DNA from: Bryoerythrophyllum caledonicum
Lineage: Eukaryota; Streptophyta; Bryopsida; Pottiales; Pottiaceae
DNA: 64,000 nucleotides
Reading direction: 5' to 3'
NCBI GenBank assembly: GCA_963971425.1
Contig: OZ020523.1
Coordinates: 21,557,105-21,621,104 of the forward strand
Part shown: in pieces, positions 1 to 64,000 of the stretch
Layout: every line of letters starts with the position of its first letter
Position numbering within the stretch: the stretch's first letter is position 1
Position numbers and translations under genes: made by a program
The notes under the pieces: generated by a model
What the model saw: the letters and a program-made list of their open reading frames with translations, nothing else
Databases searched by the model: none
Told to the model about the DNA's origin: nothing

Positions 1-2133
1 CAAAATACACAAAAGAAATACAAACCAATAGACCCTCAATGGACTAACCCAAAATCAAATATATTCACCAAACTACACAACCCTCCCAAAAAACACATCA
101 ACAACCCACACTACTATAAAACACCCCTAGAAGAAAATCAAAACAAAACCAAATACGAAAAGATAAATGAAACCACACAATGCCGGGATTTACCACTAAC
201 ATACAGACAAAAAATAAGTATCCTAAAAAATAACACAAAATCTAAACACTATAAACTACTACTAACCCTAGGTGGTGACATAGAAACCAACCCGGGACCC
301 ATGCCTAATATACTAAAAAGACACCCTACACCACATAAGAAAAATGCCAAACTACACTTTATACCAAATACTATCAAACTACAACCGGAATATAGACACA
401 TCGCCCAAACATTTGCACCCCTGTTAAAAACCACACACACACTACACCTAACACACAACATCACACACACAAACATTGCCCAATACATACAACAACAAAA
501 TATACATCCATCACCATATATTTTATTCGCCCTGGTGATTACTATCCATCCAAACATAGACGAATGCAATCGCCTTTTAAACCCACAAAACCCGACTATA
601 ACATCATGGACCAATACACTCCTACAAACCCTATCAAGCTTACAAAACCCACCCGAAAGACACATTCATACCCCACATCCCTACACAAAATTCCTTGAAG
701 AAAACCAAAGTATTTTAAACCACGGAAACTCAATACACAAAGAATTATATGACTTTTTAGATAACCAAACCACCCCTCCCTCATACACTACAACACAACA
801 AAAATTCCCATACCTCCCTAATAATCTAGTTCACGCATCGCTAAAGTGTTTTGGCCCCATACCAGAATACATCCACCCACCACCTCTACCCCTCTACCTC
901 CCTCCACAAAACCAAAATACTAATTCATACAATGAAAACACGAACATAATTACATGGAACGCCGCATCATTAAACACTGCCCTCCCTAGCTTCCAAACCT
1001 TGATTACACACACAAATACACCACCAGCCTTTATAGCCATAAAAGAAACAAAACTATCTGCCACAAAATCTACAAAATACATACAAAACATTTTTCAAGA
1101 CTACAAACTTATTTTTAACAACACACATGCATTAACTAGATGCATCCAACAACGAAGACCATACACTCCAAGGCGAGGTGGACTACTCACATTAATATAC
1201 AAAAAACATGCCTTCTAGGGCAACATCCAAAAAATCTCTACCCCAATGCACATATCCCCATACCTCTAAATAATTAGAATCGCTAATCAACTGCTACAAT
1301 CATGGTTAATCTTCCACATGTATATGCCATCGCACCCTGAAGATACTAGATTCATCATTGACATACAAAACACTATCACATCTCAAATCAACAATAACCC
1401 TAACCACACTTACATGTTATGTGGAGACTTTAACAGAGACATAGCACTAATTGGTCGACAAAACAGAAACCATGTCACCTCCCCTCAAAATGCCGATTAC
1501 CAATGGCGTCAATTCACAGAAAACTTAAACTTCATTTTCATAAACACTGACACACAATACTCTAGACAAGGTGGTTATAGCTACAGTGACTGGAGCCTAA
1601 TAGATGGCTTCTACATAAATACAAACAATAATGCACAATATACTTCTACAACAAATAAAGACGTCATTCTCAACTCAGACCACTTGCCTATACAACTACA
1701 CATTCCAAATAACATACTAATCAGTCACACCCCCATAATCACAAATAATGATACCATACGCATACTCAACCCCATCCCAAAAGAGAATTTAGAAAAATTC
1801 GATACCCAATTCTTTGAAGGAAACTCCATGCAAATTGACTCCCTCATAAACACCCTCGAAAATAATAACCACCTAACACAAATACAATGGCAAGACACAT
1901 GCCACACTCTAGACATACTTATTAATAAAATCTCTGACACGCTTGAACAAACTTGCAAAGCCCAACCTACACCTCAAATGACAAACCGAACATCTCAACA
2001 AGGTGGATATCTATCCCAAAAACTTTCTAAAAAATGGAAACAACACCTAACTATATACCATGTAATACAGAAAACTATTAGAATAGTTAAAAATAACCCT
2101 CAATGGCGCAACCACCCCATATATAACGAATAA
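1..2133 (+). pseudogene. LINE ORF, N-terminal part with 2A-like peptide and APE endonuclease
   Basis: The frame is open from base 1 to the TAG at 1216-1218, so the ATG at 301 is not the start; the true start lies outside the window. After the 2A motif (247-300) comes about 200 residues of unrecognised sequence. The apurinic-like endonuclease then begins near 937-960 (NIITWNAASLN) with AFIAIKETKLS at about 1030. It continues past two stops (1216, about 1267) in the same frame as HMYMPSHPEDTRF. CGDFNRD lies near 1420-1440, a SLIDGFYIN motif near 1600 and LNSDHLPI near 1670-1690. These are the expected blocks of exonuclease-endonuclease-phosphatase folds in LINEs. The frame closes at 2131-2133. 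The fold and order are clear; the activity of this copy is lost. Confidence 0.88.
247..300 (+). other. 2A-like ribosome-skipping peptide inside the LINE ORF
   Basis: Codons 247-300 read HYKLLLTLGGDIETNPGP, an exact match to the 2A core D-(V/I)-E-x-N-P-G-P with the usual leucine-rich stretch upstream. The frame is open on both sides: about 80 codons before it and 300 after it. The peptide would therefore sit inside a polyprotein and could release an upstream product by skipping between G and P. 2A-like peptides are known in some animal and trypanosome LINEs. I do not recall one described in a plant LINE. The motif is seen directly; skipping is inferred. Confidence 0.8.
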
Positions 2134-2857
2134 CTAAACTTACAAAACGACCAAATCCCTGCCCCACCTCTCCTGGACCTACCTCATGATACATAGATAA
2201 AAGACATAGCCCTAATCGCAAAAAATGCCAACATTCAAGCTTGAAAAATTACCACAAAACATGCCAAAGACAACATCAAAAAAAGCCATCTCAAAATACA
2301 GACAACTATACGAAACTAGTCCTAAAAAAATAAACAGAAGAGTGTATAAAAATCTTGAATCTCCACCGCTAGATTGCATCACAGACCAACACAATAACAT
2401 CTTAACTAGCCCAGAAGACATTGCTAATGAAATATTCACTCAACAAACAAAAAATAATAGACCCACATTACCAACATGCAACTACCAACCACAACATTCA
2501 ACCGAATGTACATGTGCAGTACACCAATATCCATGGCACAACCTAGATGGATTTACACTAGACACAAGGGGCGAACTAGAAACCCCATTACATACATACT
2601 TCAACAGAGCCACATACGACACATGTCTTCGCAACCTAGGCACCAATAAAGCTCCAGGCCCTGACCGTATACCGAACTCAATTCTCAAAAATATGCCCCC
2701 TAGATTCCATAAACTACTATTCTTTTTTTTCTCCCAAAGTTATAAACAAAAACAAATACCATCCTCATGGAAAACAAGCGCAACAATTTTACTATACAAA
2801 AAAGGACACACAACAATTCTACCAAATCATAGACCAATCGCACTAGCTAACACAATA
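2134..2857 (+). pseudogene. LINE reverse transcriptase, N-terminal half
   Basis: After a frameshift at an A-run near 2270-2285, the frame of 2225 reads AISKYRQLYETSPKKINRRV and then the RT entry motif LGTNKAPGPDRIPNSIL (about 2632-2690). SSWKTSATILLYKKG and NHRPIALANTI follow, which are fingers-domain blocks of LINE RTs. The reading stops abruptly at base 2857, where the DNA transposon begins, and resumes at 18154. Stops before the shift (2131 and others) show decay independent of the insertion. Confidence 0.88.
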
Positions 2858-2889
2858 AACACGCAATTAAGCAATTATGCACTTAGCCA
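2858..2889 (+). repeat. Left terminal inverted repeat of the 15.3-kb transposon
   Basis: This 32-bp end begins AACACGCAATTAAGC and pairs with 18118-18149; the single difference is an A/G near its inner end. It is preceded by the target copy AATA at 2854-2857. A subterminal CCAAGTGCA follows directly, a possible transposase-binding repeat. Confidence 0.92.
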
Positions 2890-3455
2890 AGTGCACTGCT
2901 TGCTGGTAGAAAGCCGCAAGTTATTTGCTCATAACTTTTTTTTAAATCAAAATTTGGCAAAAGTTTAGTATGTTTTTTGTCAAATTTTTTTGGTGTTTGT
3001 TGTGTCATACCTTGGCATCTTCATGTTCATATCAGTAATATAATTTTTACATTTGCTACCTTTTTTTAGAAAATATATGATTTCTAATCTAGTTTACAAA
3101 TCCTGCTACAAAATTATAATCATGTGCCCAAAGAGATTATAAATTTGTTATGAGTTATTATAGGATTTTAGAGTAGTGCACTACAAATACAATGTATAAG
3201 AGATGCAAAAATATATATGCAATTTCCTAAGACAGTGTAAAGTACCTCACTGTATTTTATAATGCAAAAACATACATAATCAAGCAATTCCACACTATTG
3301 CCGAGGAATTCTAAAATCAAACATATCATATAGACCACCCAATATATAAAAATATACCACCCACCGAATGATAGACACATCTCAAACTACATATTACTAA
3401 CGTACTTGTCACCTAAACTGCGTGCATGCTCTACAATAGAATATAGCTCCACGAC

Positions 3456-5077
3456 TCACAACTCATCTTCTGGCGGAACGACTCCCTCCACGTGTCCAAT
3501 GGCGCTACCTACCATAGCGGACAGTTCATGATCCTGCACTGGACGATCTCCCACACCTTCGATGCCAATGGACGCACACTCAACATATCGGTAATTGCCA
3601 GGAACACCCTCCCGCGTATGCCTTACCCTATCATCATTGTAGAAAAAGCCATCCTCTGGATTGAAGGACATCTCTCGCTCTAACGAGAAGGCCCCCTGAA
3701 ATGCAATGATGTCCTTGGATACGCTAAATCTTGGAACGGAAGGCAAACCTAGTCCGGTATCACTCTGAGTACCTCCGAACGTCTCTTGTGTCTCCGATAC
3801 AGGCTCTGATTGAAAAGCCATCGAAGGCTATCGAATCCTCCTCTGCACCGAAAAAAATTCCAATGAATCCAATTCTTCTTCCTCCATCTCCAGCCTAGGA
3901 CCATCAAATATACGCCCCCCTCCTGTCCCTGCCGCCAAACCAACATCCACTACACCGGTATCTTGCATCCTCTCTGTAGGTGTTGCAGATGTCTGCCCTG
4001 AAGTATCTCCCACCGCCCGCTGCGTTGATGGAATCCTCTCTCTTGGAGGAGACTGGTTCACTCCATCTTCATCGGCGTCTGAACCACTGCGAGATGAGAA
4101 ATCTTCAGTGGTACCTGAACGTGGCAATCTCTCATTTAAACCACCTCCATCCTCATTGTCATCTTCATTCCTCACTCCACCAACCGCCTCTTCGGTCTCA
4201 GGTACGATGTTGCAACCAGTACTTGTTCCACCAGTCCTGACCAACAGTTGTCCTTGGAAATTGTCGGACAACTCGTTGTACAAAAATGAAACTCTGTCTG
4301 TACAATCGTCAACGATGAAAACCTCAGATCCCTGAAAATCTCCTTCAAGGATCGTGGGAATGGCCGTAGATATGTTACACGCCACTAAACCCCAACCACG
4401 GGGCAAGTATGAGCCCACTAGTCTTGCCAGCTCTGATGGAGATCTCTCAAGTGAATCAACTTCAGAGGGTTGGCGTGCCTCACTCCAGTGATCCAAGAAA
4501 ACAAGTGGAAGTGGAACGTCTCCAGAAACATAGTTCGGGCCAGGAGATGTACCCAGAGGGTGTTGCATACAAATCACAACATCGCCAATCGGTTGTACTA
4601 TTTGCTCCAGACGCCCATTCTCTGTAAAATTGAGAGCATAGGGATTAACCGAGTTGGGATCAAATGCCCAGCATCCACGTCGCATAGTACATCCCTCTGG
4701 AAGCTTCACCTTCGTGAAAAAATCTTCGTTGGCATACACGGCCGCTGGTAACAAGAAGATGACGTTCCATCGTTCAATATTTGCCATCCATAATGCCAGC
4801 TGTGCAAAAACTGCGGATAACTGGGCGTCTCCCCAATGACCATCTCCATGCCTCCCACCGCCACGTCGACAATCAATCACCTACAAACATGGTTTCCCCA
4901 ACTCTATGTAGTCGGTGCGGAATAACCCTCTTCTACACCGAACCGGAAGAAGATTCTCTGTGTCGCTCTGGCCTGGCCTCTTCACTTCCATCTGCCATTC
5001 CCAATTACCAGTAGCATGTCCTCCCACATCCACGGACAGTCCAATGTATCCACGCCCCCCTGCTGCAATGTCACCAT
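3456..5077 (-). pseudogene. Transposon cargo ORF downstream of the ParB-like gene; methyltransferase-like fold suspected
   Basis: One minus-strand frame is open from about 5077 to 3456 except for TAG codons at 4883-4881 and 3830-3828. It lies immediately after, and in a different frame from, the 780-residue ParB-like ORF, so it may be its 3' part joined by introns or a frameshift. It begins DYGDIAAGGRGYIGLSVDVGG. After the first stop it reads VIDCRRGGG...WGDAQLSAVFAQLALWMANIERWNVIFLLP, then ELARLVGSYLPRGWGLVAC and GSEVFIVDDCTDRVSFLYNEL. The spacing of these blocks recalls N4/N6 DNA methyltransferases, but no DPPY or FxGxG motif is visible, so that reading is weak. The last 120 codons (from 3821) are acidic and unrecognised. 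A GTGAAG...TTGTAG intron removing the first stop is possible. Confidence 0.4.
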
Positions 5078-5079
5078 AA

Positions 5080-7422
5080 TCAAAACCTGATGGAAGGAGG
5101 GATGAGGTAGCCTATGTCTTCCAGTTTAGACACCTTTCCCCGCATCGGAGCCGTCCAAGCTTTTTTCGTGGCAGCATTCAAAAGCTTCCCAAACGTATCA
5201 AGTTGTGCGTTATTCCTCGGAAAATACTTCCCTACACGGATACGAAAGAAATCCTCCATGGAATCAGGTGTACTTTCCTTGTTCTCTACCATCAACCAAC
5301 GGATGGAATTCATCACAGCTTCTCGTCTCTGATATCGGTCAACCACACCGGCAATAGTACGAGGATGTGGATTCTTGTCTTTTACACCGTCGAAGTAATA
5401 TGCTTGACGTGGTCTTACTCCATCCTCCCCCACCGGCTTCGCTGCAGCTGACTTAGCCAACCGAAGATAATATGGATTCGGAACCCTACCTAACGGCCTC
5501 AACCAATTCTGCGTCATCTCCTTTCTTGTTGGTCGTACGTCCACATTTGGATCCAACTCTTTCTTCCTCGCCATGTCCTTCCACTTGTCCTCTTCCTCCT
5601 TGCTGTAAAAGAGAATGCCGTCTTCGTAGTCCTTGCATACTTGAATGATAGCTTCGAAGCAGTCATTGCTCGGATTCCATGCATGATTGGTCAGATCCTC
5701 CATGTTTTTGGCCAACCTCTTCACCGTGACAACTCCATCCCCCTTGGGCAACTTATGTACTGCACTTGCCGCACTCACCAAAGCAACAGCCCTGCGTGCA
5801 TCGTCCGCACGTAGTGTGCTATCAGGCCTCCCATATAGATCCCAAATCTGACGGATCTTCCTCAAATCCTCCTCCATGGTAGAATATGACTGTCTCTGGA
5901 ATTCTGCCACGTTGATCCGCGCAGACTTCTCAATGTAGAAGCGACGATCATCATACACCACAAAAGAGGCCTCCCGCCGCTCGAACGTGTCCAGGTACTC
6001 ATTTAAAGGCATAGTACCATCTCTCCACTGCTGCTGTGCAAACTTACAAGCTGCTACTATGTGTTGGCCATCCACCGGTTCCCAAATGATATGATCTTGA
6101 AGCCAAGAATACTGGGATCCCATCGCACCCTGTGCAGAAGCACTCCCGTGTGCAATGAACATGCGCTCAAACTCTCGTGCGGTTCCTACCAACGGAAATG
6201 GCAGCTCCTCTTTCTCAATGACACCATCATCGGTGGTAGTACGTACGATGTATCTGATCGGTCGAAGTACCAATCTACTCACCCGACTCGCAGATTCTGG
6301 GTCTCTTAAGCGGTTAAATACTTCTCTGACCCTCTTCTGTGATAAAACCCGGTGGTTCGTTTCCGGGTTCTCCACACAGACAATGCGGTCTATGTGTGCC
6401 TTAAACACAAAATTCCCCCACACTGATCCTTTCGCAATCTCCTCCGTTGTAGGCACTGGTGCTTTTAAATTCATAGGAGTTGGAACATCTTGTGGTATCT
6501 CCGCATTGTCTTCAAAATCCTCTGGTAAACTATCTGGAAGGTTGTGAAAATCTTCTTCCTCCGGCGCCACGGCTGACAAATCAGCTACATCTCCCGGTGT
6601 AGATGTAGGGGCCCTACGATGACCATCAGACGTCCTGGGCCCCGACCTAGGAATCCTGCCACCCGATCTTGCACTTCTGCCAATCAACCTCCTCCCGCTT
6701 GGATCCAAACTTGATGGGCTTTCTTTTGAACCAGAAGCTACATCGCTGTCAGCACGCCGTGGCCTCTTCGTAGGACGTCTACTCGTTAATGGAGGATTCG
6801 GTAATGTCTGTACCTCAGAAGTTGTGCTGGGATGTTGGCCTCCACTTCCCCTCCCTCCCTCCAGTGGTCGCCAATCCAGTTGCAACGGCTCAGCAAGAAC
6901 TCGATAAACTTCTGTTTCTTCTGGTTCTGCTGGTGGGGCTTGAGTTGTCGCACGTGATGGGTCCCTCTCCCGAAATGCTTCATATCTAATATGTTCCTCC
7001 ATAATCTTCTTAGCCTTCAGCACCATCTCCGGTGATAACGCTAAACAGGATAAGACGTTGTTGTGTCTAGCAGTACGTACCGCAAGAGAGATGTTTAACC
7101 AAAACATCTGCAATGATTTGAGGAATTTCACCTGACCTGGATTTTGAAGAAGATTCAATGGTACAGGTGCCAAAAGTAACTTCTTCGAAAGAGAAGTCTT
7201 CACTTCCGATTGACCTGGACCCACTGCGCAAGTAACGTATACCATATCATCACATCGAAGAGTGATTGCTTGGATTTTGCCAAAACTCTTCCCCAATGCC
7301 GATGTACGCTTTCCCAGCTCAAAGGGATAATCCGTCACCCATAAGAAGGCGCTCGACTCATCCACTTCTGCAATCCACCAGCCGTGGCTCTCCCAGATTC
7401 TATCAATATTTGGTGGTGCCAT
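5080..7422 (-). CDS. Transposon cargo protein with ParB/sulfiredoxin-like motif, 780 residues
   Basis: A long intact minus-strand ORF. I chose the ATG at 7422 (MAPPNIDRIWESHGWW) over 7503 because the intervening 27 codons look non-coding and a TATACAG acceptor-like site precedes it. Residues about 1-150 form a globular head of unknown type. About 170-310 are low complexity (P, S, R, G) with a basic RRPTKRPRRAD stretch that could be a nuclear signal. Residues about 330-600 include WEPVDGQHIVAACKFAQQQW, followed by a region ending DLRKIRQIWDLYGRP. The DGQH core followed by a helical region recalls ParB/sulfiredoxin-like nucleotide-dependent DNA-binding domains. The C-terminus is charged. It diverges from the transposase across the repeat-rich core and lies inside the inverted ends, so it is cargo. 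Coding status is firm; function is tentative. Confidence 0.7.
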   Translation of the reverse strand: MAPPNIDRIWESHGWWIAEVDESSAFLWVTDYPFELGKRTSALGKSFGKIQAITLRCDDMVYVTCAVGPGQSEVKTSLSKKLLLAPVPLNLLQNPGQVKFLKSLQMFWLNISLAVRTARHNNVLSCLALSPEMVLKAKKIMEEHIRYEAFRERDPSRATTQAPPAEPEETEVYRVLAEPLQLDWRPLEGGRGSGGQHPSTTSEVQTLPNPPLTSRRPTKRPRRADSDVASGSKESPSSLDPSGRRLIGRSARSGGRIPRSGPRTSDGHRRAPTSTPGDVADLSAVAPEEEDFHNLPDSLPEDFEDNAEIPQDVPTPMNLKAPVPTTEEIAKGSVWGNFVFKAHIDRIVCVENPETNHRVLSQKRVREVFNRLRDPESASRVSRLVLRPIRYIVRTTTDDGVIEKEELPFPLVGTAREFERMFIAHGSASAQGAMGSQYSWLQDHIIWEPVDGQHIVAACKFAQQQWRDGTMPLNEYLDTFERREASFVVYDDRRFYIEKSARINVAEFQRQSYSTMEEDLRKIRQIWDLYGRPDSTLRADDARRAVALVSAASAVHKLPKGDGVVTVKRLAKNMEDLTNHAWNPSNDCFEAIIQVCKDYEDGILFYSKEEEDKWKDMARKKELDPNVDVRPTRKEMTQNWLRPLGRVPNPYYLRLAKSAAAKPVGEDGVRPRQAYYFDGVKDKNPHPRTIAGVVDRYQRREAVMNSIRWLMVENKESTPDSMEDFFRIRVGKYFPRNNAQLDTFGKLLNAATKKAWTAPMRGKVSKLEDIGYLIPPSIRF

Positions 7423-7482
7423 AACGCAACACTCAAAAAACCTGTATATCGTTACAAAACAATAGTCACTATTAGTATGGAA

Positions 7483-8560
7483 TAAGAATTTTTGAACCAC
7501 CACTCATTGCACAATATTTTTGAACATGCAACACCCCTTGTCTACCTCTAAAAACTTTTGCACTACACAAGATCTAAATCCAATACCATCGTGTTAACCA
7601 TGTTGTTAGTTCTTTGGTGAAATAGCATATTCATCCAAGTCAATTATTTTCACACATTGTCACACATTTTCGGGGAGAATACCAGAAAACTTCTACCTTT
7701 CCACATAAAACTACGAGAACTTCGTACGATTCACTTTTGATTATGCCTACAGCATTATGTGATGTAAAACTTCTTATTTACCATTTGGATTCTCATTTAA
7801 AACAATATCGAGTTCACAAAAAAACATAACGTTAATTGTGAATTTTTGAACCTCCACTCATTGCACATTTAAAAAAAATATGCTACACCCCTTGTCTACC
7901 CCTAAAAATTGTTGCACAACATGAGATCTAAATCCAGTACCATCGTGTTAACCATGTTGTTAGTTCTTTGGTGAAAAAGCATAGTAATCCAAGTCAATTA
8001 TTTTCACACATTGTCACACATTTTCGAGGAGAGTACGAAAAAACTTCTACCTTTCCACATAAAACTTTAAGATCTTTGTATGATTCACTTTTGATTTTTT
8101 CTACGGCATTATGTGATGTAAACCTTCGTATTGACCATTTGGATTCTCATTTCAAATGATATCAAGTTCACAAAAAAACATAACGTGAATGGTGAATTTT
8201 TGAACCCCCACTCATTGCACAATTTTTTTGAATATGCTACACCCCTTTTCTAACTCTAAAAATCGGTATGTAGCAAACTAACATCATGCTTAACATTATG
8301 GTAATTAATTGAGACCTTTTATAGTGCAAAAATGTGACACCAATTGAAATCAAAGACTGCTGATCCAGAAAACGCAGGGAAGAAAATGAGCATTTTCACT
8401 ACTTCAAACATTATAATCTTTCAATCCGTGCGGTGAAACTTTATGAAATTTTTTGAGCATATTACTTAATAAGTCATCATTCAGATCCTACGGTTAAAAC
8501 TAAAAAAAACATTAATTGTAGAGGCTTTCTAATTGCACAAAAACAAGCAATTTTAACGAT
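7483..8560. repeat. Three tandem diverged copies of the transposon-core repeat
   Basis: A block containing GAACCTCCACTCATTGCACA and TATGCTACACCCCTTGTCTA, preceded by a CACACATTGTCACACATTTTC segment, occurs near 7490, 7850 and 8200 with about 350-bp spacing. Related copies lie at 10440-11490 and 11795-12720, and one lies outside the transposon at about 23330-23860. No coding sequence is seen. The copies differ by many substitutions, so the array is old. Confidence 0.8.
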
Positions 8561-8589
8561 ATTTGGGTTAGATATTCTCTACATTATTT

Positions 8590-8745
8590 ATGGACCAAGG
8601 TACTACGGGTATCAATATCCAGGGTATCACGACCAGGGTATGAGCTCCTTGGTATCACAACCGGTTATCAACCGGTGTACCAAATTAGGGTTTAAGTTAG
8701 GGTTTGGATTTCCGGGTATCAATAAGGATATCAATCCTTTGCTCA
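8590..8745. repeat. GGTATCA-rich short repeat patch
   Basis: The stretch repeats GGTATCA/GGGTATCA units (for example around 8607, 8622, 8650) and contains CAACCGGTTATCAACCGGTG. It separates the core repeats from the G-rich tract. No gene is seen. Confidence 0.5.
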
Positions 8746-8807
8746 AGTGGGTAGTCCTAGGAGGGGTGTGCGAGCGCACACCCCCGGTAGAAGTTGTGAT
8801 GAGGCTG

Positions 8808-9026
8808 TGAGTGAGAGGGTAGGGTTAGGAGGAGAGAGACAATGTGTGGGAGGTGTGAGGAGATGTGTGGGAGATGTGTGGGAGAGATGGTGTGCGGGGA
8901 AGGTGTGAGGGAGGGGAGGGAAGTTGAAGGAGGTGTGAGGGAAGTTGTGGGAGGTGTGAGGGGGTTGTGGGCGGCTAGGGTTTAGGAGAAAGAAGGAGAG
9001 AGTGGGTGAGGGAAATTTTGTGTCGG
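8808..9026. repeat. G-rich low-complexity tract
   Basis: Imperfect GTGTGGGAGGTGTGAGGGA-type repeats give a purine- and G-rich plus strand right up to the assembly gap. Runs of GGG at short spacing make quadruplex formation plausible. Open frames across this tract and the gap are artefacts. Confidence 0.65.
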
Positions 9027-9226
9027 NNNNNNNNNNNNNNNNNNNNNNNNNNNNNNNNNNNNNNNNNNNNNNNNNNNNNNNNNNNNNNNNNNNNNNNNNN
9101 NNNNNNNNNNNNNNNNNNNNNNNNNNNNNNNNNNNNNNNNNNNNNNNNNNNNNNNNNNNNNNNNNNNNNNNNNNNNNNNNNNNNNNNNNNNNNNNNNNNN
9201 NNNNNNNNNNNNNNNNNNNNNNNNNN
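9027..9226. other. Assembly gap (200 N)
   Basis: Exactly 200 unknown bases follow the G-rich tract, the usual size of a placeholder gap, so the true length here is unknown. The transposon length of 15,292 bp therefore includes an arbitrary 200. Confidence 0.98.
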
Positions 9227-9419
9227 CAATGAAATTGGTGGAAGGTGTCGCACCTGCAAAGTTGCGCAACGAGGAGGTTGGCCACACTTGATCGGGGGAG
9301 GAAGCTCTTGTTTTGATTTTCGCCTCGATGTGTTTGGGTTTGCTTGGTGGAGGAGCACCAGCAGTAGGGGGTGTGCGCGCGCACAGCTCTAGCTCAAGGT
9401 TACTTGGGAGGCGTCACGC

Positions 9420-9652
9420 GACTTCCACGTCACGCGAATATGTTGACTAGGGTTTGGATTCGTGGTTGTGGCGGCTAGGGTTTGATGGTGGCGGCTAGGA
9501 TTTGGCGGCGGTGGCTAGGGTTTTGTTGCTAGGGTTTGGGTTCTTGTGTGTAGAGGCTAGGGTTTGGGTTCTTCTGTGTAGAGGCTAGGGTTTGGGTTCT
9601 TGTGTGTAGAGGCTAGGGTTTGGGTTCTTGTGTGTAGAGGCTAGGGTTTCAA
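9420..9652 (+). repeat. TAGGGTTT-rich region with a 28-bp minisatellite
   Basis: CTAGGGTTTGG motifs are scattered from 9450. From about 9530 a 28-bp unit (GCTAGGGTTTGGGTTCTTGT plus GTGTAGAG) is repeated four times almost perfectly. Each unit contains only one plant-telomere-like GGGTTT, so this is a minisatellite, not a telomere array. Confidence 0.8.
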
Positions 9653-10430
9653 GTAGTGCGCTGATGTGCCATATTGAGGATTTTCTGCAATACTACGAGC
9701 TCTCTTTATACTCACTTTATGAGGTTTTGGTGTCATTTTTTCAGTGTAACAATGCCTGCACTCTCTAGTTGTTGACTGCTATCATGTTTTCTTCTTGAAA
9801 TTGCAATTTTGAATATACTCTAGTTGGTGTTTCTATTTGTGTATTCAAATATTGGTACTCAGCTAACACTAACGTAATTCTGTCTGAACTTCAATCATCA
9901 TGAAAAGTGTCCTGGAGTTCCTCGTATTCAGAATTGAAACAAAGTTAGAAGCTTACCAAGTTTGCAAAAATCTCCTCGATGTGCAAATTTCCTCCAATCT
10001 ACACAGTTTACAAATTTGACAGAAATTAGTGAATGAAGTAAAAATGCACATAGCCTTGAGGTCTTGATTGCAAGAGTGCCCACCTTAGAAACTGCGAAGA
10101 GAAATGACCTCTAGGTTTGCATAGAAACCTGTTATCCATGTTGGAACCTTGTGCCTCAAGTTTACTAGTAAAAATTTGACTTTAAGAACTTTGGACCTCC
10201 ATATGTTAATTTTTTCAATATATTATATTAAAATATCAAGCTATAAAAATACGAAGATACATATAGGATTTTTTATCACATAGTTTACCATATAAACTTT
10301 ATGCATGTGTTGCAGGTAAAGTGGGAAGGGTTGAGAAACATGTCCAACAACAACGACGGAATGGTGATATAATGTTGAACGCCATCAAGCATCAGTGCGT
10401 GTACCGCTAACACCTGCAACGTATCTTGAG
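9653..10430. other. Transposon core, no gene seen
   Basis: About 780 bases of AT-rich sequence between the minisatellite and the next repeat copy. I see no convincing open frame, RNA gene or repeat. It could hold a 5' leader or intron of the transposase transcript. Confidence 0.4.
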
Positions 10431-10439
10431 GTAAACATT

Positions 10440-11490
10440 TATTTTTATACAAGTTTAACCCCTAAGGTACCAAGTGTCCAAAAAGGGCTTTTTGAAAGTT
10501 CGGTCAGGTTCCTATGGTGTCAATTTCCAACATTCTTATTTGAAATTTTTACTATAAAAAGGCATTACCAAGACCTTAGTGGGAAAACAATTTTTACCTA
10601 AATTGGACATTTGATGAAAAAGTCATAGGGTTTTGAATTTTAAATGGGGAGGGCGGGCACCTCAGGCACCTCCAAAAACTTTTGATAGGACACTCTATTG
10701 AAAGTGAGATTTACAGTACTTACAAGTAATATTATTCCCCTTCATATTGTCAAAAAAGAGTTCTTGTCTTTTGTGATACCAACCCAAGTCAAACATTTTC
10801 ACACATTGTCACTCATTGTCGGGCAAGGTACCAAAAAAACTTCTTGTTTTCCAAATAAGACCTAGATATCTTCATATTTTTCACTTCTTATTTTCTCCAC
10901 ATCAATATGTAATGTAAACCTTCATAAAGAAGAATAACTCCGGCCCCTGAAGGGGGCGGCGTGAGTAAAGTGTCTGTTCGTTCCACTTACTAAGACCATG
11001 TCCACTGGACAAGGAAAAGTTGTGAACCTTCATATTAACCATTCGGATTATCAATCAAAAACATATTAAGTTAAAAAAAAATTAAACTCTGAATTAACGA
11101 ATTTTGAGCCTCCACTCCTTGCACACTTGTTTTGAATATGCTACACCTGGTCTCTACCTATAAAAATTGGTGTTTAAGGAGCTAACATCATGTTTAACAA
11201 GATGGTAATAGATTTAGACCTTTTGTACTGAAAACTTTTGACACCAACTGAAGTCAAGGTTTGTTGATCCACTAAACGCAGGGAAGAAAATGAACCATTT
11301 GCTTGACTTCAAACACTATAATCTTTTAATCCGTAGGGTCAAAGTTTATGAAATTTTGTACATGTATTACTAAATAAGCCTTTATTGAGATCCTACGGTC
11401 AGAACTAAAAATAAAAGTTTTTTTTTCCTTCTTTATTCGTTGCACTAGAATCCATTTTGTTTGAAGTGTTTTTGGTGTAAAACTGTCACG
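10440..11490 (+). repeat. Long core repeat, copy A, interrupted by a SINE-like insertion
   Basis: From AACCCCTAAGGTACCAAGTG through TTCGGTCAGG, CACCTCCAAAAACTTTTG and CACACATTGTC to TTTGTTCGTTGCACT-like sequence, this block matches 11795-12720 in order. It carries an extra ~98 bp at 10927-11024 that is absent from the other copies, the SINE-like element. No coding sequence is seen. Confidence 0.8.
10927..11024 (-). mobile_element. ~98-bp LINE-tail SINE, copy 2
   Basis: Read on the minus strand it begins TTTCCTTGTCCAGTGGACAT and ends in ATTCTTCTT, matching the LINE 3' end at 22847-22943 and the plus-strand copy at 55820-55916. AACCTTCATA stands on both sides (10917-10926 and 11025-11034), extended by a one-mismatch GTAAACC/GTGAACC. 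Sister repeats without the insertion (for example near 8115) show the uninterrupted site GTAAACCTTCGTATTGACC. Its two hairpins keep their pairing although the stem bases differ from the other copies. Confidence 0.85.
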
Positions 11491-11794
11491 ATACCTTAGG
11501 CGTTAAGATTGATTCTTGATTGATCTTTTGTACGATGTTGTTTGTAGAATAACCTTTATGTGGATTTACAAACCCATTATTTAATTAGCAATTGTAACAA
11601 GTTCCAATGGTGTCAATAATAGCAAGTAGACAACATGGTTCATTTTCTTCCCTTGGTTCAGTGAATTCCCTTTGTTTCAGTTCACTTGGATTCAATAGAT
11701 TGCATCACACATGATCTAGGTTCATTATCATCATGTGAAGAATGATTAGTTCCATTATTCACCAATGTTTAGGAATGCAAAAGAAGTGTAGCAT
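11491..11794. other. Spacer between core repeats A and B
   Basis: About 300 AT-rich bases. It contains phrases related to the repeat family (for example TTCATTTTCTTCCCTTGG near 11640) but no coding sequence or RNA gene that I can support. Confidence 0.4.
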
Positions 11795-12720
11795 ATTTAA
11801 CCCCTAATGGATCAAGTGTCAAAAATTGGCTTGTTGAATGTTCGGTCTGGTTTCTATGGTGTCAATTTCCAACATTCCTCTTTGAAAATCTTACTATAGA
11901 AAGGCTTTACCAAAACCTTAGTGGGAATAACAATTTTTACCTAGATTGGACATTTGATCAAAAAGTTATAGGGTTTTAAATTTATAATGGGGAGAGCGGG
12001 CAAGTTGGGCACCTCCAAAAACTTTTGCTAGGACACTCTGTTGATTGTGAGATTTTTGGTACTCAAAAGTAATATTACTTCCCTTGTTGGTGTCCAAATA
12101 AGTTCTTGTCTTTAATGAAAAATAGCATACCAACACAAATCAAACATTTTCAGACATTGTCAGTCAGTGATGGACAAGGTACCAAAAAAACTTCTTGTTT
12201 TCAAATAAAACTTAGATATCTTTTTATTTTTCACTTTATTGTTCCACAACAATATGTGGTGTAAACCTTCTTATAGACAATTTGGATTACCAATCTAAAA
12301 TATATTAAGTTCACAAAAAATTATAGTGTGAATTGACAAATTCGGAACTTCCACTCTTTGCACATTTGTTTTGAATATGCTACACCTTTTTTCTCCCTCT
12401 AAAAATTGGTATACAAGGAACTAACATCATGCTTAACAAGATGGTTAAGGATTTAGACCTTCTGTAAAAAAAAAATTGACACGAAGTGAAGTCAAACTCT
12501 GCTGATCCACTACACGTGGGGAAATAAATGAACCATAAGCTTCACTTCAAACACTATAATCTTTCAATCCGTCCGGTCAAAGTTTATGAATGTTTTTTTA
12601 ATTATTACTTAATAAGTCATAATTGAGAACCTACGGTCAAAACTAGAAATAAAAGTTTTTGTTTCATTCTTTGTTCGTTGCACTGGAATCCAACAATTTA
12701 GAAGTGTTTTTGGTGTAACA
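11795..12720 (+). repeat. Long core repeat, copy B
   Basis: Uninterrupted relative of copy A (10440-11490), from TTTAACCCCTAATGGATCAA to TTTTTGGTGTAACACTATC. It ends about 60 bases before the transposase start, so its 3' part probably overlaps the transposase leader or promoter. Its last phrase also recurs near 11460 and 23820. Confidence 0.78.
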
Positions 12721-12780
12721 CTATCATTGTATTTTGACTAATTTGCAGCCATAATGTTCCTATTTTTTTTAACAGTGATA

Positions 12781-15700
12781 ATGGAGAGCCGCACGATTCA
12801 GACTCCTTTGATACGGCCACACATCGAAAGGGACAATATGCCTTGTAATAGCTCTGTGGGGGCCCGATTAGTACGAGCAGCACGTGCAAGGCAAATTCAA
12901 CAGAGATCTGTTGGGATCATGACTTCTGAATTGGAAAGGACAATAGAATTGCTTTCAGAAACAAGAGATGTGGTGGGCTTAGCAACGAGGGAGCATGCAT
13001 TCAAAAGTGGCATGGAATTGAATGGGTCGAAGTTGTTCCCATTCGAGGTGGCGGTGCGTATCACTAGGGTAGATGATGCATTGCATTGGACCGGAGAGAT
13101 TGTAGGAGAACGCCTTGGCATGTGTGTGGGCTTGATCATTCGTTGGCATCGATCTTTGCTACGTGTAGTGGCTGTAGAACCTGATATCACAGGTGTCCAT
13201 GGTGACATTGGATCACAGATAGCGCCTGCAGTAGTGATGGCCTCAGAATTTGATTTTCCTGAGTTCATCAACAAACCAGGATCCACCCAGAGGTCTCGAC
13301 GCAGTAGTCATGCTTCAAACGCCATAGATGAAAATTCGTCGTTTTCCCAATCTACTCCCTCAAATATCCAAGATTTGCCCCATGTAGATGGATTTGCTTA
13401 TGTTAGACCAGCACGTCGTCCATATTCTATGCAAAATAGGAGAAGGAGAGATACAAGGGAGCCATCATTGACAGAAGCTATACCATCGAAGGTATCGCTT
13501 AGAAGCGTGCAAATTGCAATGGCACAAGGAGGATGCAAACGTAATTGTTTGAGGGACATTCCAGCAAGGTATCTATTGGACATGCGATATAATGCATGGG
13601 GTAGTGAGTTTTCAGTTCGAAGTACGTGGATGAGACAGATGCTGGTTTCTTTTTATACTAGGACGAAAGGAACTCGTCGAGACAAGTTTGTAACAAAGTT
13701 AGATGGGAAAGAAGTTTGCAATGCTTGCTACGCTCTTGGGGTTGGATATTCAAAGAGGCGCTTTAAGCAATTGAAGAAGGACTGTCTAATATATGGAAGA
13801 GTGACATCGATTCACGGCAATACCCTTTCAGATCCGATAAGAGAGAGTACTAGAATGTCTGCAGCAGAGGCTTGCTTTAAATCGTTTGTCGATGAAGCTG
13901 GTTGTCCTCAACCTCATCGTTGTATTCGCCGTAAGAGTGACAACGAAGTGGTGCCTCTCATTCTCCTTCCTATGAATACAGCCAAATTTGATGTATTCAA
14001 TTACGTGAACGAGGAGGTCAAGAGAATTTGTAATGGAGAAACCATTTCTATGAGTTCGTTCCGGAGGATGTGGCGCATCAAGTATCCCCACGTTCAGGTA
14101 CCTCCGTTCTCGAGATTCTCAAAGTGTTATCATTGTTGGGAGTATAAATGTGCCATGGAGGGAACAACCAATGCGGATGCAAGGATAAAGATAAAGGAGT
14201 TGTTTATGTTGCATCTGCGCAACCAGATGGAAGAACGTTGTCGTGGAGAGAGAATTTGCCTTGGGAAAACGCAGGGTTCTTGGCTGCTACCAATTTCAGT
14301 AAAGGAAGAAGGGAGGTATAATAAAGGCCTTCTTCATTGGTGATAAATTTGAAATAATACAAAGTAAGACTTAGATCTTCAATAAAGGTAAACTTTTTGA
14401 CTCATCTTGACAAACCCTCGCAAGTGATTAAACAAGTAGTTTGAATGAACTTGGGGCAGCAGAATCTTCTCTCATTCTATCAAGCTCTACCACTTCATAC
14501 TTAACTTTATATGAGCATGCAATAGCTTCCTAGAAAGCTAATACAGTAAGGCTCATACATGCCAAATTTAAATATAAAAAAATCTATACAAATACTTCTA
14601 TGAGGAATCAAAGTCACTGCTCTAATTTGCTCAAGGCAGCTGACTCCTTTCCACTCAATCTAGCATAACTCTCTCAAATCAACTCCAATCCACTTACGTA
14701 ATAGCTTTTTGAAAAGCTAACAACAAGATCAACAAGTGATAAAATTCTCAATCCTATTGACTCTATATACAATGAACTATAGTTGCTCAAAGTCACTGCT
14801 TGAAACTTGTGGAAAACAACCCGCTCCTCCGAGAACACTCCTTCAATAGATCAAGTGCCACGACTCCATAACAACTCGGATTTGAGCTTATGATAGCTCA
14901 TTGGAAAGCTAATACAATCAACACTATACACACAAAGATTCATTATCTCACTCTTTGTATGCAAGTTTCTACATAGAATCAAAGTTACTGCTCTCGAAAG
15001 TTCATGGCAGCAGTACCCTCGTTTATTCAAATCCACACCACAGCTTCTACATAACTCCGATTGGAGTGTGTGATAGCTTGTTGGAAAGCTATTAAAAAGT
15101 TCTACAACACTCTAAAAACTGACATCAAAACTCACAAAACTCTCCCTCCCACACTGGAAAACCCGAGCGTCTTTTTATACTAAATGGAGGAGGCTTAGGC
15201 CGAGGGAGGAGGGAAGAAAAGTCAAGGGCCTAAATCAGCCCATGCTTCTCTAGCCTTCCTTTTGACTCACCCTTGGACACCAAAGTCTATTTACCTCCAA
15301 ATCTTATCCAAATCTTCCCACATAAGCCTAGCTTGACTTTTATTTCCTAACCTATAACTCTACTACAAGTTGGCACTATATTTCTCCCCCTAAACTAACC
15401 CCCAAACTAAACATTTCTTATTTCTATTACAAACTATAATACCATAACAATCTGTTTAAGTTTTTTGATCTCAGAAGAGTTAGAGAATAGCTTAAATATC
15501 ACTAGAGCCCACGTACTGCCATCGACCGCGGCTTAGTTCGGCTGGCTAAGCTTTTCGTTGCACCTCGCCGGTCCAGGTTCGATTCCTTGGCTTGTCAGAG
15601 CGGCTGGCGCTCGCGCGGTCAGGGGACTGCCGGAATCAGCAGCAAATCCAGCTGGTGGACGCTCCTAAGCCCTGAGCTAGTGACAAGATGTAGTAAAGAT

Positions 15701-17577
15701 CCTCTAAGATAAGCTTCTGGCCTGGTAGGGTAATTGAGGAAAAAACCATTTATTCTCCACAATTACCTTAACCAGTAAGATTCCCCATTTTTCTTCTCAA
15801 TCTTATTTTTTATATCATGAACTGTATTGCATCACGACAACGTAGGCATTATTGGATATTCAAGAGGTCGTGTTATATTAGCCCTGAGTTGTACATGTGC
15901 ATCATAGTGGATGGCATGGACCAAAACACGACCATGGTACCGAGGATGCGTCAGACTGTGAAGAACATTGAACATCGGTTTGTGAAGACCCATCTGTGTG
16001 GTGCTCTTGTACATGGGATCGGTTTATATTGCGACGTGTGGTTTGGGGCTCACCACAAACACGATAGCAATCAAGTGGTGAGTACATTGTTGTACGTGAT
16101 TGGAGATGTGCTGCGGAAGAGGGATTTTTTGCCACCAACACTGCGAATTCAGGCCGACAACTGCACGCGTGAGAACAAAAACATTTATATGTTTGCTCTA
16201 TGTGCTACATTGGTGGGATTGGGGTTTTTTCAGGAGGTGGAACTATCTTTTCTTATAGTGGGCCATACCCACGAAGATATTGATCAACGCTTCAGTTGTA
16301 TATCAAATACGTTGAAGAGGTCGGACGTCGACTCGTTGAAGGAAATGATTAGTCTTATAGAACGAGGAACCTCACCTACGGAGGCATTTGTTAGCGCCCG
16401 GCTGTTAGAAAATGTATGGGATTGGAAATTGTTCACAACTCCTCACTTATTGACAGGTCAGGATTCATTGGTGGGCATAACTTTTCCGCACCACATGCGA
16501 TTCTATATGGACAATCGAGCAGGGACTCGTGAGGTTCGAGTTCAACACAAGCATTATTGCAAGGATCCATGGGGACCGGAGGCAGGGACAAAAACTTTGA
16601 GGTCGTTGCCAAATAGAGATGAACGACCATCGTTTGCGGAAGTATTTGCAGCGGACGAACGGGAGTTGAAGGCGTTGGATGACTTCATTGCATATAAACA
16701 AAGGTGCATTCAAAGGTTGCAGCATGAGGACAAGAATCGTGAGGCAAAAGTAGAGGCTGAAAGATTGAAACTCTATTTAGCTGAATTTCCACACAAAGAT
16801 CGTAGCAATGAGCATCGTACCTCACCGTTTTGGCCTTCAGAGTTCTCCAACACCGGACCTACAGGGAGCGCATCTTTGGATGTAATGGATGGTGCAAGTG
16901 AAGAAAATCGCGAGGTAGATGTCGTAGAGCAGGTAGTGGCCATGCTTCCAAATGCTGAGGCTCGAGGATACTTTGGTCCTCGTAGAGGAAGACCCTCTAA
17001 TCAAGCAGTGCGTAGGGCACAACAAACAGAGCGCAACTATGTTGAGGAACGCGCCGAAGAAGGAGCAATGTATGAAGGTAATCACGACCCATTTCCACCA
17101 TTTAATCCACAATCTGATATCCGTTGTGGACAGTTTGTAGCCTTGAGTGTTGATCGAGCAGAGATAGAAGGCGGTGTTCCATTCTATGTGGGGAAAGTGA
17201 TTGAGGAAGGAAAAAACCGATGGAGACTTAAGATTAAGGTTTGTTGGTATTGGCCTATCATCCAAAGGGGGGTTGCTGATGGACATGGGTCTTCTGCACA
17301 ACGGTATGCAAATTGCATGGATTCATTCTGGGAGCCATCTGGGGAGAGCCATAGTTGGGTAGACAAAGATGCATGCATTTTTTCATGGGTAGACACATTG
17401 GAAAGAACCATGTCCGGGGCCAGCGGGTGGAGAAAGCGCAATGTATTTGGAGTGCAGGTTGAAAGCAGGATTCGCATTCTTCAATCGGCAAAGGCTCACA
17501 TCCTACAATATATTGCAATGCAAACCGAAGCTATCGATGACGACCGTTTGCAAGCAGCCCTAAATTCTATGGAGTAG
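12781..17577 (+). CDS. Two-exon DDE/RNase H-fold transposase (DUF7869-like), 1088 residues
   Basis: Exons 12781-14315 and 15846-17577 join in phase (AG|GTATAA donor, TAG|GCATT acceptor, phase 2) to give one 1088-codon frame with no stop. ATG 12781 (MESRTIQTPLI) follows a TTTTTTTTAACAG acceptor-like site. Residues about 250-480 are a Cys/His-bearing DNA-binding region (CKRNCL, VCNACYALGVGYSKRRF, FSKCYHCWEYKC). The catalytic core follows: IIVDGMDQ (Asp534, Asp537), IQADNCTRENKN (Asp616) and VGHTHEDIDQRFS (Asp656, Asp658), the three acidic blocks of the DUF7869 group. The junction gives EEGRHYWIFKRS just before the first Asp, as that group does. The C-terminus (SDIRCGQFVALSVD...PFYVGKVIEE) looks BAH- or chromo-like. 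It lies inside the inverted ends and should act on them. It appears intact, unlike the host LINE. The family name is from memory. Confidence 0.82.
14316..15845 (+). other. 1530-bp phase-2 intron of the transposase gene
   Basis: Bounded by GTATAATAAAGG and a pyrimidine-rich TTTTCTTCTCAATCTTATTTT stretch ending ...ACAACGTAG. It contains about four diverged units of 130-150 bp (14440-15110), each with a GATAGCTTNTTGGAAAGCTA-like core and a nearby GGCAGCAG. After AT-rich spacer comes a tRNA-derived SINE at 15515-15790. Without this splice both halves end in unrelated tails, so the intron is well supported. The tandem units resemble sequences common in plant LTRs, which would make part of the intron inserted DNA. 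Confidence 0.72.
15515..15790 (+). mobile_element. tRNA-derived SINE in the transposase intron
   Basis: The head contains an A-box-like GGCTTAGTTCGGCTGG and, about 45 bases on, a perfect B box GGTTCGATTCC in a CCAGG-TTCGATT-CCTTGG arm. The spacing suits an RNA polymerase III promoter. A GC-rich unrelated body (GAGCGGCTGGCGCTCGCGCG) and an AT-rich end follow. No proper anticodon arm or acceptor stem forms, so it is not a tRNA gene. Ends and target duplication could not be fixed. Confidence 0.65.
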
Positions 17578-18117
17578 ATAGTGTGCCTTTTTTAGGGTGT
17601 ACTAGTTGTGTATGGTAATTGATATATAGTGTATGTGTAAGAGTAGTATATTCTAAGGGTGATCTAAGACGTTATGTCATTAATCCTTTAGAATAAAATT
17701 GTGTTTAATATTGGTGCTAAGTCCAATTGTTGAAGCATCTATATTTAGTTTTCACCATTGTATGCATTATGTAGTATGTAGAATATCTTTTAATCAATTG
17801 CCAACCCTTGCATAAAGTATGGTTTTTTGGATTACTCCTGTTTATATACTACAATCCTTCAAATCTATCTTTGAAATATTGTGAAACTATATTAAATACA
17901 CATTTATCTAGTATTAACGAGGGGCCACAACAAATTAGTTGAAAATGCCAAATAATCGCTTCCAATATGAACAACCACGATTGTACGTAATATTGTTGCA
18001 AAAGCTCAATTTATTTTTCTTTGGAAAACATTTTTTTTGTTTGATTTTTTTTTTTTTTTTTCAATTTTGCCACTTTTGTTCGCAATGGCCGCCGTTGTAC
18101 CCAAGTGCACTTTTAAA
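17578..18117. other. Transposase 3' flank and right subterminal region
   Basis: AT-rich sequence without a gene. AATAAAATTGTGT near 17692 could serve as a polyadenylation signal for the transposase. A long T-run at 18045-18061 and the CCAAGTGCA repeat at 18101 precede the right inverted end. Confidence 0.45.
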
Positions 18118-18149
18118 TGGCCAAGTGCATAATTGCTTAATTGCGTGTT
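18118..18149 (-). repeat. Right terminal inverted repeat of the 15.3-kb transposon
   Basis: Reverse complement begins AACACGCAATTAAGC and matches the left end at 31 of 32 bases. AATA at 18150-18153 follows, then LINE sequence TATAAACTC resumes. Confidence 0.92.
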
Positions 18150-19520
18150 AATATATAAACTCTTCACTAGTACATTTACCTCTATACTATCCTCATATAG
18201 GGAAAAGTTCAAAATCCTACATGACAGTCAAGAAGGATTTAGAGCAGAAAGAAGTACCTCTAGGCAAATACAAACCATAATAGCCGCATTAGAAGAGGCA
18301 AGATTCACAAATCAAGATATATATAATTTATATATTGACTTCAAAAATGCCTTCGGCTCTATAGATCACACTTGACTATTAGCAATAATGAACGACCTTG
18401 GGTACCCCAAAGACGCAACCACACTAGTTGGAAACATTTACTCCCAATCATCCACTCACTATATTGGTGAACACTTTGGAAAGACTAAACCTATTCCCAT
18501 TCAACGAGGAACAATACAAGGAGATACCCTTAGCCCATACCTATTCCCATTCAACGAGGAACAATACAAGGAGATACCCTTAGCCCATACCTATTCATTA
18601 TATTTTTAAAACCTCTACTTAAATGGCTAGAACAGGGCAACAACGGATACACCTTTGGTACATCAAAAATCACCATACCCTCTGCCGCATACGCAGATGA
18701 TCTTGCCACCATAACTAATAAAATCAAATCAATTCAAATACAACTTAATAAAATTGATAGGTATTGCAAATGGACCGGTATGGATGTAAGCGTCCCAAAA
18801 TGCGCTCCTACCGGATGCCCAAACAAGTCCAAACTAAATCCAACCACTTTCAAAGCCCTAATGCAAACTTCCAATATTAAGTATCATAACCAATCCATCC
18901 CTATACTACACCAAAATGAACCATACGCATACCTAGGTACAAACCTAGTCCCCTCACTAAAATGGAAAATACAAATCCATACTACAACCACCAAACTCAT
19001 CAGACAATGCAAAGAACTAACAACATGTCCAGCCACTATGAAACAAAAAATAAAAATGGTGGATATCGTACTACGCCCAGGAATAGCATATAGCTTCTAT
19101 GTTGTACCATACTCTATGCCGGCTATAATTAAACTGGATTGTAAAATAATAGCCATACAAAAAAGTATATGCGGAATGCCAAAATGTATGTCAAATGCAA
19201 TAACCCAATTTCCACGAAATCTATTTGGACTTGAAGCTTTCTCCCTCAAAAATGCATACCTCCGATGTATAGGTGAACAATTACAAAATGCTCTAAATGA
19301 TAAAGGTAGGTTTGGAAAAATATACGAAGGATTAACCCATTACATTCTTGCTCAACATGGTGGAGCCGAAAACATACCCAGAATTAAAACAAACGATTGT
19401 ATAAGATCACCAATTACCCGAACACTTTTTCTACTAAAACATATAGCTAAAGTCCACCTTAAAAGTACGCTTCCAAACTTCCTTGTTGATCCCACACCGC
19501 TAGAAGTATCATGGCGCTAA
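18150..19520 (+). pseudogene. LINE reverse transcriptase, C-terminal half
   Basis: Starts IYKLFTSTFTSILSSYREKF directly after the transposon. It continues with DSQEGFRAERSTSRQI, NLYIDFKNAFGSIDHT (first catalytic Asp block) and IQRGTIQGDTLSPYLF. YADD lies at 18690-18701, followed by a thumb-like region (NEPYAYLGTNLVPSLKWK). A TGA at 18373 and a perfect 50-bp tandem duplication (18491-18540, 18541-18590) break it. The duplication moves the frame by exactly the 50 bases needed to link 18388-18590 with the frame of YADD. A TAA at 19518 ends this stretch, but the same frame continues to 22661. Confidence 0.88.
18491..18590 (+). repeat. Perfect 50-bp tandem duplication in RT
   Basis: Units 18491-18540 and 18541-18590 are identical (start CTATTCCCATTCAACGAGGA). 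Fifty is not a multiple of three, so the event frameshifts RT within its GTIQGDTLSPYLF motif. Perfect identity suggests it is recent relative to the point mutations nearby. Confidence 0.95.
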
Positions 19521-22500
19521 GAAACACAAAACCATAACACATTAAATGCTCAACTCTCCCAAAAGCTCCTACAAAAACTCCTCTCAAAAAACATCTTTGA
19601 ATTAAGCCAAATTACTCTACCCAATGGCACGCACATGATGAACAACGAAGACTTCAAAACCTACCACTTTACACCATCCAAACTAATAAAAAGCGCCCTA
19701 AATATTGCCAAACAACTTTTTTGTTGTCCTACAACATGTAACACCCCCAACAACTTGAACTCATATTCCTCTGAACTCCAAGATTCCTTCATAACCACCA
19801 ACAATAACATCACCCCACAAAACATCCCTCCGCCAATCCACCCCCTTAGTCCATCACACCCATATCACCCACGCCCTCCAACATACATCTCTAAAAATCC
19901 TACAGCATATCCTATCAATAGCATAATACACCATAAACATAGACAACACACAGATACAAATAACATACAAAATGCATATACAAAATATTTATGCCAATGG
20001 CAACACAACAACATTACTTTCAACAAATGGCTTCACCAAAGAGACCATTTCCCACGACACGACCACAATGCCTCCATACACAACACCGAAAAACTAAAAC
20101 AATATTATCAACAAATCCAACATAAACACTACTTAAAAACCATTCAAAACCATCACCCACAAGAACAAGCCCAAGACTCACGGACCGTAACTCCACCAAT
20201 AGTAATCCCACTCCTAAATATCTATACAACAGAATGTAATCCCAAAAAAGATATTCTTACACTCTCACACGCAATTAAAATAGATAATAATCAAGCACAC
20301 CTCTATGAAGAAAATGGCCGACACTTATACACTATTCCCACCACTAGACTACAATGGCTATGGAATCAATACAATACAAAACTACAAACTCCTACAATCA
20401 TTGAACCAACAACCCAATCCTTTGAAACGGAATTAATTTGGCTACACCAAAGATATAAATACCGAATCCCAAAAAATGATCCCCTTAAAAGTGCACAATA
20501 CACAATACCTATACCCATCTTAGACTCACTAATCTCATCATTCAACATAGAACAATCATACTTCTCTTCCCCCGTCACATGTTCCACCAAATTAAAAAAA
20601 TTCTATTTGTCCTTTGAAAGAGATAAATTATTTGGCTCCTTGGAAAAGGCCTTTGACTACAAATGGACCGGCCACGGTATAGCTCACCCCCACAATGAGG
20701 AAGAAACACAACAAGCAATACATTGGGCCCGTCTTGCCACAAAATACGATCTCCAATACACAAATATACTCATCATCACACCAAATAACAAATGGTACCA
20801 AAACAACAACCAACACTCAAATCCATATCTAGACTCTCATATTATTGCAGTATTTGAAGCAGATTCAATAACATACGAAGAGCCTACTATCCCACCTGAG
20901 CTAAAAAAACCCCGGATCGAACCATCTACACTACAAATTATATGTGTCCACCATCAAAATCAAACCCTTGGCACTCTAGAACAACTTACCGAACTCACCT
21001 ACATAGCAAATACCCTAAACATACATAGAGTATACACAAAAATGGCTCCACCAACACCTACACAAACCCCCGAAAACCGAAATAAAAAATGGTCAAAACT
21101 ACGCTACATCAACAATACATTAGACTACCTTGGAACACCACCCCCCCTCCCGAACTACCAAACTCATACTTCACCAAAATTTGACCCTGCATATAATTAT
21201 TATACCAATGGCTCCTTTAAACCTCCAGAACAAATTAGCCCGGGGAACTGGCGTAGAGAAAAAGCGGGCTATGGCATATATAATCATACTAAAGAAATTA
21301 AACTGGCCGAAAGACTACATGGACTACAAAATATCCTCAGAGCAGAGCTTATGGCCATCCACAAAACACTACAAATCGTCACAACGAAATACAACAATGA
21401 ACCCGCACACATATTCACCGATTGTATAAACGCACTATTCCTACTAAACGCCCAAATAACACACCCTACTCTCCACAATAGCCACCCCGGCCAAACCATA
21501 TTAAAATCAATGGTCCAAATGTTACAAAACCGCACACAAATCACAACCCTTCACAAAGTGAGAGCCCACACCAATATTGATGGAAATGAACAAGTAAACA
21601 AATTAGCAAAAGAGGGCTGGGAGAAATCACATAAAAATGCCAAAGATACACATGAACATGCCCACGCTACCCCATACTACTTTCAAAAAGAAGATTGGCC
21701 TTCTAAAGAAGAAACCCCAGATAAAGGCCCGGTTAGATTTTTGGACAAATATCTCAAAAAACAAGACCTTTACAATAACCTTGACATAATCTTAGAAAAT
21801 ATTCCCAACATAGAGAAATGGACTGACAACAAAAACATAGACAATGAACTCTCCACAAATTTTTGGAAAAACCCCACCATCTCGGACTCACAAATAACTT
21901 GCCTAATCAAATTCTGTACTGGTCAATATATGGGAAATGCACGAAAACAACTCTTCTTTGGGATAGAAAGATTTCCTTCCATTACATGCCCCATATGCAC
22001 TTCCACGGACCGAGATACATGGCTCCATGTTTTACTCAAATGCCAAAATCATCACATACACTCCTTAATTGTTAAAAGACATAACAAAGCGGTATGGGAA
22101 ATCCGAAAATTAATTACCTCATACAATAAATCGAGATGTTTTATCCTAATGAATGCCGGCACCTACAACAACAACCAACAAGAAAATACGGTCCCCCCTT
22201 GGCTACTCCCATGCACATGTGCGACTCAACGATGTTATTGTAATGCTAGACTCAAACCAGACATACTCTGTGTAAGAGGCCTACCATACAATGATCAATC
22301 ACCCGACCAAATAAACCAAAACTACACTATTCAATTCATTGAATTCACATACTATAACGATAGATTTTTCCCTGAAACAATTCAAAATAAAATAGATAAA
22401 TATCAATCCCTTATCGATGACATCATAACCCTCGGTTGGAAAGTAGGCCCCCTCATTGTAATTACAGTCGGCGCTCGCGCCACCACCTTCATTCCTTCTA

Positions 22501-22661
22501 TGAAAACCCTTGAAGATACCTTTAAAATTCCCATCAATACAATTACAAATACTTTTAAAAACATCAACACCATTGCCATTCAATATGCCATGTCCATCTT
22601 GCTACACAAAAGAAAAATCAAAAACAACCAACCCCTCCCCGATACACAAGACCCACCATAG
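19521..22661 (+). pseudogene. LINE C-terminal region: RNase H, CCHC finger, KPD...E nuclease-like module
   Basis: The long open stretch from 19635 ends at 22661. Its first ~500 residues are Asn/His/Pro-rich and unrecognised. RNase H lies at about 21190-21640: YYTNGS (normally TDGS), ILRAELMAIHKTL, HIFTDCINALFLL and VRAHTNIDGNEQVNKLAKEG (normally NEEAD). Two catalytic aspartates are thus Asn. A C-x2-C-x9-H-x4-C finger at 21986-22043 (CPICTSTDRDTWLHVLLKC) and CTCATQRCYC precede RLKPDILCV (KPD at 22254-22262) and FIEFTYYND (Glu at 22341). This order, CCHC then KPD...E, is that of the R2-type restriction-like endonuclease, although the KPD-to-E gap (26 residues) is longer than usual. Having both APE and this module resembles Dualen. 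Confidence 0.78.
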
Positions 22662-22943
22662 TGCTAATCATATATGACCTCAAATTTCAAATCCACACCC
22701 CTCCACCCCACCCCACCCCCTCTCCCTCTCTCTCATCCTTCTCCTCCCCCCCCCTTTTCCTTCTCTTTCTTTTGTGCTTTGCGATCCGTGCTTTGGTTAC
22801 TTGTTACATAGTGTCTACCCTCGAGAGGGGGAAGTAGTTCCATACTACTAATTCCTTGTCCGGTGGGCATGGTCTTAGTGGTGGAACGAATAGACACTTT
22901 ATTCACGCCGGCCTCCCTCGGAGACCGGCGTTCTTCTTCTTCT
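22662..22943 (+). other. LINE 3' UTR ending in (TTC)n
   Basis: After the stop comes a pyrimidine-rich tract (22680-22775). The last 97 bp (22847-22943) has two hairpins: TGTCC-GGT-GGGCA near 22857-22869 and ACGCCGG...CCGGCGT at 22905-22931. It ends TTCTTCTTCTTCT. The same 97 bp exists as free insertions at 10927-11024 and 55820-55916, so it is probably the RT recognition end. Confidence 0.82.
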
Positions 22944-23213
22944 GTTAAAAGTAAAAAATTATAGTACTTCCAATATACTGTGGATACACTAAACGTCACA
23001 TCTAGCATTACCGGTCAAGTGTTCATAGATGCCAATTGATAACCTTAGACTGGCTAGCAATGCTGAAACTTGTTATTAGGTCTTGTGCAGGATAAGGTTC
23101 TCCAGGTTACTACTTTCTTATTAAGGAAAAGGGACGTTGATCAATCCCTAAAGGATTCTGACTATACTTCACCAAAACCATTTAAAAACTGCCCCTTTAA
23201 GATGAGCTATCAT

Positions 23214-23341
23214 AAGACTATTTTAACCCCTAAACTTCCAAGACTATTTTAACCCCTAAACTTCCAAGACTATATTAACCCCTAAACTTCCAAGACTATT
23301 TTAACCTCTAAACTTCCAAGACTATTTTAACCCCTAAATTT
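23214..23341 (+). repeat. 26-bp minisatellite, about five copies
   Basis: The unit AAGACTATTTTAACCCCTAA plus ACTTCC is repeated head to tail with one or two substitutions. The phrase TTTAACCCCTAA also opens the long core repeats at 10440 and 11800, so the array probably grew from one such repeat. There are no spacers. Confidence 0.85.
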
Positions 23342-23870
23342 TTCACTTTTTATTTTTACCGTAGTATTATGTGATGTGAAACTTTGCATTCACTATTCAG
23401 ATTCTCATTCTAAAACATATTATGTTCACAAAAAAATATAACATGAATTGACATTATTTTGAACCTCCACTACTTGCACAATTTTTTTGAATATGCAATA
23501 CCCCACCTCTACCTCTAAAAGTTGGTGTACAAGGAACTAGTATCATCCTTAACATGATGGAAATGAATTTAGACCTTGTGTGGTGCAAATATTTGACACC
23601 AAGTGAAGTCAAAGTCTGATGATCCACTACACCCAAGGAAGAAAATGAACCTTTTTCCTACTTCAAACACTATAATCTTACAATCCATGCGGTCAAAGTT
23701 TATGAAATTTTGTGAGTATGTTATTTAGTAAGTCTTTATTGAGATCCTATGGTTAAAGGTAGAAATAAAAATTTTACGTTTTTTCTTTACTCATTGCACT
23801 AAACTAGCAGTTTTGAAGTGTTTTTGGTGCAAAATTGTCTAAGAGATTTAGGGGTTAAATATGTTTTTTC
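23330..23870 (+). repeat. Copy of the transposon-core repeat outside the transposon
   Basis: Sequence from the TTTTTATTTTTACCG-like start through GAACCTCCACTACTTGCACA, GGTGTACAAGGAACTAG, AAACACTATAATCTTACAATCC and GTGTTTTTGGTGC matches the 7490-8550 and 11085-12720 repeats in order. It sits about 5 kb beyond the transposon end. The repeat is therefore a family in its own right that invaded both places. Confidence 0.8.
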
Positions 23871-25018
23871 TATTTTCAAATATAGGATCTCAAAGTTCAC
23901 AACCGCACCCAAGGGTTAGATTTAGCAAAATATATTCTAAAAATAAATACCAACATTTTCGGAATTGATCTTTCAAAACATCAAACTTTAACTTGCTGAA
24001 AAATGGAATTTTGAGGAATATCCCTTTCATGGAATTTTCAAATTTTCGAGAGATAGATGATTGTACGGCACTATAGTGCCCACTCTGACCTTCAAGTACG
24101 GTACTACAAGAAGTCACCCAAAACATTTTATAAACTTTGACCCTGTAAACAATAATATATATGTATTTGAAGACAATAAAATATATTTTTCATCCTTGCA
24201 CAAACAGGGTCAACATATTTTTATTCAAAATAATGACATATTTATAAGCTATTCATTACATACATTTTATGGAACTTCATTTTTATTGTATGTTAGGTCA
24301 TTGCATTCAAAACTTCACAAATAATGGAAGGGTTTATGATAAGGATAAAGGCCTTGCAATGACATGGATATTGAATGCTCCAAATTCCTCAACTCAACAA
24401 CTATAAATTTTAATAAATGAATATTGATTGGATCTAAATTCCATACCATAGATAAAATCATCATGCCTTCTTCTATGAAGATTTTTTTTTTTTAATTAAA
24501 AAAAATAAAATTCTATGCATGGTTTATTAGAAACAATGAGAGCTACCTAGGACTTTCCTTCACTATTGTCTACCTCAAAATATTGAGTTGTTCAGCTTTA
24601 CAGTCAACTCTACAGTACCTTGCCCAACTGCCCCAATATTCAGCATTTGATGTTTGAAGCACCATGATTAAATTAGGAAAAAATAATAAAATACCCCACA
24701 AAGCTTCTAAAATGCTTACTTTCTGTAAAAAAATTCAAAAAATTAAAAGTAAAAATAGATTTGTAGGATCTCAGTTGTCCCCCAACGCACTTGGTCCTTT
24801 AGGAATTAACATCTCTACATTGCTGTGGCTTTTTTTTTTTGTGTGGAAAGCAATGTTACCCTATGCTTGATTGGCTCTTTCAATGAGAATTATATCATGA
24901 GATGGGTGGGGGATGGATGGTGTCATGGGAGATTCTAGAGATATTGGCAAAACATGCAGATATATCATGGGCATCTCCGTCGGGAATCCACTCCCTCCTT
25001 CATATGAATTCAAGTAGT
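23871..25018. other. Gene-free AT-rich spacer
   Basis: I find no convincing open frame, RNA gene or repeat here apart from an A/T homopolymer patch at 24480-24510. Confidence 0.45.
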
Positions 25019-25027
25019 GATGTGGTG

Positions 25028-25302
25028 CGATTTGACAGGACACCCCCCACGCTCAGACTTACCAGGTGGGGGATGAGGTGGTGGGGCCAAAACCTAGCCC
25101 CTATTTTGTTTTTGAATGACGCCCTAAATTTAGCCGAAGGGGGACCTGTAGACTAAATTGAGGCCGTAGGCTCCAATTTTGTAAAAAAGAAGCCAAAAAA
25201 AGCCTCTAATCCCCCCAAAATGGGAGGCCCAGAAAAATGAGCCCATGCAATTAAGACGGGGGCCCACCTCGGGTAAGTCCGAGCGTGGGGGATGTCCTGT
25301 CC
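25028..25302 (+). mobile_element. MULE-type MITE, copy 1 (275 bp)
   Basis: GATGTGGTG stands on both sides (25019-25027 and 25303-25311), a 9-bp duplication as made by Mutator-like elements. The ends are inverted: GACAGGACACCCCCCACGCT at the left against GACAGGACATCCCCCACGCT reversed at the right, each continuing to a GACTTACC block. The interior (GGCTCCAATTTTG, GCAATTAAGACGGGGGCCC) matches the second copy at 46631-46908 in reverse. It has no coding capacity. Confidence 0.88.
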
Positions 25303-25319
25303 GATGTGGTGTGCCATCA

Positions 25320-27621
25320 GGAATTATGACATTGCTATATTGCCTCTTAGAGCATCTGCACCCTCACATGGTGAATTGGTCCGGCGTAGCGAAGTTCACC
25401 CTGTGATGTGGCTAAAATAAGTTGCCGGCCTTTCTCCTTAGACAAGATTTGCACCGTCCTCATGGCACTAGTGTGCACAAACCCTCACTCAGCCGAAAGT
25501 TGCCTGCCACCTTAGCCTCCCTTGATCTCCGGAGGAAACCAACATACTAGAATACACCTAGATAGGGCACGACACAATTTCCATTTTGGCCATGATATAA
25601 GTGTTTTTGGCAGGCCCAATGCCATCCATTCGCTGCACCGAGTGCCGTTGCGGAGCTTCTTGGCATAGTCACCCGATCAGTTGCCCCATATGGTCGTTGA
25701 GCGGGCCTACGCTGCGGTTGCTCCTAGGCCATTGCCGTGGAAATAGGAAAGGGCCCTGTAGCGGTGGTCGAAACCGCCAAACGGCTCTTCACCAACAAGG
25801 GGGCAAAAAGCCAATACCACCACATCCCTCCAAGTCTACAATCAACTTGCACAGGAGAGGCCAAGTGGTGTGGTCTGGTTTTTCACATTAGTAGTCAGAC
25901 CCACATGGTGAGGATGAGCCTCTACTTGGGAGCCCTAAATGTTGGTGGTGGGCCACAAAAAACAAAAGATAAATTTGGATAAATTTTAAAAATGTAAATT
26001 GGTTCCCAGGTGAAAACTCTTTGGGAACATGGAGAACACATTGGGAGTGCTAGGAACACAATGGGAACACATTGTGAAAGCATTGGGAACGCATTGGGAA
26101 CATTGTAGTAAAAATATGGTTAAAAAGGTAAATGAGAAGAGGGTAACCATATGGTTTGGTTTGGAACCACATCGGATTAAACCCTAAACTCATGTGGGCA
26201 TGAGGAGCCAAACCCAAACTTTAGGGACCATATGTGGGAGATGAAGCCCCATATGGTCGTCATGTGCATCGGCCTAGTGCCACCATGGTGGTAATGGGGC
26301 AATGATGTGGGCACCCCTGTGGCCGTGACTGGCACTCTTTTACCAAGCAACTGGTGTGGCTATGCTCAGCGCATGCCCACCTCTGGCACACCCGGGTCCC
26401 AGCGGGGAGGTGGGGGCAGGGATATTTGTAGCCTGCCGGACCTGACAGACGGCAAGGGGATGCTCCCCACTGCGGAACAGCGCCTGACGCAGATCCACCA
26501 CCTCCAAAGTTCCAGCTGCGAGCGACCGAGGGAGCGAGCGAAGCGCGTGATCGCGACAAGATGGCGGCATAGATAGTGGACAAGAGGAGTAGGGTGACAA
26601 GCTCCGAGGCGCTACGCTATTATGCTCCCGGCAGCGGCCCGCCCGGAGGCCCGCCCGGCATCGGCTGCGTCCTGCTGGGGGATAAACCTGACAACTCCCC
26701 ATGCCGTGCGCCAGGTTTGCAGACGAGTGGGGAACCTCTACGTCACAGTACAGGGCCCAGGCCCTGGCAAGCCCCTTTCCTGTCGTCACATGCCGCGTGA
26801 GTGCTGGGCCTGCTCTTACTCATTTGAAGCCCATAGTCGTCCTCGTTCGACGCCGGTAGTTGCAGCCAACCCGTTAACCCATCCGTGACCAACGTGTAAT
26901 GGCAATTCGACACGTGTCTCCGAACAACCACGTCGGAGATTCAACATCTGAAACAACATGCGCTTTGTGAGAACCTTACTCTCCTCTTGCTTTCCAGATT
27001 TATCAGCCGTAATTGGACGGCGGTATTCGGCATCGTCCATTGCAGTTGGACACCGGTGCCTATTTCGAGGTTTGCAAGCCACATTCTCCACCCCACTCGG
27101 GACAATTAGACGGTGGAAGTTCCTTTTGTGCAGGCTAAGTTTTTGACGGCATCACTACCGCTCTGTAGCGTACGAGGCCCTTTCACACGGGCTTTCACTA
27201 ATTTACTGCTAACATGGATGAGGGACTTCCCCTGATACTTTGTTTTAAGAGAATCATCGTCAGGGCTTGGTGTAACCGGGCTGAGTTTCTGCAATTGCGC
27301 AGTTCAGATATCAGATTCCAGGCATGTAACTATGCATCTAGTCTCGCAAGCTCTAACTATAACTCTTCGTCAGACTGCACCCGCAGCCCAAGCGCAGTGG
27401 TCTCCATTGCTTACCGCTGGAGAACCTGTTCCGTTCTTTGAAAGATACTTTTACCTTGGGCGACCAGTGTTGATGCAACCGTGGAGGGTATATATGGTAT
27501 ACAAAATGATGGAAATGCATAAGGGATTGTATGGAAGGCTCGCAGCTCAGCACATGGGATCCTGGTTTGCGAGGCAAGGGCGGAGAGAAGTACCATGGGA
27601 GAGTAGTACATCATTCATGCC
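25320..27621. other. Intergenic region with a GC-rich island
   Basis: 25320-26250 holds weak ATTGGGAACAC repeats (26025-26110). 26250-27150 is GC-rich with short open frames on both strands and a GACACGTGTC palindrome near 26910. It may be a CpG-rich promoter or an unrecognised exon set, but no protein is recognisable and splice phases cannot be anchored. The CPL3-like 3' UTR presumably begins just below 27622. Confidence 0.4.
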
Positions 27622-30600
27622 CTAAGGAGGAACTGGGAAATCCTGCTCATTTACACGTCGATACAATATTGCCGAAGCTTCCAGCCTGCAGTGTAGCACA
27701 AAACGTCAGCCCCATGTTCAAGAATCTTACTCACCTGCACACCTTCCCACCATCAGCACAAAGGGAGATCTCAAACTCAAGAGTAAACAGAGCATGCCTG
27801 TGTCCAGCTTACCATGCAGGTCTAACGACAGGTCTTCCAGTTGCCGCTGCCCAGTTCACCTGCAAAACCAAATCATAAATCAGGCAGCATCATAGGTTGA
27901 CGATTATTCCTGCCCTGGAATCTTGCTCATTGCTGGAAACACTTGGACGTAACAAGGCCAGAAGAATGTAATTAGGAATACCTTATCAGTGCCAAGAGAT
28001 ATGGCAACTACGTGAGTGACCTTGTCATTGATATGGAGACAACAGCTAGCTCCGAATTGTTCAGCCAGTCTCCACAGTGGGTGAAGGTGGGGATTGGCTT
28101 CTCCCACAGGAAAGATACGACTAAATAGCACATGACAACCAGCAAGCACTCTTCGCTGTTCTGAAGCAAGAATTGCCCGAACATCCACTTCTCGCAATCT
28201 TTTGTTACTGAAAAAACTCTTGTGAATTCTATCTATCACCTGCATGAGACATCACCAGATGGTAGAATAAGAGGACAGACCCAAATTAATACAACTTCCC
28301 AAACAATTCACACAAGCAACTGCATAGAAATGATTCAGAAGCCAACCCCTGAAGCCGATGAAAGCATGCCATCTACTGCTCTTTCATCATGACCCACTTC
28401 TAAAAGTGATGGACCGGCAAGCCCAAATTGTCGCCTGCTGCTAGGAAAATACATGTATCTGCACGTAACAGCAAACACATCCATCAATCGTTCTGAATAA
28501 GACACGCAATATGGGAACAGTCCTTCGATAATTCGAACTCAAGCTAATTCGAAAAATTTACCGCTCAACAACAATGAGATTCTCCCGATGATGTGGCCAA
28601 ACTCGAGATGAATCGTCAATAATAACCACTGCCGACTCCATGCCTAGAACCCCGTCAAGGTCCTTGCTTTTGTCTACACCGTCAACTTCATCGCCTTTGG
28701 AGATAACCCGTCCTGCAAATAATTTACCCGTGGGATCCAACAATTTGGCCATTTCAGTAGCATAGGCCTTGTTGCCCATTGTGTACACGTGCAGTTCATA
28801 TAATTCGCTTGCCTGCAAGAGTACACAGGGCATATCAGTGTCCGGTCTCGTACCAATGGAGTGCTACAGTCTTTAAGGGACTAACGTTAGATGGAACCCT
28901 TCACCACATGGACACATGATAAGAGGTTTTGATGCAATCCTGTCGGCCATTACACAACAGACCTTCGCAAGAAATTTCCATATTCCAGGGCGCAACTTCG
29001 TCCACATGCTCATATGTGGAAATCGAAACAACTCCTGTTTCGCTTGTCCCTCTTTACTGGCCCTCGCCCGCTCCATACTTTCAGCTGCTCGGAGGCGTAC
29101 TTCCCACTCTGGTTCAATCTCTGCAAACTGTCCTCATAACCGGTTGTCAGCTATCAACCACTTCGTCAGATTTAAATGTATACGCTGGTCAGTCAACAAT
29201 TAAGTAAACCCAAGTGCACACATTTATCGTAATCAACATGGCTGTCCAGCAATACACCGAGTTGGAATCAGGAGCGGCACGAGATGCGACAATGAGTACC
29301 TTGGCAGAGTTTAGTAACGTGTGATCAAGATCCAGAACGAGACAGAGCTTCCCAGCACTAAACATTCGATCTTGTTCTTGCATTCGTCGTTTCCTCTCAA
29401 TCTGGAGAGACGCGCGTTCAACCTCAGTTACAGTTTCAAGCATGTGCTCAAAACCCCGGTGGATGTCGCTACCACCCCAGTGACTTGGTCCAAAGCGAGG
29501 TTTACGCGACACAGGGTCCCAGGGATCCAGATGATCTGAAGTTTCTTCTCTGATAGGCTCTCCAGTGGAAATGTCACGAGTTTCAGTCACAGGGTTCTTA
29601 TTTGGTTCCCTTCCACTTTCATTGCTTCTCTCGTCAAAAAGCGCTTCTTCCTTTGATGCCGCTGTCGTTTGTCCAGCACACAGTTGTTTAGATAATAAAC
29701 TGGAAATATTTGTTTGGTTCATTTCGTTGGGGTTTAGACGGCCCTTTCTCTGGTCATGGGCATTTCCCAAGGTACTAGTTGACAACTGATGGTTGAATGT
29801 TGCAGAGGTGTTAGGAGGCGGTGAATTCCGTTTACATTGAAAAATAACTCCTGAATATGTTGCTTCATTAGCTTGAGCATTTCGATAATTTGCTTGTACA
29901 GGTTCTGCAGCAGTTTCCAGAAGAACACGGCGTGGATCTCGAGGTCTCATGCGGTGTCTCCCGACGTCCTGCTCCTTTCGAATGAAAACAAAAGACCACG
30001 ACATTAGGCATCACCTCAAACTCTAATGCATAAAATGCAGATGAAATGCATAAAATGCAAGCGACAAAGGACTGAAGGGAAATGGCACTCAAAAACAAAA
30101 GATGCATGACAAATCCGAGTTGTGACGAACACCCAAGAGCTTTCAGGTTGGCCAAGCACCTCTTCTGCAGCCTGTGCCTCTGGCTTCATCGAAGTGTAGT
30201 TAAATACATCTGAAGGCTGCCTGTTTCGCATTTCAGATGACCCATTCCCACTCGGAATCTCAATCTTCTTCATAGTGATTCCTGCAAGCTCATCGTCCAA
30301 ATTCGGCTTCCTATCTGGAGGAGTTGGGCTGTCCAAGTCTATATCCATAGCCTGAACACCATCATTATCGTGACCAGGTGACGTAACAGCGCCCTCTTCC
30401 AACCAGCCTCCCATAGCAAACGCACCTGCAGATGAATCCATGTTCTGCAACTCATCACTAGAACTTAAAATTTTGAGCCGCTTGGATGGTTCAGCCATTC
30501 TGTCATGATAATCCCCTCCTCTTTTCTTTTCCACTGTTTGAATTGTTGGCGACCAAGTATACTTGGCTGAACTAGTGGACTGGTGTAGGGGTACTTCCAA

Positions 30601-33600
30601 GTCCGAGTAGACATTCTGAAGCTGCCTCCGCGGGTCTCGACTCCTTGGATTCAAAGCAACTGGCCCAGAAATTGATTGGTTCTTTGGCTGCTCAAAATTC
30701 AAAGAAAAGTCTTGATCAACAGAAGCAGGTGCGACAAGCGGGGCTGACGCATAATAGACACGTCCTGTATCGTCAATACGGGTGTTCAGAGCCTTGTAGA
30801 AAGGAGCTGTAACTGCGGGCATTGTGCCTGGTAGCTTTGAAAGTTGGTGAAGAGGTATATGAGCCGATTGCGTATTGCCATTTGCAACAGCTGCTGCAGA
30901 AGTGATTGTATTTATCTTCCCAGGCTCATCATCTTCTTCAGATGGGGTAGGGCTTGCCAAGCGGAAGTTTACAGACACAGGCAGATTTCCTACTTTATTT
31001 TGTGGTGCGGCCGTGTTGATTGTCTCTAGGCTCGAAATCGGAAACCCCCGTTCATCTAGTTTTACAACTTTTCGGGTCGAGAATCCGTAAGCTGAAGTTT
31101 GGGAGGGAGGAGGACTCAGATCCTCCCAATCTTCCTCCAAGTAACCAGGTCCGTAAGGAGACTTCGCATCATATACCACCTTGTTGGCATTTGTCCATCC
31201 GTTGCTTGAGGTGCTGGGAGGGGTTGGTCCGACTTCGTAAGAATTAGTACTACCATTTGTTTGTGCTGCAACTCCATGAGGCCCGAAAGATCTCCCTGCA
31301 ATGCTTGCACTTGAATAACCTGGTGGTAACCCAGGTGACATAGACTGCTCATAGGGTTCGGTCGAAACATTCCAACCCCATTGGCCTGATTCAATCGTTG
31401 AGTGGTTGGTTGATTGGTTGGATTGGTACGTGCTCCCATGAGGGAAGTTGGCCAAGGCAGCTGCTGAGCTCTGGGCGTATGCTAAAGCAGCGGCAGCGAT
31501 AGCCGCTTCAGCCATAGCATCTTTCGTGTCTGTATCACGTTCTGGGCTTCCATCCGAAATTCTTGCTAAATTAGATGCCATTTTGGGATTTGGTACTGAA
31601 GTATTTGCAGATAGCTCCCTCTGCCTAACTCCAGTTTCCTGCAAAACCTCTGCCGGTTTTGGCGCTGCTGAAACTTGCCGTATACTTCCCTCCATTCGTG
31701 TCTTTCGACCAGTTTTTGTAACATGATCCAGAAACTCCTCCAACTGTCATGTTCACCACAGAACATGTTCATGAACAACGACCATACGTAGAAGAGTTGA
31801 AATGAAGCTCCTACAGATGATACTCTGAACATTTCATATGAGTAGATCATGGATCTTAAATACATGTATTCACACTAATGCATCGGAGAGACTTCTTTGC
31901 AGATTTTCAGGTTTCTGATTGTATACGGACTTTAAGGACCAAGAACCTCAATCAAGCTGGACAACGAGGATTTTCTTGCTGAGCTTTTTACCTCCCGCGC
32001 CTGCTTGGGTGAGAAAAACTTCAAACAGGATCCAGTCACGAATTGCAGCAATCTGTTGTAAGCAGCAGATAAGACACATTGAGTCCGGAATGAAAACATG
32101 CAGCGCTTGTTAGCGATAGCCAATAGAGCAAAGTCAATCGCAAATTTAAACGCACTGATTCAAAGAACATCCAACCTTGGAAAAGTGTCTCTGTCGCGCT
32201 CTTGCTCTCTTCCGCTGGCAGTATTCCAGACCTGAACGTCAACGAAAAGATTGAGAAAACGACCTCGAAGGTAAAACTCAAATGCTGTAGAAAATCTTGT
32301 TCCGTGGTAATAAATAGACAGGTAAACCAACAAATATTAATGAGACTAAATGTAAAAACAGGAGTCAGGCTTGATTAACACAGGTACGCCATGATTGCGA
32401 GGATGACTCACAGCATACACAGCCCGGAGTCCTTGAAACACCTTCGATGCCATCTTAGAGATATCCCGGGGTAAATCATCTGCAGGTAATACGCTTGAGG
32501 AAACTTTCTGCTTTGAAAATGATTTGAGTATTCTCACTGCGTTGTCAAGTCGAGCACATGTGTTGATAAAAGCCCTGATAAACACACACAGAGCGTGAGA
32601 AAGATCCCCAAACCACATTCCAAGATTGATTAATCGATCCAGCATTCAAGGAATGTCTACAAGTCAAATGGCACCAATCAAACCGACAGCGTGTAAGATC
32701 CATACAAGATCAAGATATTATAAGACCCTATGAGATCCTATAAGATGAAGAGAGAAAAAACAAGACTCGGTCAACATAGTAAGCGACACTCAACGATACT
32801 GTAGGAGGTCGTCAATCGCACGTAGAAAGTGCAGTGACACACACTCCAGGCCAAAACCTTCACACAGACTGCAGTTTGATCAGGGTATTCCTGATGTTGA
32901 TGTTCAGGTGATATCTCTTATGACCTCTTGAAGCTGATCAGTATATAGAAAATGTCTACTGTGGACAGACTTCCCACGTTACTCGGGATGCAAATGCAGG
33001 CTAGGAGGTATTTCTCGTCGTGAAATCTTACTTCTGAGCATCTTTGACGGTGACACTCTTCATCAATGCAGTCAAGTGCGCAATTTGTTCTCGCCGCTCT
33101 TCCCGAGCTTTAGCCTCCTCCCTAGATTTTTCTCGCTCGGCATCTTTGGTAAGCCGGTGTCGCAAATCATCAACTTGAAGCCGCCGAAAACTAGACTCCT
33201 TTGACAAAGAACGAGAGTTGGTAGGAGGATTCCGAAAACTGAGCCTAGAAGAAAGAGACTTCTTCAGGTTGCCAGATGGTAACCCGTCTTCCACAGGACT
33301 ATCTGCCCTCGGTTCCTCAGGTTTTTCTAAAGAGGTTGATCTTGACCTCAAACTATCAGTTGGGAGCTCGATTTCACCTTCCTCAATCTCACCCTCTTCT
33401 CGCAATTCGGCGAGATTGTCGCCACTATGTGCTTGCTTTCCATTCGCACCTGAAGGAACACTACGGCGAGACTGGTCCGAGTCCTCGCTGGAAGCGGGGC
33501 GAACAGAAGCTTCACTTCTGTCTCCCCTCTCTCTGCCTTTATCTCTTGCTCGCTCCCGGTCCCTAATCCTTTGTCGTTCAGATTCCGAAACCCTGTCTTT

Positions 33601-34446
33601 ATCACTCCCTCTGTCTCTCTCGGGGTCCCCTTCGAGACGATCTCTCCTTGATGGCACTCTGCCATCTCGCCTTCTTGACGGAGATCTTGGATCTCGTCTC
33701 CCCCGAGTTCCTGCTCGCTCGCCTCTCTCAAATCTGCGTCGTGGATCTCCACCATCCTCTGGTTCAATCCAAGCTTTATCTCTCCGATTATCACCGCGAC
33801 CAGCATTCCACGAGGCATTCTTCAAGAGCCTCCTACCGTACAGCACTTGCCTCATATCGTAGCCTTCCGGAATCTTCAGTGGATCCGCCAGTGAATCTGG
33901 AAGTTCATCCTCCACCTCATCATCCTCTTCAAAATCTGCCCCATCCTCCGCCACTTCTTCCGTCTCGTCATCTGCGCCCGGCTGCTTCTCGACATGCTTA
34001 AACCCCTGGTTTCCTTGCACGGCTTGCGCCCATGCGAAGTTGTATAAATTAGGTGCGTAGCTAGTGCTGGCCGGCCGGAATGCCACCTTGTCCCTTAACC
34101 AGGTGGTTTCCTCGGTCTCTGTCCCTAATTTCTCCATACCACCTCGTCTCATGTAATCGTCTCTGCCGCGCGACCCCTTGGTTGCCCGGCTAGTCAAGTC
34201 GCCCAAGCCAACCTTCCTTCGCACCATCGGACCTTCGCCGTTCCCTTCTGTCTCGCCCTCAGTGATCACTGGCTTGTCGTCACCATTCAAGTCCTCTTTT
34301 TCCGAAAGCTCCCCCTCCTCCTGATCCTCGCCCACGCCTTCATCAGAAACTTTCACATCTTCAGCTCGAACCTCGCCTGTATCCATCAAACCTTTCTCCT
34401 TAATTTCAGTCACAGCAGTTCCATCTTCTTCCGTTTCGGAAACCAT
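27622..34446 (-). CDS. CPL3: RNA polymerase II CTD phosphatase, CPL3-like, 12 exons, 1614 residues
   Basis: Exons (minus): 34446-33032, 32574-32412, 32231-32176, 32052-31992, 31743-30160, 29968-29300, 29127-28963, 28812-28562, 28458-28347, 28239-27982, 27859-27813, 27685-27622. All junctions are GT-AG and in phase, and the total is 4845 nt. It should dephosphorylate the Pol II C-terminal repeat in the nucleus. The N-terminus is acidic, with the plant CPL3 signature YNFAWAQAVQ at about 134-144 and an Arg/Ser/Asp-rich stretch at 230-330. A helical block over exons 2-4 (NTCARLDNAVRIL, RLLQFV, FFSPKQARE) follows, then a long low-complexity middle. The FCP1 domain has DLDHT at 1306-1310, HMSMWTKLRPGIWKFL, LHVYTMGNKAYA and IDDS at 1436-1439. 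A BRCT domain (about 1500-1605; GCHVLFSRIFPVGE, VVRPAWLEASAILY) ends the protein. Arabidopsis CPL3 is shorter, about 1240 residues. The symbol could also be CPL4 by phylogeny. Confidence 0.93.
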
Positions 34447-34850
34447 CGCGCGCCTACGCCCTCACCCCAGGGTAGTAATCCTCGAGCGATCACAAACTTC
34501 TCCTCCAAACCATAACCTGCAATCTCAATGCACTCCCCTAGCCCTCAAGCGCATCGCCGCTTCCAACTCCTCCTCACATCAAAAAAAAAATCCACGCCAT
34601 TAACCTACTCCTCCAACGATTTCTTACCTCACCGCACAACCAACCGCATATCATCACCGCAAACCCCCGCAACGCGAACACCTGATCGATAACGCCGCTG
34701 AGCACTCACCACTCCCAGCAACCCTCACCGCAGAAGAAGGAAGCGCGTTTCCGAAAAAGGTAGGAGGTTGCAATGAGCGGGGTGGAGAAGCGGGGTTAGG
34801 GTTTGCCGTAGACGACGAAGAGGTGCTCCACAGGAGCTGCAAGCGAGGTC
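34447..34850 (-). promoter_or_regulatory. Probable 5' leader and promoter side of the CPL3-like gene
   Basis: The 400 bases upstream of the ATG are C-rich on the plus strand, hence G/A-rich in the transcript. There is no convincing open frame continuing the protein, and no clear TATA box. A bidirectional arrangement with the plus-strand region from 34820 is possible but unproven. Confidence 0.4.
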
Positions 34851-35054
34851 GAAACGAAGTTGGTGATGTGGCGGGAAGGAGGAAGAAGGTGGCGCCGATG
34901 CAATGGTGGCGAGGTTGTTGCGGGCGGAGCAGAAGCCGTTCGGGGTCGCAGCCGGAACTCAGAAAACAGAAACAACGAAGACACTCGTCACTCCGCTTGC
35001 ATCGCTCTCTTCTCTCTCCCCTCTCCCTCCATTTCCTTCAAACCCTAGCCTTCC

Positions 35055-35190
35055 ATGTCGCCTTCCAGGTCCCATGTCCTATGTCGCCTTCCAGATCCCA
35101 TGTCCTATGTCGCCTTCCAGGTCCCATGTCCTATGTCGCCTTCCAGATCCCATGTCCTATGTCGCCTTCCAGGTCCCATGTCTCATATCC
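35055..35190 (+). repeat. 26-bp minisatellite near the CPL3 promoter
   Basis: The unit ATGTCGCCTTCCAGRTCCCA plus TGTCCT is repeated about five times. G and A alternate at one position, so the higher-order unit is 52 bp. Because 26 is not a multiple of three, each unit shifts frame and all three plus frames stay open, which creates spurious open frames (34823-35357). A GGGTCTGGGTCTGGGTC patch follows near 35240. Confidence 0.88.
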
Positions 35191-35599
35191 CATGTCCCAG
35201 CGCCCAGCTCCCACATCTCAGGATCTCATCCGAGTCCGGGTCGGGGTCTGGGTCTGGGTCCCTTTCTGATTACCATGGCTGCATGAAACAATTTGTTTCT
35301 ATGCAAAGCCGGCAAGTTTTTTATTTTATGGAATTGCGGGTACCTCGCGCAACGTGAGGCCCGGTTCTTGGCCATTCCTGGGCCTCACGGGCGGAAGGCC
35401 CGCCATACGCAGTTTCAATGTTCGGAATAGACTCTATGGGGAAGGTCTCAAAAAAAACTTTGGGCTTTACATGGTAAGAGGCCCCATTCACGGGGCCTCT
35501 TACTATACTTTACTATACTATCAACCATTTCATGACATTTGAATTGTGAAATCTTGAGATAAAGTAGGACGACTTAAAATTCGACCAGAGGCCCAATAC

Positions 35600-35745
35600 T
35601 GCTCCCTTCTATACCCTTCCTAGATTTAAGGGACAAAATGTTGCTAGTCATTCCATCACTAATAAATTCATTGATGGATGCATAACTCATGTAAAAACAT
35701 GCTACATTTCCTTGTTGAAATCTAGGAAGGGTGTAGAAGGGAGCG
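35600..35745. repeat. Foldback element of about 145 bp
   Basis: CTCCCTTCTATACCCTTCCT at about 35604 pairs with AGGAAGGGTGTAGAAGGGAG at about 35722, extending to a 27-bp near-perfect stem around a ~90-bp loop. It could be a short MITE or a solo hairpin; target duplication is not clear. Confidence 0.7.
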
Positions 35746-35799
35746 GTAGTAGGTTTGCTAGTCGGATTTGGACTCTCCTACTTTGCGGGAGTCAAGTCT

Positions 35800-37100
35800 T
35801 AACCATGGAGGAAATGTAAGGTGAAATATCTAAACGGAACCAAAAAAAATGAAGTGTGGGTAAACTATACTCTCTTTTCCTACACCAATTACGCGTGTGT
35901 AGTAATGACAATCAATTCTCTCAAACTCTATCCAATGGCAATCTTGATATATTTTCTCCATAACATTCGAAATTCTCTAAACTTTGACCAATAGTTTCTC
36001 ACACCTCTCCCCATATTTTTTGGAATATTAAAGGGATTGGATTTATTTCACAAGTGTGATCGAGATTTTTATATTCTATTGCATGAACATCTCAATGCTC
36101 TCAAGTTCATGAATTAGTTTTATATTATTATTTCATGACAACCATTCATCCAAGTTCCTCCAATATTATTATATTACTCCAATTTAATTATATTTATATT
36201 GATACTTTATCATACATTCATCCAATATATTTATATTGATAAGGGTATGTTCACACCTAGAGTTTACTAGTACAATTTTTATAAAGTTTATGATAAAATT
36301 TGTTGTGTGAACATATCCTTATCAGTATGTTGTTGAACATACCCTTATCAGTGTGTTGTTGAACATACCCTTATTCATATAAAATAACATATATCAAAAA
36401 CCTAGTTGGTATTTGATGTAGACAAAGATAAGAGTGCTATTTCTTAGGACTTCCATCGTATTTATCAACATATATTCCACCTTCTTCAAAAGTTGAATCT
36501 TCAAAAAATGAAGAAGTTAGAGTTATTGAGGAGCTCTTACATAAGTGCATTGGACGTGCATCATTAACATATTAACATGATTGTTCTCTTCCAGAATAGC
36601 AAATGAAATCCTTACTAGATTGATGAATATACTCTAATTGTCTTTGATCAGCAAAAGTTTTTTCGACACACAACCATTGATTTGGTCTGTTCACAATGGA
36701 TTCAATGTTTGTATCTTTGCTTATGGGCAAACATAATATGGGAAGACCTTCATCATGGTAACTCTTTGGTTATGATTGCTTTGTTTGTCATTAAGATATA
36801 TATTCTAGTGTTAGTAACTTCATAATCTATTTAAGGTGCTCATTTGTTCATGTATAAGAATGAATTTTATTATATGTACTTTGATGGATTCATTCAGAAA
36901 CAAAGTAGTCTAAACAACATGAGTCGAGCTGAATGGGAGTCAATAATATAGCACTTCTTCCATAAAACTCAATCTAGAGAATAGTTTCATATGAAAACGC
37001 TTCACATTTGCAAATAAAAGAGGCACCGTAAATCATCCAAGTCCACCAATATTCAACAACTACCAAAAGTATATGTGAACACCCAGTACTCTAGTAACTT
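35800..37100. other. AT-rich gene-free region
   Basis: No supported gene. A local inverted repeat, TGATAAGGGTATGTTCACAC at about 36237 against GTGTGAACATATCCTTATCA at about 36303, is followed by two tandem TATGTTGTTGAACATACCCTTATCAG-like units to 36375. Confidence 0.5.
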
Positions 37101-37119
37101 TTGGTTATCTAGATTGTTG

Positions 37120-37705
37120 TGTAAAGAAAAATTGATAACCACAACAAATCAAAAGTCCTAACCAACATCGAATAAACAAAAAACATATACTAAAATAAGT
37201 ATATATAGTACACCGTCAAAGAATAACTACTAAATTTAGAAGAGCAGTCAAGCGTCTTCCACTTCACAAAGGGAGAATCAACGAGTGCAAGTAGTATAAG
37301 AGAATGCGGAACCTACAAGAGTACTAATGACAAACAATCACTTACAAGCGGAGGTAATCATTAAACACTCTCTAACGCACTCACAAAGTTTGACTTCTCA
37401 AAGACGTCAAGTCAAGGACGTATGCGGCACTATACGCACACACACACAATCATACGTGGATGAAAATCATCCTCAAATGAATGCAATGCGCCACAGTACG
37501 TCCCTACACCCGTAGATTAGTAACAAACTAATCTACGCTAAAATACTAGGATGCGGAGAGGCCCTCGACTATACATCTCGTGACAGCTGTCGTGAAAAGA
37601 AAGATCGATAACTACAACAGATCAAGAGTCCTAACCAACATCAAACAAACAAAAAACATACACTAAAGCAAGTATACATAGTACACCTTCAAGTGTCCCC
37701 CCTAG
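37120..37705 (-). repeat. Two direct copies of a gypsy LTR-like start
   Basis: 37131-37219 and 37606-37691 are about 85% alike by eye (shared AGTCCTAACCAACATC, ACAAAAAACATA, GTATA-AGTACACC). On the minus strand each begins CTTGAMGGTGTACTATRTAT. The 37700 copy follows a GGGGGGACACTTG tract that could be the polypurine tract of the gypsy element. A related sequence follows the second gypsy fragment at about 54110. They look like LTR 5' ends 475 bp apart. Confidence 0.5.
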
Positions 37706-37729
37706 CAATAAAGAGACCCTCTATCCAGC

Positions 37730-39400
37730 TAGGACCAAACAGCACTAATAAGACCAGATGCACGGTGATGTTGCTGCAACTTCTATACGCATCCAGACAA
37801 AGATGTCGTTCGTCACCGAATCAATAAGCATATGGAGAAGTAACAAAGAGGGGGTAGGTCGAGTGCAATGTGAGCCTCATCTTTAATGGCCTTAGACAAC
37901 TTTGTTGCCAATCCCTTGGTCAATCTTCACGTTGCCTATCCATGAATCGAAACCAAGAACTCCGACTGGATGGCAACGCACCACACATTGACAAGTCCAC
38001 AAGGAATTCAAGCTATTTCATGAGGTGAAACGTGGCCCAAAAACCTCCAGCAACAAGGGCAAGTCCAATCCCTAGACGATAGAGTAGAAAATGGCGGCCT
38101 CAAGCAAGCCATATTCCAACCACGCTGGCAATGATCACAAAACATGGAAGCTGCGCCCTTCTTCTCACCAAACACAAGACACGAAAGACCGTCTGGCGCA
38201 ACGGCCAAGTCCGGATGAACGAAGCCATCAATGGGTAAATGACAAAGAGCACAATATTTAGAGTGCTCCCGACACTCCCGCCCATCCTTGCCTTCCAGCA
38301 ACAAGATGCCACTAGGCAACACATCCTTCACGCAAAGAATAGTGTGGCTTCCAACGTTGTAGGCGCCTCACTCTATAAATAGGCGTGATTCCCCGTGGAG
38401 AAACGTTGCAGCTGAGGTCGGTAAGCACCGCTACGAATACAAGCGCACCGTAAGGTGTCACGGTTTTGAGCGATGGATAAATTCTCCATGGCCATAGGCA
38501 TGATCCGCTTGAAGAACTCCGCTCGATCTCGCACACATTGGGCCCACATCTCTAGATCATCCAAATTTACAACCGCACCAACTTTTCCTAAACGGAACTT
38601 GGTAAAATTGGCTCCTGCCCGTACAATAGCTGATACGGATTGAAAGCACCTAGTGAAGCTTGCCGGTTAAATCGGTAACCCATGGCGATCCATGGTATCA
38701 TCAGATCCCAATCATGGTGGCTACCCTAAAGTAATCCATATTTTCGTAATCCCCGCTTCATGGTCTGAACGACACGCTCGCCAAACCGTCCGCTTTCAAG
38801 TGATCCCGAGAAGTAGTACAGTGGAATATCAAAGCCTTGGTACACAAAGCTTCGAAAGCCCAAAGAAATTCATGGCCCTAATCTATCGTAACCTCAGCCA
38901 CGGCTCCAGAATGAGCTAATATCCGGTTGAGGAATGCCATGGCCGCCAACTCTGAAGAGTTTTGCGGAAGAGCCACGAGTTAATTTACTTGCTGCAATGC
39001 TCCACCATCACCAAGATATACTTGGCTCCGCGTGGAGCCACGGCAAGTGGACCAACAAAGACCAAAGACCACCGGTATCCAAGCCCCATAATAGGCAAAG
39101 GTTGCAAGTACGGTGACAAGGTGTTGAAGCTAGATTGTACCCGATCACACATTCATACCGAGAAACATATGTGGCGACTTGCTGATACATGCCGGTCCAT
39201 CAGTATTGGTTGCGCATCATCGAATGAGTTTGTCGCACACAAAAATATCCTAGGTCTTTGCGTACTTGCTGTATCAACGAAGCCCTCTAATCTGGCCTCT
39301 TAACTATGTGCCTAATCTCATCCATCCGCACCCAAAATAGAAGGCCACTCACCCAATGAAACCTTGCTATTTGGTGTACAACTCTATAACGCTCCATAGC
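37730..39400 (-). pseudogene. Gypsy integrase with C-terminal PHD-like finger
   Basis: The integrase zinc region includes VRKDLGYFCVRQTHSMMRNQY and WTGMYQQVATYVSRYE (39190-39130). The core has LPIMGLGYRWSLVFVGPLAVAPRGAKYILVMVEH near 39090-38980. Then DTLRCACIRSGAYRPQLQRFSTGN (about 38450-38380) and, from 38331, CALCHLPIDG...MFCDHCQRGWNMACLRPPF...DWTCPCC, the C4HC3 spacing of a PHD finger with the His replaced by Asn. A PHD in place of a chromodomain after integrase suggests histone-guided insertion. Several stops interrupt the frame. Confidence 0.72.
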
Positions 39401-39414
39401 AGAAAGAGCTGGGG

Positions 39415-42400
39415 GGAGTGTGTTGCAAGTCGCCGCGTTAGTATTCCTTCGGTTAGCACCTAATTGTCATTAAGTAAAACCAAAGTAAACCGCTCCGGTG
39501 TCGTTCCCACAGAGATCTATTGTTCCTTCCCTCAATGACATAAAAAAACTAAACTACCAAACACTACTCCACAAGTTAGCTTTCCTACTCATTCTTTTGC
39601 TCAAGATCCGGATCCTTCCGGATCCCAGAATTCTTACAATAGCTTCCGGAACTAATTTCCGGATAGCTGAAAGGGGTTTGATTTATCTTTATTCCTCCTC
39701 AGAGAGTCTTCCGGATGGTTTAAACGAGTGACCGGAAGGCCACTGATCATGTTTTGTGTAAGTGGCCAGATTCCCCATTACCTTGTGACTTAAAGTGGCT
39801 AGACACCCACTCTCTCTAATCCGCTAACCGGTGGACGATTGTTGTTGCCGGACCCACACCCTCACAACATCTGGATGGCCATCCGGACGCGGTCATGCAG
39901 AGGTAAATCTGGACTACAACAACATTCCGATCGGTACTACAGTGGTTCTACTGAGTGAGCTTTACAGCTTGCAAGTGAATCTCCTTTTAGACATACACAT
40001 CAATCTTTTTTCTCTATCATAGGGGGAGATTCCGGCCTCAATCAGAATCCGGGTTCAAATGGATATTTTGTGCCCTAAAGACTATGAGGCACACTTGTAC
40101 AATATGTCTATTCTCCTCCTGACTACTTTCGGACCCTAAAGAATATCAAGGCTCTCCGTAACCCCTTCTCTAGCTCTTCCGGGCGATCTCCCAATGCAAG
40201 TCCCAACCGATTACTTCAAATAAAAACACTTTAATACTCAACACACGAGAACTAAATCACCATACTCTAACTACAATGGATCTATTCTTCACAGGAAAAC
40301 ACTCAATCACCACAAGTTTATGATAGCAAAATAGTGATAGATGGAAAACGTTCTCAGTGAGAGAAACAAGATAATGAGTTTTCTAAAACTCATCTTTTAA
40401 GTACTAACTGAATTCCTTAATCTAGAATCTTCCTTATCCGCAAGAAATCTAGAAAATCTTATCCTACTAGCAAAAAGGCCTTATCCCTGAAAATCCGGAA
40501 ATCAAATCTCAGATCCAAAAATTATGGATCTTAGATCCGGATTTTCCGCTCCTAAATGGTAAGGTAGTTTATGGAATTGTTTAACCAAAGGTTTGGTAGC
40601 CGGGTGCAATCATGAGCCCCATCGTTTAATCACTAAGAACCTTAAGTAACAAACAAATCCTAACTTCAACCCTAAACCTAGGCTACGGAGTCTTCTTATT
40701 CCGGCTGCTCCTTCGCCAAGGGGATTCTTCTACAGCGCCCGTTGCCTTGTCGGTCTTCACCGGAGTTTCTTTCGGTACCTGGCTCTTGCTTCCGGAAGCT
40801 GGGGTTGCTAGCTCCGGGTCGTCAGGGAAAGGCACCACCTACGTTGCCTTCTTTGCCGTGCCGGCCGTGGTTCCCACAGCATCCTTGACACTGGAAGTCT
40901 CCTCCGGAAGAGCTTTGGATAATGGAGAAGTTGTCTTCCGGATGGTGGAGGATGGAGAGAAAGAAGGAAGTCGGAAAATTGGGGGAGTCCCTTGGAAAAG
41001 CTGCCAGAAGCGTGTTTTTCCAAGACTTGATGGTCTACGTGTCGGGTAGAAGAACCTTGTTCCAGCGCATGGATGAAGCCGCATCTGGCGTACTAAGGAT
41101 CTCCTCCTCTTGTCGCTTATCCTTATCCTTTCCGGAAGCCTCTGCTGCTCTGTTTGACGATCCGGCTACATCCGATCACGAGTCGAGGTCGAAGGATGAG
41201 TTCAGCACCACCAGTTCCTCCCGTACCACGGTGTTGGCCTCGTTGTTGGCCAAAAGCTGCATCTGCCCCCATGTCTTCTCCATCTTCCGTCCGTGATCCA
41301 TGAGGAACCGGATGATTTGCCCGCGGTTCACCTTCCCTTCCTTCTCCAAGCGTTTGTTGAAGAGGAGGCTTTGGTTGACCTTGTCAATCGTAAAACTCAG
41401 CGCCTCCCGGACCTCCACGAGCGCTTGAGCCAATGTAGTGGCCTTGTCCTTCGCCTCCTTCCGGGCTGCTCGTGCCTCCGTCACTACTACTTCCGCCATG
41501 GCCAGCTCTTGCTGCAGCTTTGCACAAGATTGAACCAAAGAAGCCTGCTGCTCCTCCAGCACGATCAACCGGGCCTTGACGTAACGTAGGTCCTTCAACC
41601 AGGGAATAACCTCCGATACCAGATCCACCTTGAGCTCGTTCATGATCTTGAACATCATCTCCGAGTTGTCTGTGATGAACTGGTTGAGCATCGAGGTCCT
41701 CCAGGCTATGTGCTGAAGCAACTCCATAATGTCCTCAGCCGGTTTTCCGCAGAGTTCCGGAGGCTTGGCATTCGGTACTCGTGGCGATCGTTGGGATGGG
41801 CCTGCCGCCACCGGATCCGCGGAGGTTGTCTCCATCTGGACAGGTGGCAATATCGTCGGTTCCGCCTCCGGCTGCACTAACTTACTTCGCTTCCGGATCT
41901 GAGGGGTATTGACTGGAGGTGGCTCTGCTGCTTTGGTCTCGTCTTTGGAGTCGGTTTCCGGTCCACCATACTTCTGAATGTTCAAAAGTTCTTCATACTT
42001 GTCTTGCTCTGCCGGTTTCAACAACTCGTGTTTGATGTAGAGATGGGTCAGGTAAGACGGAAGTAGCGATCCGGTTTTTCTCGTTGGGTGGAGGCCCTTG
42101 ACCAATCTCCCCACCAGGTCTTGCATCAACAATGCTCAATCAACGATGATCTTCCCCCGTATGGCAACCAAGAAAAGGCTTGCCCATTTGAACACCAACT
42201 GCTTGGGCTTCTCCGGATGGAAGATCGGGTTTAGAAACCCTACAACTATTTGCGCTTGAGGGCAAAGAGGTTACTCGTTGTAAACTCGTCCTTCTTGTCA
42301 GCGTGATGGTTGAACTCCCCGTCAACAAATTTGTTGTTCTTCTCCGGCACCTTCACTTCTCCGTCTCAGAAGCCATATGTGCACTTCCACTCCGCCGTTG

Positions 42401-43125
42401 TCCATCTCTCCAGTTGAGCTCGGAGACTACCGTCGTACTGGTTGTCGGGGGCTCCGATCAGCTATGACAGAGACCTTCCTCCTTCGTGCCCTATGCCACC
42501 TCCATGAGTCCGGAGCAACCTATCTTGTCGAGGTAGTGATACAAGGTGTACACGTCGTTGTTCTCCCCAGGATACTCCGGAGTTACCCTCACTATCGGTT
42601 GCCCTCCGGGAGTCGTGTTCTTCACCTTCCCCGGTTTTCCAGCTCGTTCTTCTCCAGCCAAAGCAATCCCTCAACCTTTCTTCTCTCTGGTCACACCTGC
42701 ACGCATTGACCTCACAAAAGTACTCGTACTACGAAATGCTGTTGGATGCTAAAAAACAAATGGAAACTGAGATGAGCAGAAAACAAAAGAGAGAGAGAAA
42801 GAGATAGAGCAGAAACGACAATTGTGAAGAGCTCATGTTTCTGATCCTTTTTATAATCGGCACGACGTACGGTATCCCATAACGGCTCTGGTGTTGCTTC
42901 CGAAACCCCATGATGACGTTTCCGATTTCCGGATATCTTCTGGAATACTCTGGACATTTTCCGGCTATCCGGACGTCCGATTATTGGAAAGTTGCTAAAC
43001 ACAATGACGTTTAACAATTCTATTTGAGCACGAAATCTTTATTTCTTATTTCCTACCTAGTTGTACTAGTCTGCACCGTTCTAATCACTAATTTTTTTTA
43101 ATTTTTGTTTAAGTACCGGATTTTG
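39415..43125 (-). mobile_element. 3.7-kb segment inserted between gypsy RNase H and integrase
   Basis: It interrupts gypsy pol, so it is younger than that element, but no clear inverted ends or target duplication were found. It carries a coiled-coil transposon-type protein (42132-41176). The DNA is unusually rich in TCCGG/CCGGA. The plus strand at 39403 reads GGGGGGAGTGTGTTGCAAG, like a polypurine tract plus LTR start, so it may be a truncated LTR retrotransposon. Confidence 0.5.
41176..42132 (-). pseudogene. Transposon-associated coiled-coil protein, frame broken at both ends
   Basis: A 318-residue open stretch (MLMQDLVGRLVKGLHPTRK). The upstream sequence NPIFHPEKPKQLVFKWASLF continues it in reading sense but across a stop and frame change. 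Residues about 1-60 (LLPSYLTHLYIKHELLKPAEQDKYEELL) resemble the N-terminal domain of additional ORFs in plant LTR elements. A Pro-rich linker follows, then a long coiled coil (about 150-290; EEQQASLVQSCAKLQQELAMAEVVV). Downstream, past the stop at 41176, the same protein seems to go on (SDVAGSSNRAAEASGKDKDKR...), ending in PWRRSSRNKK near 40690 with further stops and a frameshift. Function unknown. Confidence 0.55.
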
Positions 43126-43129
43126 AAGG

Positions 43130-44640
43130 TTACATCCGGAACCTTGTGGGAACGGATTCCCACAAAAGTGTCCCATGTTGTAGCTTGTACAAGACTTGAC
43201 TGTCTTCCCACGCATCGCTAACAACTTTGGCCCTATCCAGTTCCTCATCCGTTGCCAAATTAGGCAACGTCAATGCAAAGCCAGACGTCAACGTGAGGTA
43301 AGCCGGTGCATGCCACCCCGGGACCCATTCCTTGTCACAATCCTCATGCCACCTGATACCAGCCAGATCCTCCTCCAATGGGCTTGGAATGCGAGGTAGA
43401 CCATCCGCATCCAAGTTCGTGATGCCGGCCCAATGTACAACCTCAATGTCATACTCTTGAAGCAACAAAGCCCACCTGACGAGCTTGCGAGTAAACTTGT
43501 CAGACTCCATGAGCCACGTCAAAGGCTGATGGTCGGTCATCAACATAAAACGATGCCCATATAAATAGGGCCTAAAATGGGCTATGGTCAAACCGCGGCC
43601 AAAGCCTCCCTCTCATGGGATGAATAGTTGCACTCCGCGTTGTTGCTCCAAGAAGCAAACGCTACAACGTACTCTTGTCCCTCATCATCCTTCTATGTCA
43701 ACAATGCATCCAACTCTACAGCATTTCAGTCTGTGTGCAACTGAAAGGGCCATGTAGCATGCAGACCCCGCAGCATAGGCGCTGAATCAAGCTTTAGCTT
43801 CAAAGTAGCAAACGTCTGCTGCGGCTCTTGTCTCCAAGTCCATGGCTGATCTTTTCATGTGAGAATAGTCAACGGCTTAGCAATCAAGCTAAAGTTCTTG
43901 ACAAACCGGCAATGGTAATTCGCCAAGCCAAGAAAAGCTCAAAGCCGTGATACGTCAGTTGGGACATGAATCTTCTGCAACGCATCCACCTTGGCCTCTT
44001 GCACACCAAGACTCCCTAGAACAATCATGTGTCCCAAATATGGTAACTAGTCGTGGAAAAACTTGCAGTTGCTATGGTGCAAGCTCAATCTCCACTGCCG
44101 TAACCTCTTAAACATTGCCTGAAGATGCCTTACATGCTCCTGTGGACTGCTACTAAAAATGATAACATCATCAATGTAGCATCAGGCAAACGGTAAATCG
44201 GTCAACACCCGGTCCATCACCCTCTGAAACTGAGCAGGAGCGTTCTTGAGGCCAAATGGGAGAAACTTCCAATGGTAAAGTCGGATCTTTCCAATCCTAA
44301 TCAACTCCTTGCAATGCAATTTTCACTCGGTCATCTACCATCAATGGTAACTGATGATAACCAGACCACAAATCTAGAGTACTAATCACTCTAGCGTGGC
44401 CCTAAACATCAAACAGCTCCTCCGGCATGGGCATGGAATATCCGTCTGACTTGGTCTTGTAATTGGCCGGCCTGTAATGCCCATACATCCGCTTCTCCGT
44501 CCAATTGTCAAATATATCATTCTTTGATGGCATAACCGTGGCACAAGCGTACTTGCCGTTGAAGAGCTCAATCAAGTTGGCCGCCAACAATTCTTGACAA
44601 CGATTTTGAACCCCAATTTTCTCCAAGAGACTAAACTTAT
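43130..44640 (-). pseudogene. Gypsy reverse transcriptase and RNase H
   Basis: RT starts RCQELLAANLIELFNGKYACATVMPSKNDIFDNW (44600-44500) with EELFDV at 44402. The catalytic YIDD is at 44178-44167, just after an in-frame TGA. RNase H follows as VVAFASWSNNAECNYSSHEREALAAV, then AHFRPYLYGHRFMLMTDHQPLTWLMES and the terminal VHWAGITNLDADGLPR. Frames switch repeatedly between 44400 and 43600. This is a clear Ty3/gypsy pol remnant. Confidence 0.85.
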
Positions 44641-44687
44641 ACGGTTGTCGGAAGATCGGGTGGTCGTCTTCTAACTAAAGCTACTTT

Positions 44688-45452
44688 GATAATCGTGAAA
44701 CCCCTCAACACGACAACAACAACAATCCTTCTTCAGGAAGTGGTAGTGAAAATGGAGATGACCACAACAATAGAGGCGGAAGGATTGTGGAAAGCACTGC
44801 AACTCCAAATTGTGAAGAATTTGTTGATGAGTGTGATGGCAGTAGAGGGCGTGCAAGAGTGGGTGCATCAATTTGTAGAAATAGAATCGTTCAAGGACAC
44901 CATAGCACAAACATTGGAAATACAACAATGGCACTACGGGTTGCAAGAAATCAAACGGTTGTTATTGTAGCAAGGCGTTTTGACCTATACCGTGTAGACC
45001 CCCACAATGTTTTTGCATTCACAAAGGACCTTGTCCATGGACCTGCACCGGGTGCAGTGCGTAGTGTTGTTCTTGACCAGAATACACCAACGCCACTTTC
45101 CTAAAATCCATCATCTCCTACAACTTCGAATGCCAGCATTGGACTCTTCCAAGAAGGGTTAGGCTCTCTGGAGAATGTTGAAATGACATATCCAAACCCT
45201 TTCAATGCTACTACTCGTGGTAGACTCTCTACGGCCCGTAGGCCGCCTCTCCATCATCCAATGGATGAATATCAACAAGGCCGTGGAAGGACTGGAGGCG
45301 GTGGAGGGACTACAGGCCGTGGCAAAAGAAACAATGGTGAAGCATCATCTTTGAGGCCTCCTAAACGTCCTCTCAATGGAATAGGAGTAAGAGACCCAAA
45401 CGTAGTGATAGAACCGTTTGTGGACACATACGTTCCGAGACACACTTTGTAA
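44688..45452 (+). pseudogene. Unrecognised low-complexity protein fragment, 254 codons with one stop
   Basis: One plus frame runs from 44688 (DNRETPQHDNNNNPSSGSG) to TAA 45450-45452 with a single internal TAA at 45102. It has an Asn/Ser/Asp-rich head, a central VVIVARRFDLYRVDPHNVFAFTK block and a Gly/Arg-rich tail (GRGRTGGGGGTTGRGKRNN). It begins right where the gypsy RT ends and stops 6 bases before the hAT-like insertion. I do not recognise it; it could be gag-like. Confidence 0.4.
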
Positions 45453-46630
45453 ACACTTAGGGAAACGTGACCGTGTGAGCGGTCGGAGAGTAGTCAGCGT
45501 GAGCGGTGAGCAGTGAGCAGGGAACTATAGGCAAGTATTTAGTTTTGTTTTTGGGATCATAAACTACTAGGGCCTAAAGCCGTGGAATTTTATCAAGTAC
45601 AGTAGTTGATTATTATTCTGTAATCCTATAACAAAGGAACAATATTTACATTATTTAGGAATTACAAATATTTGTAGTGGAGTATACTATCCTATTGCCG
45701 TGGAATTAATTGTCATGAAAGATTGAAAAAGCAATTAAAAAATCCTTGCAATAATAAGTACAATGAGAGAGGGTGATAAAGGATGCCTAATACCGCGGAT
45801 AAATACATATGGGCGAAGTTAAAAAGGGAGTGCATAACTTACTTTGCTTTGACAAATGATATGGGACATTGACATGTTTAGATATTTTGTGACAAGATGC
45901 CACAGTAGGATCGCCCCTACAAGCATCCTTTGGGAGGTGATTTTAAAAAAACAATTACTAACTCATATTATTTTGGGCATTTCTTTATTATCCCACGCTC
46001 TTATTTTCATTCACCAACACCCTTTACTGTATGTTGATAAGAATGAAGTATATTTTATATGTGAGTCTATTTATAATACTTTCTAATTTTCCTTTATCTT
46101 ATTATTTCCTACAACTTATTTTACCTTATGTGGTCAAAAATAAAATATAAAAAAATGAAAACTTTATTTTAAGCTATTCTACGGTGAACACCTTTTGATT
46201 GTTTTAGAGTTTCAAACTCCCAAACGGTAAAGGATTGTCACTTGTCACCCCTAGGTTGTTAAAATAATTGTGGTTCCTATTATGCTCTGTCTATTCTTCC
46301 TCTACATACATGACTTTGTTATCATAGACCAATATTGCCATATATTGAACTATGTCAAACACATGAAGATAAATACAAACTGCCAATAGTGAAGGAAAAT
46401 TTAGTTCATATTTACAACCAATCACCAATTAAAACGTATGTATGGGATATATATTTGTCATATATCAAAATCTAGACTAGAGAACCTCAATACCGTATAT
46501 GAAGCCAATGAATGAAGTACAAAATATATAAATAAGAGAGACGAATAATACTTGCAAAACTAAAGCCACATAAATCACAATAACTCATACAAAAAATTTT
46601 AGTTGAATTTTCACTGCCTTCTATTGCTAC

Positions 46631-46908
46631 GGCCAGGGCGAATTGACCCCCTCATTGGGATTTATCCAAGGTGGGCCCCGTCTTAATTGCATGAGATCAT
46701 TTTTCTGGCCCTCTTATTTTGGAGGTCCAGTGGATTTTTTTGGATTTTTTTTGACAAATTTGGAGCCTACGGCCATTATTTACCATGAAAGACCATCCTT
46801 TGCTATAAATAGGGCCCATCCAAAAACAAAATAGGGGCCAGATTTGGCTCCACCACCTCGTGGCCCCCTCGGGTAAGTCCTAGGGAGGGGATCAATTCGC
46901 TCTGGCCC
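46631..46908 (-). mobile_element. MULE-type MITE, copy 2 (278 bp)
   Basis: TATTGCTAC stands on both sides (46622-46630 and 46909-46917). The ends GGCCAGGGCGAATTGACC and, reversed, GGGCCAGAGCGAATTGAT are inverted repeats reaching a GGRYTTAYCC block. The interior is the reverse of the 25028-25302 copy (GCAATTAAGACGGGGCCCACC, CCGTAGGCTCCAAATTTG). Same length class and 9-bp duplication. Confidence 0.88.
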
Positions 46909-46959
46909 TATTGCTACCACATATATAAACTAATTAACGTCAGGGTTGAAACCACAGTG

Positions 46960-47965
46960 CCTATAAATTGACTATAGAAATTGAGCTGTAGCAAAGGCAT
47001 GTGCAATAGTCTCAGCATATGTCGGAAGTGTAAATGACTTTGGAGGAGACATGGCAGAGGTCATCAATTTGCCAAAGAATAGGTAATATAAGTAAAGATA
47101 AATTAAAATGATTTCAGTAGAAAGACGGAAAAATCATTAAAAAAAATGAACTTACTTACTCTAATGGTTGCGCTTTGCTACATGGCAAATTGAAACCTCA
47201 TCTTCACCAAAGACATTATTTGATCCGGCTGGAATTGATAAAATTGTTGCATCTTCTTGAAGAGCAAAAGAAGAGCCTCAAAAATGAGTGCATTAGCTTC
47301 AAAGCCAATAACACGTTGATCTAGCCTCATTTTTGCAAGAATAGAAGATCTTGAAATTTTAATAAATCAAATTTAGAAACAGCTAAACAAAAATTGAGTG
47401 CATAAAAAGCCACTTTTAATAAATTATACTTGCACCTATGGCAGCAATGGCGTCCCCAGGTTGACCATATCTCTTTTTACAAAACCAAAAGAAATATTAA
47501 GTCAGGTACCGGGCTCTTTAAATCTAAACCCTTAGTAAATGCTTTTGTGGATAAAATGTCGACTTCTGAGTGACGATTGGCCATTGAGAATGAAAACACT
47601 CACCTAATGAGATGTTCTTAAGGATTGCACCCTCAATCTCTTTGCTCAGCTTCGATGTCATGTCTACAATCTGACGCAATGAAACCATGAGCCACAACAT
47701 TCAATGGAAGGAATTGTGCAATCTACTCATCGATATCCTTTTGGATGATTCTGTGAAACTGAGTGAAGATTGTCACATGCTTGGTGGTGCCGGCACCGGC
47801 AGGCCTCCTTGGCTCCGCCAGCAACCAACCATTAAGGTCACCCCTCCACTCAAAGTCATCCGAAGGACTGTGGTTGTAGCTAAGATCAACATAGTCCATG
47901 CTTCCAAATGGATGGCATACTTGTCGAGAGATGCATATGAGCACGTTTCTTGAGCATCCATAAGG
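46960..47965 (-). pseudogene. Decayed multi-exon gene remnants inside the hAT-like element
   Basis: Minus-strand stretches look coding and are bounded by splice-like sites. WLMVSLRQIVDMTSKLSKEIEGAILKNISL ends at a TTAG|GTGAGT donor near 47606. RYGQPGDAIAAIG lies near 47475-47440, ILAKMRLDQRVIGFEANALIFEALLLLFKKMQQFYQ near 47345-47240, and KLMTSAMSPPKSFTLPTYAETIAHAFATAQF near 47080-46990. Stops interrupt the series. I do not recognise the protein. It may be the degenerate transposase of the surrounding element or captured sequence. Confidence 0.4.
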
Positions 47966-48119
47966 CGATGATATCTTGCCTCACGAGATCAATACACCAA
48001 CTCTCAAATCCTATTTGTGAATGAACAATCTAAAATTTGATGAATGTTGCTTTCATTACTAAGTGTGATATACCTTTGTTGTCACCTCTAGATTTAGATT
48101 ACAAAAAGAGTAGAGCCTC

Positions 48120-48700
48120 GATAGGCCTTGCCTTCACAGTTTGTATATAAACTACAAATCCCTGCCGGCACCAGCAACCCCCATGTTAGCATTGGTAGCC
48201 TCCATGTAGCTCCTATGTTGGCATCGGTAGCCTCCGTGCTCACACAAGTAGCCTCCATATTGGCACCGGAAGCCCCCTTGCCGGCACCGACAGCCCCCAT
48301 GCATAACTCTCTCTTGTAAGCACTCCCAAAGGAGTGCCGGTGCCGGCAGTTATCTACAACACACTCTTGAGAATTTTATGCGATTTCTAAAATGGTGTGG
48401 CACATTAGCAATAGAGCTTAGATGAGAGAGTTATGCATGAATGAAGTTTTGTGTTGACATACTTCATCCACACATATTACACTCTTCGAAGCTCAATTTC
48501 TAACGTGTCATATCATTTTAGAAAGTTCATCACAAGCTCCAGAGCGTGAATAACATATAATGGTTTTATCATTCATTACCAAAGGGATGCAGCTAATGGC
48601 ATCCTTTTTTACTATGCCTTGGAGTTTCTTGTAGGCACTTCCAAAAGAGTGCCGGTGCCGGCCGCCCTCTAGAGCACACTTCTAAACATTTGAGCCCTTC
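48120..48700. repeat. Short repeats rich in GCCGGTGCCGG and GTAGCCTCC
   Basis: TTGGTAGCCTCCATGT-type units repeat from 48190 to 48300. AGTGCCGGTGCCGGC occurs at about 48333 and 48650 with matching upstream sequence, a direct repeat about 315 bp apart. CATGCATAACTCTCTC at about 48299 is inverted at about 48425. No gene is seen. Confidence 0.55.
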
Positions 48701-49189
48701 ATGTCCTTGTCCCCCGTCCTTGATGTCTTCTTTCTTATGTTGCAATGGCGTTGCACTATCCTCTCCAATAATTAGCAAACTCTCACCTTCACCAATCTCT
48801 AATGATAGGGCACAAGGAATATATCCTAAGTCATCCTCTAGGCCTTGCGTCTTCCCATGCTTGCTTTCCCCAACTGCTTACTATTTGAAAATAAAGAATC
48901 GCATTTCCTTCTTTTCTTCTTTTCTTCATCTATATGAACATGTATTCAAGTGACAATTTCATTGAGAATTTGCAACAAATCACATCTCCTATCAATCTAA
49001 TTAGAAAGCAATGCACATGACAAAAGATCGACCAAGTACCCCCATGATTGAAGTTTGGCTCATCCCCCCTCCCCCCAAAGAGAATCAATTTCTTTTGTCT
49101 CCAAGTATGGACCAAGTCGGCCAAGGCCCAGAGGGCTTGTGAAGTTCTTTGAGAGGTTGGTGAGGGTATGGACCTAGACGTGGATGTCA

Positions 49190-50021
49190 ATTTAACTATT
49201 GGCGCACACAATTCTCTGGGTCCAAAATGTATGGACAACGTTATTGTCGGGCACAATCTACTTACTCATTTTGCAAATAGAGGAATCCAACTATATATTC
49301 CACATACACCAAAAAATGGATGAACTATCACATTGGTAGAATCTAGTGACATGGGTTCTATTTTTACCCCGATGATGTTCATCTTTGTATGTTGGGCTTT
49401 CGCAAAAAGTGGGTTTTTACTTGCCCAGATTATGTCCCACAAATATGGCATGTTAAGAGGCACCAATCTCAAGCAGTCAAAAATCAGTGCCCTCAAGCGC
49501 ATTGGTTTTCAGCTTCTACAAAAGCGAGAAGTGTCTTCCCACCAACACTTCCAATTAACCAATTTTGATGTTGTTAGCCTTGTTGCATATCCAGTTCCAG
49601 AGGACGTTGACAAGCATCCTACATTTCGGTTCACCAAAGTAGTGAAGCGTCGTTTTGGCCGGCCAATTGCTACCCAACTTCATCAATGGAGGTCCGCCTC
49701 TGCGGTGAAGGCAGTGATTTGGATGCGCCCAATGTTAACCTTCAGCGAGTGGATTGCATTGTAGATCTTGAGGTTGACTCGTCTACTAGCCACGCCTTAG
49801 AGCATTGTCACGTTGAATTCCATTCCGGTTTGAACATGTCTAAACTTTGTTTCAATGCAGGCAAAGGTCAACCAATTTGGTTGGTCATGGTTAATTACAA
49901 GCATTTAAACTTTTTCTATAGAGTCTTGTGCAAGTTTGGCAAGCTAGACAACTTGTTTGTCCATGCCGCAACATTCAACTTCAAGGAACTTATACCCGTA
50001 GTTAGAGCAATTATGTTGTAG
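49190..50021 (+). pseudogene. Unrecognised coding-like fragment with a frame change near 49700
   Basis: The first frame reads IGFQLLQKREVSSHQHFQLTNFDVVSLVAYPVPEDVDKHP to about 49690. The next reads GEGSDLDAPNVNLQRVDCIVDLEVD...MSKLCFNAGKGQPIWLVMVNYK and stops at 50021. A preceding stretch DVNLTIGAHNSLGPKCMDNVIVGHNLL ends in a TGA near 49322. The pieces could be one decayed gene. No family is recognised. Confidence 0.35.
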
Positions 50022-50659
50022 AAGTTTGCTTGAAACTTTCTAGGCACATAAGAAGTAGGGGTGTTGCTATAACACTCATCGTTATAAAACTGACCAATAT
50101 TGTTGTATTTTGTCTTTGCCTCATATCATGTTTGCATATTCCTTTTTAATCATATATCCATAGATTCAATGTTTATTCCACTTCACAAATGTGACGTTGT
50201 GTATATGTCTCCCGTTTCATTCGTTTTATCATCTGACAGAGTAATTCGGAGACAAAAAGGGTTATCATTAACATCTGCAAAAAGGAGAATTTGTGACATT
50301 TTCCGCGGTAATAGGACCTCTGTTTTTCCAAATTTTATAATTTATCGTTGAAATTCCCAAGATTCAAAAATCATGTACATTTGTCACAAGGGGGAATGAG
50401 TAAAATGTCCCACGGGAATAGGTTCATGTATTTTCCAAATTTAGATAGTTTTATCTAGGAAAGATAGTTTTTAAAATCCAAATTTGGACATTGTTGATAT
50501 ATTTTTGGGCTAAGTTTAGATCTTTCTTTTTTGCTCACCGCTCACCGCTCACCGCCAACGCTCTTTGATCGCTCACATGGTCTCGTCGTTGTAAACACTT
50601 AAATTTTTGTTAAATGTATTTTTCAAAATTATAGAAAAAATAGGACCAACTTTTGAACT

Positions 50660-52110
50660 ATTTTAGAAATAGTTGGTACATGTGAATGTTTTATTACTAA
50701 ATTTAGTTAAAAGATTCCAATGGACATGATGGTTGTATCTTTTAGAATCTAGATTTAGAAAGTGAGGCGCTTGTATGCCTTTTAAGTTTGAGGATATGAA
50801 GACTTGTCCACTAGACTTAGAACCATAAAGTATATTAGAAGACAGAAAGATAAGACACAACACAAGAGATATAGAATATCCTGAGTGTATGTCAAGTTGA
50901 AGCAGCTTAAACACATAATTTTGGCAGAAAGATGGTGCAGAAACTTTGATCTTGTTCACCTGGAATTAATGAATAAATATATTCAAAATTATTAAAAGAG
51001 AAAATTAAGTCCAAGTCCATAATCTGTGTATGTCAATTTGTGGTTGAATAAGTAAAAGATAGTCTCTAGTGTCATCTGTATCATGAGTTTGCAGTGAAAT
51101 GGATTATGAGAATTATGAATGGATCATGAGTCAAGTTGAGTGAGTCACAAAAGCCAAAAGCCATACCATGCACTCATCAACACACATCATGGGTTGGGAC
51201 TGAGTCTAATTGAATTTGAATGTACGAGAGAGCAGAATTTGAAGAAGAGTAAAATGTTGAGTTAATAATTATTAGTGCTCAAATAGAAATATATAAATTG
51301 TGCACAATAAGAAATGTCATTTTAAGAGACGTCTTAAAATTAGAATATTGAGTGGCATGAGGGATAAATGCCTGAGTGTAGTAGGGCTATGAGTTGTAAT
51401 GGAGATCATAGTGAAGAAAATATTATTAATTTAATTGTGAGATCATTCCACTATTAGATTATGTGGATTAGATTAGCTACCTGATTCATGTGAGAATTTA
51501 ATAGTAGAGACTTTACTACATTATGCAACATTTGCTTTGTAGACAATATGATGACATAATATGATGAGTTGTACATTTTGAGGAGTGATCACCTATAAGA
51601 TGAGAATCTTACATGGTCCTATAAAGATTGTTAAGTAAAGATAATAAGGGTTGTCATTGTAGTGTTTCAATTTAGATAATTCATGGAAGTCAAAACTAAT
51701 ATCCATAATCAGAAATTGAATAATTTGGGGCGTAGATAATAACCGTAAAGCCATGGTAGGTAACTTGAGTAATTGAGAAGGAAGAAGGGAAGTGTCTTTG
51801 GAAAGACAAGCTAGAGTTTGCATGAGATAAGTCAAACCTCCATAACCAAAATTATGTATTATTTTGGATAGAGCTTGGTGTATTTTATATAGACTAAGAT
51901 AATTAATGAAATATCTTTATAGCATGGCTATTGTCCAATGGACCAAGCATTGTCTAACTGAATAGGCTATTAACCGCCTGAGGATTATGCCCCTCGATTA
52001 TTGTCAAGTTGAATTCCCTTAATACCTACAAAATTACGGGACATAGTAAGAGTGATTTTACTTTGGGTTTTGTTTGGAGAATACCTTGTGAAATACATAA
52101 TAGAATTTCC
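50660..52110 (-). repeat. Inverted arm 1 of a diverged ~1.4-kb repeat
   Basis: Best block: the reverse complement of 51940-52110 (CCTCAGGCGGTTAATAGCCT, AAGGGAATTCAACTTGACAA) matches 55010-55200 (CCTCAGGTGGTTATAGCCTA, AAGGGGATTCAACTCAACAA). Weaker blocks extend to about 50700 against about 56500. No coding sequence is seen; it may be an LTR or a long non-autonomous element. Confidence 0.55.
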
Positions 52111-52119
52111 TACTTTTTG

Positions 52120-52880
52120 AACTACGTGTGACCAATAGTTACAACTATACGCTAAACAAAAAGACCTTCTTCGGAACCAATCTTATAAAAGTAAGTCGGG
52201 AATAGTTTGAAAACTCTAATTTCTGTATTACACACTTCGTCAACCGCGGCCTTTGTTGTTCCTCGGGTTCCTTGTCCTATCGCCGGCCCAACTATAAATT
52301 TTGATGTAGAGGACCCTAAAGCACATTAAAAAAGAGGTTTAAATGCTCACGTTGCAACGGTGAAACTATTGTGGAGCTTCGAAATGAAAACTTAGAAGTT
52401 GAGGGCTATTGGACCACATATGGTAGCAATAGAGAAAATGAACATGACGACAATGGAGGTGCCAATGATGATGACGTTCCCGAGTGCGATGAAGCACCAT
52501 CAAATGATGATGTTGTCATTTGAGATGCTATTTTAGCTGGCCCATCTACCTAAGGAATGCGCAGATGAAGTCGTTTGAATAATTAGGGGTCACCAATAGT
52601 AGCTTTGTAGGTCTTCAAAATTCAAGAGTATTGTAGCAATTCAAAGAAAGATCTACAACAATAAAGAAGGATTTTTTAGATAACCAATGAAAATATGAGA
52701 TGTTTTGGAAGTATAAATTTATTGTGTTGTTGTTGTATTGTGCAATGCATGAATTTCAGAAAAAAAATTGCTATCACAAACATTGTAGCCATATGTCTGT
52801 AATATTTTGATGTTTCCCATACGTGTCAGAGAGATTGGTAAGTGCAATCAAACGGTTGAATTTCAAAACCTCAAGCACTG
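52120..52880. other. Spacer with a short coding-like stretch
   Basis: Around 52340-52520 one plus frame reads CSRCNGETIVELRNENLEVEGYWTTYG, followed by an Asn/Asp-rich tail ending at a TGA. It is isolated and unrecognised. Nothing else is supported. Confidence 0.3.
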
Positions 52881-52885
52881 AATTT

Positions 52886-52985
52886 GATGCAAACGTGAGC
52901 GTTTAGATGCAAACGTCCGCGTTTAGATGCAAACTTCCGCGCATAGACGCAAAAGTCCGCGCACCGACGTTGACGGCCGCGCCTA
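52886..52985 (+). repeat. 20-bp minisatellite, five diverging copies
   Basis: Unit GATGCAAACGTCCGCGTTTA. Copies drift steadily towards GACGTTGACGGCCGCGCCTA at the 3' end, with CpG content rising along the array. No spacers, no gene. Confidence 0.85.
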
Positions 52986-53339
52986 AACCTTCCGTTTCCG
53001 CCAGGCCTCCAGGTTTGTGCCCTGGTTTGAGCATGGACTGACACGTCACATTCCAACATGTCATTTACAGCAAAAGTTTATTACCTTGCAAAAATTACAA
53101 GGCCTACAAAATAGAAGTCGTCCGAACCGTCCACCGTCTCGTCTGATGACCCTGATCCACCCGTTATGACAACTCTATAGTGGACCACAAAGCACGAGGA
53201 AGCGTTGCGTTCAGTTGAGGGGTATTGGCGAAACCATGTGGGATTCAACCAGTGATATAGGCCTAGTGTCTCCAGTATTGAGCAGGGTTCTTCAAAAGAT
53301 CCATGCCAATGGCCATGCAAAACTTAAACATCGCTTAGC

Positions 53340-54180
53340 ACCGTGACACGTTGCGGTTCAATCATATTCGTAGTAGCGCCTACCATCCTCACTTGCGGCG
53401 TTTCTTTATGCGGGATTACATTTATGTGTAGCGTGAGCATTGGATGTCAAGGCTTGGCGCACTATTCTTTGTGGGAAGGATGTGTTGCCCAATAGCATCT
53501 TGTTGTTGGAAAGTAATATGGCTGGGAGTGTTGGGAGCACTCTAAGAGTTGTGCCCCGTGCCATTTAACCATTGATGGGGCCGTTCATCCCGAGTTGGCC
53601 GTTGTGCCAGAGGACCTTCCGTGTTTTGTGTGTGGAGAGAAGAAGGGCACAGCTACCATGTTGTTACGTGACCATTATCAACGTGGCTGGCATATGGCTT
53701 GCTTGACGCCGCCCCTGTCTACCCTACCGTTTGGGGATTGAACTTGCCCTCGTTGTCGGAGGGTTTTGAGCCACATTTCAACCGATGAAACGGCTTGAAT
53801 TTCTCGTGGACTTGTCACTGGTTTGGTGCACTACCATCCAATTGGAGTTCCTTGTTTTGTTTCAGGGATATGCAACGTGGAGATTGACCAACGAATTCGC
53901 AACAAAGTTGCCTGAGGCAATTAAAAATGGGGCTCACATTGCACCCGGCCTACCCTCTCCTAGTTACTTTTCCATACGTATATTGATTCGGCAACGGGCG
54001 GCATTTTTGAGTGGATGTGTACAATTGTTGAAGCCTCATCACTATGGCAATTGTCTTTTTAGTGCTATTTGGTCATAGCTGGTTAGAGGAGCTATTTATC
54101 AGCTAGGACGGGCACTTGAGGATGTGTTTAGCATAGTTGTATTTGGCTATGTTTTTTGTTTATTTGATGTTGGTTGTTGT
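53340..54180 (+). pseudogene. Second fragment of the PHD-bearing gypsy family
   Basis: Plus-strand translation gives DTLRFNHIRSSAYHPHLRRFFMRDYIYV, then CAPCHLTIDGAVHPELAVV...CFVCGEKKGTA...DHYQRGWHMACLTPPLSTLPFGD, a TGA, and TCPRCRRVLSHIS. This matches the minus-strand copy at 38450-38010, and here the PHD His (RGWH) is kept. The tail VHYHPIGVPCFVSGICNVEIDQRIRNKVA and the following bases match 38000-37730. LTR-like sequence follows at about 54110 and stops at the MITE-like element. Confidence 0.78.
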
Positions 54181-54267
54181 AGTGCAAAAAATTGGAATCA
54201 AACATCTAATCCAAGCTACCTTTCTTGAAGTTGGAAATAGGTCTTTTTGCTTAGCCCTTAAATATAA

Positions 54268-54969
54268 CTATACTAAGGATGATATTTAGTGTTCGCAACA
54301 CTAATTACGAACTTGAACGCTAAATGTCAATTACCCTACTAATGTAACAACATTAAATGTCAATTTAAACACTAATTGTCAATTTCTGTAACTTTTGCCC
54401 TTGTTACATTTTAACATATTGACATTTAGTGTTGGTTATGTAACAATGTCATATGCCACATTTCATTGCAAGTCACGCAAATCTCGCCACTGTCAAAAGC
54501 AAACCTTCCATGTTGGGCTGAGTTTTTTAAGGTTGGATTTTCAAATGATGATTTCGGGGGCAGTTTTCGTCCAATTTGAGAGTTTCTGGTGCCTATCTAA
54601 ACTGATTTGAAAAGACGCTTCCAATGGCATCTTACACATCTTCAAATTCGTCTTAAATAAAAAGTTGTAGTGAATATTTTTGGGCAGATTTCTTGAGTTT
54701 TGGTTGAAAGTTTGAGGAGGCATATCTTTATCAATTTCGCATCAATTCTATTGAGTAAGGTGACATGCTTGTGTGTTTTTTCAAGGAGATTCCACTGGTA
54801 TATGATACATCTTCTAATTCGTTGTGATGCAAAAGTTATGAGCAAATTTGTTAGACTAATTTTTTGACATTAAACACTAAATGTAAACAAATTGACATTT
54901 AGTGAAAGTCAGGTCATAGGGGTAACTACACTAATGCTCCCTAAACACTAAATATCATCTTTAGTGTAG
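54268..54969. mobile_element. Inverted-repeat element built on TTTAGTGT modules, 702 bp
   Basis: Ends: CTATACTAAGGATGATATTT at 54268 against, reversed, CTACACTAAAGATGATATTT at 54969, 23 of 26 alike and ending in AGTGTT. Further ACACTAA/TTAGTGT and TTGACATTTAGTG motifs lie inside both ends. The interior has no gene. The 62400-63445 element has the same kind of ends, so they may form one family. Confidence 0.7.
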
Positions 54970-54999
54970 TGGTCACAAATAGTTTTACTTAATATATAT

Positions 55000-56550
55000 T
55001 TCTATAAGGTGTTTCACACAATATTACTCTCTACCCAAACCCAAGGTAATATCACTCTTAATATATCCCTTAATAGTGCAGGTTATAAGGGGATTCAACT
55101 CAACAATAACCAAGGGACATAACCCTCAGGTGGTTATAGCCTAGTCAAATAGACAGTGCTTTGGTCTAATAGATAGTAGCCATGAATTGAATGCCATTTA
55201 TTGATTAATCTTAGGCTATTTAAATATAAACCAAAGTCTACCTACTTGCATAAAATACAATAAAGAAGTGTACTTATCTCATGCAAACTTCCGCATGTCT
55301 TTTCTAAGACATCTCTTGCTCGCTTTCACCTTCTTTTGAATTAACTTACCATGGTTTTACAGCTATTTTTTGTTTATTCTTTTAAACTATGAATGTCATT
55401 TGAGGACTTCAAAGTTCTCTCAAGTGAAGGAATCTATAATGACTCTGATTGGTAACTCTAAATTTTTATTATTAGGCAAATAAGAATATATTATCTTGAA
55501 GGTGATCAATCTTCAGGATATAAATTTCCCCACAACCTAACACTCGATCCATTCATCATAGTAAGTCTTTATGAAGAGATATTGAAATTACAACAAGTCC
55601 TCTCCATTCATTCTTTTGATGAGACATGTAGCTACACTAACTCAACAAGAATAATGGTAAAAACATCTTATCATTCTCTCAAGGATCCACTATCCTCTCT
55701 TTCTCTGAAACCTCTTTCAATTATCAATCCTCATCTTTTAGATTATCAACTAGATTACGAACTACAACACCAAGGTGACACCATTCCTCACTACAAATAT
55801 TATATTATCAATTGATACTACTAATCCATGCCCGGTGGGCATGAACTTAGTGGTGGAATGAACGGACACTCTATTCACGCCGCCCCCCCTCCGGGCATCG
55901 GCGTTCTTCTTCTTCTTTATCAATTGATACTGTTCTCTGAGACTCTCAAAGTCAAGTTGACTAAATCTCAGGTGATGGATGAGGATGCGTGCATGCATGC
56001 ATGTGGTACTTGATTACTTGACAACAAACTCAAACAAACTCCACAAGACTACTACCAACTGCTATTTTACATTCTATTACTTTCACTGATTATTGCAATA
56101 ATATTAAGAGAATTTTCTGACACAACTCAGTCTTGTTCATTCTATCATGTTAATTCAATTTATCTTTATTTCAATTTCTCAAGTTGACTTGAACATATTC
56201 CAAGCTTTTGCAGCGTACTCAGACTGATTCAATTATCTCCAACTGCGGCCATGGACATACACACTTGAGATTTCTCACATTAATAACATGTGTTGTTCCT
56301 TTTTTTCATAATGTACTTATCAATTTCCTAGACAGTTGTTTAGATTCAGAACTCAATGGTTGTAACCGCCAAACATTCAAATCAGGATTGTGAAAGAGAC
56401 CTTCCTAGTCCAGCTAAGTTACCCTTTCAAATCACAAGTGCAAAGTGTTCACATTCACCTATTATTTCTAGAACAACTTAACAACTTGCCCTTTTTACAC
56501 TACAAATCTTAGAAAGAAGATTCTAATCAAACTTTTAGTGCTCACAGTTG
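55000..56550 (+). repeat. Inverted arm 2 of the ~1.4-kb repeat
   Basis: Counterpart of 50660-52110 in opposite orientation, about 2.9 kb away. Conserved phrases include TCATGCAAACTTCCGCATGT (arm 1 reversed: TCATGCAAACTCTAGC) and GGTGATCAATCTTCAGGATA. A SINE-like copy interrupts it at 55820-55916. Confidence 0.55.
55820..55916 (+). mobile_element. 97-bp LINE-tail SINE, copy 1
   Basis: A perfect 15-bp duplication, TTATCAATTGATACT, flanks it (55805-55819 and 55917-55931). It starts ACTAATCCATGCCCGGTGGG and ends CGGCGTTCTTCTTCTTCT, colinear over its whole length with the LINE end 22847-22943. Hairpin 1 is ATGCCC-GGT-GGGCAT and hairpin 2 ACGCCG...CGGCGT. It has no A or B box and no coding capacity. 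Confidence 0.92.
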
Positions 56551-59379
56551 TCATTCTCGATCTATTGTGTTCAGCGTTCTTCATTTACAAGGTAACTGTC
56601 ACGGAATGTGGCGTCCAAGACCGCACCACATCTCATAGTGTTAACGTAAATTATCTAGTTTTGATTTGTAATTGTAAATGGCGTGCGTCTGCTAAACGAC
56701 ATCCGCCCAATGGATGTATTACATCTGTTAAGATTTTGCGTGTCAAGCAAGCCATATGCCTGCCACGCTGATAATTGTCACATAGCAACATGATAGCCAC
56801 GCCAAGACTTTTCAACGTATAGAGCTTGTTAATAGATTAAAATTTTGGACCTTAGTTTGCAAAATTAGGATCCTACAAAATCAATTTACAATGCAATGAG
56901 ATAATTTAGGCACATATTTAACATTTGGTAGTATTAAAAATAAAGATTGTGGAGAAAAACAAGTAGAAAATTAGGTTCAAAGAATCGTCCAAAGTATCAT
57001 CTGCGTTGCCAGAAGTAATCCGTCTACCTTCATCATGTGGATTACTTAGCATTGTAAGGCCCTCAATAATATCTTGGTTAAGAAACATTTTATTTTCACG
57101 TACGTAAGGAGCCTTTTGCAAAGAAGGCAATTATGGAGAAGTAGCAACTACAAGCACATATGCATATCCTTCAACATGGTAAGGCAAATTAAAGATTTAA
57201 TAGGGCTAACATCTGAAGTGTAAATAATAGGAATATACTAAAGCAAAAAACTAGCAAGATCATCAAATCTCAACACACCAGTTGTGAATCCGTAATCCAA
57301 TCAATGTTGTAAAATGTTTGATTTATATTGGCACAAAGAATGCTATTTTCTTAGCGGTGAACATGGAGCGGTTTAATTTAGAATTTAGGGTTTAGGATAT
57401 ATATTTAGAAATTATATTTTGGTGATAGGCAACACTTTCATATTTTTTGAAAAAAGTACAAAGTAGTTATTTGTTCTTATTTTTTTACTAACCGGTCATT
57501 GCTCACCATTTACCGCTCATAAAATAGCAACACTCATATTGGCACCTTCAAAAAGTAGAAATGTATACTACTATGTATATGAATAAAACATTTCCAATAA
57601 CACAAACATATAGTGCGTTTTCAATCTCTTTTCAAGAAGTAGATGGTATTGCAACAATGCTTTTAGCTATCAAATTCTTATATTATTATTCTTTATTAAA
57701 TAAATGTTATTCATAACATTTTGAAATATAAGTTAAACTACCATTGCATTCAAAATCTAAATTCAAATTTGAAATTTTGACATGTCACAATATTTATTAT
57801 AGTTTCTAAAGAAATTAGACATTAATCAAAAGCCTTTTTCCAAGATACCATGTATGACGTGACACCACAGTACACATTATAAAACTAGTCATGTTTACGA
57901 AGTATAACTATAAATAATAGTTTATATCAATAAACTGGTAGACATCCATGACTATTACTCACCAAAAACAATTCAAAATTGTTTATTCTAATGTAATGAG
58001 TGGAAAATAAAAGAAAAGCTTCTATAGAATATCCAAACATGAGATCTTAATTGTATTACTCAATCCACATGCTCGCAAATTTTCATAACATTTGATCACT
58101 TGGATTGAAAGATTATTGTGTTTGAAGTGAAGAAAAGGTTCTTCTTCCTCATTGCTGTTAAAAGATGGCTATGTAGTGTTTTATTTAAATTATAGAGAAA
58201 GTATATAAGATGATTTGATTGGACAACATCAAAGATATAAGAATGTTTCTAGTACACTACAATTGACTCGTTTTTTATACTATCAAAGTGCTTCTTGATG
58301 ATTTATAAGAAAACTAAAAAGTTGTATTTGAATTTTAATGTAACAAAAAGACTAGTAAAACTCACTTTCTACTTGAGTATAATGTCTTAAATTTTATGCA
58401 AGTGAAATATGAGTTTTTCACAAAAAGCATGTGAATATAAGATCATTATAACTGAAAATGTGAAACCATCCGCCTAGAATATATTGGTAGATATTTTACA
58501 GTCACGTTCTACTAGCTTATAAATCCCAAATGATCTATTAAAAACTTAAGGTAATTTAATATGATATTCTTTCCACATATTCAATAATTGTGCTACAGAT
58601 TACAAAAAATTAGGTGACATAATAGTGAGTTATGACTACTTGAAAAAATTAATAGAATGGATAATACTGATAAAAATATAATATAATTTACTTTCATCTA
58701 TAATATGCAAACAATCAATTTCAAAAATTGGAATATTTTAAGAAATCAAGGTGAATTCTAATTCATTCTTCTTTATCATGTCTACAAAATTTCTACAACA
58801 TTAGTATTTATCAACACTTCTTTTGCAAAAAAGTAAGATACAACGTACAGTATGGAAGTTTGTACAACATTTTATTTATTTAATTTTGGAAGGAGAAATA
58901 GGAATTATAAATAAGAACCTTTGAGAAGGAGCAACTTTAAGAATTTTTAAAACCCTAATAAATAATCATTTGAACTTTTGCTGACTATGACAATAATTAT
59001 ATTAGACATGACTTATATTAAAATAAATATTATTCAAATTCACATAATTAGATTAATATCTGATTTTTTTGGTTTTAATGATACTTGTGCAACATTGCAA
59101 TTGTGTGAATTGAATTAAATCGATTGAATATAATTAATTAATATATTTTTTAAATAATGATAAAAATCATTTAATAAACGATATTATAGGTGTTATTTGT
59201 AATTTTTTACTAATTCAAATCCAGGAGTTTCTATTAAAATCTTAGAACAATTTAAATGATTTGTTTTAGAGATTGTATATTGTAATGTACTTTTCAATAA
59301 TTGAATATCAAATTGAAGGACCAGTGTCAATAATATCTGTACTATAAAATTATACTAATTATATCTGTGAGTGTTGCAG
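56551..59379. other. AT-rich gene-free region
   Basis: No supported gene. Near 57490-57525 GGTCATTGCTCACCATTTACCGCTCA resembles the right end of the hAT-like element (50535-50560), perhaps a relic. The first exon and promoter of the SPATA17-like gene may lie in the last few hundred bases. Confidence 0.4.
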
Positions 59380-59563
59380 CATTATCCATTATACCATCAA
59401 TACTATTTTGATGATATAAATGAAAGTCGTTCCAAATTTATGAGACTTAAAATTGAAAATTTATTTGAATATTCTACAAAAATGACTATGAATTGGGTTG
59501 AATTACGAGCCCAAGAAGTTTTAGATGACTACATTGAAAGTAATTTGTAAGTTTGCTTTTTAA

Positions 59564-59613
<50 letters not shown>

Positions 59614-60422
59614 TTGATTTATTTGAAAAAGGCTAAATTTTTAAATAAAAAATCCAAATAATAAATTCAATTTTTTTAATTTAAATAAATTAGAAACATA
59701 ATTTTACATGACTAAATTATTTTTTATATCCTTTAACACATATTTTATATTTTCATTTTTGTGTGAAATGATATTTTAAGTGTTTTTATCTTTTATTATA
59801 ATGATTGTGAAAAGTAGAAAAGCAAATGCGGAAAGGCAATTGGAATATGATGCTACCATTAAAATTCAAGTAATTTTATTAACACGTCAAAATATCCTAT
59901 TTACTTTAAAGTAAATCCAAAAGACTATGTACTTTCTTCTGTATTTTTGTATATCATGTAGATTTTATTCAAGATAGGATCCCATTATACTAGATCATTT
60001 ACTTGATTTTAAAAAAAAATCTTTAGGTTGCAACACGTAGATTTCTAGTTAGACAGTTACTAAAATTTTGGCATCATAGTGCCAATGAAATTCAACGTGT
60101 TTATCGAGGTCATCTTGGACGAGAGTATTTTTTTAAATGTCGAAGAAAAAGAGATTATGAACTTGGAATGGCCTATTTTGATCATCATGCATCATGCATT
60201 CAACGTTTTCTTAGAGGATATTGGAGTCGTAAGTATATATGTGATTATTATGCACGTACAAACTTTATTGTAGCATCTGTATTTGCTGGAAATCAAATGA
60301 AGACATTATTTAGAATGAATTTTAAGTTGAAAACCCAAGAAGAAGCCAAAAGAAAATTAGAAGAAGAAGAAGAAGAAGAAGCCAAAAGAAAATTAGATGC
60401 ACAATCACTTATTTTTAAATAA
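59380..60422 (+). CDS. SPATA17-like IQ-motif flagellar protein, three exons seen, 5' end uncertain
   Basis: Exons 59380-59546, 59818-59869 and 60027-60422 join in one frame of 204 codons. The donors are GTAAGT and GTAATT, and the acceptors TTGCAG, AGTAG and TTTAG. The frame has QYYFDDINESRSKF, WVELRAQEVLDDYIES and RQLEYDATIKIQ. Three calmodulin-type IQ motifs follow: IQVATRRFLVR (split by the second intron), IQRVYRGHLGREYF and IQRFLRGYWSRKY. The C-terminus is Glu/Lys-rich (QEEAKRKLEEEEEEE). Order and spacing match SPATA17, including the KYICDYY stretch after IQ3 and the EE-rich end. SPATA17 proteins belong to motile axonemes. Met at codon 23 is a possible start, or an upstream exon exists. 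Strong AT richness fits the neighbourhood. Confidence 0.72.
59563..59610 (+). repeat. (TA)n microsatellite in the first SPATA17-like intron
   Basis: About 24 TA units with two CA interruptions, 16 bases after the exon end. Confidence 0.95.
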
Positions 60423-62399
60423 AACCATTGTGCAGTAATTTGAGCTGATTTAAGTTTAAATTAAACTATTGAATTTTATTTTAATATCATGGTAGTTGAT
60501 ATTGTATTTTATACTAATCAATATCAGGTTCTTGTTGTACATGAATTATTATTAATATAGAGGAAAATATGGAAAATGGAATAATCCACTTTATATTAGT
60601 AACAAAAGTTAAGATTTCTTTTGAAAGAAGAAAAAAACATGGTGGATGAAGAAAGGAACTTCTATTAATAATTTAGAGCATTATCATTGTGAGGGATACA
60701 AGAATACGGAGCAAGAATCAAACTTAGAAGAAGGTTTTTGGGAGGAAATCGACAAAAAATCAATAGAACCACATGTATATATAAACAACACCAAGAAAGG
60801 TGACTTAGAGCTCCAAGAGATGCGTTGATGAGACTAAAGAAAATCTTTAGTCTTACACTCCTAAATATACTTCTAGTTTAGCAAGCTTCTTGAACAGTTT
60901 CTACGAAGTATAAAAACTTCTCAAGCAACTTCTCATAATTAGGACGCTTTACAAGCAACTTCTACTAATTAAGAAATTTCATAGGAAACATCTAGAATGT
61001 CTTAAATTGTTCTAAAAATCTCTTAGAATGTTTTGAAGGTTCTAAGGACTTCCAGAGAATATGTCTCTAATAATCATATGTGACAATTCCTAACATTGTT
61101 GTGACAGTTACAAAAATTACTACAAAAAATAATAACTACAATCACTAATCAATTGACACAAAGGATTCAAATTTTAGAAATTATGTCCACCTTAACATAC
61201 ACATCATCGTGATCTAAAGAAAGAAATAGATTACCTCAATCAATAAATCCATCTTAGTTCCCTTATTCAATCCACATCCGCTTTAGTGATCCTCCCATCT
61301 ACCTAACATCCATCCATCATTTATCTCATGGTCCTCCCCTCATCTGCTTTGTCGACTTTAACAAGTTTGTAGCGGATGCAATATTGGTCCAATTATAATA
61401 ATTTGAGGATGTCTTTGGCATTTACATTTCATGAGGATGTCAAAAATGTACTAAATTACATTTTAGACCAATATTAAAGATTCTACAACCACCTAAAGTG
61501 GTTGTCCCTCCCCCGTCTATACGGCCCACTTATTTGCTTTTGAAAGGTTGTCCTTAATGCAAAATTGGTCCAAATATAATGTACAAGGACAATATTGACA
61601 TCCTAAAAATGTCAAAAATGTCTTCATAGGTTACATTGAAGATATATAGCCTTCCAAAGTGGTTGGTGCCACACTCGTTTGCCCCTTCTACTCCATTCGC
61701 TATTGGAGGCTGTAGCACATGAAAAATCAGTTCAGTGTTCAATTATATGTTCAATGTCGTATATTTTGCAATCCAGTGTGCTTAAGTCTACTCGTTCAAT
61801 AAATTATTGTTGTGCTCTTAATATGGTTAAGTGGTGTCGGATTACTAAAGTGGTGTCGGGGGTTTTGGATTTGTTTTGTGATGAATGTATCGCCACCTAT
61901 GTTGAGCACGTGCAAATGGAAACAAAGGGCCAACTCCAACAGCAACAATAAGGCAGATGGAAATGACATTTGTAGCTATCCAAGCGCACTCTCCAAAATC
62001 GCAAACATGAGGTCAACCGATGACAAAAGTTGGCAGTTTGCAAGCACTCGCTGCAAAAGAATACTCAAAGAGATCCAAGATACCATTGGGAGAATTGGGG
62101 ATACCTTTGGGGAACTTCAGCTCAGGCGCCAAACTTCCTCCTATCTACTAGCAACATGCTAGTCTCATCCAAGAACTTCTATTCACTTCTCCTCCCTCCA
62201 CGTGGCGATACCTTCCACGTCTCCAACGGCTCTCACCACAATACCATAGATATCCGTTTCCATTTCTGTTGTAGTATATTAATATATTGACTCCTTGTCC
62301 CATTGAAGCAAAAGATAAGCCCAAAGTAGCTTGGTAGATGTCTATGTCAAATTGTTGGAATTGCTCCTGATTTTGATGAATTGCGATACAAATTTGATG
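60423..62399. other. Region with only short uncertain open frames
   Basis: Short open stretches (60646-60828, 61679-61951, 61812-62290) show no family signature, and their frames overlap one another. Around 60900-61030 there are loose repeats of CAACTTCTMATAATTA and TCTTAGAATG. Nothing is supported as a gene. Confidence 0.4.
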
Positions 62400-63445
62400 T
62401 ACACTACACTAAAAGTTTCATTTAGTGTAATGGCACGAATAGTGTACTTACCTTAGTACACTAATTGCGAACAAGTTGACAAATAGTGTACTAATTGCAA
62501 ACAAGTGTACTTTCTCAAAAGATTATTCAATCAAAATTTACTTTATCAAAGATTACTTTATCGGAGTACACTTTATGGAAATTTAATTTTTTTAAAGCTT
62601 ACTTTTTCAAGAGATTACTTTTTCAAGTTTTACTTCTTAAAAAGTTTACTTTTTCAAATTTTACTTCTTAAAAAGTTTACTTTTTCAAATTTTACTTCTT
62701 AAAAAGTTTACTTTTTCAAATTTTACTTCTTAAAAAGTTTACTTTTTCAAATTTTACTTTTCCAAACATTTACTTTTTCAAAACCTTACTTTTTCCCAAT
62801 TTTTCTTTTCAAAAGTGAACTTTTTGAAAAGTTCACTTTTACAAAAGTTCACTTTTACAAAAGTTCACTTTTACAAAAGTTCACTTTTACAAAAGTTTAC
62901 TTTCGAAAAGGTTTACTTTTGAAAAAGTTTACTTTTGAAAAGGTTTACTTTTGAAAAAGTTTACTTTTGAAAAGGTTTACTTTTGAAAAAGTTTACTTTT
63001 CAAACGTTTACTTTTTCAAATCTTTACCTTTTCAAATGTTTACATTTGGAAAAGCTTATTTTTACAAAAGTTTACCTTTTCAAAAGGTAAGTTGTCTTTT
63101 TTCCTCGAATTGATGTTTTTCCCTAGTTCTTGTTTTTTTCAAAAATGTTGTTTTTTCCTAATTGTTGTTTTTTCCCAATTGTTGTTTTTTCCAATTTTTT
63201 CTTTGTGAGTTTTATTTTTTCTCTTCTTCACCGTTTTGTACACATAATTCTCTTCTACTTTCAATACACTAAACGTGCACGAGTAAAAAAGTTAATATTC
63301 CAATCTTTACAAAAGTTCACAAATAGTGTAGTAGTTCACATTTAGTGTACTATTTTGTCACTACACTAATTGCGTAGTTGACAATTAGTGTATGGGTTCG
63401 TATTTAGTGTCCACTACACTAAATGAAACTTTTAATGTACCAGAC
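62400..63445. mobile_element. ~1.05-kb inverted-repeat element filled with A/T-rich tandem repeats
   Basis: Ends: ACTAAAAGTTTCATTTAGTG near 62409 against, reversed, ATTAAAAGTTTCATTTAGTG near 63437, followed on both sides by ACACTAATTGCG and TTGACAA blocks. ATGTAC next to both ends may be the target duplication. The interior has a 31-bp unit (AAAAAGTTTACTTTTTCAAA plus TTTTACTTCTT) repeated about four times at 62630-62755. Runs of 16-19-bp AAAGTTCACTTTTAC and GAAAAAGTTTACTTTT units follow to about 63010. No gene. Confidence 0.75.
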
Positions 63446-64000
63446 ATGTTGCAGTTTCACGTCTCGACTATCTTTTTACACAAAAAATAGATGTGTGGTA
63501 TAGTTTGCAGAAAATTATGTTATTAAAAAAGTCTCCTCCACTGTCAGTTGCGGTCTCCCTTTTGATTTCCCTATCTTTGGCACAAACATGATAAATTTGA
63601 GAGCAATATTGTTTGAAAAGCGCAAATGTGGCACATGCAATTGAAACTTATTGTTTACTAGAGCCCTTATTCCAATAAAAATTAGCTGGAATGAAACAAC
63701 AATCAATACAACATTAGCCAATATATAATATATAGCTTGGATTAAAGGCCCGCGGTTTTTTTTTTGCAAAAAATTGTCATAGAGACACATATATATCATG
63801 AGGTAGTTTAATGATAATAAACGAATAAAAAACAACAATGACCCACGGAGCAAAAAATATGCATTTATATGCCCAAAACATGCTTTCTAAGCCATTAACA
63901 TGCTTTTTACGCCATTATTGGTTGTCTAATGTGAATTGCCATTCAGTTGATAGTTTTGTGTTCTCTTTGCTTAAAAGTCTCTTGTTTGCTTGTGGTTGGT
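63446..64000. other. AT-rich end of the window
   Basis: A minus-strand open frame (63853-63515) has no recognisable feature and atypical composition. I see no supported gene or repeat. Confidence 0.4.

Follow-up and report, generated by a model that had tools for sequence, protein, structure and literature searches.

The window analyzed here (the whole stretch of 64,000 nucleotides of Bryoerythrophyllum caledonicum) contains a real cut-and-paste DNA transposon that lies inside an older retrotransposon, a LINE. We assign the element, with a probability of roughly 0.7, to Sola as a large, possibly autonomous member that is probably near Sola1, Sola being known here by description; it looks like a fresh example of this known group and not like a separate type. 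Sola is proposed because of the duplication length, the size, the core motifs and a published Sola1 element with a similar cargo layout. The original prediction had named no superfamily with confidence, a position that is revised here on the strength of these four features as compared by description. The features of the element and of its host are summarized in Table 1.

Table 1. Coordinates of the transposon, its parts and its host LINE in the window.
Feature	Position	Strand	Basis or remark
Host LINE, split by the transposon	1270-2857 and 18154-22661		Reverse transcriptase frame, domain matches
Left target-site duplication, AATA	2854..2857	.	Direct repeat
Left terminal inverted repeat	2858..2889	+	Inverted AAGTGCACT a short way inside
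Putative cargo, second part	3459..4880	-	Open 3831-4880 (350 codons), TAG 3828-3830, 123 further codons
Putative cargo, first part	5083..7422	-	ORF, 780 codons from ATG 7422; contains WEPVDGQHIVAACKFA
Diverged dispersed-repeat copies between the two genes, 354-bp tandem inside	7486..8519	+	Repeat comparison
Assembly gap, 200 N	9027..9226	.	Letters of the sequence
Two copies in tandem, offset by 1342 to 1238 bp, containing the same dispersed repeat as 7486-8519	10454..12726	+	Repeat comparison
Transposase exon 1	12781..14315	+	Start ATG 12781, alternatively 12754
Proposed intron, AG/GTATAA ... GTAG/G	14316..15845	+	GT-AG, phase fits
Transposase exon 2, DUF7869	15846..17577	+	Pfam; motifs IIVDGMDQ, LRIQADNC, GHTHEDID
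Right terminal inverted repeat	18118..18149	-	Pairs with the left repeat
Right target-site duplication, AATA	18150..18153	.	Direct repeat

The ends of the element are exact to the base. Comparison of the ends bore out the predicted terminal inverted repeats (TIRs), which are identical at 31 of 32 positions, as well as the predicted 4-bp duplication, AATA, on either side. Among 200,000 random inverted pairs of 32-mers from the window (those containing N skipped) the top score was 24 of 32, and with up to three mismatches allowed the window holds exactly two occurrences of the 27-bp end (expectation 0.00, from 100 shuffles). Inward of the 32-bp ends, past a 6-base gap, the pairing continues as AAGTGCACT. 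The termini are AACACG ends, i.e., AA...TT. When the flanks are joined without the element and without one AATA, a single open LINE reverse transcriptase frame runs through RPIALANTIYKLFTS / RPIALANTIYKLFTST, just as had been claimed for excision, and the flanks minus the element therefore represent the empty site. It is not the LINE frame that sets the length of the duplication; the value of 4 is given by the direct repeat together with the symmetric TIRs and refers to a single insertion; the base beyond the AATA repeat differs, being C at the left and T at the right end of the element.

The size of 15.3 kb given in the original prediction is a nominal length only, because it includes exactly 200 N inside the element. 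The same 200 N would fit an alternative in which the halves on the two sides of the gap are separate insertions that were fused by scaffolding; with AATA present at both ends and the LINE frame resuming at the very next codon, this is very improbable.

The transposase gene is formed by two plus-strand ORFs (12742-14343 and 15772-17577) that connect via the GT-AG junction 14316-15845. Joined in this way, the frame is free of stops over 1088 codons from ATG 12781 (1097 from ATG 12754), which confirms the predicted codon count for this junction. Between stops the two ORFs comprise 533 and 601 codons, and the longest ORF in 300 Markov shuffles of 12742-17577 had 247. The junction is a plausible splice proposed from the sequence, with several alternatives in the same phase, namely donors at 14340 and at six positions within 14106-14208 and fitting acceptors at 15779 and 15866. 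Exon 1 (12781-14315) yielded no match in Pfam, PHROGs or NCBIfam. Exon 2 matches Pfam DUF7869 with an E-value of 6.9e-50 (169.7 bits, cutoff 26); this family is annotated in Pfam as a domain of unknown function and is not named anywhere in the literature searched. The predicted DUF7869-like catalytic core was thereby strengthened as to the family, and its catalytic role comes from motifs read by eye: IIVDGMDQ, LRIQADNC and GHTHEDID follow one another in the order expected for a D-D-D/E core, and these acidic motifs suggest that exon 2 encodes a D-D-D/E transposase. DUF7869 is the putative core of the Sola transposase.

An extract of the review PMC10741241 describes Sola by a DDD transposase, 4-bp duplications and TIRs of 11-1124 bp, with sizes mostly of 2-9 kb and some above 15 kb, and records the group in a moss, among others; the extract of PMC6890710 lists Sola for C-fern. 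The element has AATA on both sides (one insertion), TIRs of 32 bp with 31 identical positions, DUF7869 with acidic motifs in a plausible order as seen by eye, and a nominal 15.3 kb. Sola1-1_Ec32 of Ectocarpus, as presented in the extract of PMC12477816, is 21.5 kb long and carries an opposite-strand gene for a 1104-aa protein with ParB and predicted methyltransferase parts. Likened to it by description, the element shares the character of a giant transposon with an accessory gene opposite the transposase strand and a ParB-like motif (by eye), but differs in its smaller nominal length and in that the methyltransferase half is unsupported. The curated bivalve Sola1 elements in the extract of PMC10294476 have a mean of only 5445 bp, which counts against the Sola1 reading.

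Other superfamilies were compared by their published definitions. Zisupton (KDZ) has an 8-bp duplication (PMC12730594), in contrast to 4 bp here, and CACTA/EnSpm has CACTA or CACTG ends and a 3-bp duplication (extract of PMC10741241), whereas AACACG and 4 bp are found here. The 4-bp duplication of piggyBac is accompanied by 5'-CC..GG-3' ends (PMC10045372), unlike AA...TT. AcademX (PMC10045372) combines a 3-4-bp duplication, which fits the length here, with an encoded nuclease; no nuclease domain was found among the five ORFs scanned. Ginger, with a compatible duplication of 4-6 bp, has TG...CA ends and a Gypsy-like integrase, as opposed to AA...TT ends and no integrase match. The five scanned ORFs likewise contained no Pfam domain of another superfamily, which argues, together with the fit of duplication length, size and layout to the published Sola and Sola1 descriptions, against a DUF7869 transposon of some other or unnamed superfamily that makes 4-bp duplications and carries an unrelated cargo. 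Such an origin is rather unlikely in our view; it would agree with a Sola likeness that is by description and with cargo domains that are unconfirmed.

The collections searched for relatives comprised prokaryotes, viruses and plasmids. Patterns of the DUF7869 part matched two stretches in the collection viral_contigs and six in genome_contigs, none of which was confirmed, and the degenerate pattern GHTHxDIDQxF was absent from both. The DUF7869 part had no match to phages at E ≤1, the exact 27-bp end was absent from viral_contigs, and the solved structures gave no match below E 0.82. For the cargo there was no match in viral_contigs, matches to phages were at chance level only (E 1 or worse), and the cargo DNA had no match in plasmids.

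The long minus-strand ORFs may encode an accessory protein carried by the transposon, which could be a ParB-like DNA-binding protein. The first has 807 codons between stops (780 when counted from ATG 7422), and the second is followed in frame by TAG 3828-3830 and 123 further open codons; no clean splice or join linking the 780-codon and 350-codon ORFs was found. The ParB-like cargo of the original prediction was recovered as a motif by eye only (ParB/DGQHR-like, WEPVDGQHIVAACKFA in the first part); in Pfam, PHROGs, NCBIfam and PADLOC nothing reached the cutoff, and the best stray hits (E 0.11 to 0.31) were to families unrelated to it. All 121 of the 121 records in a phage ParB set gathered for comparison were from Mycobacterium phages, i.e., one narrow family. 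AlphaFold models of the cargo, computed without alignment, were useless (mean pLDDT 33.7 for the ParB half and 36.2 for the methyltransferase half). A candidate cargo methyltransferase (RSPSELARLVGSYLPRGWGLVACNISTAIPTIL, by eye) was unsupported; it had no Pfam match, and its hhalign score of 11.85 lay within the range of 20 shuffles (10.19-17.29) in a weak, low-powered test of nine window pieces (two pieces of transposase exon 2, out of frame and interrupted by stops, left out) against 11 N6/N4 methyltransferases, two of the 11 being Pfam-checked. Another piece of the cargo scored 19.75, above the candidate.

The copies of the intergenic dispersed repeat are mutually about 67-91% alike, and repeats such as CTAGGGTTT are present in the element. 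A reading of the intergenic repeats as element-specific binding sites was rejected because one more copy is present beyond the limits of the transposon, at 23338-23858. This copy has inverted ends by eye (TTAACCCCTAAAT / ATTTAGGGGTTAA) and is perhaps a small non-autonomous element. A possible SINE is located at 15520-15770, within the proposed transposase intron. Its tRNA-like B box lies at 15576 (GGTTCGATTCC), a search of the vicinity gave no strict A box, and ARAGORN detected no tRNA across the window.

The host LINE matches RVT_1, RNase H and the endonuclease-like Exo_endo_phos_2 (9.8e-6, just below cutoff). It carries four lesions in 6096 bases, namely a frameshift (2133-2216), TGA 18373-18375, a 50-bp tandem duplication (18489-18596) and TAA 19518-19520, compared with none in 3264 bases of the transposase. 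Under a model of equal decay, zero transposase lesions have P 0.12 (Poisson) and the placement of all four in the LINE has P 0.18, so that the contrast of a mutated LINE with an intact transposase, which the original prediction had stressed, is not significant; the count excludes the LINE upstream of 1270 and the cargo, whose TAG would reduce the contrast. TIRs are not copied at insertion, and their identity gives no clock. For these two reasons an age young enough for activity, as had been suggested, is not established. An old, immobile copy, in which the transposase, having taken few mutations, is still open and the cargo is already decaying, would be compatible with the Sola assignment and is a serious possibility that falls somewhat short of even odds: the in-frame TAG, the lack of a clean join between the two cargo ORFs, the divergence of the intergenic repeats and the non-significant lesion contrast all agree with it, against which stand the 1088 stop-free transposase codons.

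For the element as a Sola transposon, DUF7869 would be an RNase H-like D-D-D/E catalytic domain. At each end the TIR, together with the inverted GCACTT/AAGTGC pair a little further in, may be bound by the transposase, which would then cut both strands and link the ends to phosphates of the target that are spaced by 4 bp. By analogy with the Sola1 cargo of Ectocarpus, the product of the opposite-strand gene might be an accessory protein acting on the element's own DNA. The element is a candidate full-length copy with base-exact ends and points to a possible role for DUF7869. If ParB-like, its cargo would extend the suggestion, made in the extract of PMC12477816, that large transposons carry proteins binding and marking their own DNA. 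A bolder reading, which we hold to be unlikely, is that giant Sola1-type transposons with a ParB-like accessory gene form an old lineage reaching beyond the algae, the methyltransferase half having decayed or been replaced here to leave a protein that binds its own element and, with no methylation involved, marks or protects it.

The host LINE also yielded a match to PCIF1_WW (1.5e-7, 31.6 bits, cutoff 31.1), which is surprising for a LINE; no report of PCIF1 in LINEs was found in the literature searched. The C-terminal end of the LINE (KPDILCVRG...IEFTYYND) looks, by eye, similar to a restriction-like endonuclease. The window also contains a weak gene fragment with a NIF domain (E 0.23, 11.5 bits versus a cutoff of 21.8), a 0.9-kb inverted pair that is 77% identical (37633-38527 / 53277-54175) and a tandem array of 37 copies of a 16-bp unit (62503-63086).
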